Virus record (IMG/VR): IMGVR_UViG_3300021085_000013
Location: 1 to 64,000 of that record
Reading direction: 5' to 3' (one strand)
Origin: a virus
DNA length: 64,000 nucleotides
Shown: in pieces, positions 1 through 64,000 of the stretch
Numbering within the stretch: position 1 is the first letter of the stretch
Layout: every line of letters starts with the position of its first letter
Made by a program: the position numbers and the translations under genes
Notes under the pieces: model-generated
Databases searched by the model: none
What the model saw: the letters and a program-made list of their open reading frames with translations, nothing else
Told to the model about the DNA's origin: nothing

Positions 1-700
1 GTTTTACGAATTTAGTAGATTTACTTAAATTATATGGATTAAATAAATTATCATTACATTCTTCTACGATAATGTTTGCACATCCGTCCATTGAAAAGGG
101 ATCTAAACACTCAACACAAAAGTTAGGACATGCTTCAATAATACCGTCTTCCGTTTGTGTAGTATATGTGATCGAGATCAATGAAAGAGAATTTCCACCC
201 GATATTTCAGTTATTTCTGCTTTTAAATCAATATAGAGTGGAAGTGTATTATTAAAATCTAAACTGAATAAATCTCCGATGTTTGAAGTTTTATTTAATT
301 CTGAAAATTCTGAAAAAGATCCACCAGTCTGTGACCATCTAAATTCATAATCAAATTTATTTAATTCATTAGGAACTAAGAAAAATTCTATTCCAGATGG
401 TTGTGTTGAAAACTGGGGTGACGTTGTTAATTCCAGGGTGTATGCGTCTGGTACGGAACTAATTTGAAATATCTTATTTCCTAATACAATTTCATCACCA
501 TTGGCTAGAAATGTAAAATCTGTTCCCATTCCTATTACTGTTGGAGATCCTGCATTCAATATAACTACACCCTTTGTCTGTGGTGTTGTTAAACCTGCTA
601 TAATTTCCCAATCCGTAATCTTTATTACGTTCTGAAAAGGATCTTGTAGGGATGCTATGAGTTGATCTCCGTTTGCGTTTGCAGTATATCCTGTTACCAT
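1..700 (-). CDS. Structural protein of unknown role, cut by the window edge
   Basis: An open frame begins with ATG at 700 and runs without a stop to the left edge, so about 233 residues are visible and the C-terminus is missing. The N-terminal half is rich in beta-forming and small polar residues, like many tail or baseplate proteins. Around residues 190-215 there is a cysteine cluster (CPNFCVEC, then two more Cys) that could bind a metal. A late-promoter-like motif lies 21 bases before the start. I do not recognise the family; a virion role is inferred from composition and the promoter motif only. Confidence 0.6.
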   Translation of the reverse strand, partial: MVTGYTANANGDQLIASLQDPFQNVIKITDWEIIAGLTTPQTKGVVILNAGSPTVIGMGTDFTFLANGDEIVLGNKIFQISSVPDAYTLELTTSPQFSTQPSGIEFFLVPNELNKFDYEFRWSQTGGSFSEFSELNKTSNIGDLFSLDFNNTLPLYIDLKAEITEISGGNSLSLISITYTTQTEDGIIEACPNFCVECLDPFSMDGCANIIVEECNDNLFNPYNLSKSTKFVK

Positions 701-720
701 TTAATATCTAGTTCTTTTGT

Positions 721-729
721 CTATATATT
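721..729 (-). promoter_or_regulatory. Late-promoter-like motif (minus strand AATATATAG)
   Basis: It lies 21 bases before the ATG of the truncated structural gene and matches the RGATATATA-type motif found before many morphogenesis genes here, with one base different. Confidence 0.35.
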
Positions 730-741
730 CGTTAAAGAAAG

Positions 742-1395
742 CTAGTAATCAGTGATTAACATTATTTTGGGATTATCATCTTGGATCTTAGCTTCTATGC
801 AGTCCATTAGATCTAATGCAGTATCAAATTCTTTTCCATCTGAACCTTCTCTCGATCTTACAAAAGAATCTAAAGCATTAAATATATGAGAAGCATGGTG
901 CCTTGCATAAGGAACATTCTTTTTCATAAGACCTAGCGAAATTAAAATAGAGTTTATTTCTTGTAAATCTTTTTCTTGTTGAAATATATCATATAGCCTT
1001 AATGTTCCTGCCAATACTTTAAAATTAAATCGAAGAGTCTTAATTCCATCTATGTCAGATAATCTACTATAAGATTTATTTTTATTGATAGTCAGCTTAA
1101 TATATTCTAAGTTTGTAAAATCTGTTAAGATCTTGTGTAGAAAATAAATAGTAGTTGCTTCTTTATGAAATTGTTCAAAACCAGTTGCGTTGATTCTATT
1201 AATATCGGATTGAAAGTTTTCCTTTAAAAACAAAGATAATTGCTCTTTACTTACAAGAAGAGATCCATCATTAACGACCCTATAGTCCAATTGATTCTTT
1301 ACTAATGTAAGAATCTTATTGTCGATATAATTATATTTGAATAGAGTGGCGTCAACGACAGTGGCCACATCATTAAAGTCGTAGTAGCTAATCAT
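742..1395 (-). CDS. Hypothetical protein, 217 aa
   Basis: The frame is complete and starts directly after the stop of the 143-residue gene upstream, so the two are probably co-transcribed. The protein is mixed charge and mostly alpha-helical in appearance, with no membrane segment and no metal or nucleotide motif that I can see. A His-rich turn (ARHHASH) lies near residue 170. I do not recognise it. Its position after the clamp-loader and 5'-nuclease genes and before a structural gene does not settle its role. Confidence 0.7.
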   Translation of the reverse strand: MISYYDFNDVATVVDATLFKYNYIDNKILTLVKNQLDYRVVNDGSLLVSKEQLSLFLKENFQSDINRINATGFEQFHKEATTIYFLHKILTDFTNLEYIKLTINKNKSYSRLSDIDGIKTLRFNFKVLAGTLRLYDIFQQEKDLQEINSILISLGLMKKNVPYARHHASHIFNALDSFVRSREGSDGKEFDTALDLMDCIEAKIQDDNPKIMLITDY

Positions 1396-1827
1396 TTAAT
1401 ATACCTGCATTGTGTTTTCTAATTCCAATAGATTCTTATTTAATTCAACCGGGTTGAATTTCTTAAGATCATTGAACTCTCTCATTCCAATTTCATTTCT
1501 TTGTAAAAAGAATTTAATTGTTTCTTCTTTAGGTATATATTCTTTTTTTGATTTTTTAGGTTTTGGAGCTGCCTTCTTAGTTTTAGTATAGATCCATCCT
1601 GGAACTGACCTAAATCTTGAAGATACCATGTGCCAGCTGTCGATAACTGCATTGCCATTAATTCCATTCACATTAAATAACTGTGCATTTGATGGATATT
1701 TAATAGCAAAAAATCTGTTAATCATGAAGTGGTGTCTCTTCTTATTAAAGTTCTTTACGTTCTTGTATTGATTAGGTTTTGTAAACATGATCTTTACAAA
1801 ATCAAATAATTTTGTTTCGTCTAGCAT
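1396..1827 (-). CDS. Small protein, possibly the clamp-loader small subunit (gp62-like)
   Basis: The 143-residue basic protein is the third gene in a minus-strand run with clamp-loader gp44 and the 5' nuclease. T4-like phages need a small partner (gp62) for gp44, and no other candidate is visible here. The pattern around residues 34-75 (FMINR, then a conserved N/D-S-W stretch, then R-x-x-x-GW) resembles my recollection of gp62 proteins, but the likeness is weak. The C-terminal half is a Lys-rich linker followed by a helical segment. A GTATAAT box sits only 4 bases before the start, which is close for a promoter. Treat the gp62 assignment as tentative. Confidence 0.4.
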   Translation of the reverse strand: MLDETKLFDFVKIMFTKPNQYKNVKNFNKKRHHFMINRFFAIKYPSNAQLFNVNGINGNAVIDSWHMVSSRFRSVPGWIYTKTKKAAPKPKKSKKEYIPKEETIKFFLQRNEIGMREFNDLKKFNPVELNKNLLELENTMQVY

Positions 1828-1859
1828 ATAAATTATACTGTAAACTTGCTATAAGTTTA

Positions 1860-3086
1860 TTAAAAAAGTTCGTTCAATTTCTTAGTAGAAGGTCTTTCCT
1901 TGCTACTATCTTCTTTTAATCCTGCGAAGGCATCATACTTTTTAGGAGCACCCTGTGATTTCTTTGCCATCCAATCTGTTCCTTCTAAGATCTTTTCCAT
2001 CTGAGTGATATTAGAGAACTCTGGTAAAACATTTCTATCTGCTTCAATATTATTATAAATACCCTTTTGAATTGCAAGGGGAATAGTATTATAGTGAAGA
2101 AGAACTAGATCTAAGTTTTGATTAAATCTAATTCTGATTTCCTTAGGATCAGATTTACCAACAACTCTATAAATAATATCTACTAGCTTATTTACTTGAC
2201 CTCTATTGAAAAAGTGTTCTATTGTAAATTCGCTTTCTTCTTTCTTATATTGTTCTAAGATCTTTACACAATGTTTTTCTGTAAGTGAATAGTTTCTGAT
2301 CTTGCCATTAGATGCAGCTTTAGTCCATGTAATAACTGAAGGAATATTATCTGATTTGTCACCTTGTAAGATTTTACCGAATACAAAATCGTCGCAGTTA
2401 ATTTCTTGAACTTCTACTCTATTCTTATCCATCCATGTTTGGAAGTCTTCTTTTAGCTTGTCGTATGTTGCTTCTTCTGAGGCAATGTTGAATAATAATT
2501 CGTCATTGGTCATTGTAGATGTTTTTCTAGATGCCATTACATCTTCGAAACCTTCAAAGGCAATAAGCTTTTTCTTAGAATTATAATACCATAGAGTATA
2601 TGCATCTGTTGCTTGATTGTAGTTTACAAGTTGAATTAAATCTCTATCACCTGTCCATGCAATGCAATTTTTACCTTCGCTATTTAATTGAGTAGACCAA
2701 CCGTACATTACATCATCTGCTTCTGCACCTTGAACTTGGTGGATAATAATACCTTTTTGTTCTAGTATTTTTTGCCATTCAGCATAAACACCAAACACTG
2801 CTTTCCAATTAATAGAATCGTCATGTGTTCTAGTTCCTTTATACTGTGCATCTGGAAAAAGATCTTTACGCCAAGATTTAGCATCTACTGCTACGACAAT
2901 TTGATCTACGAAAGGAGCCATTTTACGAACTTCTGAAGCAAAGTCAATGCATAGCTTTCTCATAAGCTGGGATTGTGATTCTTTGTCACCTAACAATTGT
3001 TTACCTTTAGGCCTAGGTAGAACGAATAGTCTACTGTGTAAAAAATAGTTACCGTCAATTAACAATGTATGTTTTCCTAGTTTCAT
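1860..3086 (-). CDS. rnh: 5'-3' exonuclease / RNase H of the FEN family
   Basis: This enzyme removes RNA primers and 5' flaps from lagging-strand fragments, as T4 RNase H does. The metal-binding acids of the family are in order: LLIDGN near residue 10, VAVDAKSWR near 65, GAEADD near 122, WTGDRD near 145, and GDKSDN near 243 in the helix-hairpin-helix region. At 408 residues it is about 100 longer than the T4 enzyme; the extra length is mostly C-terminal. The chain ends in NELF, similar to other C-termini here that may bind the sliding clamp. It lies just downstream of gp44, separated by a short gap with a weak hairpin. Confidence 0.92.
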   Translation of the reverse strand: MKLGKHTLLIDGNYFLHSRLFVLPRPKGKQLLGDKESQSQLMRKLCIDFASEVRKMAPFVDQIVVAVDAKSWRKDLFPDAQYKGTRTHDDSINWKAVFGVYAEWQKILEQKGIIIHQVQGAEADDVMYGWSTQLNSEGKNCIAWTGDRDLIQLVNYNQATDAYTLWYYNSKKKLIAFEGFEDVMASRKTSTMTNDELLFNIASEEATYDKLKEDFQTWMDKNRVEVQEINCDDFVFGKILQGDKSDNIPSVITWTKAASNGKIRNYSLTEKHCVKILEQYKKEESEFTIEHFFNRGQVNKLVDIIYRVVGKSDPKEIRIRFNQNLDLVLLHYNTIPLAIQKGIYNNIEADRNVLPEFSNITQMEKILEGTDWMAKKSQGAPKKYDAFAGLKEDSSKERPSTKKLNELF

Positions 3087-3120
3087 GTGTTTTGTTTTAT
3101 ATTACTAATATAAGCAAAAT

Positions 3121-3145
3121 TTCTGAGATAAAAAAATATTTCAGC
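3121..3145 (-). terminator. Weak terminator-like hairpin after gp44
   Basis: On the minus strand a CTGAAAT / ATCTCAG stem (with one G-U pair) encloses a T-rich loop and is followed by a short A/T tract. It lies between the gp44 stop and the rnh start. The stem is short, so read-through is likely. Confidence 0.35.
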
Positions 3146-3147
3146 AA

Positions 3148-4098
3148 TTAATTTCTAATTATTTCTTGTAGCTTATATATACAACTTAGCATGGTTATCG
3201 CTGGGTCAATTACATGAACCCTTTGTGCCTGATGTTCTGCTACAGTTACTGCAATTTGAGGAATATGCTTTGCGCTATTTCCCTTCTCTGATTGAATATA
3301 TTCTATGAACTCTTCTCCTAATGTTTGAAGTATTTCATCTGTTCTATTTGAATATTCGCCTACTAAATACTTATAGTTTTTAACAGGGTCGGTTTCATTA
3401 AAGATTAATTCAAAAACATCTTTATAGACTGAGTTGAACTTTTTAACATCATTTAATGTAATCTTACTCGTTCCTTCTGACTTATATCCTTGTAATTTAT
3501 TAAGTGTCGAGCGAAGATCTGGGAAGTTTCTACGGACAAATTCAACCAATGCTGGTTTTTCTATTGTCATTTCTTCTTTTCCACATATATCATATACTCG
3601 TCTAATATATTTCTTTGTCAATTCGCTCTCTTCTTCTTTATCAAAGTCGAAATTAATTACTTCGAACCTTGAAAGAATTGGATCTGGAATTTTATTTACA
3701 TAATTACAAGTTGCAATAAACCTTGAATTAGATGCAAATTGTTCCATAGTAGCACGAAGCGCTTTAAAGAATTGATCAGATACACCATCTACCTCATCGA
3801 GGATAACTATTTTCATCTTACCCTGATCATCTAAGATAGACATAGTAGAACAGAAATCCATAATCCTGGTTCTAATAACATCTACTGAAGTATCAGTTGA
3901 TGCATTGATGTAAATATAAGGAAGTTCGAATTGCTTAACAATCGCCTTCGCAGTAGATGTCTTACCGGTACCAGGGCTTCCAGCTAAAAGTACATTTTGA
4001 GTTAGACCATCTTTAAATTTTGACATTACTCTTTCTGGTAAAATCAATTCGTCTAAGTTGCTTGGACGATATTTTTCTGTGAACAGTGTGTGAACCAT
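3148..4098 (-). CDS. gp44: Sliding clamp loader large subunit (AAA+ ATPase, gp44)
   Basis: It loads the gp45 clamp on primer ends using ATP. After the typical N-terminus (TEKYRPSNLDEL) there is a Walker A GSPGTGKT near residues 40-47, a Walker B ILDEVD near 100, a sensor-1 ATCN and an SRF arginine-finger motif. This is the T4 gp44/RFC arrangement and length. The frame can be extended by 9 residues to an ATG at 4125, but I chose the ATG at 4098: the shorter protein begins like the family, and the A-rich leader AAACAAATTTAC directly precedes it. The gene is divergent from the plus-strand gene at 4158. Confidence 0.92.
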   Translation of the reverse strand: MVHTLFTEKYRPSNLDELILPERVMSKFKDGLTQNVLLAGSPGTGKTSTAKAIVKQFELPYIYINASTDTSVDVIRTRIMDFCSTMSILDDQGKMKIVILDEVDGVSDQFFKALRATMEQFASNSRFIATCNYVNKIPDPILSRFEVINFDFDKEEESELTKKYIRRVYDICGKEEMTIEKPALVEFVRRNFPDLRSTLNKLQGYKSEGTSKITLNDVKKFNSVYKDVFELIFNETDPVKNYKYLVGEYSNRTDEILQTLGEEFIEYIQSEKGNSAKHIPQIAVTVAEHQAQRVHVIDPAITMLSCIYKLQEIIRN

Positions 4099-4114
4099 GT
4101 AAATTTGTTTAATA

Positions 4115-4127
4115 ATTATACACAAAA
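4115..4127 (-). promoter_or_regulatory. Promoter-like motif before gp44 (TTTTGTGTATAAT)
   Basis: The minus strand has TTTTGTGTATAAT, then an A/T-rich spacer and AAACAAA, 17 bases before the chosen gp44 start. Almost the same string (TTTTTGTGTAGAAT, spacer, AAACAAA) precedes gp45, which suggests a shared replication-gene promoter. Confidence 0.45.
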
Positions 4128-4157
4128 GGGCAGTTTTGTTTCAAGAATAAATACTAT

Positions 4158-4670
4158 ATGGCATATAATAAAAAATATCCTAAATTAGAAAGGGTTTCCC
4201 CTCATTCTCCTTACTCTAATAGATTTGGAATTAAGTTATCGAATCTTGCAAGACAGCAGAAGAGACTATTAATAGAAAATCCTATTTTAGGCGAGAGGTG
4301 TGAAAGTGATCAGTTCGTTCATATCATATTCAATATATGTCAACATAGATATACTTCCTCTAAAAATAAGTATTATTATGATTGGTCTACTGATTCGTTT
4401 GTGAAGATGGAAGATCTTAAAGAAAACTATAATACGATAGATTGGGTCTGTGCACTATCTGGTAAACCTATCAGATCTAAGACTGATAACTTTAGCTTGG
4501 AAAACTTTGTACATCCAGAGTATCATGATGCATTACTGGCTCCTATGGTGGATGCTAGAATACTTAAGTCATCAATAGAGTTTCGTAAGCACATAAAAAA
4601 ACTCCTATTGAATCAACAACAGGAGTTTCTAAATTTAGCTCGTAAAAATTCTAAAAAGAATTTAGATTAA
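4158..4670 (+). CDS. Hypothetical protein, the only plus-strand gene in the window
   Basis: The 170-residue frame is intact and reads in good phage codon usage, while its antisense frames are broken, so it is probably real. It is polar with many aromatics (YYYDW near residue 75) and a Lys/Gln-rich C-terminal helix; I do not recognise it. It is divergent from gp44, with only about 60 bases between the starts. It converges on the 476-residue gene, overlapping its last bases by 9 nt. Opposite orientation in an otherwise one-directional region suggests separate timing of expression or a later insertion. Confidence 0.75.
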   Translation: MAYNKKYPKLERVSPHSPYSNRFGIKLSNLARQQKRLLIENPILGERCESDQFVHIIFNICQHRYTSSKNKYYYDWSTDSFVKMEDLKENYNTIDWVCALSGKPIRSKTDNFSLENFVHPEYHDALLAPMVDARILKSSIEFRKHIKKLLLNQQQEFLNLARKNSKKNLD

Positions 4671-6092
4671 CTTAGAGAAACGATCTTTAACTGAAATAGA
4701 CTCCTGTATTAAAGATTCCATTTCCATTTTTCTAAGATCAGATTCAAATATTAAACCTAATTTAGTATTGTTTAATTGCCATGATTCTTTTGCAAGAATT
4801 TTAGCTTTAAGTTCTTTAGCCTTTTTGATTTTAGCTTCATCTCCACTTTCTTCTGCTTTCGCAATAACAGCATCAACTCTTTTAGTCATACCTTCTTTTG
4901 AATTATCCGTTTTATCGACTTCTTCAGTTTCTTCTTCAGTTTCTTCTTCCTTTTCAGATTCTTCATCGTCATTAGATGTTCCAAACGCATCGAAATCATC
5001 TTCTTTTTCTGGAGTTTCTTCTGGAGTCTCCGTTGGATTTTCTTCTTCAGTTTCTTCAGGCGTTGTTTCTTTCGCTTTATTCTTCTCTTGCTCTGCCTTT
5101 ACTTTTTCTAATTCAGCCTTAACCTTTTCATCGTTTGCAGCTGCATCATCTAGTTTTTTTGCATTCTTCTCCTGCTCAGCCTTGATTTTGTCCATTCTCT
5201 CCTTTTGAGCCTGTTTAGATTTTGTAATTCTTTCTTTTAGATCTTTCTTAGTTTCAGGACTCATCTTATCTCCCATTGCATCTAATTTATATGTTGCAAT
5301 TTCTTGAGCAGTGGAATCTTTAATATCTGCTATTAGGGTTTTTACTTTACCAGATCCAAATCCGCTTACTTCAGCATATTTAGCTTCAGTCGATGCTTCA
5401 AAATCAGAAGTGGCCTGTTTAATTCCGTCTCTTTTCTTTGTCATTGCAGATATTTGATTATCTAATTTGACTTTCATTTTTGCTAAAGCATCTTTTTTAG
5501 CCTTAGCCGAAGCAGCTTCCTTATCCTTTTTAACTTTAGCCTTAACTTTAGCCTTTGCATCCTTTGTAGGAGCATCAGCTTCTTCAACAGATTCAGTAGT
5601 ACTTAATTCTGCCTTTTTAGTTTCTAATGAAGAAACAGCTACTTCCATTTTAACAGTTTGCATTTTCAGCTGCTTAAGTTTAGTGTAATCTTTTTCAGCG
5701 CTCTTCATGACCTTCTTATTTTTAGAAGTATCTTTAATAGCCTTTGCACCTAAACCAACCGTACCGATAATTGCCGTTAATCCTAAAACTGCTCCCATGA
5801 TAATAGGATCTTGCATAAGAACAGCTCCCATTGGATTTTGTTCATTTAATACCTGATCTTCTGACTCTGTAAGTTGATCGGAAAGAGTTTTTAATGAATT
5901 GATAATATCATCACAGTCTTGCATCATCTTAGAATAACCTTCTTCTCCTGTTGTTTCTGGAGATGCTACTACAGTAACTGCGTCTGATTCTATTGAAGTT
6001 GATGATTTAGCTACAGGTATATTATCTTCGGTTGATTCATCTATTGAATTAGCCTTTTTTGTATGATTATACCATTGTTCGAATGTTTTCAT
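4662..6092 (-). CDS. Lys/Glu-rich accessory head protein candidate
   Basis: The gene follows the major capsid gene. The 476-residue protein begins MKTFEQWYN, a loose match to the capsid-targeting sequences of T4 internal proteins. Residues about 95-120 form one glycine-rich hydrophobic segment. The remainder is long coiled-coil sequence rich in Lys, Ala and Glu, with repeats of the KAEQEKN type around residues 300-340 and an acidic Thr/Glu-rich linker at about 345-395. A possible gp21 site (VLNE-Q) lies at residue 84. T4 has vertex protein gp24 in this genomic position, but this protein does not look like gp24. A role in the prohead core or capsid interior is inferred. Confidence 0.65.
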   Translation of the reverse strand: MKTFEQWYNHTKKANSIDESTEDNIPVAKSSTSIESDAVTVVASPETTGEEGYSKMMQDCDDIINSLKTLSDQLTESEDQVLNEQNPMGAVLMQDPIIMGAVLGLTAIIGTVGLGAKAIKDTSKNKKVMKSAEKDYTKLKQLKMQTVKMEVAVSSLETKKAELSTTESVEEADAPTKDAKAKVKAKVKKDKEAASAKAKKDALAKMKVKLDNQISAMTKKRDGIKQATSDFEASTEAKYAEVSGFGSGKVKTLIADIKDSTAQEIATYKLDAMGDKMSPETKKDLKERITKSKQAQKERMDKIKAEQEKNAKKLDDAAANDEKVKAELEKVKAEQEKNKAKETTPEETEEENPTETPEETPEKEDDFDAFGTSNDDEESEKEEETEEETEEVDKTDNSKEGMTKRVDAVIAKAEESGDEAKIKKAKELKAKILAKESWQLNNTKLGLIFESDLRKMEMESLIQESISVKDRFSKLI

Positions 6093-6124
6093 CTTTTATA
6101 TTGATTTGTTTATAAACTTATAAT

Positions 6125-6133
6125 CTATATATC
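6125..6133 (-). promoter_or_regulatory. Late-promoter-like motif (GATATATAG)
   Basis: It lies 33 bases before the ATG of the 476-residue gene at 6092 and is preceded by GG on the minus strand. The motif recurs before most morphogenesis genes in the window. Confidence 0.5.
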
Positions 6134-6153
6134 CGTTTAAGTTTCAGCGAAAC

Positions 6154-6184
6154 AAAAAAAGGTCCTCTAAAATAGAGGACCTTT
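6154..6184 (-). terminator. Rho-independent terminator of the major capsid gene
   Basis: A perfect 11-bp stem (AAAGGTCCTCT with its complement) with a 5-base loop is followed by a T tract on the minus strand. It lies about 30 bases past the gp23 stop codon. Confidence 0.85.
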
Positions 6185-6212
6185 AATATTAAAATCTAAA
6201 AGTTAGTTCTAA

Positions 6213-7640
6213 TTAAAGAGCTAATTTAGATACATTGTATGTAACATATTGAGTTTCTGGGTGGAAACCTGCTTCAACTAATGCGAATCTAGATTTAACA
6301 GCAACTTTAGGAGCCATAGTTCCTTCAGCGATTGTTTGTACTGATTCAGCCATTAAGTAAGGCATGAATACTAATCCAGGACCGTTACCATCACCTTTTC
6401 TACCAACTACTACTTCATAAGTATTGTCAGCAGCACCTTCCCATGCTTGTCTTGGGTCAGTGTATACATTTACACCAGCTACAGAACCTACTGGGTAGAT
6501 TGCACCTGCTGCTTGTGATAATGTGTTAGCCATTGGGTTAGCAACGAAACCAGCAACTGATTGTAAAGCTGTAGCCACTTTAGGACCTACAACACAGAAG
6601 TTACCTGCACCTCTTCTACCTCTGTTTGCGATAAAGTTCGCAGCAGCAAGGATTGAAGTTAAGATTCTTCTATGGTTAGAAGCGATAGTCTCACCACCTA
6701 ATGTATCTTCAGATAAGTCTAAGTCTAAGTTAGCACCTGAAGCTGTAACGTTAGCTTTACCTAAAGAATTAAGTTTAGCTAAGATTAAGTTGTTGATTGA
6801 CTGAGTTAATTCGTTAGTTAATACTGACTCAACTTGAGCAACAGCATCTACACCGAATTGTTTAAGATCTTGTACTTGTTCTCTAGTAACTGCAGCAGCA
6901 ACTTGGAAAGTTTCAGCAGCAACACTTTTTGAGAATAAAGAAAGACCCATAACTTTGTCAGGAGTTTGTTCACCAACACCTCTTGAGAATGCATTACCAT
7001 CCTTGTCAGCAGCAGCGAATCCTTTAATATGATCTTCTAAAGCTTTCACTAATTCGATCTTTAAAGTAGAAATACCATCAGCGTCGTCAGCTGAGAAACA
7101 ATCTGCAACTGCACCAGCATCAGCTTTCGCTTCACCAGCTACAGTGATTTTGTAAATTTCCATACCGTCTAATCTAGAAGCACCTTGAGCAATTGCAAAA
7201 GTATCTCCTTCAGCAGTAGCACCAACAACTACGTTAGTACCTGATACTTTTACATAAGTTGGAGCAGTTGATCCGATTAATTTACCACCTTCGTAAACGA
7301 AGTCTAAGTAAGATAAAAGACCCATTGGTCCAGCCATTGGTACAACTGGTACTAAGTCTAAACCGATAGTTTGTGCAGCAACTTGCATTGCTAATGGTAA
7401 TAATGTAGGAGCTTTATCACCTGAACCGTCTGCAGTTGCAGAAGGTAAAGATACATCACCCATACCGTAGATGTTACCAGCAGTCCCTAAAGACATGATG
7501 TGTGCATCTTCGTAAAGTTTGTGGTTATGACAGTATTCTGACATCCACGCTAGTTTTTCTGCTTCGTTGATACCTGTAGCTGATTCGATGATCGGAGCCC
7601 AAGTTTCTCTAACTTCTGCAGAGTTAATTAAATTTGCCAT
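6213..7640 (-). CDS. gp23: Major capsid protein (gp23)
   Basis: This is the hexamer subunit of the head shell. The N-terminus (TWAPIIES near residue 13) parallels the T4 gp23 delta-region, and the block TIGLDLVPVVPMAGPMGLL at about 91-109 is the conserved gp23 family signature. At 475 residues it is a little shorter than T4 gp23 (521). T4 gp23 loses its N-terminus to gp21 protease after a Glu; candidate sites here are GINE-A at 26 and KLYE-D at 44, both unproven. Residues 59-75 contain GMGDVSLP and GSGD with a five-residue spacer, also found in the cargo protein at 35836-37884. It has its own late-type promoter motif and a strong terminator, fitting very high expression. Confidence 0.96.
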   Translation of the reverse strand: MANLINSAEVRETWAPIIESATGINEAEKLAWMSEYCHNHKLYEDAHIMSLGTAGNIYGMGDVSLPSATADGSGDKAPTLLPLAMQVAAQTIGLDLVPVVPMAGPMGLLSYLDFVYEGGKLIGSTAPTYVKVSGTNVVVGATAEGDTFAIAQGASRLDGMEIYKITVAGEAKADAGAVADCFSADDADGISTLKIELVKALEDHIKGFAAADKDGNAFSRGVGEQTPDKVMGLSLFSKSVAAETFQVAAAVTREQVQDLKQFGVDAVAQVESVLTNELTQSINNLILAKLNSLGKANVTASGANLDLDLSEDTLGGETIASNHRRILTSILAAANFIANRGRRGAGNFCVVGPKVATALQSVAGFVANPMANTLSQAAGAIYPVGSVAGVNVYTDPRQAWEGAADNTYEVVVGRKGDGNGPGLVFMPYLMAESVQTIAEGTMAPKVAVKSRFALVEAGFHPETQYVTYNVSKLAL

Positions 7641-7740
7641 TTTATTATTTGTTTTTTTTTAATGGTTGTTTAAATTTGATCGATTGAACGATCTTCTCGA
7701 TGTTTGTCAGATTTTTTCTTCTTATCTGATTATCGATATA

Positions 7741-7749
7741 CTATATATT
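7741..7749 (-). promoter_or_regulatory. Late-promoter-like motif upstream of gp23
   Basis: AATATATAG, followed on the minus strand by TATATC, lies about 100 bases before the gp23 start, inside the 155-base gap between gp23 and the protease-scaffold gene. The long leader also contains a GATCGATTGAACGATC-like inverted sequence near 7678-7695. Confidence 0.45.
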
Positions 7750-7795
7750 GTTATTATATTTACGTTTTTTACGTTTTTCCTAAAATATTAAGATA

Positions 7796-9250
7796 CTACT
7801 TGTTAAATCTCTTGTTAATAGACTTCTTAACATCAGTTAAATCGTATAAAGGTTTCTTATCTTCAATAACAGGAGCAGCTTCATTTACTGTCTCTACTTT
7901 TTCCATAACTACAGCAACATCTCTAAGATCTCTAGTTTGCCAGAAGTTTCTTACTTGGTAAGCAGTTTCTAGTTTATGGTATTTAGATTGAGCTAAAAGA
8001 GCTGTTTTCTTGTTATCTGATAATTTAGACCATGTTTCTTTATATTCTTCTGGCATCATTTCAATAACATTAGGTTCGTTAGTTTTAACGCTATTTAATA
8101 ATGAAGAGTTCCATAATGTAAGAATTTGTCCTTCAGTTAAGAATCCTTTTCCTTCGATTGATTTTAATACTTTAGATTGATCTTCAGTATTTAATTCGTT
8201 GTATTCTGCTTTCTTAGCTTCAGAAATAAATCTAAAGAAATGAGGGTTAGTATTTTCTTTAACGGTTGCTTTTTCGATTAAAGCAGATAATTTAGAACTA
8301 ATTTCAGATTTGTAAGCATCTAGTGAATCTACTGCTTCTTCAACTTCTTCAGTTTCTTCAACTTCTTCAGTTTCTTCAACTTCTTCAGTAGCTTCAATTT
8401 CTTCTTCTACGAATTCTTCTGCATTTTCTTTATCTTCGGCATCAACGTCTTTAACTTTGAAAGTTTCACCGTCTACTGTAAATTCTGTTTCTCCGTCTGC
8501 GATTGCTTTAGCTCTTGCAGCACCGAATGCATTTCCTTCTTCAACTTCTTCAGTTTCTTCAACTTCTTCAGTTTCTTCAACTTCTTCAGCAGCCTCTTCT
8601 TCAGAAATTTCTTCGTCACCGGCATCGTCAACTGTATCTTCTAACTCGTCTTCTAACTCGTCAGATTTGTCTTCAACTTCTGCACCGTGATCTAATTCAT
8701 TATCTTCAGCATCAACAGTAGGTTCAGTAACATCTGTAGAATCGTCTTCATCTTCAATTTCTTCAACTTCTTTACCAGCTTCATCTTCTAGTAATAAGTT
8801 AGAATTAACTGTTTCTGCAACGTATTCTGCATATTCAGTAACTTTTTCTAAATTTTCTTTTAAGTATTCAATATACTTTAATAAGCCTTCATGGGTTGTT
8901 GCACCTTCATTATAAGATTCTGCTAAGTAATTAGTATAGTCTTTAATTGATTCAACACCTTCAGCAACATGCTCAGTATATGCAACGCTATTATCTAATT
9001 TCTCAGATATTTCGTTATTTGTAGTTATTGTATTATCTAAGTTTTCAGCAAGGTATGCAGAATACTCGATAGTCTTTTCTAATTTCTCAGCAAGATAGTT
9101 TGAATATTCTTTAACGCTTTCAACTTCAGACTTTACAGATTCATCACTATTTAAAGATTCCATTCCCTCTTTAATAGTTTTTATTTCGCTTGATAAATAC
9201 TGTGAATATTTATTAAAATCATCAGTACTTACGAATTTTGATTCAGCCAT
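7796..9250 (-). CDS. Possible separate scaffold protein from an internal start
   Basis: An in-frame ATG at 9250 gives a 484-residue protein beginning MAESKFVS, exactly where the protease domain ends and the coiled scaffold repeats begin. The preceding bases AAACTGAAAACAAA resemble the A-rich leaders of other genes here (for example before gp23). Nested protease/scaffold genes with internal scaffold starts are known in other phages. This one is inferred and needs protein evidence. Confidence 0.45.
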   Translation of the reverse strand: MAESKFVSTDDFNKYSQYLSSEIKTIKEGMESLNSDESVKSEVESVKEYSNYLAEKLEKTIEYSAYLAENLDNTITTNNEISEKLDNSVAYTEHVAEGVESIKDYTNYLAESYNEGATTHEGLLKYIEYLKENLEKVTEYAEYVAETVNSNLLLEDEAGKEVEEIEDEDDSTDVTEPTVDAEDNELDHGAEVEDKSDELEDELEDTVDDAGDEEISEEEAAEEVEETEEVEETEEVEEGNAFGAARAKAIADGETEFTVDGETFKVKDVDAEDKENAEEFVEEEIEATEEVEETEEVEETEEVEEAVDSLDAYKSEISSKLSALIEKATVKENTNPHFFRFISEAKKAEYNELNTEDQSKVLKSIEGKGFLTEGQILTLWNSSLLNSVKTNEPNVIEMMPEEYKETWSKLSDNKKTALLAQSKYHKLETAYQVRNFWQTRDLRDVAVVMEKVETVNEAAPVIEDKKPLYDLTDVKKSINKRFNK

Positions 9251-9844
9251 TTTGTTTTCAGTTTTATTTTCGGTTGTTAAAAGTTCTTTTGTATTTCCAA
9301 TTTCATAAATTTGAATGCTAGAATCGTTATCAAATCCGAAAGATTCGTTAACTCTTTTTAATTCAGCATTTTCAAAACCAGGATCTGCAACTAAATCATA
9401 AGTGAATAATTGCTTAATTTTAACAGTCCCGTTAGATTCAACTGTACCAGCTGCTCTAGATGAAATTTGTAAAGGAACACCAGCATCAACCAAAGCTTTA
9501 GCCTGACGACCAGCTTCAGTATCAAGTAATCTGATTTTACCTTTTACTTGTTTTGTTTCGCTATCATAGGATAATTCTTCAATAACGTGAGATACGTTTT
9601 TTAAAGATACATCAAATGTTTGTGGGTGATCTAATTCTCCTAAAAGTTTAGAAGAACCTATTTTAGATTGAAGAGCTTCAATTTGTGGAACATATTCTGA
9701 CTCAGTATAGATTCTATTATTTCTATTCTTTTTGTCAATTTCTCCAAATATACCTTCAAGGACATAAGCCCCATCACCATCTTGTTTGAATTCTAATTCA
9801 CTAGAAGATCTTTCTAGGATTAATAGATTGTTTTTTGTATTCAT
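7796..9844 (-). CDS. gp21: Prohead protease fused to scaffold core (gp21-gp22 like)
   Basis: Residues 1 to about 170 are the prohead protease that matures the head: GELDHP supplies catalytic His73, and ISSRA supplies Ser128/129, matching T4 gp21 His85 and Ser140. From about residue 200 to the end the protein is scaffold-like: five or so repeats of the type Y-x-x-Y-[LV]-A-E-x-[LV] at 225-345, then a very acidic Glu/Val/Thr region with two copies of an EEVEETEEV array, then a helical C-terminus. T4 encodes these as separate genes 21 and 22. An in-frame ATG at 9250 (residue 199) has a good A-rich start context and could give a free 484-residue scaffold. The fusion and late-type promoter motif indicate action in prohead assembly. 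Confidence 0.9.
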   Translation of the reverse strand: MNTKNNLLILERSSSELEFKQDGDGAYVLEGIFGEIDKKNRNNRIYTESEYVPQIEALQSKIGSSKLLGELDHPQTFDVSLKNVSHVIEELSYDSETKQVKGKIRLLDTEAGRQAKALVDAGVPLQISSRAAGTVESNGTVKIKQLFTYDLVADPGFENAELKRVNESFGFDNDSSIQIYEIGNTKELLTTENKTENKMAESKFVSTDDFNKYSQYLSSEIKTIKEGMESLNSDESVKSEVESVKEYSNYLAEKLEKTIEYSAYLAENLDNTITTNNEISEKLDNSVAYTEHVAEGVESIKDYTNYLAESYNEGATTHEGLLKYIEYLKENLEKVTEYAEYVAETVNSNLLLEDEAGKEVEEIEDEDDSTDVTEPTVDAEDNELDHGAEVEDKSDELEDELEDTVDDAGDEEISEEEAAEEVEETEEVEETEEVEEGNAFGAARAKAIADGETEFTVDGETFKVKDVDAEDKENAEEFVEEEIEATEEVEETEEVEETEEVEEAVDSLDAYKSEISSKLSALIEKATVKENTNPHFFRFISEAKKAEYNELNTEDQSKVLKSIEGKGFLTEGQILTLWNSSLLNSVKTNEPNVIEMMPEEYKETWSKLSDNKKTALLAQSKYHKLETAYQVRNFWQTRDLRDVAVVMEKVETVNEAAPVIEDKKPLYDLTDVKKSINKRFNK
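8335..8410. repeat. Short tandem repeat coding for EEVEETEEV
   Basis: An 18-base unit (CTTCTTCAACTTCTTCAG with slight variants) is repeated about four times on the plus strand. It encodes part of the acidic region of the scaffold. A second array lies at 8534-8600. Confidence 0.7.
8534..8600. repeat. Second copy of the acidic-region tandem repeat
   Basis: The same CTTCTTCAACTTCTTCAG-type unit occurs about three to four times, again in frame with Glu/Val/Thr codons of the scaffold. Such arrays can change length by slippage without breaking the frame. Confidence 0.7.
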
Positions 9845-9866
9845 ATATTTTAATACTATGTTTGTT

Positions 9867-9874
9867 TATATATC
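9867..9874 (-). promoter_or_regulatory. Late-promoter-like motif (GATATATA)
   Basis: AAAGATATATAAAC on the minus strand lies 23 bases before the ATG of the protease-scaffold gene. Confidence 0.5.
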
Positions 9875-9902
9875 TTTTGAAGAATAATGATTTTTCATTT
9901 TT

Positions 9903-10271
9903 CTATATTTCTAAGTCTCCTAGTTCATCTTCTAGGCTTGAGCCTTCTTCTCCTTCTCCACCATCATCTCCACCGGCTTCTTCTTCTTCAGTTTCCTTTT
10001 CAGTTTCTTCAGTTTCAACCTCTAAAAAATACTTTAATAATGTCTGCATATCTTCTTCAGTAAATGCATTATTACCATATTCTTTATAGAAATATTCTTT
10101 AAATTCCTTTTCAGTTTTACTAGTTTTAATAACGCCGATAATTTCAGCTGATTTAATCTTTTCACCTGAATCTAAAAGAATATCATCTACTATTACATCT
10201 GAATCGTCTCCGACCTCTATTGCGTCTTCTGTTAAATTAGAAAAATTTTTAAATGTTTGTAAGTGTTTCAT
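9903..10271 (-). CDS. Small acidic prohead core protein (gp67/gp68 position)
   Basis: It lies between portal gp20 and protease gp21, where T4 has prohead core genes 67 and 68. The 122-residue protein begins MKHLQTFKNFSNLTE, a capsid-targeting-like N-terminus with a possible protease site after Glu15. Residues about 90-122 are almost all Glu, Asp and Gly, as in gp67. The middle has a helical segment. I infer a core/scaffold component that is cut during maturation; sequence identity to gp67 itself is not evident to me. Confidence 0.65.
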   Translation of the reverse strand: MKHLQTFKNFSNLTEDAIEVGDDSDVIVDDILLDSGEKIKSAEIIGVIKTSKTEKEFKEYFYKEYGNNAFTEEDMQTLLKYFLEVETEETEKETEEEEAGGDDGGEGEEGSSLEDELGDLEI

Positions 10272-10298
10272 TGCTATTTATATATTCTTTTTTCTGGA

Positions 10299-11888
10299 TT
10301 ACATTGCCATAGGATCAACGTCCGGTTCTTCTGCGTCAATATTAGCTTGTCTTTGTTTATATGCTAAATTAGCTGCTTTATCGTCCGGTGATAATTTTAA
10401 ATATCTGTCTACTAAGAATTCCATATCAAAGTAAGGCATTTCTTCCATGGTAACTGGATCTGTTTTCATTAGAGAATCTTGCATTGTAGATATAAAGTCT
10501 AATCGTTTCTCCATGATTTCCATTTGTTTTAATTCAGCAAACATATTCTCTTCATTAAATTGAATAGCTATTTGAGTTCTGAAACCTGCATCATCTTTGA
10601 ATTCAGGAAATTTAAGACACATCTGTAGCCATAGTGGTTTTACTAAAATTTCTTGGAAAGAAGAACGTAATCTTTTAATAAATTTAGAAAACTTAATTTC
10701 ATCTCTAATCATACCATCAGCTGCAAGGTTAAAGTCACCACCACCGTCTTCATACATAAATCTATTGAATGGTATTTTAGAAACCATTTTTAATTTATCA
10801 TTAAAATATTTAAGTGCTTCTGTATCTGATAATTCGGGACCGTCTCCTCCTAAAGTTTCAATCTCTGGAGATTCTCCTTCTTTGGATGGTAACCAATATT
10901 CTTTGTTAAATTGGAGCATTGGTTTTCCATTAGTTGCCAATGTAGCTGAATCCCAATCAAAATCTACAACTTCTTTATAATTACCCATTAATTGAGCAAG
11001 AGATTGCTTAGCTCTTGTTTTAGATTTACCACCAACTGGAATAATAAACTTCATTCTATATGATGAGTTTGTAACCGCCCAGATAACTCTAGTATGTTCC
11101 ATTATTCTCATCAGGTTAAATGATCTTATAAGTCTTTCTAAGTAACTTACTCTCGAGGCAGTGGTTATTGAAGAATAAGAAAGATAGATAATCTGTGAAT
11201 CATACAGGACTCTCTCCTTAACAGGATCGTCCTTAAATTGAACCCATACTTTTTTACCATCATCTTTATTATAACCTGGCATTAGTGTAATAGGATCTAT
11301 TTCCTTAAATCCTATAATCTGATCTTGATCTGGGCTGTAAATAATTTCAAAAGAAAGATATCCGTCAATTAAGAATTTTCTAAAGAAGTACCATGCCGAT
11401 TGATCTGAATTAAATCCAAAATATTGATATAAATCTCTGTATGATTTATTTAAGTACTTTGTAACTTCTTCTGAAACATCCATTCCTATAAGTTCTGGAT
11501 TTCCAATAAAGTTCTTATTGTCATATACTATAGATTCGTCACATAGAATATCTAATATATCTTCTATTTCATCATGTGTGGAAAATCTTCTTAATTCGTC
11601 TCTTTTACCTTCATAGCCTTGGTCAAAGAAAGGAATATTTTTTCTCATGTTGGTATCTGCCATCGATAATGCGGCAAATGCTCCATACATGTTATCGTCG
11701 TCTAGTCCCATTTGATTCATTTGGCCGTAACCAAATTCATCTTCTACAGGACCTATTGCCTGAGATTGTCTTAAGACTAAATCATCATAATACATTCCGA
11801 AAGACGAGAGTCTTTTTAATGTATCACTTAAAGTGAATGATCTTTTACCAGTACTTAATGGTCCGTTTCTTTCTATAAATCCTGCCAT
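10299..11888 (-). CDS. gp20: Portal vertex protein (gp20)
   Basis: This forms the dodecameric ring through which DNA enters and leaves the head. The 529-residue chain has the T4 gp20 layout and length (T4: 524). Typical stretches are DELRRFSTHDEIEDILDILCDE near 85-105, a Y-F-F-R-K-x-L-I-D-G-Y segment near 167, and the NRFMYEDGGGDFN block near 375. It starts the run gp20, core protein, gp21-22, gp23 in the same order as in T4. Both a GTATAAT box and a late-type motif lie 20-35 bases before the start. Confidence 0.95.
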   Translation of the reverse strand: MAGFIERNGPLSTGKRSFTLSDTLKRLSSFGMYYDDLVLRQSQAIGPVEDEFGYGQMNQMGLDDDNMYGAFAALSMADTNMRKNIPFFDQGYEGKRDELRRFSTHDEIEDILDILCDESIVYDNKNFIGNPELIGMDVSEEVTKYLNKSYRDLYQYFGFNSDQSAWYFFRKFLIDGYLSFEIIYSPDQDQIIGFKEIDPITLMPGYNKDDGKKVWVQFKDDPVKERVLYDSQIIYLSYSSITTASRVSYLERLIRSFNLMRIMEHTRVIWAVTNSSYRMKFIIPVGGKSKTRAKQSLAQLMGNYKEVVDFDWDSATLATNGKPMLQFNKEYWLPSKEGESPEIETLGGDGPELSDTEALKYFNDKLKMVSKIPFNRFMYEDGGGDFNLAADGMIRDEIKFSKFIKRLRSSFQEILVKPLWLQMCLKFPEFKDDAGFRTQIAIQFNEENMFAELKQMEIMEKRLDFISTMQDSLMKTDPVTMEEMPYFDMEFLVDRYLKLSPDDKAANLAYKQRQANIDAEEPDVDPMAM

Positions 11889-11907
11889 GTGTTAAAATTA
11901 CAATTGT

Positions 11908-11914
11908 ATTATAC
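11908..11914 (-). promoter_or_regulatory. GTATAAT box before gp20
   Basis: GTATAAT on the minus strand lies 20 bases before the gp20 start and just inside the late-type motif at 11922-11930, so the portal gene may have two overlapping promoters. Confidence 0.3.
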
Positions 11915-11920
11915 TTCTCT

Positions 11921-12517
11921 TTATATATTCTTTTTTCTACGATGATCTTCAAATAATTTAATAAGCTGCTGTTTATTGATTCCCTGTAAGGAATTAAAGT
12001 CAATAATTGCCATTTTACACCAATCCTTATATGCAACTACAGCTTGATTAGATTTACCAATTCTCTTATATCTTCTTATCGCAAAATCATATCCGGATTT
12101 CTCTAAGTACTTTTTTGCACCTATATATGAAAATTTAGGTAATCCTCTTTGTGCATTTGCACTTTTTGTTTTAGATGCTGCCTTTATTATCGCAGAATAC
12201 TTTTCGTATACTTCGTCTAAAAAATCTTCTCTGATGTTAGGAGGAAGTATTGTTATATTTACTCCTATATCATCTCCATTATAAGGATCTAATGCAAGAA
12301 CTACTGGCTTATCATCAAACCACATTAAATTTTCTGAGACTGGTTTATAATTAAATACATATAATTTACCTGGTGTAAACTTGCCTCTAGTAGATCCTAC
12401 TGCCTTTTCTTTTCTATCTTTAAGACCACTTTCAAACCAAGCTATCGATTCTTTCGAAGCCTTAGCCCTTCCTTTGCCCTTTATTAATTTTTTTATTTCT
12501 TCTTTAATGTAGCCCAT
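11921..12517 (-). CDS. Conserved phage protein next to gp4, function unknown
   Basis: The 198-residue basic protein has a central segment, GKLYVFNYKP followed by WFDDKPVVLAL (about residues 50-80), that I associate with an uncharacterised T4-like phage family. The C-terminal half is helical and very Lys/Arg-rich, which suggests nucleic-acid contact. It overlaps gp4 by 14 bases and precedes the portal gene. T4 has gene 2 (DNA end protector) beside gene 4, but I see no clear gp2 likeness. A head-completion role is inferred from position only. Confidence 0.6.
   Translation of the reverse strand: MGYIKEEIKKLIKGKGRAKASKESIAWFESGLKDRKEKAVGSTRGKFTPGKLYVFNYKPVSENLMWFDDKPVVLALDPYNGDDIGVNITILPPNIREDFLDEVYEKYSAIIKAASKTKSANAQRGLPKFSYIGAKKYLEKSGYDFAIRRYKRIGKSNQAVVAYKDWCKMAIIDFNSLQGINKQQLIKLFEDHRRKKNI
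11922..11930 (-). promoter_or_regulatory. Late-promoter-like motif (GAATATATA)
   Basis: It lies 34 bases before the gp20 start, overlapping the final codons of the 198-residue gene upstream. Confidence 0.5.
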
Positions 12518-12992
12518 TGATTATAGTTTCTTCTGTTAGAACTATGAAATTCCAATTTCTTTGAGAGCAGAATTCTTTAGCTGCATTATATTTATCCATA
12601 TTTTTAACATATTGCTCTGCTAAAAATTTATATGACTTAAGAGCCTTCTTAGAATTTACTTTAGGAGGCTCTGGTTTTTGTATCTGTTGCTTTGGTTTGA
12701 TTTCTACTAGATATTCTTTAGTAGTTTTATCGGGCTGAATTGCCTTAAAATAAAAATCAGGGTAATATTTTCTTTTGGTAGAATCTTGTCTTGACCAATA
12801 TGGTATTTCAACCGGTTCGCTTGACCACATACTTACCTTTTCATTTTTGTCACACCACATCATAAACTTACGTTCCCAGGAACTTCTATATATGATAGGA
12901 GTAGGTCCTGCATATTTAGAAGGATTATTAGGTTTATAATAACCTTGATTGAATCCTGAATTTTTAGTTGGTTTGACATTCTTTATTGACAT
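12504..12992 (-). CDS. gp4: Head completion protein (gp4)
   Basis: In T4 this protein is needed to finish DNA-filled heads before tails join. The N-terminal half carries the family signature: YKPNNPSKYAGPTPIIYRSSWERKF with W-S-S-E-P after it (about residues 19-60), then PDFYF near 85 and an EIKPK motif near 103. These last two form the D-x(n)-E-x-K pattern of restriction-endonuclease-like folds that has been noted for gp4. Length (162) fits T4 gp4 (150). It overlaps the gp55 stop by one base and the downstream gene by 14, so translation is coupled. Confidence 0.9.
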   Translation of the reverse strand: MSIKNVKPTKNSGFNQGYYKPNNPSKYAGPTPIIYRSSWERKFMMWCDKNEKVSMWSSEPVEIPYWSRQDSTKRKYYPDFYFKAIQPDKTTKEYLVEIKPKQQIQKPEPPKVNSKKALKSYKFLAEQYVKNMDKYNAAKEFCSQRNWNFIVLTEETIINGLH

Positions 12993-13375
12993 TAGATGCT
13001 ATAAATTCCTGTTTGATTTTCAGAGTTACCTGATCCTTTGTCTATAGATAAAGTTCCTTTATATTTTTGAGGGTGAATCTTATTCCATCCTTTAGCATAT
13101 CCTCTCTTTGCTATCTCCGTAAAATATGCAAATGCATTTGGGTATTTAGGATTGAAATTTCTCCAATATTTTAAAAGGTCTAATATAGCAAATTGTAGAC
13201 AATCGTTCCTATCATCTTCGCTAACATACCTCATTCTATTGATCGCCTTTTCTGCCAAGAGAATTAACATTTTTTCAGCATCTCTTGTTAATTTATCCTG
13301 TTCTTTTGAAAGAACCATCTGATCAAAGAGGTCTCTGTTATTTAAGTAGTTTTTTGATTTTCTTCTTTTAGCCAC
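12992..13375 (-). CDS. gp55: Late-transcription sigma factor (gp55)
   Basis: This small sigma-70-family protein directs host RNA polymerase to phage late promoters with help from gp33 and clamp gp45. The core block DDRNDCLQFAILDLLKYWRNF, with NAFAYFTEIAKRGYAKG after it (about residues 54-100), matches the region-2-like part of T4-like gp55. It is 127 residues against 185 in T4. The start is GTG at 13375, as no ATG fits, and MAKRRKSKNYLNNRDLF resembles the family N-terminus. The usual hydrophobic clamp-binding tail of T4 gp55 is not obvious: the chain ends in GIYSI. A GTATAAT box lies 25 bases upstream. Confidence 0.88.
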   Translation of the reverse strand: MAKRRKSKNYLNNRDLFDQMVLSKEQDKLTRDAEKMLILLAEKAINRMRYVSEDDRNDCLQFAILDLLKYWRNFNPKYPNAFAYFTEIAKRGYAKGWNKIHPQKYKGTLSIDKGSGNSENQTGIYSI

Positions 13376-13399
13376 AGTGTTGTTGGTTTATTTATAGAG

Positions 13400-13406
13400 A
13401 TTATAC
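13400..13406 (-). promoter_or_regulatory. GTATAAT box before gp55
   Basis: On the minus strand TTTTTGAGTATAAT, preceded by TTTAACA, lies 25 bases before the GTG start. It resembles the boxes before gp44 and gp45. Confidence 0.45.
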
Positions 13407-13433
13407 TCAAAAATGTTAAAAAGTTTATTAACC

Positions 13434-13457
13434 TAAAAAAGGGACCATTGGTCCCTT
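13434..13457 (-). terminator. Rho-independent terminator after the 250-residue gene
   Basis: AAGGGACC and GGTCCCTT pair across a three-base loop, followed by a T run on the minus strand. It lies about 25 bases past the stop at 13480 and ahead of the gp55 promoter region. Confidence 0.8.
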
Positions 13458-13479
13458 CTCTATTTTACGATGATACGTC

Positions 13480-14232
13480 TTATGCGTTTAAAGCTTCGAT
13501 CTTATCTTCCCATATTTTGATCTCTGAATTAATTAAAGCATCAGCAGCTTTAATTTCTTCAATTGATTTATCAGCCTCAGCTAATAAACCTCTTTGATCT
13601 TTTAAGAAAGAAATCATTTCTTCAAACTTTGAAATTTCTTCAGATTTCTTAGCAAGTTCTAAAGTTTCTCCTTCTAACATTTCAATTAATACAGCTGAAG
13701 CGTCTTCTGAAGTTTCTGCCTTAATATAAGATACTGCTTCATTAGCGGTCGCTGTAAAGAATTTATTTAATTTGGTGTCTTTGTTGAATCTTGAAACAAA
13801 TAGATTTTCATCTAATTTGAATAAATCAACAGTGACACCTCCCTTCTTATACGTGGTAGCGAAGTCTAAATGCATGAAATTTTCTACAATTGTAGAAAGG
13901 TTTTCAAATAATTCAGCTTTATTTTTGTTTTCATATCTAACTAGTCCGCTGGCTAATACGTATGTTGAGAATGATTCTTTAATTTCAGATGTTCCATTGT
14001 AGAATTTTCCTTCTTCAATGTTGTAAATAAATTTTGAACCTTTGTTATACCATTTGATATCGTTTCCTACTATATCGAAATTTTCAAAAGCATCGATTGC
14101 GTTTAAAAATTCTTTATTAGTTGGTCTTTCGATAATTTCAATGTTGTTTTCTTTTATTTCGTAAGCTCTATTGTTTAAATAGAATTGAATACTTTCTTCA
14201 ATTTGTACGAAAGGTGCTAACATGTTTGTCAT
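13480..14232 (-). CDS. Hypothetical protein with a C-terminal coiled coil, 250 aa
   Basis: I do not recognise the family. The N-terminal part (1-165) looks like a mixed alpha/beta domain, and about 185-250 is Glu/Lys/Leu-rich helix likely to be a coiled coil. It has its own late-type motif 30 bases upstream and its own strong terminator, so it is a single-gene late unit, perhaps an abundant virion or assembly protein. An alternative in-frame ATG exists 4 codons inside (MLAPF). Confidence 0.75.
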   Translation of the reverse strand: MTNMLAPFVQIEESIQFYLNNRAYEIKENNIEIIERPTNKEFLNAIDAFENFDIVGNDIKWYNKGSKFIYNIEEGKFYNGTSEIKESFSTYVLASGLVRYENKNKAELFENLSTIVENFMHLDFATTYKKGGVTVDLFKLDENLFVSRFNKDTKLNKFFTATANEAVSYIKAETSEDASAVLIEMLEGETLELAKKSEEISKFEEMISFLKDQRGLLAEADKSIEEIKAADALINSEIKIWEDKIEALNA

Positions 14233-14261
14233 TTTATTATTCGTTTAATTTTATTGTTTAA

Positions 14262-14270
14262 CTATATATC
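14262..14270 (-). promoter_or_regulatory. Late-promoter-like motif (GATATATAG)
   Basis: It lies 30 bases before the 250-residue gene and overlaps the last codons of the gp15-like gene. Confidence 0.5.
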
Positions 14271-15077
14271 TAGATTGTTCTCATCAATTACGTTAGGATC
14301 GTCTGGTTGTGCCTGTATTTGCTCATCCTTTGCTTCTCCCTTATTAGATGTAATTGATTTTTGTTTTATTTCAAACATTCTATTTCCTGCATGAACTTCT
14401 GTTTCAAATTCAAAGGAAGGAATAAATGAATTTACCTCGATAGGAAATGATATTTTATAATTTTCTTTGTCGTCAAATCCAAAGTCTATTGGATTTTCTT
14501 GACCATAATCTTCAGGTAGCGAATAGTATGAAGCCAATCTATATGTTGCCTCGTCTAAATGACCTACCTCTACGTTAAAATAATTTGACTTATATAATCT
14601 TTTGATAATCATTTCTGTGATCTTAAATGAATCAAGGCTAGAAGATACTAATATTTCTATATCAAAACTAACTGTCACTGGGATCATTTCCACTTCAGCT
14701 GCAAAAGCCTGTAAAGCTCCATCTTTATCTAGTTTAGAATAATTTCCCATTATTCTTTTATTAACTAGCTTAGAAGATTCTATTGCCATTGATGTTATTC
14801 TAGCTACTCCTCTAGGAATTGCATCATAATTTCCATCTGCAAAACCAGGATCAGGATAACAATCTTCTCCAGTTGGTGTAGTAAATAAGAAAGTATCTCT
14901 TAGAAATTGATCATCTCCTGTAACTGAATAATAAAAAGGAACATCAATTATTTTTCTTTCGCTCTCGCTAGACTGTCTATAAAAATATACTTTATTATTT
15001 AAGTCTGCTATTAAGCCAATTATAATGTGCCTAACAACCGAATCGTCTGAATTATATTTAAGATTATATGTAGCCAT
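14262..15077 (-). CDS. gp15: Proximal tail sheath stabilisation protein (gp15-like)
   Basis: In T4, gp15 caps the finished tail and joins it to the neck. The protein is 271 residues against 272 in T4 and follows the same pattern. There is an ADLNNKVYFYRQ segment near 24 and a [I/V]-x-VPFYY strand near 46. A RGVARITSMAIESSKLVNKR block then sits near 88-107, followed by an IPVTVSFDIEILV strand near 132, a helix, and an EVNSF strand near 215. The last 40 residues are polar and probably disordered. The assignment is by pattern, not strong identity. It abuts the AAA+ gene upstream (3-base gap). Confidence 0.7.
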   Translation of the reverse strand: MATYNLKYNSDDSVVRHIIIGLIADLNNKVYFYRQSSESERKIIDVPFYYSVTGDDQFLRDTFLFTTPTGEDCYPDPGFADGNYDAIPRGVARITSMAIESSKLVNKRIMGNYSKLDKDGALQAFAAEVEMIPVTVSFDIEILVSSSLDSFKITEMIIKRLYKSNYFNVEVGHLDEATYRLASYYSLPEDYGQENPIDFGFDDKENYKISFPIEVNSFIPSFEFETEVHAGNRMFEIKQKSITSNKGEAKDEQIQAQPDDPNVIDENNLDI

Positions 15078-15080
15078 TTA

Positions 15081-16418
15081 TTATAGGTATCTTGTCGCTG
15101 CTCTTTGCCAGTTTGGTAAACCAGACATTTTTAAACCAGCTGCTTTAACGAATGTTCTCATAGAAATATCGTTTGCGTTTTTCATGAATTCGTAGATTTC
15201 TTCCTTTTCTTTAAGTGGCATCTCAGTAGGTTCTAAATAAGGTAATAACCTTTCCATTCTTTCCATTAAAGTTGCATCATCCGGATTTACATCTACTAAA
15301 ATAGATCTAGATCTGATAGCTCCATCTGGATCTGCCTTTTCTTTTGCTAAATTAGAAATAAAGATTACTCTTCCTGCAAATTCAAATGAGTTAGGAACAA
15401 TTCCATTTTCTTCTAGTGTGAATGCTTCTTCAGGACTCACGTCTTTAGGATCATATACTGCTTTAGTCTTTTTTAAATAAGAAATCTTTCTTATTTTCTT
15501 TGTATCTAAAGCCGCTTTCATTAGGTTTCTACCATTTTCATCTCTAAATACTGCGTCACAATCATCAAAGATTAATGTTTTATTTCTATATTGATAGAAT
15601 TTCTTATACATCATAATAACAGATGCTGCACCTGAAACCATAACATAATCTTCTTCGTCAACAAGACCTTCATCTTTCATTGCTCTTTCTACATTATATG
15701 TTTTACCAGTACCCGCTCTACCCGAAATAAATAAAGAGTTAAATGCACCAGCAGCCACTCTTCTAGATATTTCATAAATATCTTCCATTGTTTCTTCAAG
15801 ATATTTAACCTTATCATTAAGGGTCATATCATTTTGTGTTTCGGCGGCAGTAGGCTTTATTGCAACCTGCTGTCCTTTCTTAATATTCATGATTGAAGAA
15901 TAAGGAACTTCTAATTCGTCTGCTATTTTATTAACGGCCATTCCAGCTGCTAATTTAGCCTCGATCATTTTAATTTCTTCTTTAGAGAATGCTCTTTTAG
16001 TTCTTCTTTCTAATAACATTGACTCTTGTATAGATGCAACGTATTTTTTATCCATTAATCTAACAAATTCTCCAACTAATTTAACGATTGGGAATGTTTC
16101 AGATGAAATAGAAAAATCAGATTTAGCGTCTGCTGCATCTGAGAAATAGATTATAGAACCTACAATACCAGGGTTTTTTGCAGTAGCGGGAGTTACCATA
16201 AATGCCTCTGTACCTTTACTTGAGTAAAACATTACTCCAGAACCCATATCAGTTATCATTTCGAATGGAAACTTTTTAAAGTCCTTCTTTGTTTTCTTAT
16301 TTACAAATCTTGCGATTATCGTAGCTGCTTTATTTAGAGAAGGATTTACAAGTTCTATTGAACCCGTTTTCATAGCTTCATTTAAATACTGATCGTATTT
16401 TAAGATTTTATTATTCAT
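15081..16418 (-). CDS. AAA+ ATPase with capsid-targeting-like N-terminus and HTH
   Basis: Residues 1-14 (ending KYDQYLNE, then A) match the capsid-targeting motif. Residues 15 to about 130 form a beta-rich domain that ends in ESMLLE at 132-137, another possible gp21 site. Residues 145-185 look like a helix-turn-helix (AGMAVNKIADELEVPYSSI). The AAA+ core follows with Walker A GRAGTGKT near 231-238, Walker B LIFDDCD, and a sensor FISNL. If both sites are cut, the mature enzyme would be HTH-ATPase only. The family is known to me only as an uncharacterised phage ATPase; packaging in the virion is inferred. Late-type motif 28 bases upstream. Confidence 0.8.
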   Translation of the reverse strand: MNNKILKYDQYLNEAMKTGSIELVNPSLNKAATIIARFVNKKTKKDFKKFPFEMITDMGSGVMFYSSKGTEAFMVTPATAKNPGIVGSIIYFSDAADAKSDFSISSETFPIVKLVGEFVRLMDKKYVASIQESMLLERRTKRAFSKEEIKMIEAKLAAGMAVNKIADELEVPYSSIMNIKKGQQVAIKPTAAETQNDMTLNDKVKYLEETMEDIYEISRRVAAGAFNSLFISGRAGTGKTYNVERAMKDEGLVDEEDYVMVSGAASVIMMYKKFYQYRNKTLIFDDCDAVFRDENGRNLMKAALDTKKIRKISYLKKTKAVYDPKDVSPEEAFTLEENGIVPNSFEFAGRVIFISNLAKEKADPDGAIRSRSILVDVNPDDATLMERMERLLPYLEPTEMPLKEKEEIYEFMKNANDISMRTFVKAAGLKMSGLPNWQRAATRYL

Positions 16419-16445
16419 GTTTAAGTGAAATCTTTTTATTTGATT

Positions 16446-16453
16446 TATATATC
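16446..16453 (-). promoter_or_regulatory. Late-promoter-like motif (GATATATA)
   Basis: AAAGATATATAAATC lies 28 bases before the AAA+ gene, overlapping the end of gp46. The replication genes upstream and the late genes downstream meet here. Confidence 0.5.
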
Positions 16454-16454
16454 T

Positions 16455-18128
16455 TTATTCTATAACCTCTATCTCGAGTTTAGAGAATCCATTTTCTCTA
16501 TATATTTGTATCTTTTTATCAAATAATTCATGGGGAAGAACAGTGTGATTAATTACGAAAGTATTAATCTTACTATCTTTGATAACTTGTGATAGAATTT
16601 TAAGAATATTGTGGACTCCATCTGCATCCACTGAAGATAATAGCTCATCTAAGAATAAAAGATTTAATTGTGGAAATCTTAATTTAAGTATTTTGATGAT
16701 AGCAATAATTATAATAAAGTCTGCCTTCTTTCTTTCACCTGTTGATAATGTAAGTGGATTGATCTCTTCTCCTAAATGATTAATAAGACAATTAAACTTT
16801 TCATCGAATCTTATATGGAAAGGTAAGTGCATTGTCTGACCCATTGCAGCAATATTAGCATTAAGACCTGGTAAAATAGTTTGAATTGCAAGGTTCTTAA
16901 CGCCATCTTCACCTAGAACCTCTTCTATTATTTCTAAGAAATTATAGTTACCAGAAGTTTCATCCTTTAAATTTGACTTTGATGATTCTTGTATTTCGAA
17001 TTCTTCAATGATTTGCTTTAAGTGTGAAAAATCATTATTAGAATTTAAAGAATCTTTTATCTTTACTAATTCATTCTTTAAATTTCTAATGTTAGTATTA
17101 ATAGTAGACACTTTATCGTTAATTGCCTTGTCCTTAATTCTTAAATCTGAAATATTAGTTTTAATATCATTCACCTTTGTTTCTGCCTTTGAGATATCAG
17201 AAGGAAGAGATTCTGCCTTAGACTCTATTTCTTTTTTTCTTTCTTGGTGAAAAGAAGAGGTTAGTTCGCCTTCACATGTTGGACATTTATCGGTTTCATA
17301 TAACGCTAGCTTTTTCTTTAATTCTACTAACTCATATTTAAGTGAAGTATATTTAGATTGTTTTTCCTGTAAGTCAGAAGAATTAGAAGTAATCATTTTA
17401 GATACTTTGGTGCTTGCCTCTTCTAATTTAATTCTATTAGAATCATATTTTTTAAGACTAGTTTTCAAAGATTCTATTTCTTCTTTGTTTTTAGTGTCAG
17501 CTTCTGCTAGTAATTGATTTAATTTCATATTAACTGAAACTATATTTTCACTAAGCTGACTTAATTCTTTTTCATAAGAATCTAATTCTATTTTAAGATC
17601 TCTTCTTTCATCTTTAATCTGCTTTTGCATATCATTAAGGATGGAGAATCCAAACATTTTATCGATGATTTGTCTTTTATCATGATTTGTCATTGTTAAG
17701 AACGACTTAAAATCATTTACAGATAAAATTATAATGTTTTTAAATACGTGGTATGGGATTCCGAATATCTCTTCTTCTAAATAATCTTGAACTGATTTCT
17801 TACCTGCTTTATCAAATTCAATTCCATTTAAAAGAACTTTAAATCTATTAGGCATTAGGCCTCTCTCAATTTCTACTGTAGTTCCTTTACATTGAAGTTC
17901 TATTCTTACCCATAGTTCCTTATTGATTCTATTGGGAAGGTCTGCCATCTTAACACCTTCAACTTTACCATATAATGCATATACGATTGCATTGGCAATA
18001 GTGGTTTTACCGTGGCCATTTTTACCAAGAGTTAATAACAACTCTGCCTTATCATCTTCGAAATCTATCCTTTGAATTGAATTTCCGTATGATGCAAAGT
18101 TTTTAAATTCTATTGATTTGATTTTCAT
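16455..18128 (-). CDS. gp46: Recombination nuclease ATPase subunit (gp46, Rad50/SbcC family)
   Basis: With gp47 it resects DNA ends for recombination-dependent replication. Walker A GKNGHGKT lies near residues 35-42. A central coiled coil (about 165-400) contains the zinc-hook CPTC near 280. The ABC signature LSTGERKKADF and Walker B LLFLDELLSSVDADG come near the C-terminus. Length 557 matches T4 gp46 (560). Its start overlaps the gp47 stop (ATGA), giving coupled translation of the two subunits. Confidence 0.94.
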   Translation of the reverse strand: MKIKSIEFKNFASYGNSIQRIDFEDDKAELLLTLGKNGHGKTTIANAIVYALYGKVEGVKMADLPNRINKELWVRIELQCKGTTVEIERGLMPNRFKVLLNGIEFDKAGKKSVQDYLEEEIFGIPYHVFKNIIILSVNDFKSFLTMTNHDKRQIIDKMFGFSILNDMQKQIKDERRDLKIELDSYEKELSQLSENIVSVNMKLNQLLAEADTKNKEEIESLKTSLKKYDSNRIKLEEASTKVSKMITSNSSDLQEKQSKYTSLKYELVELKKKLALYETDKCPTCEGELTSSFHQERKKEIESKAESLPSDISKAETKVNDIKTNISDLRIKDKAINDKVSTINTNIRNLKNELVKIKDSLNSNNDFSHLKQIIEEFEIQESSKSNLKDETSGNYNFLEIIEEVLGEDGVKNLAIQTILPGLNANIAAMGQTMHLPFHIRFDEKFNCLINHLGEEINPLTLSTGERKKADFIIIIAIIKILKLRFPQLNLLFLDELLSSVDADGVHNILKILSQVIKDSKINTFVINHTVLPHELFDKKIQIYRENGFSKLEIEVIE

Positions 18129-19240
18129 GCTTCGTTATCGTAATTATATGCACACTTATCATGCAAGTTTTTTAAACTAGTCTTAACTCTTTTTCGAGTT
18201 TCTTCATCATGTGGAAGACCATCAACGAATGTATTACATAAATGTAGAATGTTATAGTTCTTATAAAGATCTTCTATTTCATCCATGTCATATAGATCCT
18301 TATCTAAAAAAGAATCAGATTCGTATATGTTTGGTTCTATTCTTCTACCTATTTTTTGTATTTTGTTTATTAATCTAGATAGTGCACTTGTCGTTGCGAT
18401 ATTAGAAGGAACATATAAGTCTACGTAGTTATTTCTAATCTTATCTTTAAATTCACCGAGAGAAACATTGTAAAGACTTGTAAGATAGAACTTTACGAAC
18501 TTAGGTGATATAGTATTTTCGTAAAAGGTTTCTTCCATGGTTCCTAGATCAACCATATCAAAGCCCTTAGTGTTACCTGAATCAGATCTTGTTAATTCGT
18601 AAGGAGTTCCTACTAATCTTAACTTTCCTTTAGTTTGTCTATAATGAATATGTCCTGAATAAACTGCATCATAGTTTTTATAAGAAATCGTATCTGTTCC
18701 GTGGTGGTTTTTAACTTTAGAATTTAAAGAAACTCCTGAAACTTCAGAATGGCAAAATACAATATCTGAATTTGGAAATTGTGCAAGTGTTTCTGCCTCA
18801 TGTATTGAATCTCTTCTCCATGGCATTAAGAGAACTTTCTTTCCTCCCCATTTAAATTCTTTAGGTTCCTTATATACTGCCACGTTAGGAATCCACTTTA
18901 AAGAATCTATTGAACTTACATCATTAGATTTTTTAGCCCATATATCATGGTTACCACATATAACATGAACTGGTAAAATTTCACCTAGTCTTTCAAAAAG
19001 ATCTACAGCATAGTGAAGAACTCTTAAGTTTATACTTTGTCTATTATCAAATGCATCTCCAACTTGAACTAAAATGTCACCTTCTTTGACATCTCTTTTT
19101 AGTGTTGGAATAAATTGGTTTTCGTAAAAATCTTTCTGTGTCTGTAACCATTCCAGAGAATTAGAACGAACTCCAAGGTGCATATCTCCGAGAATCCAGA
19201 TTCTATTTACTGGTTTCTCTAATACCTTTGACTCTATCAT
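18125..19240 (-). CDS. gp47: Recombination nuclease subunit (gp47, Mre11/SbcD family)
   Basis: This is the metallophosphoesterase partner of gp46. The five phosphoesterase motifs are present in order: GDMHLGV near 20, VGDAFDNRQ near 60, CGNHDIW near 95, FCHSE near 160 and YSGHIHYR near 195, supplying the Asp, His and Asn ligands for two Mn ions. Length 371 compares with 339 in T4. The start lies 2 bases after the preceding gene's stop. Confidence 0.94.
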   Translation of the reverse strand: MIESKVLEKPVNRIWILGDMHLGVRSNSLEWLQTQKDFYENQFIPTLKRDVKEGDILVQVGDAFDNRQSINLRVLHYAVDLFERLGEILPVHVICGNHDIWAKKSNDVSSIDSLKWIPNVAVYKEPKEFKWGGKKVLLMPWRRDSIHEAETLAQFPNSDIVFCHSEVSGVSLNSKVKNHHGTDTISYKNYDAVYSGHIHYRQTKGKLRLVGTPYELTRSDSGNTKGFDMVDLGTMEETFYENTISPKFVKFYLTSLYNVSLGEFKDKIRNNYVDLYVPSNIATTSALSRLINKIQKIGRRIEPNIYESDSFLDKDLYDMDEIEDLYKNYNILHLCNTFVDGLPHDEETRKRVKTSLKNLHDKCAYNYDNEA

Positions 19241-19242
19241 TT

Positions 19243-19689
19243 TTAGAAAAGTTTATTTATGTTCTTTCTTTTTAAGACGTTTGTTTTCTTGTCAAGTTCC
19301 TGAATAAGTGCTTCCTTATATTTGTTACTTAGTGAAGAATAAAATTTAGTTGGATTAATATTAAAGTAGTCGCATAATTCTGAAAATAAATCTATTATAG
19401 AAAACTTTGCGCTTAGTTCGTCATACATAAACCCATACACTTCATTTATGTCTAATTTTCTTAGTTTCGTTATTTGTTGAAATTCATCTACCTCATTAAA
19501 CTTCTTAAATCTTGAAGCCTCTATTAATTCATGAATCTTATTTCTAATTTGTTCACTTTCTATTTTATCTTCTTCGTCTCTGTTATCCGTGTATTGTGGA
19601 TTAAGGTTAAATGAAATAGTTCCATTTAGTTCAAAGTCTCCTCCGTCTTCGAAAGTGTTGTCAAATATTTTATCTCTTTTTGTTCTCAT
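19243..19689 (-). CDS. Possible late transcription coactivator (gp33-like)
   Basis: The 148-residue acidic-then-basic protein has a helical C-terminal half. Its pattern (IIDLFSELCDYFNINPTKF near 92, then SNKYKEALIQELDKK, then a hydrophobic tail NINKLF) parallels T4 gp33. In gp33, similar helices bind the RNA polymerase flap and a C-terminal hydrophobic tail binds clamp gp45. The presence of gp55 and gp45 in the window makes a gp33 homologue expected. The likeness is by eye and short; a hypothetical protein tied to helicase gp41 is the alternative. It sits between gp41 and gp47 with 2-base gaps. Confidence 0.45.
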   Translation of the reverse strand: MRTKRDKIFDNTFEDGGDFELNGTISFNLNPQYTDNRDEEDKIESEQIRNKIHELIEASRFKKFNEVDEFQQITKLRKLDINEVYGFMYDELSAKFSIIDLFSELCDYFNINPTKFYSSLSNKYKEALIQELDKKTNVLKRKNINKLF

Positions 19690-19691
19690 AA

Positions 19692-21005
19692 TTATAAGCT
19701 GTGTATGTTAGAATTAGTAACTTCATCGGTCTCTGTAAGTCTCATGTAATTATAGTTAATTCCTAATTTACATTTAGATCCTCTACCTTCACCGTCTCGT
19801 ATTTTCAATATTTTAAGCCAGTATTCATAACTAGCTCTCATCATATCGTCTTGTATAATACCAAGCATAATATCTGCAGTATGCGATAGACCTGCTGATT
19901 CTGCAACATCTGTCATTGTGATATCGCTTGAATTATAACCGTTTCTTGTAATCTGTGTTGCTGTTACAATCAACCATCCGTTTCTTACACCCATTGCTCT
20001 AAGATCTTCCGCGATTTGCTTGATCTTAAGATATGTGTTTTCAGAATTAGGATTTCTAAAATTAGAAAGAATATTAATATAGTCAATAACTACTGCACCG
20101 AGTTTTATCTTTCTTTCTTCTTCAATTTGCTTTAAGTATGCTTCAATATCTGGAACAGTTGCCTGTGATGTTGGAAATTGCTTTACAAATAATTGACCAG
20201 GGGGAGTAAAGCCATCTCCTACTGTTTCTAATTTTCTTTTAATTAGATCAGAATTTTTAGATTTTTCTTCGTATTCTGAAATATCTATGCCTAGTAGATT
20301 TGAACCGATTCTTTTCATAAATTTAGGTGCTGACATTTCTGCAGTTATGACGGCAGTGTTAGTTCCCATCTTTACAAAATTAGCTGCATCGTTAGCAAGA
20401 TAAATTGATTTACCAATATTCTGTTCACCTACATAAACAACTAGAGAGCCATCTTTATCATAACCACCATTTAATGCTCGATCTAAAAAGTTATATCCAG
20501 TAGATACTTTAACTGCATCTTCGAAAGAGTGATCCTCTGGTTTAAAGAAGTCTAATCCTAGGTCAGAGTTAAATACGATAGAGTTTCTATCATTAATTAA
20601 AGTTTTAACCTTAGAAATGATAGAGTCTGCATTATCCGGTGTTACTTCAGTTGTTTTAATATACTCAATAGTATCTATAAGAGTGTTATCAAAATTACGC
20701 CATTTAATCCATGCTTCAGCAGTGGAAGTTAACCACTCTTCATCGTATTGATCTAGGTCTACATTATATACAATATCTATAATCGACTCTTCGACCTTTC
20801 CTGAAATCTTATCATTTTTAATAAGTAGTTTCATTTGCTCGCTAGAAGGAGTTTCATGAAACTTATCATAGAACTTAGTAGCAAGGAAGTGTATTAAGTC
20901 AATATCTTCTGAGGTGTAAAATCCTCGTTTAATATTTCCTAGATACTTAGGTTTCTGTAAAGATAACTTAAAGAATATTTTTTCAAAATCAGGTCCAAAT
21001 TTCAT
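19692..21005 (-). CDS. gp41: Replicative DNA helicase (gp41, DnaB family)
   Basis: This hexameric 5'-3' helicase unwinds DNA at the fork and partners with primase gp61. The RecA-like core holds Walker A VGEQNIGKS near residue 192, the VITAEM motif near 222, Walker B VVIDYINIL near 305, TATQ near 348 and an arginine-containing KIRDGEGRG near 400. The first 150 residues are the helical N-terminal domain. Length 437 compares with 475 in T4. Confidence 0.93.
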   Translation of the reverse strand: MKFGPDFEKIFFKLSLQKPKYLGNIKRGFYTSEDIDLIHFLATKFYDKFHETPSSEQMKLLIKNDKISGKVEESIIDIVYNVDLDQYDEEWLTSTAEAWIKWRNFDNTLIDTIEYIKTTEVTPDNADSIISKVKTLINDRNSIVFNSDLGLDFFKPEDHSFEDAVKVSTGYNFLDRALNGGYDKDGSLVVYVGEQNIGKSIYLANDAANFVKMGTNTAVITAEMSAPKFMKRIGSNLLGIDISEYEEKSKNSDLIKRKLETVGDGFTPPGQLFVKQFPTSQATVPDIEAYLKQIEEERKIKLGAVVIDYINILSNFRNPNSENTYLKIKQIAEDLRAMGVRNGWLIVTATQITRNGYNSSDITMTDVAESAGLSHTADIMLGIIQDDMMRASYEYWLKILKIRDGEGRGSKCKLGINYNYMRLTETDEVTNSNIHSL

Positions 21006-21014
21006 ATTATAGTT

Positions 21015-21021
21015 TTTATAC
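21015..21021 (-). promoter_or_regulatory. GTATAAA box before gp41
   Basis: GAATAAGTATAAA on the minus strand lies 10 bases before the gp41 start. It is a weaker variant of the GTATAAT boxes and rather close to the ATG. Confidence 0.2.
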
Positions 21022-21603
21022 TTATTCTACCACCAAATCACCTTTTGTTTTCGCATAAGGTATTTCTGACCATAAATTAATCGCAATTGCTTTTCTTGTT
21101 CCCTTTGTAACGATGTCAACTGCATGCACATCTTCACCTGCCCTAAATATAATTAATCTATTAGGTCTGGTTTGTATTACATCTGGCTTTTTATCTTTAC
21201 CCGCAGTATGAACAATAAGTTCACCTCCTTCAAAGTCTGCCTGTGGTGGATAATATACGGTCCCTATCACTGGTGTAATAATTTCTCCAGTTTCTTTAAA
21301 CCATGATTCATCTTTGTCAAAATGAAAACCTAAATTATTTTTAAAACCTAGTTCTTTATTTGCAGTTTGAATACCTGTCCAATATTCAAACCCTGATATA
21401 TCCCACACCTCAGATATTGGGCAATCGTTTGCCCATATAGCTGATATAAGCCTTTGCTTTACCGTAGGTTCATGGCCTGGTTCTTCGTTGAACCATCCTT
21501 TCCACCAGTAATAAACACCAGGATCTGCGAAAAATGTATTATCATTTGCAATATCCCTAAGCAGTTTTTCATCTTTAATAAAGTTGTCTCTAATTGTTAT
21601 CAT
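21022..21603 (-). CDS. 2-oxoglutarate/Fe(II)-dependent oxygenase (prolyl-hydroxylase type)
   Basis: The double-stranded beta-helix enzyme has the iron facial triad H94-x-D96 (in HFDKD) and H160 (in EDVHAV), with R170 (in GTRKAIAINLW) placed to bind 2-oxoglutarate. Such enzymes hydroxylate proteins or small molecules; related proteins are frequent in marine phages. The substrate cannot be read from the sequence. At 193 residues it is a stand-alone catalytic domain. It sits between UvsX and gp41 and overlaps the upstream small gene by 4 bases, so it is expressed with replication genes. Confidence 0.85.
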   Translation of the reverse strand: MITIRDNFIKDEKLLRDIANDNTFFADPGVYYWWKGWFNEEPGHEPTVKQRLISAIWANDCPISEVWDISGFEYWTGIQTANKELGFKNNLGFHFDKDESWFKETGEIITPVIGTVYYPPQADFEGGELIVHTAGKDKKPDVIQTRPNRLIIFRAGEDVHAVDIVTKGTRKAIAINLWSEIPYAKTKGDLVVE

Positions 21604-21911
21604 AAGAATGGGTTAATTAATATTTTATAAGCTTCCTTTCCTTCCTTTGAATTGGTTTGTTCTATTAGTCCCATACCAATCGCTTCAATTAATCCGGATT
21701 CTACATTTTCATTTTTTCCTTTTGCGAAATATTTATTAAGAGCATGTTTAGTGAAAGAAGCCTTTTGTCTGTCGGGCTGTCTCACTGCTCTAGTTATAAA
21801 TATATGCATAATGTCAAATGCATCTGGAAAAGATTCTAATTCTTCTTGTATTCCTAGGATATATTTAATCGGAAGCTTGTCTTCGTTTATTTTGTTTATA
21901 TTCAACTTCAT
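21600..21911 (-). CDS. Small hypothetical protein, 103 aa
   Basis: It overlaps the UvsX stop by one base (TAATG) and the oxygenase start by 4 bases, so all three are translationally coupled. The sequence could form a winged-helix-like fold: helices, then GLIEAIGMGLIEQT and a basic beta turn (EGKEAYKI) at the C-terminus. That is speculation; no family is recognised. Confidence 0.65.
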   Translation of the reverse strand: MKLNINKINEDKLPIKYILGIQEELESFPDAFDIMHIFITRAVRQPDRQKASFTKHALNKYFAKGKNENVESGLIEAIGMGLIEQTNSKEGKEAYKILINPFL

Positions 21912-23020
21912 TATGCCTCACTATCTTCTAACATTTCTTCTACGTCAATTTGAGAAATTTCAGTATTGTAATTAAATATTGGTTGAATGTGTGATTCGAT
22001 TTGTTCTAAGACAGTTTGTGTAAATACCATTTCAGAAAAGAAATCTTTATTTGCAACAGTATGATCTAGGTGTTTACATATCCATGTTCTTGCTGTTGCC
22101 TTTGGAATCTTTTCTCCCTTTACGATATTTCCTCTAGTAATTCCACAAATATCCCATGTAGCATATTGTTCTAATCCAACGTAAGGATTCATACCTTCTG
22201 TAAAGTTTAAGTGAAACTTAATAGGATGTGGCTTTGCAAATCTATTTTTATCAGGTTTAGCCGTAACTATGATACCTACCTTTTCAGCTCCGTCCTTTAA
22301 TTGAGCCTTGTTTAACATCAATACAATTGATGCTGCATACTGTGGTCCTGTTCCACCACCTGCAATTTGCATAGGAATAAAGGACTGGGATTGATATGTG
22401 TGGTTTGTAAATAAGAAAGGTATTTTAAGATCTGCTAATGGAGTCATTATAATTCTAAAGATAGATTTTAAAACCTTAGATCTAGTCATATCTGATTTAT
22501 CAGAACCGCTTGCTGCATCTGCTATTTCTTTCGCTGTTGCTAGGTTACCAGCAGAATCTAAAATAATCATTACTTTAGGAACTTCACCGCCGGCTCTTTT
22601 AGCTTCTTGCATTTTCTTAGTAATAGTGGTTACAGAAGTTCTAAAATCCTGAACAGTGTTTGTTGGCTGATAGTTAACTTTAGAAGTATCTATGCCGAAC
22701 TTTTCCATTTGTTCCTTATCAACTGCCGCTTCTGAATCATAATAGATTACGCTATACCCTTTATCGATGGCTTCTCTAACAGTGTTTAACATTAAGAATG
22801 TTTTACCTGTTCCTGAAGGACCTGCAATAGATGATGATCTATTATTAGGCCATCCTTTAAAAAGTGAACCTGATACACATGCGTTTAAGTGATAATTCCC
22901 CGTGTGAATCCAATCTGTTACTTCTGAAAAGTTAGAACTTTCCATAATAGAACCTAGTGGATTAATATTAGCTAATTCGCTATTTAAATCGTCGAATGTA
23001 AAATCTTTATTTTTTGCCAT
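21911..23020 (-). CDS. uvsX: RecA-like recombinase (UvsX)
   Basis: UvsX carries out strand exchange in phage repair and recombination-primed replication, loaded by UvsY onto gp32-covered ssDNA. Walker A GPSGTGKT is at residues 67-74, followed by the RecA motif YYDSEAAVD near 103 (catalytic Glu) and Walker B VMIILDSAGNL near 150. The Gln-containing loop FTNHTYQSQSF is near 207. The C-terminus is acidic (EEMLEDSEA), as in many recombinases. Length 369 against 391 in T4. Confidence 0.94.
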   Translation of the reverse strand: MAKNKDFTFDDLNSELANINPLGSIMESSNFSEVTDWIHTGNYHLNACVSGSLFKGWPNNRSSSIAGPSGTGKTFLMLNTVREAIDKGYSVIYYDSEAAVDKEQMEKFGIDTSKVNYQPTNTVQDFRTSVTTITKKMQEAKRAGGEVPKVMIILDSAGNLATAKEIADAASGSDKSDMTRSKVLKSIFRIIMTPLADLKIPFLFTNHTYQSQSFIPMQIAGGGTGPQYAASIVLMLNKAQLKDGAEKVGIIVTAKPDKNRFAKPHPIKFHLNFTEGMNPYVGLEQYATWDICGITRGNIVKGEKIPKATARTWICKHLDHTVANKDFFSEMVFTQTVLEQIESHIQPIFNYNTEISQIDVEEMLEDSEA

Positions 23021-23195
23021 TTTTAAATATGTTTTTTTCTTTTTTTCTTAGTGTTTCTAGTTCTTTAATAAGAACACTGGATTCTTCTTTTATAGAATCC
23101 ATTTTTTCTTGAAGAGAAGTCAATTTATTGTAAATCATTTTGTATTTTACGACAAATTCCTGTTGTTCTTCGGTAAGTGTGTTTGGATCAAGCAT
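23007..23195 (-). CDS. Small coiled-coil protein, 62 aa
   Basis: A short Lys/Glu-rich helical protein, probably a coiled coil over residues 20-50. It starts inside the stop region of the 58-residue gene and overlaps the UvsX start by 14 bases, which supports genuine coupled translation. Function unknown. Confidence 0.6.
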   Translation of the reverse strand: MLDPNTLTEEQQEFVVKYKMIYNKLTSLQEKMDSIKEESSVLIKELETLRKKEKNIFKNGKK

Positions 23196-23364
23196 TGTTT
23201 TTTCTTTCTTCTATTTCGTCAAAGATACTAATTTGTTTAGGATCATTTGAAATTGTTTTTTCTTTAAAAATTAAAGGCCAAATCATTTTTCTTACCTTAT
23301 CTCCTAATTCATAATTATTAGGGGTTTGTTCAACCAACTCTATTATTTTACTTTTAAAATCCAT
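23188..23364 (-). CDS. Small hypothetical protein, 58 aa
   Basis: A complete frame with ATG at 23364 and TGA at 23188 fills the gap between the polymerase C-part and the 62-residue gene; its last codons overlap the next ATG (ATGCTTGA). It begins MDFKSKIIELVEQTP and has a central KVRKMIWPLI segment. The start is preceded by AAAAATAAACAAA, the usual A-rich leader in this phage. No family recognised. Confidence 0.55.
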   Translation of the reverse strand: MDFKSKIIELVEQTPNNYELGDKVRKMIWPLIFKEKTISNDPKQISIFDEIEERKNNA

Positions 23365-23375
23365 TTTGTTTATTT

Positions 23376-24575
23376 TTAGAATAATGAAGATGAATATATT
23401 AGATTTCTGTTTAGTCTCTGAAGACCTACTGAAGATAATACTCTATTGATAGGATCTATTACAGATTTTTCAAATTGTGTTTCATAATCTACCTGTGGTG
23501 CAATTTCATAAGGATGGGCACCTGGTTGATATGCATACATTTCACATACATTATGTTTACAATGATATAATTTTAGCTTTTCGCCATTACCAATCATTTT
23601 ATACTTGTTTTTATATTTTGGATTCTGATTCATTAAGAAGTTATAGAATCCTGCTGCCTTGACGTTCGGAGGACATTTTAAACCATATTGAAATTCTATC
23701 GTATCATCTACAATGTATTTTTCAATATTATTAGTTCTTTTATTGAAAGCTATTTCATCAACATTAGACATCTTAAACTCTTTCTTTGCCGTTTTCAAAA
23801 AAGAAACTAATCTACTTAACATCTCTGCAGTTGGCTTTTCAGATAAAATCAATTTAAGAGCTTCAGTCAAATGCTTTCTTGCTAATGTAGGAGTAGAAGA
23901 TTGAATAGTATCGAATCCGATCGTCTTAATCTTCTTAAGGGAAGGGTATCTGTCGTCTACTTCAAGCTTATCTTCCCATGCAATGTCTTGTAAATATTTC
24001 TTTTTAGCTAACCATATTCCTGAATATGCAATTGTTTCTAAATCGAAATATAAAAAGTTGTCCGTATTCGTAACTTCGGCATACTTTGCCATACATTTCG
24101 TGATATAGTCTTTGATTCTGAACGTATATAATTCCATAATAAACTTATCAATTGGTAGTTTATTATCTCCTAGCCATTCAATAGATTCATACATTTCTTC
24201 AAACTGAACGTAACATGAATCAGTATCTATATAGACCACGGAAGGTCTTACTAATTTATTCTTAATAGAAATATTAAAGTGCTCGTGGACTACAGTATCT
24301 TTAGGCCAAAACTCTTGAAAATATTTATTAAGAATCTTTTCAGAATATAGAATTGCATTCTGTCCTTGTAATGTAATAGATTCTGCAATGTCTATATTAA
24401 AAAAGTGAAACCACTTATTACCAAATGCACCATAAATCGAGTTAAGAGTTACTTTAACGGCCTGTTCGTATGCAGTAAACTTGGCGGACATCGTCTGATA
24501 GTGATCCGCCAAGATTTGCATTTCATCCCTTGTAAGGTCGTCTTCGGGCTTGTTAATTAGTGTGTTTATATCCAT
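23376..24575 (-). CDS. gp43: DNA polymerase, C-terminal part (split gp43)
   Basis: This is the second half of a family B replicative polymerase. It begins in the fingers helices and holds motif B (K41, then NSxYG at 45-49) and motif C YIDTDS at 115-120, followed by the thumb. It has no exonuclease domain and no motif A: these are in the gene at 28495-29892. Together the parts total 864 residues against 898 for T4 gp43. The chain ends in SSSLF, like the hydrophobic clamp-binding tail of T4 gp43. It follows the clamp gene gp45 by 3 bases. The two halves must associate to form an active enzyme. Confidence 0.92.
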   Translation of the reverse strand: MDINTLINKPEDDLTRDEMQILADHYQTMSAKFTAYEQAVKVTLNSIYGAFGNKWFHFFNIDIAESITLQGQNAILYSEKILNKYFQEFWPKDTVVHEHFNISIKNKLVRPSVVYIDTDSCYVQFEEMYESIEWLGDNKLPIDKFIMELYTFRIKDYITKCMAKYAEVTNTDNFLYFDLETIAYSGIWLAKKKYLQDIAWEDKLEVDDRYPSLKKIKTIGFDTIQSSTPTLARKHLTEALKLILSEKPTAEMLSRLVSFLKTAKKEFKMSNVDEIAFNKRTNNIEKYIVDDTIEFQYGLKCPPNVKAAGFYNFLMNQNPKYKNKYKMIGNGEKLKLYHCKHNVCEMYAYQPGAHPYEIAPQVDYETQFEKSVIDPINRVLSSVGLQRLNRNLIYSSSLF

Positions 24576-24578
24576 AAA

Positions 24579-25334
24579 TTACTCTGCTGTTTGGCAAGTT
24601 GCAATCGTTAGCAAAGTTTCTGAATCATTAGATCTAAGAACTACTCTATTATCTAATACATGAGCAGTATAATCTTCTTTATCTAAAAGGTTAAGATATT
24701 TTTTGAATAATGTAACGTTAGTTCCTGATTCACCGTCATAATCTGGTGTTACTAACATGTTGTAGGTTTTTCCTAAAAGCTTTACACCGTTTCCGTTTGC
24801 ATTAATCGAGAACGTTTCTTCTTTATCTAAAGAGAATAGGTTTCTTACCTTTGCAAGTGAAGTGTAATCTAAATCGAATTTAAAAGTAGAAGCTTCAGTG
24901 TTAAAGATACCTTGAATCTGTGCATCAGTTAGATCTTTATATCCTAAAGATGGTTCTGAACATGCGAGTGTAATTTCTAATTCATCGTTAAAGATCTTGA
25001 ATGTAGTTGCAACACAATCTTCTTCGTTTTCAACAAATTCGATTTCTGCAGAAATAGCGTCATAGTCAAATTGTTTGAATGCATCTGTTATTTTAGAAGC
25101 GTCAAAGAATGCAATCTTTAATTCCTTGTCTGTAGAGATTTCACCATCTTCGATTTGAAAAACTTGAGAAATCGGCATTCTGTGATGCTTAACAGCATCT
25201 CTTTGTGGTAAATAAGCGGATGCCTGTACGACACCGTCTTTTAATTTAAAATAGACAAAAGAATCAATTACTTTAAGTCTATTAACGAAGCCGATGAAGT
25301 TGTTTGAATCGACCTTACTGATTGAAATTTTCAT
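24579..25334 (-). CDS. gp45: Sliding clamp (gp45)
   Basis: The trimeric ring tethers polymerase to DNA and, in T4-like phages, activates late transcription through gp55/gp33. The 251-residue chain shows two repeated clamp-like domains of alternating strands and a helix; the second (TFKFDLDYTSLAKV near 150) aligns by pattern with the second T4 domain. Identity to T4 gp45 is low, and the call rests also on its place directly before the polymerase C-part. A promoter-like motif almost identical to that of gp44 lies upstream. Confidence 0.8.
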   Translation of the reverse strand: MKISISKVDSNNFIGFVNRLKVIDSFVYFKLKDGVVQASAYLPQRDAVKHHRMPISQVFQIEDGEISTDKELKIAFFDASKITDAFKQFDYDAISAEIEFVENEEDCVATTFKIFNDELEITLACSEPSLGYKDLTDAQIQGIFNTEASTFKFDLDYTSLAKVRNLFSLDKEETFSINANGNGVKLLGKTYNMLVTPDYDGESGTNVTLFKKYLNLLDKEDYTAHVLDNRVVLRSNDSETLLTIATCQTAE

Positions 25335-25360
25335 GAATGTATAATTTTTATTTGTTTATT

Positions 25361-25374
25361 ATTCTACACAAAAA
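25361..25374 (-). promoter_or_regulatory. Promoter-like motif before gp45 (TTTTTGTGTAGAAT)
   Basis: It lies 27 bases before the gp45 ATG and is followed by AATAAACAAAT. The gp44 promoter region has the same arrangement, with GTATAAT in place of GTAGAAT. Confidence 0.45.
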
Positions 25375-25387
25375 TCACAAATAGTTT

Positions 25388-25450
25388 CAGTAAAAAAAGT
25401 GAGGCCAGGAAGTAGCGAACTCCTGGCCTCGATCCGAGAACTATCTCGGT
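25388..25450 (-). terminator. Rho-independent terminator after nrdA, with a second hairpin
   Basis: A perfect 10-bp GC-rich stem (GAGGCCAGGA / TCCTGGCCTC, 25401-25430) is followed by a T run on the minus strand (25392-25398). A smaller hairpin (CCGAGA / TCTCGG) lies just before it. Both are between the nrdA stop and the gp45 promoter. Confidence 0.85.
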
Positions 25451-25480
25451 CCTAAGAAGTGGACTTAACCACAACTAATC

Positions 25481-27331
25481 TTATCCATCACATGCTAAAC
25501 AATCTTCCATTGCTCGCTGTGCGATGTCTCCTCTTAATACAGATTCTGTTCTCATGTAATAAAGAGTTTTTATTCCCTGCTTATAAGCTTCTAAATGAAC
25601 TTGATTAATATATTTAGGTTCAGCCTGTGTAGGAAAAGCTAAATTTAATGAAACTGCTTGATCAATATATTGTTGTCTTACACCAGCTTGTTTAACCAAT
25701 TCCATTTGATTAATTTCTTTAAAGGTTCTAAATACATCTTTAACAGAAATATAAAGATCCTTTTCATGATCTATTAATTTGTCATAAGCAAGTTGCTTAA
25801 TCGGAGCATCATTGCTTCCTTCCTTTACCCAATATTCTTCTAATATATCAACGCCTTGAACTGAACCACCGTCTTCTAGTATTTTGTCCCATACTGTTTT
25901 CTTATTTTGCTTAATCTTAGTTAACATATCTTCTAGCGCAGGGTTCTTTCTGATAAAAGTTCCTTTTGCAGTTTGTTCAGTAAATACATTTGCTGCCCAT
26001 GGTTCAATACCCGGTGAAACATTTCCTGCTAATTTAGAATTAGAAACAGTAGGAGCAATTGCTCTTAAGTGGGTGTTTCTCATTCCAGTTCCTACACACC
26101 AAAGAGGTTCTCCAAATTCTGTAGCTAAATCTCTACTTGCTCTTTCACTTTCTACTTTGATTTGTGAAAATATCTTTCTAGTTTCAAATTGAGCTGTTAA
26201 AGAATCGAATGGAATATTTCTATCTTGTAAATAAGTATGCCATCCAAGAACTCCTAAACCTAGTGCTCTACCCTTTTCAGCAGATCTTACTGCATTTTCA
26301 AAGCCTCTCATATATTTCGCTCTATGAATAAACTCTTGAAGAACTCCATCTAAAAAGTAAGTTGCAGTATAAATTAAATCAGTATCTTTCCATTCTTCAT
26401 ATCTTTTAAGATTCACAGAAGATAAACAGCATACAAATGAATGATTTTCATCAGTGTGTAGAGTAATCTCAGAACAGATGTTAGTCATATAAACCTTTAA
26501 ACCATTTTGTTTATATGCATCGGGATTCATTCTATTAATATTACCCTTAAACATTATATAAGGTTCTCCCGTTGCTCTTCTTTTTCTAATCACGGCAGCC
26601 CATCTTTTACGAGCTTCTTTATCTCCAGCCTCGATCTTTTGCATAAACCCATCAGATACTACAATACATTGATGTACGTTTAAACATTGTCTGTTTACAT
26701 CACCCTTAGGTTCTCTAACCTCTAACCATTCCCAGAAATCATCATGTTCTATATCTATATTGACTGATGCTGCACCTCTTCTTACTGAACCCTGATTAGT
26801 TGCTAAAATAGTAGAATCGTAAATTTTTATAAATGGAACTACTCCGTCTGAAGTTCCGTTTCCTGTAATAGTTGCTCCTGCCGGTCTTATTTGATTTACT
26901 CCGATGCCAACACCACCTCCATGTTTAGCAAGTAACATTAATTCTAAATTCTTTGAACCTATGTCGTGAATTGAATCTGCTACATCTATACCAAAACATG
27001 AAATTGGAAGACCTCTTTCTGAACCTGTGTTTGAAAAAACTGGAGTTGCAAGATTTAACCATCCTTTCCACATATAATCAAAGAATTTACTTGCTAATTC
27101 TGGCTTTCTTAATCTTTGTGCAACTGTCGTTGATACTCTCCAGTATGCATCTTTTGGAGTTTCTCCTTCTAGTAAATATCCTTTGGAAACGGTCTTTACA
27201 TAAACTTCAGTATTAGCCCATACTGGGAAGTCTACTCCTAATTTCCATCCTTCAGATTCTCCGAAGTTTCTTTCTTTTCCCTTTTCATTGTATTCGGGGT
27301 TTGGTGCGTCGTTGTAATTTCTTATCATCAT
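25481..27331 (-). CDS. nrdA: Ribonucleotide reductase large subunit (class I NrdA)
   Basis: NrdA reduces ribonucleotides to deoxyribonucleotides for phage DNA synthesis. The thiyl-radical loop is seen as NICSEI near residue 290, with the first redox cysteine in PISCFGID near 110 and C-terminal redox cysteines in CLACDG at the very end. LAKHGGGVGIG and GNVSPGIEPW are further family marks. At 616 residues it lacks the N-terminal ATP-cone of longer NrdA proteins, so dATP inhibition is probably absent. It lies downstream of nrdB, and both sit between the two polymerase halves. Confidence 0.94.
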   Translation of the reverse strand: MMIRNYNDAPNPEYNEKGKERNFGESEGWKLGVDFPVWANTEVYVKTVSKGYLLEGETPKDAYWRVSTTVAQRLRKPELASKFFDYMWKGWLNLATPVFSNTGSERGLPISCFGIDVADSIHDIGSKNLELMLLAKHGGGVGIGVNQIRPAGATITGNGTSDGVVPFIKIYDSTILATNQGSVRRGAASVNIDIEHDDFWEWLEVREPKGDVNRQCLNVHQCIVVSDGFMQKIEAGDKEARKRWAAVIRKRRATGEPYIMFKGNINRMNPDAYKQNGLKVYMTNICSEITLHTDENHSFVCCLSSVNLKRYEEWKDTDLIYTATYFLDGVLQEFIHRAKYMRGFENAVRSAEKGRALGLGVLGWHTYLQDRNIPFDSLTAQFETRKIFSQIKVESERASRDLATEFGEPLWCVGTGMRNTHLRAIAPTVSNSKLAGNVSPGIEPWAANVFTEQTAKGTFIRKNPALEDMLTKIKQNKKTVWDKILEDGGSVQGVDILEEYWVKEGSNDAPIKQLAYDKLIDHEKDLYISVKDVFRTFKEINQMELVKQAGVRQQYIDQAVSLNLAFPTQAEPKYINQVHLEAYKQGIKTLYYMRTESVLRGDIAQRAMEDCLACDG

Positions 27332-27358
27332 ATATTTTATATTAGAATTATTGATTTG

Positions 27359-28366
27359 TTATGAAAACAAATCGTCTTCATCCCAGTTTTCATCTTCGCC
27401 TGCTTTAGAATAATCAGTAGGTCTTACTGCGAAGAAATCTGTATGTGTATGTCCACCTGTTAGGTGATAAAACCAATCTAATTCAGAAGCACTTTCTTCG
27501 TTGTATTCAAAAATAGATTGATATCCTAGTTCTGCTAATTTCTCATTAGCTCTTTTCTTAATAAATTCTTTAAGATCTTCTTTCTTAAGATTTTCTAAAT
27601 CTCCCATCTCAAACATTTTATCAATAAATTTCATTTCCATTTCAACCATTAATCTAGCAGCTTCTTCAACCTGAGATTGAACTGAATCTCTAAGCTCAGT
27701 ATATTCTTCACACATGTGGTTAAACAATTGACATCCCATTTTTGAATGAAGAGATTCATCTCTAACTGACCACTTCATTTGTTGTCCAATTCCCTTAAGT
27801 TTATTTCTCATTTGAAAGGAATAAAGAACAGCGAATGAAGAGTATAATGCAACTCCTTCTCCAAATGCACTAAATATAGCCAAAGATCTAGCAACATCTT
27901 TCCTGGCTGAAGGGTTTTTTAATAGATCTTCATGTGAATATTCTGCCTCTGTGTTCATTAAATAATCAAATCTTTCTGCAGTTGTCGGTTCATGTAAGAA
28001 TGCTTCAAAATCCTCAAGACCTAATGTTTCATTTAAATAAGAATAAGCGGTTGCATGAATAGTTTCTTGAGAACCAAACAACATTGCCATGTGTTTGATT
28101 TCCCATTTAGGAAACCAATTAGTAACCATTCCTGTCCAATAATCTGAAACTGCACATTCAGTTTGTGCAAACCCCAAAAGAATATTTCCAACTAAATTCT
28201 TTTCAGAATCCGTAAGTGTTTCATTCCAATCCTTGACATCGCCTTGCATTGAAATTTCGGTATGTAACCAAAACGCCTGTGCTTGTTTTAACCATCCTTC
28301 AGTATAATATACTGGATATTCAAATGGTTTGTATTCTATTCTTTCTTTAAATATTGATGGTTTCAT
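27359..28366 (-). CDS. nrdB: Ribonucleotide reductase small subunit (class I NrdB)
   Basis: The ferritin-like diiron protein generates the tyrosyl radical used by NrdA. Iron ligands are visible in the helix motifs WNETLTDSE, SQETIHATAY and EGVALYSS, and in VRDESLHSKM and the paired downstream helices. The order nrdB then nrdA (27-base gap) is the reverse of the usual bacterial order. The C-terminus (DEDDLFS) is acidic with a terminal aromatic, as needed to dock onto NrdA. Length 335 is typical. Confidence 0.93.
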   Translation of the reverse strand: MKPSIFKERIEYKPFEYPVYYTEGWLKQAQAFWLHTEISMQGDVKDWNETLTDSEKNLVGNILLGFAQTECAVSDYWTGMVTNWFPKWEIKHMAMLFGSQETIHATAYSYLNETLGLEDFEAFLHEPTTAERFDYLMNTEAEYSHEDLLKNPSARKDVARSLAIFSAFGEGVALYSSFAVLYSFQMRNKLKGIGQQMKWSVRDESLHSKMGCQLFNHMCEEYTELRDSVQSQVEEAARLMVEMEMKFIDKMFEMGDLENLKKEDLKEFIKKRANEKLAELGYQSIFEYNEESASELDWFYHLTGGHTHTDFFAVRPTDYSKAGEDENWDEDDLFS

Positions 28367-28410
28367 AAATTATGTTTTCTTAAATTTTTTAACTAGTTCC
28401 TAAAGTCTAC

Positions 28411-28438
28411 AAAAGACCAACTGGTAACAGATTGGTCT
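28411..28438 (-). terminator. Terminator-like hairpin after the polymerase N-part
   Basis: AGACCAA (28414-28420) pairs with TTGGTCT (28432-28438), and TTTTG follows on the minus strand. A second inverted repeat (AGTCTAT / ATAGACT, 28446-28475) precedes it. The 128-base gap holds no gene. Confidence 0.55.
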
Positions 28439-28494
28439 CGTTAGTAGTCTATATATTCATGTAGAATAATAGACTGCCTCTCGAGACAAAAAGA

Positions 28495-29892
28495 TTATCT
28501 TAATCTTTTTTTAAGTCTGTCGGCTTTAGTGAAATATTCGTATGAGGTTTGTTTATAATCTTTACGCTGATCATATAAATCTCCTAGAATTTTCTTTAAC
28601 ATTGAAGTCTCTTGTTTATATACTACTCCGTTTTCACAAACGATTACTTCTTTATCTTTTCTTCGCTCAGCGACTTCATGCTTTGCTACCTTTTCAACAA
28701 AGGCGTCGGGTGAAATATTAAATTGTCTCATTATAGAAGGATATAGTGATGCGAAGTCAAATGCACTTACACCTGCATAATACCCTGTAATGGGTTCTTT
28801 TACATAAGCACCTGCATATTGTGCATTCTTTTCACTGTCTTCCTTCTTTTCAGATCCAATTCGTTTACCTTCTTCTGATAGTTTTCGTGCAATCAGGGAT
28901 TCTGTAACTGCCACTGGTGATGCTGCTTTATATAGAGGCATCTTTGTAATGTTTGCCAAGGTTAAAAGAACTTCCATCGATTTCAACTTCTGATCTATAT
29001 AATAAACCAGTACGGAATCGACTACATTGTAGTAAATGTATTTTACAAAATCATCTCTATATAAATCCTGTAGAGATCCTGTAAATTTAATCTTGTTAAC
29101 ATTAAGAACTTGGCCTGAAACATAATCAAGTGCATTGGATTCTTTTACCTTTACACTTCTATCATATTTATCATATAATTGCATGTAATCTAAGATTCCA
29201 ATATGTAAAGGTCTGCTATCATTTCTATCCAAAGACTGTGTCATAGAAACTTCAGCAATGTCTATTTGTAATCTTTTACATCTATTTACGATATACTGCC
29301 AATCATAATTAATAAAGTTCCAGCCTGTCATCATTGGAAACTTAGGTAGGAACTTCATTAAGAACGTATAGACCATATCATATTCTGACTCGAATTTCTG
29401 ATATTTGAATTCCCAATCCTGATCAAAGTCTTTAAAATACTTATTAGTATCGTCTTCTATTTTTTGAATGCTTTTAGAATCCATATCTTCCAATCCTAAT
29501 ACAATAGCCTTATGTTCTGGTGTAATTATGGAAAATGACAGGATTCTACTTTTAGCTTCTTCGGCTTTTGGAAAGCCATCTACGATTTCAGTTTCAATAT
29601 CGACGAAGTATGTTTTAGGCATATTGTATGCAAAGATTTCTTCTTTATCCTTTGCGGGTAATGAATCTAAGAAATAAGTTAAAGAAAACTTATTATATCT
29701 TCTTGCACTTCCTAGTTTGACTGATCTGCCATCCCAGTTTTTATGATCTAGACTTCTGCCTTTATCATTATCATTACATACATACCAGTTCTGATACTGT
29801 GAAATTGGATATTGTTTAAATGCTACTTTACCTTCGGTGTCGTAGTAAGAGATGATAACATCCCTGTCTCTCTGTTCAATATCTAATATCAT
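28495..29892 (-). CDS. gp43: DNA polymerase, N-terminal part (split gp43)
   Basis: This half carries the N-terminal and 3'-5' proofreading domains and the first palm motif of the family B polymerase. Exo I is FVDIETE (D98, E100), Exo II is TGWNFINYDW near 195, and Exo III is YNVVDSVLVYYID near 290. Motif A FDFASLYPS is near 380. The chain stops in the fingers after YDQRKDYKQ at a normal TAA. Motifs B and C are in the separate gene at 23376-24575. No intein sequence is seen at either end. It overlaps the upstream NTP pyrophosphohydrolase stop by one base. Confidence 0.92.
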   Translation of the reverse strand: MILDIEQRDRDVIISYYDTEGKVAFKQYPISQYQNWYVCNDNDKGRSLDHKNWDGRSVKLGSARRYNKFSLTYFLDSLPAKDKEEIFAYNMPKTYFVDIETEIVDGFPKAEEAKSRILSFSIITPEHKAIVLGLEDMDSKSIQKIEDDTNKYFKDFDQDWEFKYQKFESEYDMVYTFLMKFLPKFPMMTGWNFINYDWQYIVNRCKRLQIDIAEVSMTQSLDRNDSRPLHIGILDYMQLYDKYDRSVKVKESNALDYVSGQVLNVNKIKFTGSLQDLYRDDFVKYIYYNVVDSVLVYYIDQKLKSMEVLLTLANITKMPLYKAASPVAVTESLIARKLSEEGKRIGSEKKEDSEKNAQYAGAYVKEPITGYYAGVSAFDFASLYPSIMRQFNISPDAFVEKVAKHEVAERRKDKEVIVCENGVVYKQETSMLKKILGDLYDQRKDYKQTSYEYFTKADRLKKRLR

Positions 29893-30359
29893 TAATAGTT
29901 ATTTTTCTGACGGTTAACATTCTCTTCTGCTTTTGCAAAGTAGTAGTTGTATGCTGTTTTAGCATCTAGCCCAATTGAAGCGGCGTAATTAATAAAGAAG
30001 TGTAGAATGTCTACCCATTCCATATACAATTCTTTTTTGTCGCCTTCGGACATGTCAGAAATTTTTAACTTATCATACTTAGTGAAGTCTTTTTTCCAGT
30101 ATTTCCATACTGCATTACCGCTTCCGTCTTTAATACCACCTAGAGCATCTGTCATTTCATGAATTTCGTCAACTACTGCATGTGTGTTACAGTGCCAGAA
30201 ATCCATAATTTCTCGGATTGTCATATCATCAAAGTTTAAACCATAAGTCTGCTCTTGCATCTTCTTTTGGTTTTCCATGATATCTGCTAAGTGTGTTGTT
30301 GATTGGTCGTAAAAATCTTTTACTTCTAGATCTTTACATTCGTTGTCAATGTTTGCCAT
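29892..30359 (-). CDS. All-alpha NTP pyrophosphohydrolase (dUTPase/dCTPase type)
   Basis: Members of this MazG/dimeric-dUTPase superfamily hydrolyse dUTP, dCTP or related nucleotides; T4 gp56 is one. The metal-binding signatures are VVDEIHEM near residue 63 (ExxE) and EWVDILHF near 113 (ExxD), with a final helix KAEENVNRQKNNY that fits the phosphate-binding part. The 155-residue length fits. Which nucleotide is used is not clear. It is coupled to the polymerase N-part by TAATG overlap, consistent with dNTP-pool control, possibly to keep U or C out of DNA. Confidence 0.75.
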   Translation of the reverse strand: MANIDNECKDLEVKDFYDQSTTHLADIMENQKKMQEQTYGLNFDDMTIREIMDFWHCNTHAVVDEIHEMTDALGGIKDGSGNAVWKYWKKDFTKYDKLKISDMSEGDKKELYMEWVDILHFFINYAASIGLDAKTAYNYYFAKAEENVNRQKNNY

Positions 30360-30387
30360 TTTTCGCTACTTTTTAATGTTACTTATT

Positions 30388-30394
30388 ATTCTAC
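30388..30394 (-). promoter_or_regulatory. GTAGAAT box before the NTP pyrophosphohydrolase and polymerase
   Basis: TTTTAAGTAGAATAATAAG on the minus strand lies 29 bases before the start and matches the gp45 promoter region closely. It overlaps the last codons of the glycosyltransferase gene. Confidence 0.4.
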
Positions 30395-31618
30395 TTAAAA
30401 TAATGAATCTGTTTTTAATTCTACTGGTTTTTCTACTGATCTTTTATTAACATTGTTAATAGCTTCAAAGAGATCATTGTTAACAACTTCTGGTGCGTTG
30501 TGTAATTTAGCTAATCTTAAAGAGTTTTTTCTAAACTCTTCTCTTCTTTCGTTATTGTTTGCTAATTCTAAAATCTGTGGAATAGAAGCTGCAATATCTT
30601 CTTTGTCTACGAAGATTGCAAAATCTTCAAGTTCTATGAAAGGAACTCCTTCTGTTCTGTGAATAACGTGAGTTCCCCAGTGTTTGTCAAATAACGGTAT
30701 AGTTCCCGCTGCAATAACTTCACACATTGCGTATTCAATCATTGAACCATAAAGTCTTTCTGGTAAGTTAAAGAATTCTGCACCAAACATTGATTTTCCA
30801 AGTTCTGCCATTCCTTCTGCTAAATTATAAGGCCCATACATATACATTCTGTCTTCGACTTGTGGATATGTAACAGGGTTTTTAATTTCATGAACTTCAA
30901 AGATATCTTCTCTTAGAGTTTTTCTATCTTCTTGTAAAAACATAGGAAGAGCTCCAATAGATCTTTCAACTCCTCTACATTCTGTTACGAAATTATTACC
31001 TTTCAATAGTTCCATAATATCGAACATTCTAAAAGGATCTTTAAATCCAGCGAATCTTCCGAAGTATGTGGTTCTTCTTTCTTGTTCTTCAACTGGAACC
31101 ACAATATTAGACCATGCATCATAGTCATAAGGATTAAGATTCATTTCAATTAATGGAGTATCAGGTGCATGTTCTCTTAATTTATTTGCAAAATTAGATC
31201 TTGCAGAATAGTTGAACATAGCGTCCATTGATTTCATGATTTCCCAATACTTATAATTCTTTGCTAAGTTTGCAGTGTTATGATCTAGGCAGTTTCCTAT
31301 TTTAATAGGATTTTCTAAACCATAAATACAATGTTCAATAAAGTCTTCGTTGAATTCATCTCCTACTGATTTATGTGGATATGAAGTGTAATATACTACA
31401 TCGCTCTTTTCAAGTTCTTTAGCAATATTAGGAATATCCTTTCTTTTAAATTCAGTACAAACGATATCTGTAGTTTTATGGCGAGGCCATTTCTTTTCTA
31501 CCGCTGCATAAATCGTGGCATCATGGCCTTCTTTTATAAGCCAATTATAAAATTCGATCGTGTGTCTTGTGAGTCCACAACCTTCAACTCCTTTTGCTAA
31601 TACTAATGCTATTTTCAT
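30395..31618 (-). CDS. GT-B glycosyltransferase
   Basis: The protein has the two Rossmann-like halves of GT-B enzymes: an N-terminal GCGLTRHTIEFYNWL segment like GT4 acceptor domains, a linker with YFGRFAGFKDPFR near 195, and a donor-site region with EYAMCEVIAAGTIPLFD near 310. At 407 residues it resembles T4 alpha-glucosyltransferase in size. The last residues KTDSLF resemble clamp-binding tails, and T4 alpha-glucosyltransferase is reported to bind gp45; this favours a DNA-modifying role. Glycosylation of a virion or cell-surface product is the alternative, given the sugar genes nearby. Confidence 0.75.
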   Translation of the reverse strand: MKIALVLAKGVEGCGLTRHTIEFYNWLIKEGHDATIYAAVEKKWPRHKTTDIVCTEFKRKDIPNIAKELEKSDVVYYTSYPHKSVGDEFNEDFIEHCIYGLENPIKIGNCLDHNTANLAKNYKYWEIMKSMDAMFNYSARSNFANKLREHAPDTPLIEMNLNPYDYDAWSNIVVPVEEQERRTTYFGRFAGFKDPFRMFDIMELLKGNNFVTECRGVERSIGALPMFLQEDRKTLREDIFEVHEIKNPVTYPQVEDRMYMYGPYNLAEGMAELGKSMFGAEFFNLPERLYGSMIEYAMCEVIAAGTIPLFDKHWGTHVIHRTEGVPFIELEDFAIFVDKEDIAASIPQILELANNNERREEFRKNSLRLAKLHNAPEVVNNDLFEAINNVNKRSVEKPVELKTDSLF

Positions 31619-31968
31619 ATTTGTGATCCGTGTTTTATGTTAAATCCTCCATGTTTTCTGTATGATTGGTCTTCTTCTCCTATTTGTATTTCTCCTTCAT
31701 ATCCTTTTTCAGATGAATCAGAATATACGTCCATTTCGGAATAGACCAAATCTCCTAATGCGTTATGAGTTTCTTCGTCATTTACCCCGATATCAGTTCC
31801 TACTAATTCGTCCATTCCTTCAAGCTCCCAATAGTTTTCTGCTAAGTATTGAACGAATTCTTCTTCAGTTGTTCCTTTATAATTAGGGAATTTTTCAGTG
31901 TCTAATGTTACGATAGGAGTTGCTTCGGCAATATATCGATACTCGGTTCTTCTTACCTGTACTTTCAT
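31615..31968 (-). CDS. Hypothetical acidic protein, 117 aa
   Basis: The protein has a beta-rich start (KVQVRRTEYRYIAEA), an acidic middle and a polar Gly/His tail. It overlaps the glycosyltransferase start by 4 bases and directly follows the 88-residue gene, so it belongs to the same transcript. No family or motif is recognised. Confidence 0.65.
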   Translation of the reverse strand: MKVQVRRTEYRYIAEATPIVTLDTEKFPNYKGTTEEEFVQYLAENYWELEGMDELVGTDIGVNDEETHNALGDLVYSEMDVYSDSSEKGYEGEIQIGEEDQSYRKHGGFNIKHGSQI

Positions 31969-32235
31969 TTATTTTCCGTTTTCGTAATTATCTAAACCTT
32001 GAATGTATGCTACTGCATCTAAGAGATTATCTCTTTTATGATTGTAACTTTCTCTTGAAAACTTAAGAGCAACTAATGCTTTAAACATATCAGCGCCACT
32101 TACATCATGGCCTGTCATACCTTTAAATATTAGGGCAGCTCTGTCCATGCCTTCTGAAAAAGGACCGTAATTACGATCCGCTTCTTCACTCCTGTTGTTT
32201 ACAATTTCGTTTGCTTCTTCTAAGATACTTTTCAT
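31969..32235 (-). CDS. Small conserved phage protein (DUF6378-like)
   Basis: The 88-residue helical protein has the pattern NYGPFSEGMDR followed by GHDVSGADMFKALVALKFSRE and a final DAVAYIQGL helix. I associate this with a family common in phages (DUF6378 as I recall) that is often found near nucleotide-metabolism genes. Its function is not known. A GTATAAT box lies 17 bases upstream. Confidence 0.65.
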   Translation of the reverse strand: MKSILEEANEIVNNRSEEADRNYGPFSEGMDRAALIFKGMTGHDVSGADMFKALVALKFSRESYNHKRDNLLDAVAYIQGLDNYENGK

Positions 32236-32251
32236 AAGAATGTGTTTAACT

Positions 32252-32258
32252 ATTATAC
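32252..32258 (-). promoter_or_regulatory. GTATAAT box before the DUF6378-like gene
   Basis: GAGTATAATAGTTAAAC on the minus strand lies 17 bases before the start. A GCATATATAG string resembling the late motif immediately precedes it. Confidence 0.35.
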
Positions 32259-32259
32259 T

Positions 32260-32436
32260 CTATATATGCGTTTTGTTTACGGCTAATTTTTCTAATTTTG
32301 ATTCTACTAGAATTATTAGATCTTCAATTCCTTCGTTATATGCAAATTGTGTTTCGTGGTCCATATTTGCATACTTAATTTCATCTGCTGCATCGGTTAG
32401 TAGATTAACCAATACCTTTACGTCTTCTTTGCTCAT
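32260..32436 (-). CDS. Small acidic helical protein, 58 aa
   Basis: A complete frame from ATG at 32436 to TAG at 32260 fills the gap between the DUF6378-like gene and the possible nuclease gene. The protein (MSKEDVKVLVNLL...) is predicted mostly helical and acidic, with an amphipathic end. It lies 7 bases after the upstream stop, consistent with an operon. Function unknown. Confidence 0.55.
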   Translation of the reverse strand: MSKEDVKVLVNLLTDAADEIKYANMDHETQFAYNEGIEDLIILVESKLEKLAVNKTHI

Positions 32437-32443
32437 CTTTGTT

Positions 32444-33385
32444 TTATTTTAGTAAGTTTTCTATTCCTAATTCTTCGGCGAAAGCAACTGTGATATCCTT
32501 TAGCAACTTTATATTTTCTTCTGAGAAATCAGTGTTGTCAAATTTAAATGAAATTGTTTTATCATTGGCACCTGAACTTTCTTTTACGAATTCAAATCCT
32601 GGAACTTTAGATTTTATACTATCAATTATCTTTCCTGTTTCATCTATGATTCTAGTAAGTCCATGATCTTTAACTAAATATCCTGATATTTTAATTCCAA
32701 GGTCATGGTTCTTTTGATTAATAACCCATTCGATACCTAATCTAGAACCAGTATAAGCCTTTCCAATATAAAGGTATCTACTACGGTGTGGTAATTCTTT
32801 TCTATTTTTGAATCCCATTTCAGATGAAGCGACTTTCATCCATTTTAAACCAAGCTCTTCAAGTGAAGCGAGTTTAACTGAAACCTTTTCCTTCTTTTCT
32901 TCTATTCCATATACATCTGCAAAATAACCTTGATCATTGAACCTTAGGTGTATAGCATAAGAATCTTCCATCTTAGAAAATTCATTAAGATAGGGTGCGT
33001 CGAATTCTTTAAACGCGATTGCAAATGAATATACTTGTTCGTAGTCCTGTTTAAGTCTATTAGATTTAAGATAGAACTGTTCATGGTGATCATTGTCCCA
33101 TTTACCCTTTTGAGATTGACTCATCACTTCAAAATAATACATCTGTCCTTCGTCTTCAAACGTAAGATCAGCTCTTTTGGTTGCCATTCCAATTGTGATA
33201 GGTGTTTCTAATTTTCTGTCTATATCTTCAATGCTGGATAAACCACATGCTTCGATTACAGTGTTCATTTCTTCTTTGCCAAAAAAGGCTTCTACGAATT
33301 GAGTTTCTCTATTACATTCATAGGCTGAAAATACATCTGTTAACGTGTGGTCGTTAGTTTTAATTCCTTTCGAATATCTTTTCAT
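32444..33385 (-). CDS. Possible PD-(D/E)XK-fold nuclease-like protein
   Basis: The 313-residue protein has a central stretch, KRADLTFEDEG then YYFEVMSQ (about residues 70-92), that follows the Asp then Glu-x-x pattern of PD-(D/E)XK nucleases with Gln in place of the usual Lys. The C-terminal domain (RSRYLYIGK, then LGIEWVINQK) resembles a domain I recall from DUF4268-type proteins. Both parts suggest nucleic-acid or restriction-related activity, but the active site is not canonical. A TTATATTAGTATA string lies upstream, as before rnh. Confidence 0.45.
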   Translation of the reverse strand: MKRYSKGIKTNDHTLTDVFSAYECNRETQFVEAFFGKEEMNTVIEACGLSSIEDIDRKLETPITIGMATKRADLTFEDEGQMYYFEVMSQSQKGKWDNDHHEQFYLKSNRLKQDYEQVYSFAIAFKEFDAPYLNEFSKMEDSYAIHLRFNDQGYFADVYGIEEKKEKVSVKLASLEELGLKWMKVASSEMGFKNRKELPHRSRYLYIGKAYTGSRLGIEWVINQKNHDLGIKISGYLVKDHGLTRIIDETGKIIDSIKSKVPGFEFVKESSGANDKTISFKFDNTDFSEENIKLLKDITVAFAEELGIENLLK

Positions 33386-33422
33386 TTATTGCTTTGTTTA
33401 TTAATTACTATACTAATATAAC

Positions 33423-33451
33423 AAAAAAACCCGAGATAAAAAAATCTCGGG
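33423..33451 (-). terminator. Rho-independent terminator after the 71-residue gene
   Basis: CCCGAGAT and ATCTCGGG form an 8-bp stem with a six-base T loop on the minus strand, followed by seven T residues. It separates the sugar-nucleotide cluster from the nuclease-like gene. Confidence 0.88.
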
Positions 33452-33480
33452 CTGCTTTTTTTCAAAAAAAGTGCAATGTT

Positions 33481-33696
33481 TTACAAATCTTCTGGAAAAT
33501 ACTTGTCAAGTGCTTCTAACTTATCATCAGCGTCAACTAACATTGATAAAGCTTCTTCTGCATTTTTATAGAAATCACCAGTTGAGTGATCTCCAATACC
33601 AGATCCTTTATTTCCTAAAAGATCTAAAGATAAAAGTGCTTTTGATTTTTCAGCTAAGGCACTAGCTCTTAGCATTTCGATTAATTTCTTATTCAT
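33481..33696 (-). CDS. Small hypothetical protein, 71 aa
   Basis: The protein is helical with an Ala/Leu-rich first half and a Gly/His/Asp middle, no recognised motif. It overlaps the rmlB-like stop by 4 bases and ends just before a strong terminator, so it is the last gene of the sugar-nucleotide operon. Confidence 0.65.
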   Translation of the reverse strand: MNKKLIEMLRASALAEKSKALLSLDLLGNKGSGIGDHSTGDFYKNAEEALSMLVDADDKLEALDKYFPEDL

Positions 33697-34622
33697 AATT
33701 GAGTTTCTAGTAGTTTAAATGTTTCTTCTTTTAAAAATTCTTCAAAGGATAAAGGGATCATTTCTCCTAAAATAGCATTTACCTTTGAGCTATTAAGTGC
33801 GTATCTTCTATCATGTCCGAGACGGTCTGCTACAAATTCAAATTCAGGAGTTTTGCCCATGATGTTTCCTATCATTTCAATAACTTCTAAATTAGTGTAT
33901 CTTTCCTCTGAACCAATATTAAATACTTCGTTAATTCGGTCTGACATCATTAAGTTATAAATAACTAAAGTGTTGTCTGTTACGTCCATCCATTCTCTAA
34001 CTTGCTTTCCATCTCCATAAACAGGAATTTTCTTTCCTTCTTTAATAGAGCGCATGATAGTTGGGATAAATTTTTCTTTATGTTGATGGGCACCATAATT
34101 GTTACATGTTCTGGTAATAATATATGGAAGATCAAATGTTCTGTTAGCTGAAAGGACTAGCATGTCTGATGATGCTTTAGTCGCCGAATAATAAGAAGAA
34201 GCTACTAGCGGAAATTCTTCATCCGCTACTACGTCCTTACTAATGTCGTCCATGTCGCCGTAAACTTCATCTGTAGAAATATGAATAAATTTTCTAAGAT
34301 TAGGGTTTTGTCTAGCACACTCTAAAAGATTGAACGTTCCTTCAACGTTTGTTCTAACGAAAGGTCTACCGTCTTTTATAGAATTATCCACATGACTCTC
34401 AGCTGCGAAGTGAACAAGGAAATCATATTCTCCTAGATCTTCTACTGTTACTTCGCAAATATCTTTCTGAATTAATGTTACTTTAGTTTTAATGTTATTT
34501 GGATTTGCAGCATAAGTCATTTTATCAACTACTACAATTTCTGCTGTTGGGTTTTTTCTACCAATCGTGTTTACAAATTCAGATCCTATAAATCCAAATC
34601 CACCAGTTACTATTATTCTCAT
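33693..34622 (-). CDS. rmlB: dTDP-glucose 4,6-dehydratase-like SDR enzyme
   Basis: This extended short-chain dehydrogenase converts a nucleotide-linked hexose to its 4-keto-6-deoxy form. The NAD-binding TGGFGFIG starts at residue 6, HFAAESHVDNS near 71 and STDEVYG near 116 are RmlB signatures, and the catalytic YYSATK is near 144. At 309 residues it is slightly shorter than bacterial RmlB. A close relative such as a GDP- or UDP-sugar dehydratase cannot be excluded. It overlaps neighbouring genes by 4 bases on both sides. Confidence 0.85.
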   Translation of the reverse strand: MRIIVTGGFGFIGSEFVNTIGRKNPTAEIVVVDKMTYAANPNNIKTKVTLIQKDICEVTVEDLGEYDFLVHFAAESHVDNSIKDGRPFVRTNVEGTFNLLECARQNPNLRKFIHISTDEVYGDMDDISKDVVADEEFPLVASSYYSATKASSDMLVLSANRTFDLPYIITRTCNNYGAHQHKEKFIPTIMRSIKEGKKIPVYGDGKQVREWMDVTDNTLVIYNLMMSDRINEVFNIGSEERYTNLEVIEMIGNIMGKTPEFEFVADRLGHDRRYALNSSKVNAILGEMIPLSFEEFLKEETFKLLETQL

Positions 34623-35113
34623 TTGTTATTAATTATTTTAGCCGCTTCATCAGCTGTTAATGACTTTACGTTTTCTTCTACAATAGAAGGATTCTGTAAG
34701 ATGGTTTGCTTAGTTATTAAATCTTTAATTCTTGTCGTAGACCAATTATGTGATCTAGTTGTATAAAGAACCTCAATTGGCATGTGATCTCCTGTGAATC
34801 TTTTACCAATGTAATCATCTCCTAAAATTCTAACATCTGGTTTATAAAATTCCATTAAGTTAATAAGATCTTCTTCTGTTTGATATGTAACTACTTCGTC
34901 TACATATTTAATAGCCATTAAAGTTTTATATCTTTCGTATAATGGAATTACTGGCTTGTATTTAGTAAATCTAGTTTCCGAAGGATCTCTTTGTAGAAAT
35001 ACCATAAAGTAATCGCAGTGTTCTTTTGCTGTTTCGAATGTGTAAATATATCCGGGGTGAAGAAGATCGAAGTTCCCTGCTGTAAATCCTATTTTACCTT
35101 TATTTTGATCCAT
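34619..35113 (-). CDS. Cytidylyltransferase-like protein (TagD type) with altered HxGH
   Basis: Enzymes of this fold transfer CMP or AMP to a small phosphate compound, for example glycerol-3-phosphate. The first motif reads FDLLHPGY, so the second His of HxGH is Tyr. RILGDDY near 117 and the WSTTRIKDLI end (ISSTxxR-like) are intact. The 164-residue length matches TagD-like proteins of Bacteroidota. With one catalytic His replaced, activity or substrate may differ. It lies in a tight operon with the rmlB-like gene. Confidence 0.75.
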   Translation of the reverse strand: MDQNKGKIGFTAGNFDLLHPGYIYTFETAKEHCDYFMVFLQRDPSETRFTKYKPVIPLYERYKTLMAIKYVDEVVTYQTEEDLINLMEFYKPDVRILGDDYIGKRFTGDHMPIEVLYTTRSHNWSTTRIKDLITKQTILQNPSIVEENVKSLTADEAAKIINNK

Positions 35114-35345
35114 TTATTTTATTTTCTTGTAACTTAATTCTGAGCCACAGTTGGTGAATAATTATTTCAATGGATTTTTCATCATCCTGTTCAAGCGCAG
35201 TAATTATAGAAAATTGATCAACTAGTTTTCTAGCAGAATCTAGATGATCAAAGGTAACGCAAGAATCAATGACAGCTTCGATTTTCTCTATCGCCTTAAT
35301 TGACCATGTTTTATAATTTCCGGGTCTGAAGATAATGTTATCCAT
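35100..35345 (-). CDS. Small hypothetical protein, 81 aa
   Basis: A helical protein with no recognised motif. It overlaps the cytidylyltransferase start by 14 bases, so the two are co-expressed. A GTATAAT box lies 6 bases upstream (35351-35357), too close to be a normal promoter unless the transcript is nearly leaderless. Confidence 0.6.
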   Translation of the reverse strand: MDNIIFRPGNYKTWSIKAIEKIEAVIDSCVTFDHLDSARKLVDQFSIITALEQDDEKSIEIIIHQLWLRIKLQENKINGSK

Positions 35346-35375
35346 ATTATATTATACTTAAAAAGACTAAATTGT

Positions 35376-35768
35376 TTATATTTTATATTTAGATCTATAC
35401 CACTTGATAAGAATACTTGCAGTGCTGTAGTTGGTAGCCAAGGGGATGTCATGGACATCGCAAAGTCTCATTAGCATTGATATATCTACATCATGTGGAT
35501 GTTTATCGAGAGGGTCTCTCATGAATATTACGCCTGTGATTTCTCCTCTAACTACCATTGCCGCTATTTCAGCATCTCCACCTAGAGGACCACTTTGAAC
35601 AGTAGAAACTCTATCAATTCCAGCATGCTCTACCTTTTTCCCCGTAGTTCCTGTCGTAACTATATCCACTGCATCGCTATTAAAGAAATCTAATCTCTTA
35701 GAGACAAATGCTACCATGTCTGCTTTTTTGTTATCGTGTGCAATTAATGCGAATCTCATCTTGTCCAT
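35376..35768 (-). CDS. mgsA: Methylglyoxal synthase
   Basis: MgsA turns dihydroxyacetone phosphate into methylglyoxal and phosphate, bypassing lower glycolysis. The whole family pattern is present: LIAHDNKK at the start (H11, as E. coli H19), GTTG at 40-43 for phosphate, SGPLGGD with D65 (E. coli catalytic D71), HPHDVD with H92 and D95 (E. coli H98, D101), and a conserved ATN near 111. The 130-residue length is close to the bacterial enzyme. All catalytic residues are intact, so activity is likely. It is an uncommon gene in a phage; transfer from a host is inferred. Confidence 0.92.
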   Translation of the reverse strand: MDKMRFALIAHDNKKADMVAFVSKRLDFFNSDAVDIVTTGTTGKKVEHAGIDRVSTVQSGPLGGDAEIAAMVVRGEITGVIFMRDPLDKHPHDVDISMLMRLCDVHDIPLATNYSTASILIKWYRSKYKI

Positions 35769-35778
35769 ATCTTATTAA

Positions 35779-35809
35779 TAAAAAATGCTCTGTAGTTATA
35801 CAGAGCATT
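35779..35809 (-). terminator. Rho-independent terminator at the end of the cargo block
   Basis: AATGCTCTGT and ACAGAGCATT form a 10-bp stem with a six-base loop, followed by a T run on the minus strand. It lies 27 bases past the stop of the 682-residue cargo gene. Confidence 0.88.
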
Positions 35810-35835
35810 CTTAAATTGTTTAAATATTTTAAAGA

Positions 35836-37884
35836 TTACCAGCTAGCGGCCCATACAAATTCAAAGTTATGTTTCTTACAAAACTTTTCAATCATATCTG
35901 AAATCTTAGCTTGGGCAGCTTCGTACTTAGCGTAATCTCTTCCATCTATAATATTATAAGCACTTTCACCATATTCATCAGGATGTCTTAATTCTCTTGG
36001 CTCGTCAGTCTTATAATAAACTTTCTTTTCAGCTGTTCTAATATAAGGCATTCTTAATTCTATTCTTCTATGTGCTTTTCTTCCGCTTGCCTTTGCGATG
36101 TCATATTGCTTTTCGATTCTTGGCTTTAATCTAGTCCATTCGGCTAATATTTTATCATTAGCTTTAAAACCTGCTAAAATAGTTTTCATGTCAAATTCTA
36201 CTCCGTTTACTCTTTTGTAATCTTTGAAAACTCCAACTACATCATCCATAAATTTATCAAAGCTAGAAATAGATTGATATGATCCATGGACAATTCCCAT
36301 ACCCCATTCATCTTCTACCTTTCCAGTTGATACTTTTTTGGTTCCATTGAATAATTTTGCAAATGAATAATTAGGTCTACGAGTTGAGTTGTTAGAAGAA
36401 AACTTAAATACTTCATGTTTCCATGATTTTCCTCGAAGATCAATAGCTAAACACAAATTACCTCCATAATTCCATTCTGATCTATAAACTCTACATCTAA
36501 ATTGAATTTTTGGAAATTCCTTTTTTAAACGCTCTGCCATTTGTAAACCATTACCGAAGTTAGATTCTCTTTTGTATGCTTCTTTACATTCTTTAGATTT
36601 TCTAGCAATAGCTAAAACCTTACTTATTGTATAGTATGTTTCTGAATCGAATATTTCATCATCTGTTTCTTTATCTAAAATAACATCTTCATTAATAGAT
36701 TTTAAATGAGTCAGTTTAGTGGATGTTGATTCTGCAAATGCTTCAATATCCCATTGGATTCTTTGCATTGGATCATCACCTCTAAAGTTTTTCTCAACCC
36801 AATCAATAAGACCTGGTTCGAATTGGGCGTTTTGTGCCATATCATAGGCATTCTTCCAACCGTCGTTTGATGCAACGTCTTCTAACCATTGGTCATATTT
36901 CCTTTGAGTCCATCTTACTTTCTTAACAGCTTTCTTATGAGGACCAGCTCCTAATGTTGACTTTACAGTATTGTAGTGTTCTGGACCTGCAAATACGCCT
37001 TCTGCCCATTCTTGATCTCTTTTATTACCGTCCCAATATTTAATTTCTTTTCTGAATCTTCTTAGTGAATAATTACCACCTTCAATTTGTTTACGCTTTG
37101 TTACTTCTCCTTGTCTGTAACCTATTTCAATCTTCTTTTCTTCGGCAGTTTTAGGATCCATTTCGAAATGTAAAGATTTTACTAAATCTCCAATACCATC
37201 AAATTTACCTTCAGTAACTACTGATTCATCTAAACCTAATGATTTATTAACTAGATCTTCAATAACAGTAGAATAATCGTCCTTCAAAGCCCATTTAATT
37301 GTTTGACCTTGACTTCTTGCTTTTTTGTTTATCCATTTAAGATGTGTTGCATCAGTAAGAAACTCGGAAGCTTCTTTTGCAATTCTCTTTGGATCCTTTT
37401 TCCATTCTTCAATAGTAGTGCCAAAGTTATTACCGTATGTAGAACCATTAGTTCTTTTAAGGTTATTGATTCCACCAATCTTAATGTATATGTCATTATT
37501 AATAGGCATTGCTTCAAAGAAAACTACATCTCTTTCTTCTGGGTTGTTTTCACCAGATAATTGATCAATAGCATAAGTACTATGAACTCTCCAAGTAGGT
37601 TCGCCCTTTACATTGTATGCTGCTGAGTGCGTATCTCCACCAAATTCAGAAGCTTTTAACTTATATGCTTTAGCTTCATTGGTGGATCCGAAAGATTCAA
37701 ATGATATAATGTTTTTCATTTCGCGTTGTTTCTTTTTATTTCTCTTCTTCTTATACTCTTCTTCGGCATCTCCCTTTCCGGCTGGAATATCCCCTGATCC
37801 AACTGATGTTTCAGTTGGTAAAGAGACTTCTCCCATTCCGGCCATATCGCCAAGTGATAAGTTTTCGTTTTCGTTTAATTCCAT
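35836..37884 (-). CDS. Putative internal head cargo protein, 682 aa, with capsid-like motif
   Basis: The first 55 residues contain GMGEVSLP and GSGD (16-32), nearly identical in spacing to residues 59-75 of the major capsid protein, then a Lys-rich stretch. Met56 begins a typical capsid-targeting sequence, ISFESFGSTNE followed by A at 71. A second candidate gp21 site, ESVVTE followed by G, is at 220-226. Predicted products would be 71-225 and 226-682. The C-terminal part has no family I recognise. An internal start at Met56 (37719) is possible. It is the last gene of the cargo block, 3 bases after the 105-residue gene. Confidence 0.75.
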   Translation of the reverse strand: MELNENENLSLGDMAGMGEVSLPTETSVGSGDIPAGKGDAEEEYKKKRNKKKQREMKNIISFESFGSTNEAKAYKLKASEFGGDTHSAAYNVKGEPTWRVHSTYAIDQLSGENNPEERDVVFFEAMPINNDIYIKIGGINNLKRTNGSTYGNNFGTTIEEWKKDPKRIAKEASEFLTDATHLKWINKKARSQGQTIKWALKDDYSTVIEDLVNKSLGLDESVVTEGKFDGIGDLVKSLHFEMDPKTAEEKKIEIGYRQGEVTKRKQIEGGNYSLRRFRKEIKYWDGNKRDQEWAEGVFAGPEHYNTVKSTLGAGPHKKAVKKVRWTQRKYDQWLEDVASNDGWKNAYDMAQNAQFEPGLIDWVEKNFRGDDPMQRIQWDIEAFAESTSTKLTHLKSINEDVILDKETDDEIFDSETYYTISKVLAIARKSKECKEAYKRESNFGNGLQMAERLKKEFPKIQFRCRVYRSEWNYGGNLCLAIDLRGKSWKHEVFKFSSNNSTRRPNYSFAKLFNGTKKVSTGKVEDEWGMGIVHGSYQSISSFDKFMDDVVGVFKDYKRVNGVEFDMKTILAGFKANDKILAEWTRLKPRIEKQYDIAKASGRKAHRRIELRMPYIRTAEKKVYYKTDEPRELRHPDEYGESAYNIIDGRDYAKYEAAQAKISDMIEKFCKKHNFEFVWAASW

Positions 37885-37887
37885 ATC

Positions 37888-38205
37888 TTAATATTCAAAT
37901 GGTGGAGTTCCATAATCACCTTGTTCGATGCCATACCATACTCCTGATACTTGTAAATACCACCATCCATATTTAGTGTCGTCTACTACTTTAAATTTCT
38001 TAGGTAATTTAACAGATTTTTTTGGAGCTCTAGCAATATACTTTAAAACTGGAACACCATCATCCCATGTTTTTTTAGTAGATCTTGCTTGAACTGATTG
38101 TCCATCTGAAAACGCATCAAATGCTTTTGCATCTTCTATTTCATCTGCTAATAAATCGATAGCTGATTCATTAATGTATTGTTCAAATAATTTTACTTTT
38201 TTCAT
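37888..38205 (-). CDS. Small internal head protein candidate, 105 aa
   Basis: MKKVKLFEQYINE followed by S is one of the clearest capsid-targeting-like starts, very close to that of T4 internal protein III (MKTYQEFIAE followed by A). Removal at Glu13 would leave a 92-residue protein with basic and aromatic C-terminal beta strands (KYGWWYLQVSGVWYG). The function after cleavage is unknown; T4 internal proteins are injected with DNA and some block host defences. Confidence 0.75.
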   Translation of the reverse strand: MKKVKLFEQYINESAIDLLADEIEDAKAFDAFSDGQSVQARSTKKTWDDGVPVLKYIARAPKKSVKLPKKFKVVDDTKYGWWYLQVSGVWYGIEQGDYGTPPFEY

Positions 38206-38206
38206 T

Positions 38207-39541
38207 TTACCAAACTATGTTTTTATTATCCCATTTAGCCATTCTTTGCTTAAGCTCTAGTGCTTTACGCTTAGCATCTCTCATATACCAAGAACTTGAT
38301 GAACCGAATTTTTCTTCTTCAGTTTTCATATTAACGTATGCTGAAACATATCCTTGATAATCTGACAATATATTTGCAATATAATTGGTTAAATCTCTAG
38401 GTCTAATTTCTCTTCCTTTAGGGTCTTTTCCTATTGTTAATTCGTTATAGTTTCCTAATTCTTTTTTAGCTAAACCAGCCATTAAGAATTGGTGTGCATC
38501 TTCGATAATTTCTTTAACTTTCTTGTCTATTTTATCTGGGTTATCAGCTTTCTTCGCAAGAATATCGTTATACCTTGTTAAGTTATCCTCTTTGATTTTC
38601 TTAGGGTTTGTAAGTGCAGTAGCTCCAGATTTTGCCTCTGCTCTTGCAGATGTCTTATCATCGGTAGATAAAGAAGCTCTTAATGTGTCTAAATTAATAA
38701 TGTAACATTCGTCAGACATTTCCGCAATTCTTTTAATGTTACCTAATCCCGTTCCACTATATTGGTTGTGTGATTTGTTAACACCGACAGTATCTTTAGA
38801 TCCAGGGTATTTACCCATGTTCTTAAGTCTTCTTGTGTTTTTCTTACCACCTATTGTGTCGCTGTTTCTATTCCATATTGAATCGTTCTGAAACATTTCA
38901 TTTTTTCCATTAGAAACAGCTAATAAACAATTTCCAGGAATCATTTCAACATATCTTCCGGAAGAAGGAGCATATTCATTTTCTTTTTCATTTCTAGAAA
39001 TCCAAAATACAATTACGTTTCCGAATGTTTTTGCTTTCTTATAAACTTCAACTGGGTTGCTATTAGAAATTATCATATCATCGGTAACTTTATCTAGTGC
39101 TACTTTAGCAAGACCGTATATACCTTTAATTAATTCCTTACCACCTTTTTTGATGTCTATTAATCCTCTTAACTTGGAAGAAGCTAGAGCTTCATTAAGT
39201 TCTAAAGATTCAGTTGCTCTGTATTTTGCAAATTTACCCTTTTTAATTGTTTTAACTAATTCAGCTTCGCTATCGTCAATATTGCCATATACATCATTAT
39301 GTGTTGCTGCGTTTACTATTTCACCAGCATCACCAATAAAATAAGTTCCTCCTGCATATTCGTCTCCATCCATATCTAGATCAAAACCACCGGCATCTAA
39401 TGAATTTTTAGAAATTGTGAATTCTTTTCCGTCTGCTTTTGAAAGAGCAGCTGCTAATTTTTTTGCTATTTTAGCAGTATCTTTCTGCTTCATAACCTTT
39501 GCTTCATTGATAAAATTATCGAAGTTAGTATATAGTTTCAT
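38207..39541 (-). CDS. Putative two-module internal head protein, 444 aa
   Basis: The N-terminus NFDNFINE followed by A (site after Glu13) is a strong capsid-targeting match. Residues 14-117 form a compact domain with a Gly/Asp-rich beta region (GGFDLDMDGDEYAGGTYF). It ends in ESLELNE followed by A, a second possible gp21 site at 117. Residues 118-444 form a larger basic domain with a WISRNEKENEYAPSSGRYVEM segment; I do not recognise it. The N-terminal layout resembles that of the AAA+ gene. A late-type promoter motif lies 25 bases upstream. Confidence 0.75.
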   Translation of the reverse strand: MKLYTNFDNFINEAKVMKQKDTAKIAKKLAAALSKADGKEFTISKNSLDAGGFDLDMDGDEYAGGTYFIGDAGEIVNAATHNDVYGNIDDSEAELVKTIKKGKFAKYRATESLELNEALASSKLRGLIDIKKGGKELIKGIYGLAKVALDKVTDDMIISNSNPVEVYKKAKTFGNVIVFWISRNEKENEYAPSSGRYVEMIPGNCLLAVSNGKNEMFQNDSIWNRNSDTIGGKKNTRRLKNMGKYPGSKDTVGVNKSHNQYSGTGLGNIKRIAEMSDECYIINLDTLRASLSTDDKTSARAEAKSGATALTNPKKIKEDNLTRYNDILAKKADNPDKIDKKVKEIIEDAHQFLMAGLAKKELGNYNELTIGKDPKGREIRPRDLTNYIANILSDYQGYVSAYVNMKTEEEKFGSSSSWYMRDAKRKALELKQRMAKWDNKNIVW

Positions 39542-39565
39542 TTTATATTGTTTTGTTTATAATAG

Positions 39566-39573
39566 TATATATC
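39566..39573 (-). promoter_or_regulatory. Late-promoter-like motif (GATATATA)
   Basis: AAAAGATATATAC lies 25 bases before the 444-residue cargo gene, between it and the 1072-residue gene. Confidence 0.5.
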
Positions 39574-39575
39574 TT

Positions 39576-42500
39576 TTAATGTAAGGAATCATGTGCTAAT
39601 TCATTAGCTAAGTCTGGATTATCATCTGTGAAATCTGATAATTCTTCGTCAGTCATTTCTTTTCCATTAGAATATTCACCATAACTAAAGAATGCATCTG
39701 TGAAATCTGGATAATCTTTCATATCAACATCTTCCATTTCTAATGAACTAATATCTACTTTCTTTCCTTTAAATTTAATATAATTAGCTTCGTTAATAAA
39801 AGATTCTAATGTTAAACTAACAACTGGTTTAATTCCAGTTAATATTCTTTTTCCAAATTTAGAAAGACCAATTCCATTTTCACTTACTGTAAAGTATTTA
39901 GAATTTCTTCTCATCCATCTTTTATTATCGATTGATTTTTCTTTTAGAATATTATTGAATTCTTCTTCTGTTAATACACCATCCGCTAATGCCTCGATCA
40001 TTGCGTTTCTGACTTTAGCAGTTCTACCTGAAGTTTGTGCAGGATGATTATCGGTATATCTTCTTTTTATTTGAATTTTAGATTCTCTAAGACCCGGTTT
40101 CATTACGTTTAATTCCCACCACTGTTCTAATTGGTGATAAATATTTGCACCCATGTTTGAAATCATGAAGTCAATTACATCATCATAATTGTCTTTTTCA
40201 TCTTGATAAAAACCAGGAGTATCGATATATTCTTTACCCATTATCTTTCTAACTGCTCTTTCTGGCATAGCATCGATTTCTTTTAAAAATTCTTCGAAAT
40301 CTTCATCGTTTTTAAAACCCTTAGCTTCAATAACCATTGATTCCATTAGGCCAATAGCAATCTCTCCAACTTCTCTATCGCCGCCGTCAACATATCTTTT
40401 GTTAAGTATTGCAAATTTAAAACCATCTGCTTTTATCGTATACATTGGCATCATACTATCACTATAGTCGTATTTGTATTTACCTGCTTTTAATTCTTTA
40501 CCGATTGCAAAGAAATCTTTAGCTTTACCTACTAAATCTGCAAGATTATCTAAGTGGTCACCAGCGTCGTCCTTTTCATTAACTAATGATTCATAAACTC
40601 CTTTTTCAATGTTCTTGATTAAGAGTTTAGCACCCTTCTTGTCAAGTTCATTTTGAATAAAGTCCATCATTTCGTTGGGATCTTCAGCATCTATACCAAA
40701 TTCAGATGCTAAGTTTTGATATGCATCAAATTCCATATTAGAAATAGTGTCTTCTAAGTCTGCATACACATCTTCATTAACTGCTGATTCTACCATTACT
40801 AGCCCTATATCCTTATATGCTATTTCATGCTCTCCACCGTCTTGATCTAGTGCAAATACTGATTTATCATGCCACATTGCAGCATTGTCATCGTTATTAG
40901 AATCAGGATTATAAATGATATATTCTTTTCCGTTTCCGGTTTGAATCATTGCATCATCTGCATCTCCTAATTTTTTTAATAATGACTTTTTAGTATACCT
41001 TTCTTCAACAGCTTCACCTGACGTATATTCAAAATCATTATATAGTGCCTTTAACCATTCTAAAAACTCTGGAGTTTTCTTCATTACTTTCTTATGTCCG
41101 TATTCTTTAAAGAATTCTTTCTGAAAAGTATCAAATGATTTGTGATTACCTATCATTTGGTGAATGTCAGACATAACACCCTCACTGATAACTAATTTTA
41201 CATCTTTGTTTTTACCAGCTACTGCATCATCTAGTTCATTTGTAAGAGCTTTCTTTTTTGCTGTTAAATCTATTAGCTGCTGTCTAGTTGCTGCTTTCTC
41301 ATCACTTCCATCTTCCGCAGCGATGTATATCTTTACAATATCTTTCATCTTATTAACTGTTTCTCCAAATTCCTTTGAAATCTTGTTAATAGATCTAGCT
41401 TCTAATATATTAGATTCTTCAATGTATTCTCCTAATTCAGGATCGTCCCATCCATTAGGATCGGCTAATACCGATTGTAAATCTTCTCTTGAACCTGTCA
41501 TTTCAACTTCTGGCCAATTGCCACCAGGGCCGTTCATTGTTAAAACTTTCATTTTAACATTATATTTCTTTAAAAGCTTTTTGAGTGTTTTTGATTTAGG
41601 ATCTATTGCATCCATTACTACAGTAGCTTCATTTAAATTTTCGTCTAGCTTATCAAAGAATCCACCATGTTCACTTTGTAAATCTTCACCATACTTGTCG
41701 TCCCATATTTTAGCTAATTCATCTTTAGTAATTTTACCTTTATATTTTCCCATGATTTCAACATAGACACTACCATATTCATATTCAAAATCTTCACCAT
41801 AAGAAAAATCCCATGCCTTTTCAACATCTTTAATTGTAAGCTTTTTGGCTTCAGTAACCTTTGATTCATACCATCCGTTTTCGTAATCGTCATCATCTTC
41901 ATAATCATCATACTCAGGTTCTTGATACCATGATTGATTTGGATCAGATTCTGCTTCTTCAGTAAAGTCATGTCTTTTCCAATTAAATCTTGGATCTTCA
42001 ACTAATGCAGGGAATAATGTCTTTTTCTTTTTATCTTTGGTCTTTATTTTACCGAATGCTAAATCAATACCAAGTTGTCTTAATTCTTTAAATGAACCTT
42101 TCATTGTTTTAACATCTTCTTCAGTATATCCATTCATTGTAGCAACAAGATCATAATAATCCATTCCACCAAATTCACCATATCCTTCATAATCCTTTTC
42201 CGTCCACTTGTTACCCATATTATCATACATAAATACTGTAATCATGTTCTGTCTTTCAGAACCTATTTGTGTGTTTGTATCGGATGTAAGCCATGAAAAT
42301 TGACCTTCAACTATCATCTGTTCATGTAACAATTGAGCACCAGTCGTTACAATGTTTAAATAGCTTTCAGGAATTCCATTTACAAAGTTATGTAATTCTG
42401 GTTCGAAATCTGGCATACCACATGCATATCTTGGATATGTTGCTCCTTCTGTATTTACAAGAATACTCATTCCATAATACTCTCCAAGCTCACCTGATTC

Positions 42501-42794
42501 AGTGTTACAATATAATACAAATACCTGTGGCACTTGAACTTTAAAGTTAGATTGTAATGGATATTCGTTATGACATCCTAATTCTTTAGTAGTGTATACG
42601 TCTAAGGAATGTAATTCTTTATCATATTTAGTTAATTCTCTATATGGAATAGAAGCTCTTTGGTTAAATAGATCTCCCCAATAAGAAGGCTTTCTCAAGG
42701 AATATTTCCCAGAAACCTTTTTGTATACTTTATATAAATCAACGTTTTCGTTCATTGAATTTACAAAGCTTTCGAATGTTTTTTTAGTGCTCAT
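39576..42794 (-). CDS. Putative internal head polyprotein, 1072 aa
   Basis: The chain begins TFESFVNSMNE, a capsid-targeting-like start. Eight candidate gp21 sites follow, with the Glu at residues 315 (ESKVTE), 389 (ENLNE), 465 (ESNILE), 538 (LVISE), 674 (ESAVNE), 740 (ESLVNE), 823 (ESMVIE) and 1002 (ESFINE); the next residue is Ala, Gly, Asp or Lys. They divide the protein into modules of about 300, 74, 76, 73, 136, 66, 83, 179 and 70 residues. Composition changes at the borders: an Asp/Glu/Tyr run ends just before 310, and residues 912-985 form a basic helical domain. No module is a family I can name. A further possible site is QMIVE-G near 160. Confidence 0.8.
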   Translation of the reverse strand: MSTKKTFESFVNSMNENVDLYKVYKKVSGKYSLRKPSYWGDLFNQRASIPYRELTKYDKELHSLDVYTTKELGCHNEYPLQSNFKVQVPQVFVLYCNTESGELGEYYGMSILVNTEGATYPRYACGMPDFEPELHNFVNGIPESYLNIVTTGAQLLHEQMIVEGQFSWLTSDTNTQIGSERQNMITVFMYDNMGNKWTEKDYEGYGEFGGMDYYDLVATMNGYTEEDVKTMKGSFKELRQLGIDLAFGKIKTKDKKKKTLFPALVEDPRFNWKRHDFTEEAESDPNQSWYQEPEYDDYEDDDDYENGWYESKVTEAKKLTIKDVEKAWDFSYGEDFEYEYGSVYVEIMGKYKGKITKDELAKIWDDKYGEDLQSEHGGFFDKLDENLNEATVVMDAIDPKSKTLKKLLKKYNVKMKVLTMNGPGGNWPEVEMTGSREDLQSVLADPNGWDDPELGEYIEESNILEARSINKISKEFGETVNKMKDIVKIYIAAEDGSDEKAATRQQLIDLTAKKKALTNELDDAVAGKNKDVKLVISEGVMSDIHQMIGNHKSFDTFQKEFFKEYGHKKVMKKTPEFLEWLKALYNDFEYTSGEAVEERYTKKSLLKKLGDADDAMIQTGNGKEYIIYNPDSNNDDNAAMWHDKSVFALDQDGGEHEIAYKDIGLVMVESAVNEDVYADLEDTISNMEFDAYQNLASEFGIDAEDPNEMMDFIQNELDKKGAKLLIKNIEKGVYESLVNEKDDAGDHLDNLADLVGKAKDFFAIGKELKAGKYKYDYSDSMMPMYTIKADGFKFAILNKRYVDGGDREVGEIAIGLMESMVIEAKGFKNDEDFEEFLKEIDAMPERAVRKIMGKEYIDTPGFYQDEKDNYDDVIDFMISNMGANIYHQLEQWWELNVMKPGLRESKIQIKRRYTDNHPAQTSGRTAKVRNAMIEALADGVLTEEEFNNILKEKSIDNKRWMRRNSKYFTVSENGIGLSKFGKRILTGIKPVVSLTLESFINEANYIKFKGKKVDISSLEMEDVDMKDYPDFTDAFFSYGEYSNGKEMTDEELSDFTDDNPDLANELAHDSLH

Positions 42795-42814
42795 TTTTAT
42801 TTGTATTTGTTTAT

Positions 42815-43894
42815 TTAAACTCGGTTAGGCTTTATTTTATATTTAAATTTACCTTGTGTAATAGAATATATTTGTAATTTGCTAGTTTTTCCAGGTAATT
42901 TCTTGTAATAGTGAAAAGCTACTATTTCATGATCTTTAGACTCTATAAAAAGGAATGGAGTAGGTATATCTCCTACTGCTGAAATTACATCGTCTTGTAT
43001 TTCAGTAAATGTTCTAACGGAAGGCTCAGTCTCTATTATACTTTTAATTTTTTCTGCAGTTTTAGAGTCACTTAGCTTTCCTAATTCTACGTCATTAAAT
43101 TTAATTACTAATGCGCCGTTATCTTTATCTCCAGGACCTATTTTAAAATCTCTTTCACTAGAAGAAAGGGCCTGAATATCTGTCTTAGTTAAATTTTGAA
43201 TATGCTTAAATCTTTTTCCACCTACAGTTCCCCATTCATTTATCCAACCTCCACCGGCAGCCATATCTTTACCATCTCCGTCCGGGTTGATTTCTTCAAT
43301 ATTATATTTTACTGCGTCATATAATGCCGTTAACTTCGGTACATAAGTACTATTAATTCCCTGGTGTTTTGCACCTGTTCTCCAATTTTGTAACATGCCC
43401 TTTGACATTTGAGCTTCTTTTAACTCACATTTACCAAGGGGTGGTTTAATTGGTGACCACCTTTCATTATATAATTCTAAGTCAGTATCGGCCGCACCTC
43501 CACCTATTTTTATATTTTCTACAATATACGCTAGCATTATTTCTCCAGCACCAATTCCATTATCGTCTCTTCCAATATTAAACAATTCGTTTGCTTCGCT
43601 TTTATTTAACATTAAATATTGAAAAACTACTCCGAATGTATCGTCATCCATTTTAGAAAGCCATAACCTACCATCAGGTTGTTGTTTAACATCCTGTGTT
43701 GAAGTAAACTTAACACCTTGCCATGGACACTTATTCTTTTTAAATGTTCTATTAATTGAATTAAATAAATTCTGTTGGGCAGCCTTACTGCCGGTTGATG
43801 CAACTCCAATATAGGATTCTATAATTAATGCTTCATTTTCAGCATTGGTTTTTGCAGCACTATGTAGTGCTCTTTCAAAATCGTACCTATCCAT
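42815..43894 (-). CDS. Possible PD-(D/E)XK nuclease in the cargo block, 359 aa
   Basis: Residues about 115-175 contain GAGEIMLAYIV, GGGAADTDLEL and GKCELKEAQ. The order Glu, Asp-x-Asp, then Glu-Leu-Lys fits a restriction-endonuclease-like active site. An ALIIE followed by S near residue 26 is a possible gp21 site, and the N-terminus lacks the clear capsid-targeting pattern. It overlaps the ligase-adenylyltransferase gene by 8 bases. If real and packaged, it could act on host DNA or foreign DNA soon after entry. Fold assignment is by eye. Confidence 0.5.
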   Translation of the reverse strand: MDRYDFERALHSAAKTNAENEALIIESYIGVASTGSKAAQQNLFNSINRTFKKNKCPWQGVKFTSTQDVKQQPDGRLWLSKMDDDTFGVVFQYLMLNKSEANELFNIGRDDNGIGAGEIMLAYIVENIKIGGGAADTDLELYNERWSPIKPPLGKCELKEAQMSKGMLQNWRTGAKHQGINSTYVPKLTALYDAVKYNIEEINPDGDGKDMAAGGGWINEWGTVGGKRFKHIQNLTKTDIQALSSSERDFKIGPGDKDNGALVIKFNDVELGKLSDSKTAEKIKSIIETEPSVRTFTEIQDDVISAVGDIPTPFLFIESKDHEIVAFHYYKKLPGKTSKLQIYSITQGKFKYKIKPNRV

Positions 43895-45758
43895 TGTTTT
43901 CTAAAAATTGTTTAAATGTTAATAATGATTCAGTGACTTCATTTGATTCTGAAGCACCTACTGAATCTTCTAATTTTTTCTTAAGTTCACCATACATTTT
44001 ATGTAAGGCCTTTGGTGTTGTAGACTTAAATAGTTTTTCATCTCCGTCTAACATTGCATTTCTAACCTGAGTCGCTGAAATATTATTGTCTGTTCTTGGA
44101 ATTTCAAATAATCCAAAATCACTCCTAACTCCAAGATCTTCTCTATAAGAATCTTTATTTACTTGGAATCCGTAAGTTTTCATTCTATCGCTTCCTGTTC
44201 CCCATAATACGGGTTCATAAGTTGGTCTCATTGCATTGAACATTGTATCAATACCTCCGGTTGGAATTACAAAGATTTCTTTTAAGAATGGATATTGTTT
44301 TTGAACCGCCTTAAACATATCTAATTGTGTCTTCTCATCATAAGGTCTTTTAAATGCATCTTCCTTTTTCTTATTCTTTGCTTTTACTAATAAAACAACC
44401 ACAGGATATCCATTTTCTTTGTGTATAGTTTCTAATACTTTAGCATGTCCAAGTGTAAATGGTTGGAATCTACCAACAAACATATTTACTAATTCTCCTC
44501 CTTGTTCAGGATGATCTACTTTAAGTGCTTCATTTAAATTAACACTTGTCTTTACTTTATTATGTAATATGAAATTATTAAAGTCGTATATGGAATTTTC
44601 ATCGGTATTCTCTACAAATACTTTCTTATCTATAGTTTCTACTATTTGATTTAAATGCTCTAACATTTCTGCATTTATGATATCGCTTTCCTTGCTTCTC
44701 TTTTTTCTAAAAGAACCTAAAGTTATTTTAAATAATTCTGCAAGTATTTCGTTTTCAACATAAGAAAGAGTGGTCTCGTTCTTAATGTATTTAGTATTTA
44801 GTTTAAAGGAATCTGAATCTGCAAAATCAGCTGATTCAAAGTTAACACCAATAAACTTAGCAGAGTGTTCTTTAACATACGTATTAAACATCACTGACAT
44901 TAATTCAATATATCTCCAGTCTGCTGTTTCTTCATTTAGTTGAATGTCTTTCATTTCAAATGTAGAAATAAATTCAATAAGACCAGCAATAGTAATTTGA
45001 TACATGTGGCTTGATCTCTTATTTTCACTAACAGTTCTTGTAAAATCTTCTAATTTAAAAGATCTAGATTTTTTCTCATCAATAAAAGAAACTATTAATC
45101 CGTCAATTTCTACTTCAAAGTCTTCATTTAACGTAGGAGAAATTGCATTTGGATTAAATGTCTTAATCATCTTTTGGGTAAAAGGTAATCTTGCATCTGT
45201 ATTTGGATCATAATCAAATGCTTCAGAAAACTCCTTATCTGACATAGATAGAACAGTTATTAATTCTTCTTTTTGCATTTGAGATAACATACCATCAAAT
45301 ACAATGCTAGGTCCTTGAACCTCTAATATCTTTGACCATTTATTTAATATAACTGGATCGCTAATTGTTTTTTTAATCTTACCTGATTCATTCATAGTTT
45401 GAATGTGAGTAAGTATTAAATTGTTTTTAGGCAGTTTAGTATATTTATATTCTGACACGTTTAATTCAGGTAAATATTCAAAACCAAATTTCCAATCATG
45501 TGGCATTTGTTCCTTTATACTAGGATCTAGACTTTGGATGTGCTTGACACCTGTTTCATATAAACCTACTATTGTTCTGTCTATCATGTTCATTCTAGAA
45601 TCTCCAGATTTGTAATATTCAAATTTAGTCTGGTTTCTTCTAACGTGAAATGAAGCTCCTTGTATTTTTTCAGTTACTAGAACCCTGCTATTCAACATAT
45701 CTTGAAATGCATTGATATTAGTTTCCTGAAATACTTGTCTTAGTTTTTTAAGTGCCAT
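43887..45758 (-). CDS. Ligase-like domain fused to NMN-adenylyltransferase-like domain
   Basis: Residues 1 to about 400 look like a covalent nucleotidyltransferase (RNA/DNA ligase fold): VTEKIQG gives a possible motif I lysine at 31 (KIQG rather than KxDG), with FGFEYL near 92 as motif III, EIDGLIVSF near 215 as motif IV, and RSFKLED as a motif V candidate. Residues 411-623 hold MFVGRFQPFTLGH and ISATQVR, the two signatures of NMN/cytidylyl transferases. Between them lies VNLNE followed by A at 410-411, a candidate gp21 site. The C-terminus TFKQFLENNG resembles a capsid-targeting sequence. I infer two packaged enzymes linked to adenylate or NAD chemistry. Confidence 0.78.
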   Translation of the reverse strand: MALKKLRQVFQETNINAFQDMLNSRVLVTEKIQGASFHVRRNQTKFEYYKSGDSRMNMIDRTIVGLYETGVKHIQSLDPSIKEQMPHDWKFGFEYLPELNVSEYKYTKLPKNNLILTHIQTMNESGKIKKTISDPVILNKWSKILEVQGPSIVFDGMLSQMQKEELITVLSMSDKEFSEAFDYDPNTDARLPFTQKMIKTFNPNAISPTLNEDFEVEIDGLIVSFIDEKKSRSFKLEDFTRTVSENKRSSHMYQITIAGLIEFISTFEMKDIQLNEETADWRYIELMSVMFNTYVKEHSAKFIGVNFESADFADSDSFKLNTKYIKNETTLSYVENEILAELFKITLGSFRKKRSKESDIINAEMLEHLNQIVETIDKKVFVENTDENSIYDFNNFILHNKVKTSVNLNEALKVDHPEQGGELVNMFVGRFQPFTLGHAKVLETIHKENGYPVVVLLVKAKNKKKEDAFKRPYDEKTQLDMFKAVQKQYPFLKEIFVIPTGGIDTMFNAMRPTYEPVLWGTGSDRMKTYGFQVNKDSYREDLGVRSDFGLFEIPRTDNNISATQVRNAMLDGDEKLFKSTTPKALHKMYGELKKKLEDSVGASESNEVTESLLTFKQFLENNG

Positions 45759-45768
45759 ATTATATTAT

Positions 45769-47139
45769 TTATCTTCCGTACTTTATGATTCCCATCAGCT
45801 GATTGATAGCAGCAAAAGTACCTGTTAGTTTCATAGTCTTTCCTTTATATACAAAAACTATTCCTTCAGTTGGTATGATAGATTCTACTCCTCCAATTCT
45901 ATCTAATCTCTCTAGTTCTTTCATTACCTTTTCGATCTGAGTAACGCTTCCATCTTTTTTGATCTTTTCAGATTCTGATCTAATTTGATTATGTAGTCTT
46001 TGCATCTCTTTGTCTGGATTTGCAGCTACAAAATTAGAAGCATTCATAAGAATTATAGACCCTAGTTCTAAAAATAAATCTTCAAACGGTCTAATGTTTT
46101 CTTTATATTTCTTTTTAACATCTTCTTTGTCAAATTTCTTAACAGAAGCAGCTTCATCTTTTCCTATCTCCTTTGCAAGTGATCTCATATTTAAAGACTT
46201 TTTATCTCCATAAGCCCATCTTAATAATAAACCTTCCTTATAGTCTTGTTGTAAATCGGGGAAATTTGCATCTATTGTTTCTCTCCACCACATTTCATGA
46301 TATCTAGAAACTTCGTCACCGTCTGTTAAGTTATAACGATCTCTTAATTTTTCAATCTGCTTTATAAATTTAGCTTGATTTTTATCAAAATTAATATCTT
46401 TACCTAGTTTTAAAATCTGAGGAGGAATTATTGTAAATGTCTTTTGAACATCGGCATCTACTTCCTTTAAAGCTTTGACTAATTCTCCTGCTATTTTTCT
46501 AGATCCTGTAATATTACCATTCCCATCAGTTTCTTGAATATCGTGAAATTGAAGAACATCTCTTTCGTAATAGATTACATTTGGGTTTTTAGAATAGATT
46601 AATTCTATATTTATAAAATCTTTACCGTCATTAAATATGGACTGATCTTTAATTTTTGGAAGAGCTTCATTTAGATCTTTAGCTGCAAACACGTATGTTT
46701 CTCGCACTAAAGGTACCTCATGCTTTTCAAACATTTCTATAATACCGTCTAAATCAACGGGACTAATTAATTGACCTTTATTTCTAGAAAACATCGTAAC
46801 TCCGTTTTTTACGGTTGCTAATAGATTTTGACCGTCTGTTTTTTCAGTGGCTACCTCTTCAAAGTTTAATTCTCCTTGAAGACCAGACGTTACGATCTTT
46901 TTAAAATCTGCGAATGTTAAATCTTTTTCATCGAAAGGATGAGACATGTGACCAGCTGCACCGCCTTCTAAGATTAATTCTTCTTTAAGTGTATTGTATT
47001 TTTCAACGATATATTCATCAAATGATAAAACTTTACTCTTATTTTCACTCATATAATGTGCAACATATTCCTCTCTGGTCATGCCATGTGCATCTGCGTG
47101 ATGTTGAATAAAATCTACGAAGTTGTTATTTAGTTCCAT
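45769..47139 (-). CDS. Nucleotidyltransferase (ligase-fold) protein with targeting-like leader
   Basis: The leader has SFDEYIVE at 39-46 and then ELILE followed by GG at 58-59, which looks like a gp21 site. The mature part starts GGAAGHMSHPF and contains EKTDGQN with the ligase motif I lysine at 100 (KTDG). FINIELIY near 175 fits motif III, and EGIVFVYKGKTMKLTG near the C-terminus fits motifs IV and V. I recall similar uncharacterised proteins in marine T4-like phages. The reaction (DNA or RNA joining, or capping) cannot be told from sequence. It is 10 bases upstream of the ligase-adenylyltransferase gene. Confidence 0.78.
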   Translation of the reverse strand: MELNNNFVDFIQHHADAHGMTREEYVAHYMSENKSKVLSFDEYIVEKYNTLKEELILEGGAAGHMSHPFDEKDLTFADFKKIVTSGLQGELNFEEVATEKTDGQNLLATVKNGVTMFSRNKGQLISPVDLDGIIEMFEKHEVPLVRETYVFAAKDLNEALPKIKDQSIFNDGKDFINIELIYSKNPNVIYYERDVLQFHDIQETDGNGNITGSRKIAGELVKALKEVDADVQKTFTIIPPQILKLGKDINFDKNQAKFIKQIEKLRDRYNLTDGDEVSRYHEMWWRETIDANFPDLQQDYKEGLLLRWAYGDKKSLNMRSLAKEIGKDEAASVKKFDKEDVKKKYKENIRPFEDLFLELGSIILMNASNFVAANPDKEMQRLHNQIRSESEKIKKDGSVTQIEKVMKELERLDRIGGVESIIPTEGIVFVYKGKTMKLTGTFAAINQLMGIIKYGR

Positions 47140-47156
47140 GTATATAGCTAATATAA

Positions 47157-47192
47157 TTAAAAAACTTGACCCGGAAAAATCCAGGTCAGTTT
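47157..47192 (-). terminator. Terminator-like hairpin after the 708-residue cargo gene
   Basis: On the minus strand AACTGACCTGG pairs with CCGGGTCAAGTT (one bulged A and one G-U pair), followed by a T tract. It lies between the cargo genes at 47207 and 45769. Confidence 0.7.
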
Positions 47193-47206
47193 ATTTTTAT
47201 TTTTTA

Positions 47207-49333
47207 TTATAAATATCTATCGATAAATTCTTCTTTGCTACCAACAAATGATCTAGTCTTTGGGCCAAAAAGAACAATTTCAGCACCTTCTGATTTAAGC
47301 CAATCTGCGACTTTTTGAGCTTTTTTCTTATCAGCTGATAACCATACTGTGTCAAATTCAGAACCGTGAGACCTTTGCATTACAATACCTCCTTTTTCAT
47401 TTGTAAATTTAAACTTATCTCCAAGAGCAACACTTACTTTAATATTTTTATCAAAATTCTTTTTATGATTCTTAAAAGAATATGCTAAAGCACCTGAGTA
47501 ACTTTTAGTGTCAGTTGTAAATTCATCTAAAGATGTAGTAGTACCTTCATAAATATTTGATTCAAATGCTGGAACTAATCCAGTTTCTCCGTAGATATCT
47601 GCCATCATCCATTTTTTAGAACCTTCATCCCATAAATAAACGAATTCTGCACCACCTTCGTAATTTGCATCTTTAATATATTTGTTAATATTCTTAACAT
47701 TACCTTTCATCAGATTAACATCTCCGCCATAGAAATTAATTTTCTTAACGTCTTTATCTAAACCTGAATTATCTCCATTTTTAAGAACAAAATCTACATT
47801 TTTACCACTTTTAAAGGTTGATTTAATAATAGGCAACATGTTTTCAGGATATGAATCATAGTGAGTATATACTGAAGTAATATTTCCTTTCTTGTCTATT
47901 TTACCAAATTGACCTCTAGTTCCTTCATTAATTACATAATTGATTACTTCGTTAAATTTAGATTCTTTTAAAGAAATTTCTTCTTCAGTTAATTGAAACT
48001 TAACTGATTCTTCTACTGCGTTAAATCCTGCTAATAATTTTTCAGCAAGTTTAGATTCACCAATAGATTCTAAATATAGAGCAGTGCCTTCAGCAACTCC
48101 AATACCTGACCATCCGGCAGCATTTGAAATTCTAGAATAATACTCATCTAATATCTGTGATATTTTCTTTGCTCCTACTATAATAGCTTGTTTACCAAGA
48201 GTTAAAGGATTAACAGTAACACTTCCTAATCTTCCTTTGATAATTTTTTCAGTAGCTGTTCTTTCTCTATGGAAATTAGCATCAGTTAATGCTTCAGCAT
48301 AAATATATTTAATAGCTCCTAAGTGAGAAATTTTATCAGCTGTTAAGCTTCCTAGTTCTGCAAATATTTTATTGTATTGAGTTAATACTTTCTTTGCATC
48401 TCTTTTATATTTAATATCTAAGGCCTCATTCATTAATGATTCTCCTAATCCCCAGTAATTTGCGTAATCGTATTCAACTGGGAATATACCTAAATCACCT
48501 TCATCACCTTCTTCACTTTTAACAATTTTAGCAAGATAGTAATCTCCCTTTGCAGTATCTTCATATCCGTATGAATCTGCATCTGATCCCATTTCTTTTT
48601 TAAATTGTTTTGATATCTTTCTCCAATTATCGATAGCGATTATTTCAACTTCACTTCCAATTGAATTTTCAGTAGTATCTCCTACTTTAAATTTAGCTTT
48701 TTCAGTAACTAAAGATTCTGAAAATTCTTCAATATGTTCCATATCGATTTCATCTTCTCCCTTTAATTCTTTTTGTACTTCTTTAGACTTTACTAATTTT
48801 GAAAGATCTTTCATAGTGATTTCTCCATCAATGAAGTCAGCTAGTATATAGTATTGATTAGCAGAAAGTCCTTCACTGTCTCTAAAATCACCAATTTCTT
48901 CAATTGCTGCTTTAGTAACGGTCTTAGCTTCAGTAATCACTGATTCGCTTAATGAATTTCTTAGACCACAGTGTACGCATTCTACCGTTCCGTCCTTGTC
49001 AATTTGCTTATATAAATGTCCTTTTTTATTAGTACATTTTGGTTCGTCTGATTCAGTAACTTCTTCTGATGCAGTAACCTCTTCTACCTCTACTTCTATT
49101 TCAGCGATTTCTTCTTCTGAAACATCTCCAAATATTTTTGAGATAATTGATTCTTTCTGATCTTCTTCTAAACCTTCGAAAGAAGTTAATCCTAATTCAT
49201 CTAGAATAGCAGCTATTTTACCAACTGATTCTTGTCTTTTTAAATTGTTTTCTTCTCTAAGTTTACTAACAGATTCCTGTTTTCTAATCTCTGTAAACGA
49301 TTTAAATGAAGAAATTTTATTAACTTTTGCCAT
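47207..49333 (-). CDS. Putative internal head polyprotein with zinc-ribbon module, 708 aa
   Basis: The start SSFKSFTE (site after Glu15) resembles a capsid-targeting sequence. Candidate gp21 sites have the Glu at 135 (ESVITE-A), 211 (ESLVTE-K), 303 (ESLMNE-A), 470 (YVINE-G) and 596 (ESNIYE-G), giving modules of 120, 76, 92, 167, 126 and 112 residues. The first has a C-x5-H-x12-C-x2-C zinc-ribbon-like motif near 103-125. The 471-596 module contains RGQFGKID, then VYTHYDSYPE, a pattern known in phage and plasmid proteins of unknown function. A late-type motif lies 33 bases upstream; this is the first gene of the cargo block. Confidence 0.8.
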   Translation of the reverse strand: MAKVNKISSFKSFTEIRKQESVSKLREENNLKRQESVGKIAAILDELGLTSFEGLEEDQKESIISKIFGDVSEEEIAEIEVEVEEVTASEEVTESDEPKCTNKKGHLYKQIDKDGTVECVHCGLRNSLSESVITEAKTVTKAAIEEIGDFRDSEGLSANQYYILADFIDGEITMKDLSKLVKSKEVQKELKGEDEIDMEHIEEFSESLVTEKAKFKVGDTTENSIGSEVEIIAIDNWRKISKQFKKEMGSDADSYGYEDTAKGDYYLAKIVKSEEGDEGDLGIFPVEYDYANYWGLGESLMNEALDIKYKRDAKKVLTQYNKIFAELGSLTADKISHLGAIKYIYAEALTDANFHRERTATEKIIKGRLGSVTVNPLTLGKQAIIVGAKKISQILDEYYSRISNAAGWSGIGVAEGTALYLESIGESKLAEKLLAGFNAVEESVKFQLTEEEISLKESKFNEVINYVINEGTRGQFGKIDKKGNITSVYTHYDSYPENMLPIIKSTFKSGKNVDFVLKNGDNSGLDKDVKKINFYGGDVNLMKGNVKNINKYIKDANYEGGAEFVYLWDEGSKKWMMADIYGETGLVPAFESNIYEGTTTSLDEFTTDTKSYSGALAYSFKNHKKNFDKNIKVSVALGDKFKFTNEKGGIVMQRSHGSEFDTVWLSADKKKAQKVADWLKSEGAEIVLFGPKTRSFVGSKEEFIDRYL

Positions 49334-49365
49334 TTTTAATGTTTATTTAATTTAGTTTCGTTATT

Positions 49366-49374
49366 CTATATATC
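49366..49374 (-). promoter_or_regulatory. Late-promoter-like motif (GATATATAG) heading the cargo block
   Basis: GGAGATATATAGAAT lies 33 bases before the 708-residue gene and overlaps the final codons of uvsW. It could drive the whole 13.5-kb block. Confidence 0.5.
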
Positions 49375-50874
49375 TCCGTCAAATTTGACTTTCTTAATAC
49401 TATACTCAAATTTCTCTTGTTTATAAATTTTTTGTCTAGCTTTACTGTGTTTGTATAGGTAATTGTCCCATTCGTCGGTTCTAATGTCATCTACAAAATC
49501 GATAATTAATACAGCTTCTTTAGACTCATGCTGCCTTAGACCTCTACCAATTGACTGCCTGATGATCACCTCGGACTTAAATGACTCTGTAAAGAATATA
49601 TTGTGTATTTTCTTAATGGAAATTCCAGTAGAAAATGTACCATAACTAGCTACAATAACTACTTCATCTCCTGCTTCCATTTTCTTCTTATATTCTTCTC
49701 TAATATCTTTATCAGTTCCTCCATCTACATAAAAAACTCTTTTATCTGAGTTTTGGCGAAGTTGTTCGTATATTTTTTTACCATGTTCTATCCTATGAAA
49801 CAGAACCAGAGAGTTTCTAGGAACCTTGCCAACGACATTACATATAAAATTAAGTCTACCAAAAGAATTAATAATGTAATTTTGTTCTAGTTGAAAAACA
49901 TCCTTCCTATCATACTTATTAAATGCTAATTCTTCAAATGCCTTTTTGGCGGAATCAGGTGCGTAATTCATTTCAATTACCTTTACTTTACATTTAGCGA
50001 TGTGACCCTGGCTCTGTAAAAATGCAGCCTTAACTTCGCTAATTACAGGACCCGTTTGACTCATTAGTGTTAACTTGTCTAAAGATCCATCTTTGGGAAT
50101 TGTACCCGATAAACCATACTTATATTTTGCGTTAGTGCATTTTTGTAATATAGTCTTAATAGAATTAGATTTCGCCTTATGGGTTTCATCTACGATAACA
50201 GCGTCGAACTGTTGAAAGTATTCTTTGGGCTTTTTAACTAGGGATTGATATGTACCTATTACTACATTCCGGTCTGACTTTATTTTCTGACCAGCATATA
50301 TTTGTTGTATCTTTAGTTTTATTCTATTCTTATTATTGTATTCGTGGAAATCTTCATGAGCCTGTACAACTAAAGAAACATTAGGAACTATAAATAGTAT
50401 TTTCTCTGCTCTTTCTTTTTCTAACATATAAGCTACTGTTAAAAAGCTAATAAGTGTTTTTCCAGCAGACGTTGCTAATTCAGCTAAACATCTCCTAAAC
50501 TTTAGGATATTAAATGCAGTTTCTATTTGATAATCCCTTGGAACAAATTTGCTACCCTCAAAAAATTCTAAAGCCCATGCTTCAAATGATTCGGCTCCTA
50601 TGTTTCTATCAAATAGTCTTTGAATTCCATTAAGTTTAAGATCAAACTTATATTCCTTGCAAATAAGCATAACGTATCGCCAAAGACCAGCGGGAATCCA
50701 CTTATCGTCTTTGATATATGAAACATATCCGTCCCATATTCCTTTCTTGACTAAAGGATTAAATCTCCAACTATCAATTCTTTTAGTTAAAGATATTTTA
50801 ATCTGCTCTAGTTCAAGTTCCTCTGCTTCATCAATTCGTAAGAATTGATTATCATCCGTTAGAGTTAAAATCAA
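49366..50874 (-). CDS. uvsW: Recombination/branch-migration helicase (UvsW)
   Basis: UvsW is a superfamily 2 helicase that remodels forks, migrates branches and unwinds R-loops. The N-terminal 100 residues (DSWRFNPLVKKGIWDG) are the DNA-binding domain seen in T4. Walker A ATSAGKT is near 140, the DEAD-like box VDETH near 223, LSGTIP near 255 and motif VI IGRGLRQ near 455. At 502 residues it matches T4 UvsW. It begins a recombination/replication group (uvsW, uvsY, gp61, gp32). Confidence 0.93.
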   Translation of the reverse strand: MILTLTDDNQFLRIDEAEELELEQIKISLTKRIDSWRFNPLVKKGIWDGYVSYIKDDKWIPAGLWRYVMLICKEYKFDLKLNGIQRLFDRNIGAESFEAWALEFFEGSKFVPRDYQIETAFNILKFRRCLAELATSAGKTLISFLTVAYMLEKERAEKILFIVPNVSLVVQAHEDFHEYNNKNRIKLKIQQIYAGQKIKSDRNVVIGTYQSLVKKPKEYFQQFDAVIVDETHKAKSNSIKTILQKCTNAKYKYGLSGTIPKDGSLDKLTLMSQTGPVISEVKAAFLQSQGHIAKCKVKVIEMNYAPDSAKKAFEELAFNKYDRKDVFQLEQNYIINSFGRLNFICNVVGKVPRNSLVLFHRIEHGKKIYEQLRQNSDKRVFYVDGGTDKDIREEYKKKMEAGDEVVIVASYGTFSTGISIKKIHNIFFTESFKSEVIIRQSIGRGLRQHESKEAVLIIDFVDDIRTDEWDNYLYKHSKARQKIYKQEKFEYSIKKVKFDGDI

Positions 50875-50891
50875 TTTTCATTTAACTTTTT

Positions 50892-51326
50892 TTACAGTCT
50901 CGAAATATCAAGGCGATTCTTTATTGCAAAGCCCATATTGTCGAGAGTTTTTACTGAGCCTTCAATAAAGGCCTTTTGGCTTTCAAGTAAATCCAAAATT
51001 TGCTTATCGTCTGAAAGATCTGCATCAATAAAACGTTCTCTTTGTTTATCTGTTATCTTATAATCAAACTTATAATATTCAATCCATTTTTGTTTATATA
51101 ACTTGTCTACTGTTCCTTTCTGCGTTCTAATTTTACCACCAATGGTTGCTAAATTTTCAACTAATATTTGCCTATAACTTAATGTGTATGCGCTAACATC
51201 TTCTAGGTTAATACCTTCTTTTAAGTTTTCAGTAAGTTCTTTAATCTTTAAAGTCCATTCTGATCTTTGTTTTGCTAAATATTCGTCTAATTGTACAATC
51301 TTAGATTTGTTTGATTGTTCTGCCAT
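50892..51326 (-). CDS. uvsY: Recombination mediator (UvsY)
   Basis: UvsY helps UvsX replace gp32 on single-stranded DNA. The 144-residue helical protein (T4: 137) ends with the family-like block SQKAFIEGSVKTLDNMGFAIKNRLDI, which parallels the T4 C-terminal helix with SRGFAIK. The central basic segment (KQKWIEYYKFDYK) fits the DNA-binding helix. It lies between uvsW and the primase group, as expected for recombination genes. Identity is modest, so the call rests on pattern and place. Confidence 0.78.
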   Translation of the reverse strand: MAEQSNKSKIVQLDEYLAKQRSEWTLKIKELTENLKEGINLEDVSAYTLSYRQILVENLATIGGKIRTQKGTVDKLYKQKWIEYYKFDYKITDKQRERFIDADLSDDKQILDLLESQKAFIEGSVKTLDNMGFAIKNRLDISRL

Positions 51327-51337
51327 GTGGTGTTTTT

Positions 51338-51550
51338 TTAGAATAATGAGTTGTTATTAGTATTCTTCTTAATATAAACTTGACTCTTAAATTTTTTCTT
51401 ATATTTAGGAGTTATTTTAATTTCTTTTTCATCATGTGATAAATCAGCGGCTGCAAACCCAATAATCATTTTTAGATTTTTGTGTCTTTTTCCATCTTCT
51501 TCGAATTGATCTAATTCGTCGTTTACCATTTGTACGTAATCGTCTATCAT
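51338..51550 (-). CDS. Small hypothetical protein, 70 aa, ending in SLF
   Basis: The protein has an acidic N-terminal half and a Lys-rich C-terminal half ending NNNSLF. This ending matches the polymerase and glycosyltransferase C-termini here and may bind the clamp. The start overlaps the gp61 stop by 4 bases. No family recognised. Confidence 0.6.
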   Translation of the reverse strand: MIDDYVQMVNDELDQFEEDGKRHKNLKMIIGFAAADLSHDEKEIKITPKYKKKFKSQVYIKKNTNNNSLF

Positions 51551-52629
51551 AAGTAATAAGCATCTAGTCGTGAATTACTAAAATACTTATCCATTGTAGA
51601 TAAACATTTATTTTTTGTTTTCCAAGCAGCGATAACTAGATCGTTTAGATCTTTAATCTTGCTAGGATATTTATCCATCTTAGATTCAGAAAGAAATTTG
51701 TCCCATGTAAATACTTCTTTACCTCTTTTTAATTTTTGCATCATCTTTGATTTTCCTGCTTCGTCGTTATCAAACATATATCGTATTGTTGGAATTTCGT
51801 CTAATTCTTCAGTTGATCTAGTTACAGACGCCAATGCTATAGAGTTAGGCATAAATAAGGCATCTAAGGGTCCTTCGAATACCGTACAAGGCATTTGGAA
51901 GTTTGCAGTCATGATACCAAACAAAGTTGATAGCTTCTTAGAGGATATAAGCTGTTCATCCTGAAGAGGTATTTCTTTATTCATTTCCTGATATATCTTT
52001 TCTATATCGTATGTTAAATATCTTGTGTTTTTACTTTTTCTTAAAGATCTACTTTGAAATCCTATAACTTTACCTTCAGGTGCTAAGTTTAAAACTAAGA
52101 TTCTTTTATCTTTGGGAGAATATAAGAAGTGATTAAGTTTCTTATGTAAAAACCTGTTCTTTAAATAGAAAAAGGCAGGATCGCCTGGTTCTATTTCTAC
52201 AAGTTTAAAAACTTCTTTAAGTTCCTTTCTTGTAGGTGATAAATCATATAAAGTTTTAAATACACCATGTTGTAGAGTGTCTACTTCATTAACAGATACC
52301 TTGTGTTCTTTAATATATTCTATAATTGTAATAGAATCTTGAGTATCTTGGAATTTTAGGTGATGATCTTTTAGAAAACCATATAGATCTGAGTGTTGTC
52401 CACAATTAAAGCAGTGGAATTGTAACGTTGCCCAATATAGATTACCTCTTTTCTTATGAGTTTCACCATGTGAGTCACCACAATAAGGGCATGCCAGGTT
52501 TAAACGACCTGGCATTTCCTTAATCATGTGTTTGTTAGGGTCAGTATGTTCTTTTACACAAACTTGTTTAACTAAACTTCTGACCTTCTGCTTTAAATCT
52601 TCTGTGATTTTTTTAGATTCCGATTTCAT
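51547..52629 (-). CDS. gp61: DNA primase (gp61)
   Basis: Gp61 makes RNA primers with the gp41 helicase. The N-terminal zinc finger has CPYCGDSHG near 49 and FHCFNCGQ near 73, the four-Cys type of DnaG-like primases. The TOPRIM-like centre has VFEGPLDALFMPNS near 232 and MFDNDEAGKSK near 265, carrying the catalytic acids. Length 360 compares with 342 in T4. It overlaps the gp32 stop by 17 bases, so expression is linked to the single-strand binding protein. Confidence 0.93.
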   Translation of the reverse strand: MKSESKKITEDLKQKVRSLVKQVCVKEHTDPNKHMIKEMPGRLNLACPYCGDSHGETHKKRGNLYWATLQFHCFNCGQHSDLYGFLKDHHLKFQDTQDSITIIEYIKEHKVSVNEVDTLQHGVFKTLYDLSPTRKELKEVFKLVEIEPGDPAFFYLKNRFLHKKLNHFLYSPKDKRILVLNLAPEGKVIGFQSRSLRKSKNTRYLTYDIEKIYQEMNKEIPLQDEQLISSKKLSTLFGIMTANFQMPCTVFEGPLDALFMPNSIALASVTRSTEELDEIPTIRYMFDNDEAGKSKMMQKLKRGKEVFTWDKFLSESKMDKYPSKIKDLNDLVIAAWKTKNKCLSTMDKYFSNSRLDAYYL

Positions 52630-53569
52630 CTAAGAAAGAATCTAGATCATCGCTATCTGCTGATGCAGTTGAAGATTTTGTTTCTGCTGCCGTTGGAGTC
52701 GCTGTCATTGTGTCAGGGAATTCAAAGTTAGCATCATTTCCTGTTACCGGAGCTGCTTCTTTTACTGCTGCTTTTTTAGCAGCTGGTTTCGGTGTAGAAA
52801 TTACAGAATCCATTGAAGAACCAGGGTTAAGATATTGTCTTAAAATACCATTGACAAAGTCAAGAGTTTCAGCATCCCATTTCTTATATCCATAAGGATC
52901 TAAAGATGGTGCTGTATCTAATTCACCTTTAATAGATGTCATAGCTTCTTGGTTTCTTTCAGCTGGTTTTCCATCAATTGCAATAGCTGATCTAGTTGCA
53001 GAGAATTTAGACTTATCATAGTTATTATATTCACCTTGGCGAGTAATAATAAGTTCAAAGTTCTTTCCTTCGAATAAATCATAAATCTGAGTTGGTTCAC
53101 CAAATGCAGGTTTAGTTTCTTCTTCGATCTTCTCTTTAATTTTGTAACCGAATTTAAATACTTTATAAGTACCTTCTAATTCAGGGTTCTGAGGATCTTT
53201 CACTACTTTAATAAGTGAGTAATACTGTTCTCTACGCTTAAGCTTGTCGCTCATCTTACGGTCTACTGCTGAATCACTCTTACGAAGTTTGAAGAATGCA
53301 TCTGCAATTGGACACTTATCTCCTACCGTTGAAGGTGAATCAATAAGTCTTCCATCGCCGTTAGCGTCAGTTAGCCAGTGTACATACTTTTTAACTAATG
53401 AATTTCTTGGGTTTGTTGGGTTTGGAACAAAACGAATAAGTGCTTTGTAAGTTCCGTCTTTACCATCGTCTGCTGATGGTTTGTAGATCTCATTTGTAGA
53501 GCTTGAGCTCTTTGTTTCATGAGTTTCAACGTCTGATACGCTGAGGTTAAAAATGTCAAAATCTGCCAT
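52613..53569 (-). CDS. gp32: Single-stranded DNA-binding protein (gp32) lacking the zinc site
   Basis: Gp32 coats ssDNA and organises replication and recombination proteins. The OB-fold core is clear: KALIRFVPNP near 44, VHWLTD, then YYSLIKVVKDPQNPELEGTYKVF near 115-138 and GKNFELIITRQGEYNNYDKSKF near 168. The C-terminus is Ala/Pro-linked and ends in an acidic tail (DSDDLDSFLDEIGI), the part that recruits partners. T4 gp32 binds zinc through three Cys and one His; here that region (KCPIADAFFKLRKS) keeps a single Cys, so the zinc is probably lost. A leader of about 100 bases separates a late-type motif from the start. Confidence 0.92.
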   Translation of the reverse strand: MADFDIFNLSVSDVETHETKSSSSTNEIYKPSADDGKDGTYKALIRFVPNPTNPRNSLVKKYVHWLTDANGDGRLIDSPSTVGDKCPIADAFFKLRKSDSAVDRKMSDKLKRREQYYSLIKVVKDPQNPELEGTYKVFKFGYKIKEKIEEETKPAFGEPTQIYDLFEGKNFELIITRQGEYNNYDKSKFSATRSAIAIDGKPAERNQEAMTSIKGELDTAPSLDPYGYKKWDAETLDFVNGILRQYLNPGSSMDSVISTPKPAAKKAAVKEAAPVTGNDANFEFPDTMTATPTAAETKSSTASADSDDLDSFLDEIGI

Positions 53570-53668
53570 GTCTTTAATTGCTTTAATTTACGTTAATGTC
53601 TTTAATCTTTAAAAAACTTTCAATAGTTATACATGTAATTCCTAAAAGGTTTCACAATAATAACTATT

Positions 53669-53677
53669 CTATATATC
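53669..53677 (-). promoter_or_regulatory. Late-promoter-like motif in the gp32 leader region
   Basis: GGATATATAGAATAG lies 100 bases before the gp32 ATG. The long leader is A/T-rich and has a TGTATAACTAT string at about 53617-53627 that could be a second promoter. T4 gp32 controls its own mRNA through the leader; a similar control is possible but not shown. Confidence 0.35.
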
Positions 53678-53702
53678 CGTATCGCAGGGGGCAGGGGAAG
53701 AA

Positions 53703-53894
53703 TTATAGCTCTGTGTAAGTTGCACCAGATTCGTCAATCCACTTTGAAGAAGAGTTTGGAAGACGAGCTAAACCAGCCTTTCTTAACATATCTATCATTT
53801 CATTTTCTGTTATTCTATGTTGAGTTACCATATCACTTAAAATCTCTTTAAGCTTTAATAGGTGTGCCGGTATTATTTCTTTATCTGTTTGCAT
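53703..53894 (-). CDS. Small hypothetical protein, 63 aa
   Basis: The protein has a helical region with a possible helix-turn-helix (ITENEMIDMLRKAGLARL, about residues 28-45) followed by a polar tail. A DNA-binding role is only a guess. The gene stands alone between gp32 and the RuvC-like gene. Confidence 0.6.
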   Translation of the reverse strand: MQTDKEIIPAHLLKLKEILSDMVTQHRITENEMIDMLRKAGLARLPNSSSKWIDESGATYTEL

Positions 53895-53975
53895 ATTTTT
53901 ATATATCTTTTTATTTTATGAAACTTTATGGGGAAAAGACAGTATAACTTAAGACTTTAAGCCTCAGTGGTAAAT

Positions 53976-54671
53976 CTATTCCTCAGTGGCCGACATCTTT
54001 GCTCTAACGAAGTGAGTTAAAAAGTAAGCGTCAACTAAATCGTCAAAGGGTTTTGGTATTTTTTTCGAAGGTCCAATTTCTTTCACACAAAAATCTAAAA
54101 GAGGATGTTCTGCTAAGACTTGATCTTCTAATACATTACCTAAAAAGGCATCCCATAATTGAGACTTATTCATGTTTCCTTTTCCAGCGTGTTTCTTAAT
54201 TGTAGTAGGAGCAATGGTTTGAATGTCTAGGATTTCAAGTTGACTTAGCATTCTTTCTTTAAGTATTGCAGCTCCTGCAGCCATATCTATAATATTATTA
54301 GTTCCCATTTTCGAACCGAAAGAAGTTCCTTCAAAAGAAATAATATATTGCTTCTTTGTTTTTGTAATATCCGTTATTAAATTAATAATGTCATCTGCTG
54401 TTTTAGCGTATCTCTTTATCTTTGCTAATTCAACGCTTGAATAATCTGCACCATGTTTTCCCCAGTCGGGTTGATTAATAAGAGTAACTCCCTTCAAATG
54501 AGATATGTCTTCTTGCCAAGCTCTTTCTTTCTTGGTTCCTTGGCCTTCTTTAATATAAGATATGAAATGATATTCGTTAGTTTCTTCTTGGTATATAAAA
54601 ATACCTGGAGAGTTTAATGAAAAGTCTACTGATACGTAATTCAAATTAGAATGATTTTCCGATAGCAGCAC
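53976..54671 (-). CDS. RuvC-like Holliday junction resolvase
   Basis: The RNase-H-fold pattern of RuvC is visible: YVSVDFSLNSPG at the start (D16 as first acidic residue), an IISFEGTSFGSK strand near 111 (Glu), the APTTIKKHAGKGNMNKSQ loop near 154-171, and FDDLVDAYFLTHF near 212 (final Asp pair). Such enzymes cut branched DNA before packaging; T4 uses the unrelated endonuclease VII (gp49) for this. The start overlaps the upstream gene by 26 bases, so a slightly later start is possible. Confidence 0.75.
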   Translation of the reverse strand: MLLSENHSNLNYVSVDFSLNSPGIFIYQEETNEYHFISYIKEGQGTKKERAWQEDISHLKGVTLINQPDWGKHGADYSSVELAKIKRYAKTADDIINLITDITKTKKQYIISFEGTSFGSKMGTNNIIDMAAGAAILKERMLSQLEILDIQTIAPTTIKKHAGKGNMNKSQLWDAFLGNVLEDQVLAEHPLLDFCVKEIGPSKKIPKPFDDLVDAYFLTHFVRAKMSATEE

Positions 54672-55014
54672 CTAATCCAGCGCCAACTAATCTTGAGGTT
54701 AATAAATCGTAAAAAATACCTTTTTGAATTCCTAAAACTTTAGCAACTGTTTTACCAATTGTTTTACCTAAAGCAAATCCTGTAAGGCCACCAAATATAG
54801 AACCTAAGAAACCTTCATTTGTTAATTCCTCATTAAATCTTTCAAAATCAAACGTTCCATCTTCATTTGCGTACTGTCTAGTAAATTCTTCTAATGCCGC
54901 ATCAACCTTTTGCTCTAATTCGTCAGTCCATTCTGACTGTAGAGATTCTTCTAATAGAGTAATTTCCTCTTTAGTTATATTCTCTTCGCTTAAGTATTCA
55001 AAAAATGTTTTCAT
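54646..55014 (-). CDS. Small internal head protein with glycine-zipper C-terminus
   Basis: MKTFFEYLSE is a capsid-targeting-like start (site after Glu10), and ELTNE followed by G at 67-68 is a second possible gp21 site. The 55 residues after that site are rich in Gly, Ala, Leu and Ile with repeated G-x3-G spacing (GFLGSIFGGLTGFALG, then LVGAGLGAAIG). That is typical of peptides that insert in membranes. Cleavage would release this segment in the head. A role in DNA delivery across the host membrane is possible. A late-type motif lies 26 bases upstream. Confidence 0.72.
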   Translation of the reverse strand: MKTFFEYLSEENITKEEITLLEESLQSEWTDELEQKVDAALEEFTRQYANEDGTFDFERFNEELTNEGFLGSIFGGLTGFALGKTIGKTVAKVLGIQKGIFYDLLTSRLVGAGLGAAIGKSF

Positions 55015-55039
55015 TATAATTGTCTATATTGTTATGGAT

Positions 55040-55047
55040 TATATATC
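55040..55047 (-). promoter_or_regulatory. Late-promoter-like motif (GATATATA)
   Basis: AGAGATATATAATCC lies 26 bases before the 122-residue internal-protein gene. Confidence 0.5.
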
Positions 55048-55051
55048 TCTT

Positions 55052-55609
55052 TTATTTATTATCTATTTCAGGAGTTATATTGAACTTGTTGTAATAAAAA
55101 TTAAGGGTGAATGTAGAAAACTCCGCGACATTACTTGACATATTTAATTCCAACTCTGATATTGAATTAAGAATAGGTTTTTCGAAAACTGCACTCATTA
55201 AATGTATACCCTCAGAATCCATTATTTGAAGTTTAAGATCGTTAATAAACGGGTCTCTAACCTGTTTTGAATAATAATATAATAGAGTATCTTGCATTAT
55301 AAAATAATTAACATATCCATCTAATAACTGAAGCTCTATAGAAAATTGTCTTTCAATAGTATTCTGTATAGGAATAGATCCTCTGTGATATGTAATAGTT
55401 CCATCGTTAGGAGATTGTGATATTGGATCAAAATTAATCCCTGGCATACTTAAACCCTGTATTGAATAATTGATAAAATCAATAGGTTCTTCTAGAATAT
55501 TTCCCGGAATTCTATTCAAATAAGGTCTGTATTTATCAGCTACTTCCTTTGGAATAAAGGTCCTAGGGAACTTAAAGTTAAATAAGTTATTTCTACTATT
55601 TAATATCAT
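55052..55609 (-). CDS. Tail tube or baseplate-tube-like protein, 185 aa
   Basis: The chain is mostly beta strands with one helix, in the order expected of the T4 tail-tube fold (gp19, and the tube-initiator gp48/gp54): a SIQGLSMPGINFDP segment near 48-61, then TITYHRG, and RQFSIELQLLDGYVNYFIMQD near 88. Next come a strand pair and a final EFSTFTLNFYYNKF strand. The start has an extended NLFNFKFPRTFIP segment. Tail tube versus a baseplate tube initiator cannot be decided. It overlaps the 685-residue structural gene by one base. Confidence 0.5.
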   Translation of the reverse strand: MILNSRNNLFNFKFPRTFIPKEVADKYRPYLNRIPGNILEEPIDFINYSIQGLSMPGINFDPISQSPNDGTITYHRGSIPIQNTIERQFSIELQLLDGYVNYFIMQDTLLYYYSKQVRDPFINDLKLQIMDSEGIHLMSAVFEKPILNSISELELNMSSNVAEFSTFTLNFYYNKFNITPEIDNK

Positions 55610-57666
55610 TATATTATTTCTACTTTTCCGTGATACAATAGGGACTCAGTTTCTCCATTCTTTATATTAATATAGAATTTATCTTCAAATTTATTCGTAT
55701 CGGTTTTATCAAATCTAACAGCGGTTGTTTTAGGTATTTTAAAAAACACCTCTCCTAATCCTAAATCTATATTAGGAAATGATGGATCATGTGTCATTCT
55801 TTGTTCCGTAGCACCGCTTTTAATTATTAGTACTATATTTTCTGCACTTACTAATGAAACTGCTTTTTTATCGTCTCCGAATGGTTGTGCAATATTAAAT
55901 TTCACAAAGTTATCAGATACCTTAGATAATGATATCGTAGCTTTACCTTCTTCAAAAAACTTAATGTTATCTAATTCTTCAGATTCTGTTAAATCTGTTG
56001 TAACATTCGTAGCGGATGCTAATATCCCATAAGTGTCTAATGCAACTGGAACATATTTAGTTTCTCCAACACTAGGTCTAATTGAATTAACAAATTGATT
56101 TAACTCTCTATTTACTGTAGTGTTAGGAAGCTTGTTATAAATAATAGTAGGATCTACATTTCTTAGATTAATCTTTTCCATTCTAGTTCCATACTTTTTA
56201 GTATTATAAGAAGTCATGGTCGCAACTTTAATAATTTGAGTATTATCGGTTTCGTTATAAATTCTCATTGTATGTCTTATATAAAAAGAACTGGCAATGC
56301 TAGCATTAAATATGATTGGTCTAAATGGTATTGGAGCTTCATAATTTGCAGTCTGGGTAAATGTCATAGATGAAGTATCTAAAAAATCTAAACCTATTTG
56401 CTCACTGACTTCTATATCATGAAATATTATAATGTCATCACTTGAAGTTTGTATTCTTCCATTAATGTAATTTTCAAAACCTTGTCTAGAACCGTCTTTA
56501 GTTCCATATACTTGAAAATAATCCATGTCTTCTACTTCTTCTATGTTGGCTGCAATATCTAAATATTCATCTTCTCTAGAAACAGTAACGTCAATCGTGT
56601 CTTCGACGTTGATATATTCTACATTTCCTTCTTCAGTTAAGGTGTTTATTAATTTTAAACTTATTTCATAGTTAGTAGAATCTAATATTGCATCTTCGTT
56701 TTCTCCAAAAAATGCGTCGTGAAAATCTTTATTCTTAGTTGAAACATCAAAATAAATTAAAGAAGGTACCTTGATTTGTATGTATTTAGAATATGAAGTA
56801 TCACCTAATACGAATGAATTAGGATTACTTATTTCAAAATTAGAATGATTTAAATAAACTATAGATGTAAAATAATTATAAACCCCTGATTCTCTTTTAA
56901 CTTTTACCTGAAACATAAAACCTTCTTTGCCTCTTGCAGCAAATGAAAATCCTGTTTTTAGATGCAATCTAATCGTGTCATACCAAACATCTCCTACTAT
57001 ATTATCATCCACGTTTGCGAGAGAAGAATCAGTACCGTTCCACTGTGAATTATCTAAATATGCCAGATCATTTTTAAGTAAAGCCCATTTACCATCACTA
57101 TTTGATGGAACCCCATAATATCTTCCAACTTCACCTGTTGCGGTTTTAATACTATTTCCAGTTTCTTGTTCTGGTTCTGCAAATAAAGGGTTAGCTCTAT
57201 TTCCTACATTTATTTCTCCTCCTTTAAATGTATCTCCAGCTAAATTTTCATATGAATATTCAAATCTTCCATTAGTGCCAGGGGTATATACGTATGTATT
57301 ACCTATTAATTGTGTAGTTGAACCATTTATTGTGAAGCCGGCTATATTGTCTATTGTAGAATCTGATAAATTAAATTTATAAGTTTTGCCATTTTTAAGA
57401 ACTAATTGTCTCGATGCGAAGTCATTAATAAAAACATAACCATCTTGTATCTTTACACTGAAGTTAACAACATCTGCTCCTAATTCATGAATCAAGAATC
57501 TAGAGGCTGAATCATTAGATGCCTCTGTGTTTAAAAATTTAAATTGACTTCCATTGTCGTCGTTTTCTATCTTAGCATCATCTACATAATCAATGTTTTG
57601 ATCATGGTACATGAACTCCATTAGAATGTCGTCATCTAGTCTTAAGAATTTGGATGATTGTGCCAT
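55609..57666 (-). CDS. Large beta-rich tail or baseplate protein, 685 aa
   Basis: The protein is Asn/Thr/Ser-rich with many alternating beta segments, no cysteines of note and no membrane segment; this is typical of tail or baseplate proteins. The first 25 residues (FLRLDDDILMEFMYHDQ) look like a short helical lead. No named family is recognised. It lies between a tube-like gene and the spanin-like gene, with the tail fibres after that, supporting a virion role. Confidence 0.6.
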   Translation of the reverse strand: MAQSSKFLRLDDDILMEFMYHDQNIDYVDDAKIENDDNGSQFKFLNTEASNDSASRFLIHELGADVVNFSVKIQDGYVFINDFASRQLVLKNGKTYKFNLSDSTIDNIAGFTINGSTTQLIGNTYVYTPGTNGRFEYSYENLAGDTFKGGEINVGNRANPLFAEPEQETGNSIKTATGEVGRYYGVPSNSDGKWALLKNDLAYLDNSQWNGTDSSLANVDDNIVGDVWYDTIRLHLKTGFSFAARGKEGFMFQVKVKRESGVYNYFTSIVYLNHSNFEISNPNSFVLGDTSYSKYIQIKVPSLIYFDVSTKNKDFHDAFFGENEDAILDSTNYEISLKLINTLTEEGNVEYINVEDTIDVTVSREDEYLDIAANIEEVEDMDYFQVYGTKDGSRQGFENYINGRIQTSSDDIIIFHDIEVSEQIGLDFLDTSSMTFTQTANYEAPIPFRPIIFNASIASSFYIRHTMRIYNETDNTQIIKVATMTSYNTKKYGTRMEKINLRNVDPTIIYNKLPNTTVNRELNQFVNSIRPSVGETKYVPVALDTYGILASATNVTTDLTESEELDNIKFFEEGKATISLSKVSDNFVKFNIAQPFGDDKKAVSLVSAENIVLIIKSGATEQRMTHDPSFPNIDLGLGEVFFKIPKTTAVRFDKTDTNKFEDKFYINIKNGETESLLYHGKVEII

Positions 57667-57681
57667 TGTTTATTTATTATT

Positions 57682-58503
57682 TTAAAATCTAAGAAATTTA
57701 GGTGACCAGTATACTCCTATACCGATTGATGGACCAGTACTTATAACTTGATTGTTATTCAAATTAATTCCATATTGAAATCCAACACCAATAGACCACC
57801 CTGCTTTTTTCTCATATTTATTATTTAATCTATCGTTAACTAAGTTTATATTTTCTATATTAGTGAACGTTACTCCTTTATATGGAGTTGTAATTTTAAG
57901 TCTGTCAAATCCTTCTTCATTAATGATGGCAGCACTTAAACCTATTCCCTGTATAATATCAAATCTAGAAGAGAATAAATTATAATTAGTGCTATCCTTT
58001 AAAAGAGATATACTTCCTTGAAATCTTCTCCAGTTATATTTATCAAACTCCCACTTATCGTTTACGTCAACTGTTATCGTATCTATATTATTTATAGAAT
58101 CTGTATCTACCGTTACAACTCCATTCGCGTTTATTATCGAATCTTTTACGTTTAGTGTTGTTGAAAGTAAATTATTAACATTTTCTAATTCGTTATTAAT
58201 ATTTAATTGATTAGCATATTTAGAAACTAGTTTTTTATTGCTTTCAGTTAAAGTGTTTACATCATACTCAAAGGATCTTATACTAGAAACTAATTCTTTA
58301 TTTTTATTCTTTTCAATTATAATAGTATCTTGCGTCGCCTTATAGTTATTAAGATTTCTATCTGAAACCTGCTGAACCTGAACTATCTCTCTTTTTAAAT
58401 TTTGATTAGAATTACATTGTTGTAAAAGACAGAACACCAAAATCGCAAGTCCTCCGAAAAGAATTGCGTTTTTGTAAAGTTTATATGTGTTCAGTATATT
58501 CAT
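57682..58503 (-). CDS. Membrane-anchored coiled-coil protein, spanin-like
   Basis: A single N-terminal membrane helix (ILFGGLAILVFCLL at 14-27) follows a short basic end. A long coiled coil spans about 30-125, and the last 80 residues form glycine-rich beta strands (WSIGVGFQYGI, GPSIGIGVYWSP) that resemble outer-membrane beta segments. This architecture occurs in Bacteroidota phage proteins placed near lysis genes and would span from inner to outer membrane. A Cys at 30 lies in LLQQC, which is not a good lipobox. No endolysin or holin is visible beside it, so the lysis role is inferred. Confidence 0.55.
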   Translation of the reverse strand: MNILNTYKLYKNAILFGGLAILVFCLLQQCNSNQNLKREIVQVQQVSDRNLNNYKATQDTIIIEKNKNKELVSSIRSFEYDVNTLTESNKKLVSKYANQLNINNELENVNNLLSTTLNVKDSIINANGVVTVDTDSINNIDTITVDVNDKWEFDKYNWRRFQGSISLLKDSTNYNLFSSRFDIIQGIGLSAAIINEEGFDRLKITTPYKGVTFTNIENINLVNDRLNNKYEKKAGWSIGVGFQYGINLNNNQVISTGPSIGIGVYWSPKFLRF

Positions 58504-58519
58504 ATATTAAATCTAAATT

Positions 58520-61500
58520 TTATCCTGAGAACTCTCCGGTTCCGTCGCCGTTTTCTGCGCCACCGTTTGTGTTTGTTGCCTTTTTATTATTTCCTCCAAG
58601 AGGCTGTATGTTACCCGGTGCCTGTGTGGCCCAATTTGAAGCATTACTACTGTCGGTGTATTGACCTCCGTTGGCATATAAAAAATGTCCAAATAAAAGA
58701 GCAATATTATCTCCTGGATTTGATGCATTATAATTTAGAATTTGATCTACTACTGACGAATCTAAAAGAACCTTAAATTCCACTGTTTGATATCTTCTAA
58801 ACATGATGTCTTCTTGTCCAAACCTCCATGAATGTGAATCCATGAAAGAAGTACCCGCTGCTTCTGTACTACCCACAGTCACATTATATCCTCCTTGTAG
58901 AGCCGTTCTACCTCCCATATAATTGAATCCATATTCGTATGGACCATACGGATTCGTACCGCTATTATTATTTCCTGTACCTCTAGCTTGGCCGTCGTCA
59001 TAATGTACAGCTCTCCAATGATCATCTCCTTCGTCGTATGTATATGGATCTAAATATTGTACAACATCATTTGCCGTAATACCTAGAGAGGGGTATTGTG
59101 ATTGTATTTCTGATAGGTTAAACGTAGTTATCACAGGTAATAAAATTTGATCTGCCGCACTATTCCCATTATTGGTTATAGGGTCGATTGCAACCTGTAT
59201 AGGCTGGGTGTATATTCCTTTACGACTAACTAGTGAATCTCCTGCAGAAATTGTCATAGCCGGAGGATAAATTCTTGAGATGTATGATTCACTATCATAC
59301 CATTCGTCATCAGCTAAAGCATTTCCAGTTCTATCTGAATCATAACATCCGGAAAATGAGTCTGGATACATTCCACCTCCACTTGGATTTGGAAAGTTAA
59401 CCCATGGAGTCGCCGGATATTGCGCATCATAGCTGCTAATTGCATTCTCATTAGAATCCGGTAATCTTACGAAATATCCCTCCACAGCAGAAAGGTTTGA
59501 AATTCCGCGCCATGATGAATCTGCTAACCTAGCTCCAACTGGATTAGGATATGCTGCGGAAGGCGTTACAGTGTTTCCATATATGTCAGTGACACTAGAA
59601 GTTGAAACGCTCGTTAACATTGGATTTATAGTATACCAATGTCCGGTTAGACTGTAGCCGACGCCATCTGCATAATAAAATACATCACCTGCTACATAAG
59701 TAGCTCCGGTGCTAAAAGTACCTCTGTCATTCCATGTTCCAGTAACAAATGCTGGAGATGGTACTGCGTATGGTGTTGATGTAGGCTGATTTGGATTTGG
59801 CAACCTATATTCGTTCCAATTAACAAACCATGAATAATGATCTAGTGATGAATAAAAACCCAAAAGATTACTGTTATCGTTATCACTACCTGTTTGGTAC
59901 CATGCTTTTCCTTTCATTTGCACAGTTAAAATTAAATTTTCACCATACTCTAAATTATGCGATCCTATTGTGTCAACCACATAAGTAAAATCACTTTCAT
60001 CATGATCTAATATTTTTACACTTCCGAATCTATACCTAAGTTGTTTAGTCAATGCCTGGTCAGCTGTTGGTTGAGATGTGTCCATTCTAGTTTGCTCCAT
60101 TGCAAACTCATATTGTGCATTAACTGGGGCCATCGATGGCTTTTGCCATCCAAGTACGCCACCGCTCTCTGGATCTACACCGCCTCCACTTAAAATAGTG
60201 GATTTGGTGGCATTAAAGAAATCTATTGTTGCCGGTGGAGCTCCTGCTGCTTTAAAGTAGAATCCAGGTAGACCTAAATAAATAAGTTGTGGAGTTCTAA
60301 CAATTTTATAAACTATATGATCTTCGGGTATGCTTGATGGTTCTGCCATTCCGACCGATTCATCACCTGTTACATAAGTATCTGTAAGAGTACTTCCATT
60401 TTGATTCATTGTTGCATAACTTCCTCCTAATACATTAAGAGCAACCGGTCCTGAAGTAGTATTACCGTCAGGTGTTGTTATACTATAATTAAACGAATTT
60501 AAATTTGGAACCGTATACGATTCTCCATTTTGACCTACCCATGTTTCACCATTACAGAGATACCATCCTTCATATTCAGTACCTGCAATCCCTGCTCCAA
60601 TTTCTATCTCTATATTATCCGGATTTGTTCCACTATCAATATATGTTTGAATGTTCTGAGACTGTATAAAGTTATTTGTATCTTCGTAAATAGAAGGTAA
60701 GAATGATATTATCGTTCCTATTGGTATTCCTGCTCCAATTTCTTCAGGTGTTTTAAAACCTATCGTACCATCATTATCTAGAGAAACTGCTATTTTTCCT
60801 GCAGCGGGATCAGTTCCTGGGGTAGAACTAGGACCTATGTCTATTTTAAATATTGATCCAACAAAATGAGCACTTCCTGTAGAAACAAAATTACCAGTAA
60901 ACAATGCACCATTATTAGCGTCCATTGTTAATATGTTGTTATCGCTTAAATCTTTAAATTTAAAAGAATCAGCTCTATAGTTTATATTTTTTTGAACACC
61001 TGTAGTCTCATTAAACCCAATATTTAAATTATATCTGTTTAGTGAATTACCATAGCTTGCATCAAAGTAAGTATCTGTTGTTAAATCAAAATCAGCATAT
61101 ATTCCTTGTGAATTATTAGAAACTAATCTAATATTAGAATCTACATATTGGTCGTTTTTATTTACTACTAATTGTGCTCTATATATAGGAGAACTGGAAT
61201 TTTGAATATCACCATATTCTGGATAATCGGTTGTAAATCCTAATAATACAGTAGGTGAATGATCATTCTGTGTACTGCTAATAGTATCGACTGGAACTAT
61301 TGTTTGTATATTTAAGCCTGATGTTTGATACACTACACCATCTTTCCAGAAATTAGAAACAGATGTATTAATAGGTCCTTGAGGACCTTGATCTCCACCA
61401 GTACCCTGAGGGCCTTGATCACCAGCCACACCTTGCATCCCAGTTTCTCCAATTGGACCAGTAGATCCCATTGGACCACCTCCATTGGCAACTAATTGAT

Positions 61501-61579
61501 CAAAATTATAATTAATTTTATCAAGTCTTTCCTGTTGCGAATCAGATTCTAATATCTGTTTTAAATTTGGTATAGGCAT
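58520..61579 (-). CDS. Tail fibre protein with collagen-like and collar-like domains
   Basis: After a short N-terminal coiled lead (residues 1-33) comes a collagen-like run of Gly-x-y triplets at about 35-68, which would trimerise. A tail-collar-like domain follows near 280-400 (PIGTIISFLPS, then GWYLCNGETW and VPNLNSF). The remaining 600 residues are Gly/Ser/Asn/Tyr-rich beta sequence suited to receptor binding, ending in a Gly/Asn-rich tail. Length 1019. A paralogous collar-like segment lies in the next gene upstream. A late-type motif is 34 bases before the start. Confidence 0.82.
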   Translation of the reverse strand: MPIPNLKQILESDSQQERLDKINYNFDQLVANGGGPMGSTGPIGETGMQGVAGDQGPQGTGGDQGPQGPINTSVSNFWKDGVVYQTSGLNIQTIVPVDTISSTQNDHSPTVLLGFTTDYPEYGDIQNSSSPIYRAQLVVNKNDQYVDSNIRLVSNNSQGIYADFDLTTDTYFDASYGNSLNRYNLNIGFNETTGVQKNINYRADSFKFKDLSDNNILTMDANNGALFTGNFVSTGSAHFVGSIFKIDIGPSSTPGTDPAAGKIAVSLDNDGTIGFKTPEEIGAGIPIGTIISFLPSIYEDTNNFIQSQNIQTYIDSGTNPDNIEIEIGAGIAGTEYEGWYLCNGETWVGQNGESYTVPNLNSFNYSITTPDGNTTSGPVALNVLGGSYATMNQNGSTLTDTYVTGDESVGMAEPSSIPEDHIVYKIVRTPQLIYLGLPGFYFKAAGAPPATIDFFNATKSTILSGGGVDPESGGVLGWQKPSMAPVNAQYEFAMEQTRMDTSQPTADQALTKQLRYRFGSVKILDHDESDFTYVVDTIGSHNLEYGENLILTVQMKGKAWYQTGSDNDNSNLLGFYSSLDHYSWFVNWNEYRLPNPNQPTSTPYAVPSPAFVTGTWNDRGTFSTGATYVAGDVFYYADGVGYSLTGHWYTINPMLTSVSTSSVTDIYGNTVTPSAAYPNPVGARLADSSWRGISNLSAVEGYFVRLPDSNENAISSYDAQYPATPWVNFPNPSGGGMYPDSFSGCYDSDRTGNALADDEWYDSESYISRIYPPAMTISAGDSLVSRKGIYTQPIQVAIDPITNNGNSAADQILLPVITTFNLSEIQSQYPSLGITANDVVQYLDPYTYDEGDDHWRAVHYDDGQARGTGNNNSGTNPYGPYEYGFNYMGGRTALQGGYNVTVGSTEAAGTSFMDSHSWRFGQEDIMFRRYQTVEFKVLLDSSVVDQILNYNASNPGDNIALLFGHFLYANGGQYTDSSNASNWATQAPGNIQPLGGNNKKATNTNGGAENGDGTGEFSG

Positions 61580-61612
61580 TACTTAAATCTTTATTTATTT
61601 AGTATATATCTT

Positions 61613-61620
61613 AATTTATT
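61613..61620 (-). promoter_or_regulatory. Late-promoter-like motif (GATATATA)
   Basis: TTAAGATATATACTAAA lies 34 bases before the tail-fibre gene. Confidence 0.5.
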
Positions 61621-61623
61621 TCT

Positions 61624-64000
61624 TTAGTCTATCGGCATTATTGTTGGGCTATCCCCGGTCATATCTTCGTCATAATACAATTCTACATTAACGTTGCTTC
61701 CACCTATTGCATTTTGCCCAGACTGTTGCCATGATTCAACAAACTCTAGAGAAAACTCCCAATTATCGCTAAGGCTTGTATTTCCAGGAATACTACCCAT
61801 AGGCAGCCATGCATTTCCACCGCCGCCAGTTGGGGATAAACATGACCCACCGCCCGTGAATATCCAATTGTTAGATGGGTTATCCTGAACACATCCATTG
61901 TTGGAACCATTACCAATAATACCTTTAATAAATTCAAATTTATATCCTGCAGCATCCGGATCCTGTATTTTAAGGAATAAGTATACTGTATTACTAAAGT
62001 TATTAACTATTCTACCGTGCGTCATAACTGAATCTCCGGCCTGATCACCTATCGCTGGATACGATGAAGGCGAGTCATTATCGCTATTATAGTATATTGA
62101 TCCTGAAGGTGGTGGAGGCGGTCCGCCACAGCTTTCTGGCATACCAGTGAAACCTGAGTCTGTGCCTATGTTCCAATATACTGAATCTTGTTTCTGCCCT
62201 TCTCCTATTAAAGGGAAGGCATTTGTCATGTTAGGTGATGATGTGTTATCTAATACCTTCTGTAATGGATATTTTCCTAAATCCTGAACAGAGCTTAAAC
62301 CTACGATAGGAGATTGTCCTAATGGAACGTAAATTTTTACGTTTTCTCCAAGATGACCTCGAACACTATTATCTAAATCAGTTTGATTATCATTAGATGC
62401 AAATTCATTATTATAATTAAATCTTTCTGTCATTGATGTAGGGTAATCTCCACTAAAGAAACATACATGTTTATTAATACCATCGCATACTGCAGTTGAT
62501 GCTCCGGCTCCTGATGCTAATGTAAATTTAGTAGACCACAAATGAAAGTTACCGTGTAGAGTTTCTCCTAAGAATCCATTCTCAGATGGTCCACCCCAAT
62601 ATTTAGATAGTGTAGGGTAATATGAATTTCCCGTATAAGGATCTCCATTGTATGTAAATGCATCTGTATATGCTATTGATCTGTACCATCCCTGCGCCGG
62701 TTTAACTATTTGATTATCGTTATCTACTTTCCATATATGGGTGGCATAATCATCATACCATTCCCATGTATTTTGGCTCGTTGAAGCCGGGTGATTATCA
62801 TAATTAAATGAACAATAATATTCTGTTATAGTGGCGTTTGAATAGACACTTCTTCCGGAAGCAATACCTCCATTATTTATCGCATCAATAATAGTTTGTT
62901 CTGTCACAGGGTCTCCAGATTGATTGCTACTATTACCGGCAGACTTTCCAAACATATAGTCCTTGTCTCCTTCTACGTCTTTTATAGATTCTCCGTATGC
63001 AAAATATTTATTTTGAGGATTTGCATAAACACTATCTCCACTCGTGATTCCTTGTCCGTAAATATATTTTTTAGATTGTCCATCGATGTGAATATAACAA
63101 TCCTGTAACTCTATTCCATTTTTGTAAAATCTTTCTCCAGCATTTGAGCTTCCACCCCATTCTTGTGAAATTGATTGACCATTTTGTCCTCCGGTCCATT
63201 GTAGAGAATCAGTGGCTTTAGTAGCAGCATAAAGGGCTGAGACATCTTTTAGTGTTCCACCATAATTGCTATTTTCTATTGGATGCCAAGACGCACTTAC
63301 TCCATTTAAAGTTATTCCAGAATTATCATTACCCCATTCATACCCGACGCTCCCGAGTCTAATTATAGAAACTTGATCACCCATTTTATCATACATGTTA
63401 TGGTTTTCATCAGCTGAATTACTTTGGAGAAGATATACATAATTTGGATTAGCATTAGGATAACCATTAATTACACTATCCGATACACCAGCTCCCATTC
63501 CAGCTCCATAAAGACCACCTAGTAATACATGTTGCTGGTGTACAAGTGTACCATTATTGACGTTATCTGTTCCATCTGGGGAAATTCCGGAAATATTATA
63601 TTCAAATGTCATAATATCTGGAGTAGCATACGATATACCACCTCCATCTCCCCATGCTTGGCCGTGACATAAATACCATCCAGAATACATACCATATCCT
63701 GCTCCAAAGTTAGATGAGAAATTATGTGCACCATTACTGTAACCTATATAAGAGGTAGTGGAGTCGTTTAAGTAAAAGTTTTGATTAAATATGTCAACGG
63801 GTATCTTTGTTATACTACCAAGCGGCATTGAATTAAATACAATTCCCGGGTTAATCCAACTTACAGTTCCTTCTGTATCTGCAGATATTAATACGTTATT
63901 AGTATTTGCAAGCACGTCGTATTTTATATTACCTACTGTAAACTTTATTTCTTGACCATTACTTTCTACTTTTATTTTTTCTTCAAAGTTAGAAAGAGTT
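61624..64000 (-). CDS. Tail fibre protein with collar-like domain, cut by the window edge
   Basis: The frame stays open past 63915 to the right edge (reading ...NFEEKIKVESNGQEIKF before VLANTNN), so the true start is outside the window and at least 792 residues are visible. A collar-like domain is near the visible N-terminus: GSITKIPVDIFNQ, then GWYLCHGQAWGDG and YATPDIMTFEYNISG. This parallels the domain in the downstream fibre gene. The rest is Gly/Ser/Asn/Tyr-rich with a PPPPSGS linker near the C-terminus and no transmembrane segment. A receptor-binding or short-fibre role is inferred. Confidence 0.78.
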   Translation of the reverse strand, partial: TLSNFEEKIKVESNGQEIKFTVGNIKYDVLANTNNVLISADTEGTVSWINPGIVFNSMPLGSITKIPVDIFNQNFYLNDSTTSYIGYSNGAHNFSSNFGAGYGMYSGWYLCHGQAWGDGGGISYATPDIMTFEYNISGISPDGTDNVNNGTLVHQQHVLLGGLYGAGMGAGVSDSVINGYPNANPNYVYLLQSNSADENHNMYDKMGDQVSIIRLGSVGYEWGNDNSGITLNGVSASWHPIENSNYGGTLKDVSALYAATKATDSLQWTGGQNGQSISQEWGGSSNAGERFYKNGIELQDCYIHIDGQSKKYIYGQGITSGDSVYANPQNKYFAYGESIKDVEGDKDYMFGKSAGNSSNQSGDPVTEQTIIDAINNGGIASGRSVYSNATITEYYCSFNYDNHPASTSQNTWEWYDDYATHIWKVDNDNQIVKPAQGWYRSIAYTDAFTYNGDPYTGNSYYPTLSKYWGGPSENGFLGETLHGNFHLWSTKFTLASGAGASTAVCDGINKHVCFFSGDYPTSMTERFNYNNEFASNDNQTDLDNSVRGHLGENVKIYVPLGQSPIVGLSSVQDLGKYPLQKVLDNTSSPNMTNAFPLIGEGQKQDSVYWNIGTDSGFTGMPESCGGPPPPPSGSIYYNSDNDSPSSYPAIGDQAGDSVMTHGRIVNNFSNTVYLFLKIQDPDAAGYKFEFIKGIIGNGSNNGCVQDNPSNNWIFTGGGSCLSPTGGGGNAWLPMGSIPGNTSLSDNWEFSLEFVESWQQSGQNAIGGSNVNVELYYDEDMTGDSPTIMPID

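Follow-up and report, generated by a model that had tools for sequence, protein, structure and literature searches.

A modular reading frame of a marine T4-like phage with the features of a cassette polyprotein of internal head proteins

Does a long open reading frame (ORF) of a T4-like phage encode one protein, or a chain of small proteins to be separated inside the phage head? The question is raised by an ORF of 1072 amino acids (39576–42794, minus strand) in a stretch of 64,000 bases, hereafter the window, which is part of a 116,899-base IMG/VR virus record. The plus-strand frame across the same positions contains many stops. An earlier note had read the ORF as a polyprotein cut by the prohead protease at eight internal sites. 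Our analysis makes it probable that the ORF encodes a modular polyprotein of internal head proteins, which would be targeted to the prohead, cut by an S77 protease, likely injected, and subject to the exchange of cassettes.

The phage of the record is T4-like and marine. It encodes a Gp23 major capsid protein (6213–7640, minus strand; match at 2e-43) and a T4-type portal protein (10299–11888; match at 2e-67). The capsid protein matches 1405 records, every one of them less than 60% identical, and its top-ranked matches come from uncultured huge phages, Lak phages, Sphingomonas phage PAU, and Tenacibaculum phages; our guess is that the host belongs to the Bacteroidota. T4-type internal head proteins that bear a capsid targeting sequence (CTS) are associated with an S77 prohead protease, and the phage encodes one. 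The protein at 7796–9844 (minus strand), already taken for the prohead protease in the earlier note, matches Pfam Peptidase_S77 at 7.2e-10, which exceeds the family cut-off, and phrog_207 at 2.2e-38. Its S77 domain is N-terminal and is followed by a long tail, acidic and scaffold-like; this protein is the presumed cutter.

In T4, an N-terminal sequence of 10 residues directs internal proteins into the prohead. Its positions 4 and 7 are important for targeting and its positions 8 and 10 for processing, which an Asp at position 10 blocks; the gp21 protease cleaves after L/I-x-E (passages on internal proteins in PMC9026906). The first 16 residues of the ORF (MSTKKTFESFVNSMNE; 42747–42794, minus strand) resemble such a targeting sequence: the stretch FESFVNSMNE holds two aromatic residues three positions apart and a hydrophobic-x-Glu, with the Glu nine residues past the first aromatic. 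In the leader of T4 IPIII, the Glu lies six residues past the first aromatic. A likely leader site follows residue 16 (SMNE/N, the slash marking the putative cut), where the homologue in locus L127 reads FESFINGSINE/K. N-termini of the same T4-like type occur in several other proteins of the record (FEQYINE, FDNFINE, YDQYLNE, and others). One is a small protein at 37888–38205 (minus strand; FEQYINE), probably a single internal protein; another is the protein at 38207–39541 (minus strand; FDNFINE), which has one inner linker at which relatives gain modules.

Within the ORF, eight Glu residues (315, 389, 465, 538, 674, 740, 823, and 1002) had been proposed as cut sites. The cuts that we placed from sequence fall exactly at these eight residues; their number, however, was incomplete, as relatives add junctions after residues 16, 598 (GEAVEE/R), and 904 (KPGLRE/S), all three overlooked in the earlier note. 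The ORF would then consist of a short targeting-like leader and 11 modules, of 299, 74, 76, 73, 60, 76, 66, 83, 81, 98, and 70 residues. Six of the eight originally proposed junctions carry the strict linker motif E-[SN]-x-h-x-E, the other two being 389 (DENLNE) and 538 (KLVISE); junction 1002 is also leader-like (LESFINE/A). The strict motif is found six times in the ORF against a mean of 0.32 in shuffled sequences, none of 1000 shuffles reaching six, and 26 times in the whole record against about 9 expected (121 ORFs called over 116,899 bases). Only one other ORF of the 121 contains six strict motifs (shuffle mean 0.30; 0 of 1000 shuffles). It lies at 47207–49333 (minus strand), encodes 708 amino acids, has relatives of its own, and appears to be a second linker-rich polyprotein. 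The bare motif [ILV]xE, on the other hand, occurs 25 times in the 1072-residue ORF against a shuffle mean of 19.3, and 15 of the 25 lie away from junctions, so that the bare hydrophobic-x-Glu rule is uninformative when used alone.

Related loci were collected by scanning IMG/VR with three proteins of the record: the ORF itself (loci L001–L027, at least 15 of them essentially one virus), the protein at 47207–49333 (L033–L074), and a conserved neighbour at 45769–47139 (minus strand) with a leader-like N-terminal part (L076–L154 and L057, the best 80 of at least 562 relatives in IMG/VR). To place module boundaries independently of the motif, the modules were compared as profiles with the ORFs of these loci. 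Contexts were kept when the match started at model position 3 or earlier with at least 8 residues upstream, and when the upstream sequence was dissimilar to that of the window and to the other kept contexts. This yielded 79 other upstream contexts, not fully independent in descent, for nine modules (m2–m6 and m8–m11) and none for m1 and m7. In 76 of the 79, an [LIVM]xE is located between −3 and +1 relative to the homology-defined module start, which would fit the hydrophobic-x-Glu specificity presumed for this protease by analogy with T4; with positions drawn at random from these proteins (2000 draws), on average 11.5 of 79 fitted and never more than 22. The three contexts without it have a Met start (L131), VSYNE (L091), and SATNE (L121). 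In 49 contexts, E-[SN]-x-x-x-E is absent at the junction, and hydrophobic-x-Glu is still present in 47 of them, in junctions as varied as NLVFE, FEIVE, TLLE, RVDE, and KVEE. This indicates that hydrophobic-x-Glu itself is conserved, as expected for a protease site. Position P3 is often Val, since I, L, or V fits 74 of the 79 contexts and I or L, the T4 rule, just 37. A cruder test compared the 265 starts and 282 ends of BLAST matches with the positions of hydrophobic-x-Glu. A fraction of 0.72 of the starts lay within 8 residues of one (0.35 by chance, at most 0.42 in 300 draws), as did 0.67 of the ends (0.36 by chance), with no excess at exact starts (0.02 against 0.03 by chance).

All modules are encoded on the minus strand. 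The first and longest, m1 (residues 17–315; 41850–42746), has no novel upstream context and is truncated and fused to another module in L025. It is followed by m2 (316–389; 41628–41849; 4 other contexts), m3 (390–465; 41400–41627; 17), m4 (466–538; 41181–41399; 7), m5 (539–598; 41001–41180; 6), and m6 (599–674; 40773–41000; 9). The next, m7 (675–740; 40575–40772), has no novel context, and other modules take its place in L010. The C-terminal part comprises m8 (741–823; 40326–40574; 5 other contexts), m9 (824–904; 40083–40325; 4), m10 (905–1002; 39789–40082; 25), and m11 (1003–1072; 39579–39788; 2). Some of these modules occur behind leaders in relatives. The module m10 follows the N-terminal leaders MKKFEEFIGE (L094), MKFEDFLNE (L088), MDFNNFLNE (L141), and MATFEDFLSE (L154), while m4 is found shortly after FDKYLNE (L121) and m5 shortly after FKSFLLE (L109); in another L109 protein, m6 follows the leader-like MKKLLTFESFVNE, but some 70 residues away from the N-terminus. 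Among the 14 contexts close to an N-terminus, roughly 8 have, by eye, a leader with an aromatic pair, and the rest have short leaders without the pair. Linkers and leaders thus look equivalent, and such chains may have originated by the fusion of neighbouring internal-protein genes, whose leaders would have turned into linkers.

As is typical of the units of protease-processed polyproteins, the modules are separable: beside their 79 other contexts, they are gained, lost, replaced, and transferred between polyprotein genes among relatives. For instance, m3 is found in relatives of 39576–42794, 47207–49333, and 38207–39541, and L066 contains a tandem pair of nearly identical m3-like modules. The same virus has further proteins of the polyprotein kind, the clearest at 47207–49333 and another, in relatives, at 38207–39541. 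A linker-bearing protein is also encoded at 35836–37884 (minus strand), with four strict linkers in its L024 relative. Four module gains could be followed between genomes that are 94–99% identical, all of them in frame. In the homologue of 38207–39541, L024 has 483 bases more than L019 (161 residues, two modules) at 98–99% identity, the aligned flanks overlapping by 13 bases, and 198 bases (66 residues, with an overlap of 15 bases) separate L009 from L010, whose flanks are about 94–97% identical. In the homologue of 47207–49333, these two loci (95–99%) show two further differences, one of 204 bases (68 residues, overlap of 34 bases) and one of 186 bases (62 residues, no overlap). Across the collected loci, 208 ORFs have at least two strict linkers, or 70 once near copies are removed; these 70, which were chosen for having at least two, contain 241 strict linkers against 14.7 in shuffles. 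Splitting 67 of the 70 (one from L029 and two from L075 being omitted) gave 390 modules in 137 families. Two or more members are present in 54 of these families, 45 of which have at least two different left neighbours; as the modules here, like those of the m3 comparison, were split by motif patterns, these counts are an illustration rather than a proof. Taken at the level of sequence, the comparative tests favour what the earlier note had proposed, namely a chain of separate small proteins with prohead-protease-type junctions behind one targeting-like N-terminus.

Among 216 distinct linkers, codon choice in the DNA is specific to the position: V3 is GTA in 93 of 104 cases (background 0.38), V4 is GTT in 130 of 146 (background 0.56), and T5 is ACT in 73 of 79 (background 0.49), which suggests that linkers probably double as recombination joints. 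Such codon usage would also be expected of an uncut multidomain protein of the polyvalent kind, whose modules stay joined and whose linkers act as hinges and recombination joints; the polyvalent proteins of phages described in parts of PMC5512222 have between 2 and 15 domains, and some are packaged uncut. We nevertheless consider an uncut protein unlikely, because DNA homology alone is insufficient to explain hydrophobic-x-Glu where the common linker is missing, T4-type leaders precede several of these modules in relatives, and an S77 protease is encoded by the phage. Catalogued polyvalent domains (MPTase, ART, PBECR, ParB) were not detected by Pfam in the ORF or in 10 polyproteins of relatives. 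An inverted repeat, TCAGTA-GT-TACTGA, is present in the commonest linker DNA, GAATCAGTAGTTACTGAA (26 of 216 linkers); the idea that this repeat is a recombinase site was set aside, as it is absent from many linkers.

Structure prediction gave two weak AlphaFold models (mean pLDDT 46.1 and 46.0). In the first, which did not cover m1, the better islands correspond to m2–m6 and part of m10. Segments below 50 at 450–468, 526–539, 589–598, and 669–690 match junctions 465, 538, 598, and 674, and two others (893–923 and 984–1072) flank m10. Junctions 740 and 823 fall in a low-confidence stretch, and 10-residue means of 60–67 leave no clear gap at 389. In the second model, m10 alone is resolved, with low-confidence flanks. 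Neither model places a junction within a confidently folded region, which is a weak test at a mean pLDDT of about 46. Foldseek with the whole model returned no match at E ≤ 0.001, and KH-like and Hfq-like resemblances (best E 0.092) were not used. The ORF had no match among 50,697 phage records; searches of Pfam, PHROG, and PDB sequences assigned no function to any module, and no Pfam family exceeded its cut-off in the ORF or in the same 10 polyproteins of relatives. The PHROG matches at E 0.001, which are phrog_5922 (m3 and relatives), phrog_1987 (47207–49333 and relatives), and phrog_6663 (L133), carry no functional assignment.

The mechanism that we propose is as follows. The first 16 residues, acting as a T4-type capsid targeting sequence, would carry the whole chain into the prohead core, where the S77 prohead protease would cut after hydrophobic-x-Glu at 11 sites as the prohead matures. 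About 11 small proteins would be released, one of about 300 residues and ten of 60–98. Some or all of the freed modules would remain with the DNA in the head and be injected together with it; in the host, they would most likely counter defences at an early stage. The linkers would meanwhile serve as short shared DNA for the insertion, loss, and transfer of cassettes among the polyprotein genes of one virus group. The chain might instead be a core or scaffold protein cut for disposal, comparable to T4 gp22, gp67, and gp68, so that its pieces would leave the prohead and none would be cargo; according to passages of PMC9026906, T4 core proteins are indeed cut by gp21 into several fragments, most of which are removed. 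This seems quite improbable, given that fast whole-module turnover and the many module families suit cargo better and that a separate acidic scaffold-like tail is already fused to the protease, although neither point is decisive. Finally, an artefact of chance or composition in a Glu- and Ser-rich sequence is barely credible, for while the bare hydrophobic-x-Glu is short and frequent, the shuffle test, the boundary test, and the clean module gains all contradict it.

A polyprotein of injected cargo has partial parallels in known systems. Like the gp21-processed T4 proteins IPI, IPII, IPIII, and Alt, the modules are small and diverse and come with the leader pattern, the hydrophobic-x-Glu rule, and an S77 protease; unlike those proteins, each of which has its own gene and leader and yields one mature protein, about 11 modules stand in a row after a single leader and are exchanged as cassettes. 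Mature T4 IPI* is a compact protein of 76 residues that inhibits the GmrSD restriction enzyme (section of PMC3012670), and IPIII is required to infect E. coli ECOR17 (section of PMC9391042). The size and turnover of the modules fit an arms race. T-even internal-protein diversity was reportedly described by Repoila and others in 1994. T4 gp22, gp67, and gp68 resemble the proposed polyprotein in being single chains with several prohead protease cuts. Polyvalent proteins of phages and conjugative elements, such as P1 DdrB, share many domains per chain, a predicted delivery with DNA, and mosaic evolution, but in the source passages they are packaged uncut or self-processed, and no separation at repeated prohead-protease linkers is described. 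In giant phage SPN3US, gp245 cuts ejection proteins of the head after a short motif ending in Glu, and some of their propeptides at several sites; in the excerpts concerned, however, what is lost is an N-terminal propeptide in front of a single mature protein, and no chain of mature proteins is described. A described phage internal-head polyprotein was not found in the full-text literature, a coverage that leaves out most subscription journals and bioRxiv, and by term count the word "polyprotein" is absent from PMC10684548, on the shuffling of phage protein fragments. Within the literature searched, the component parts seem to be already known and the cassette polyprotein not.

More broadly, we lean slightly toward the view that a group of marine T4-like phages has several cassette arrays, each with one leader and many injected effectors, in which a linker of about 20 bases is both protease site and DNA joint. 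With both functions in one such linker, a new in-frame effector would automatically be targeted and released. If this is true, many injected proteins could be loaded through one targeting signal and freed by the existing maturation protease, which would explain the quick diversification of head cargo in such phages, and cassette swapping may allow fast renewal of the proteins injected into bacteria. The 137 module families would then be a catalogue of small candidate anti-defence proteins, the linker rule would offer a simple way to find further such proteins, and the role of T4-type internal proteins would become testable one module at a time.

Several minor observations concern other parts of the record and its relatives. 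Near the start of the 35836–37884 protein (about 37839, minus strand) stands GMGEVSLPTETSVGSGD; the N-terminal arm of the major capsid protein (6213–7640; about 7466, minus strand) contains a closely similar stretch, GMGDVSLPSATADGSGD, and a pattern for it has 31 distinct matches in the collected loci. Such a stretch might bind the capsid or act as a second targeting signal. Two larger proteins are interspersed with the polyprotein genes. The one at 45769–47139 has relatives in LR756500 and Microcystis phage Mel-JY01. Its neighbour at 43887–45758 has a cytidylyltransferase-like domain (8.4e-09) and a leader-like C-terminal end (TFKQFLENNG). In both, motifs like those of nucleotidyltransferases or ligases can be made out by eye, and these proteins, too, may be cargo of the head. 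A small module of 47207–49333 has CxxC motifs that look by eye like a zinc ribbon; it stands alone as a small ORF in two other contigs of about 156 kb (L073:9956–10102 and L074:9956–10102). Beyond the window, a protein of 1613 residues (64803–69644) has three strict linkers against a mean of 0.46, three being reached in 17 of 1000 shuffles, and leader-like starts are found in 95624–96526, 96582–97064, 97399–97938, and 108222–109175.
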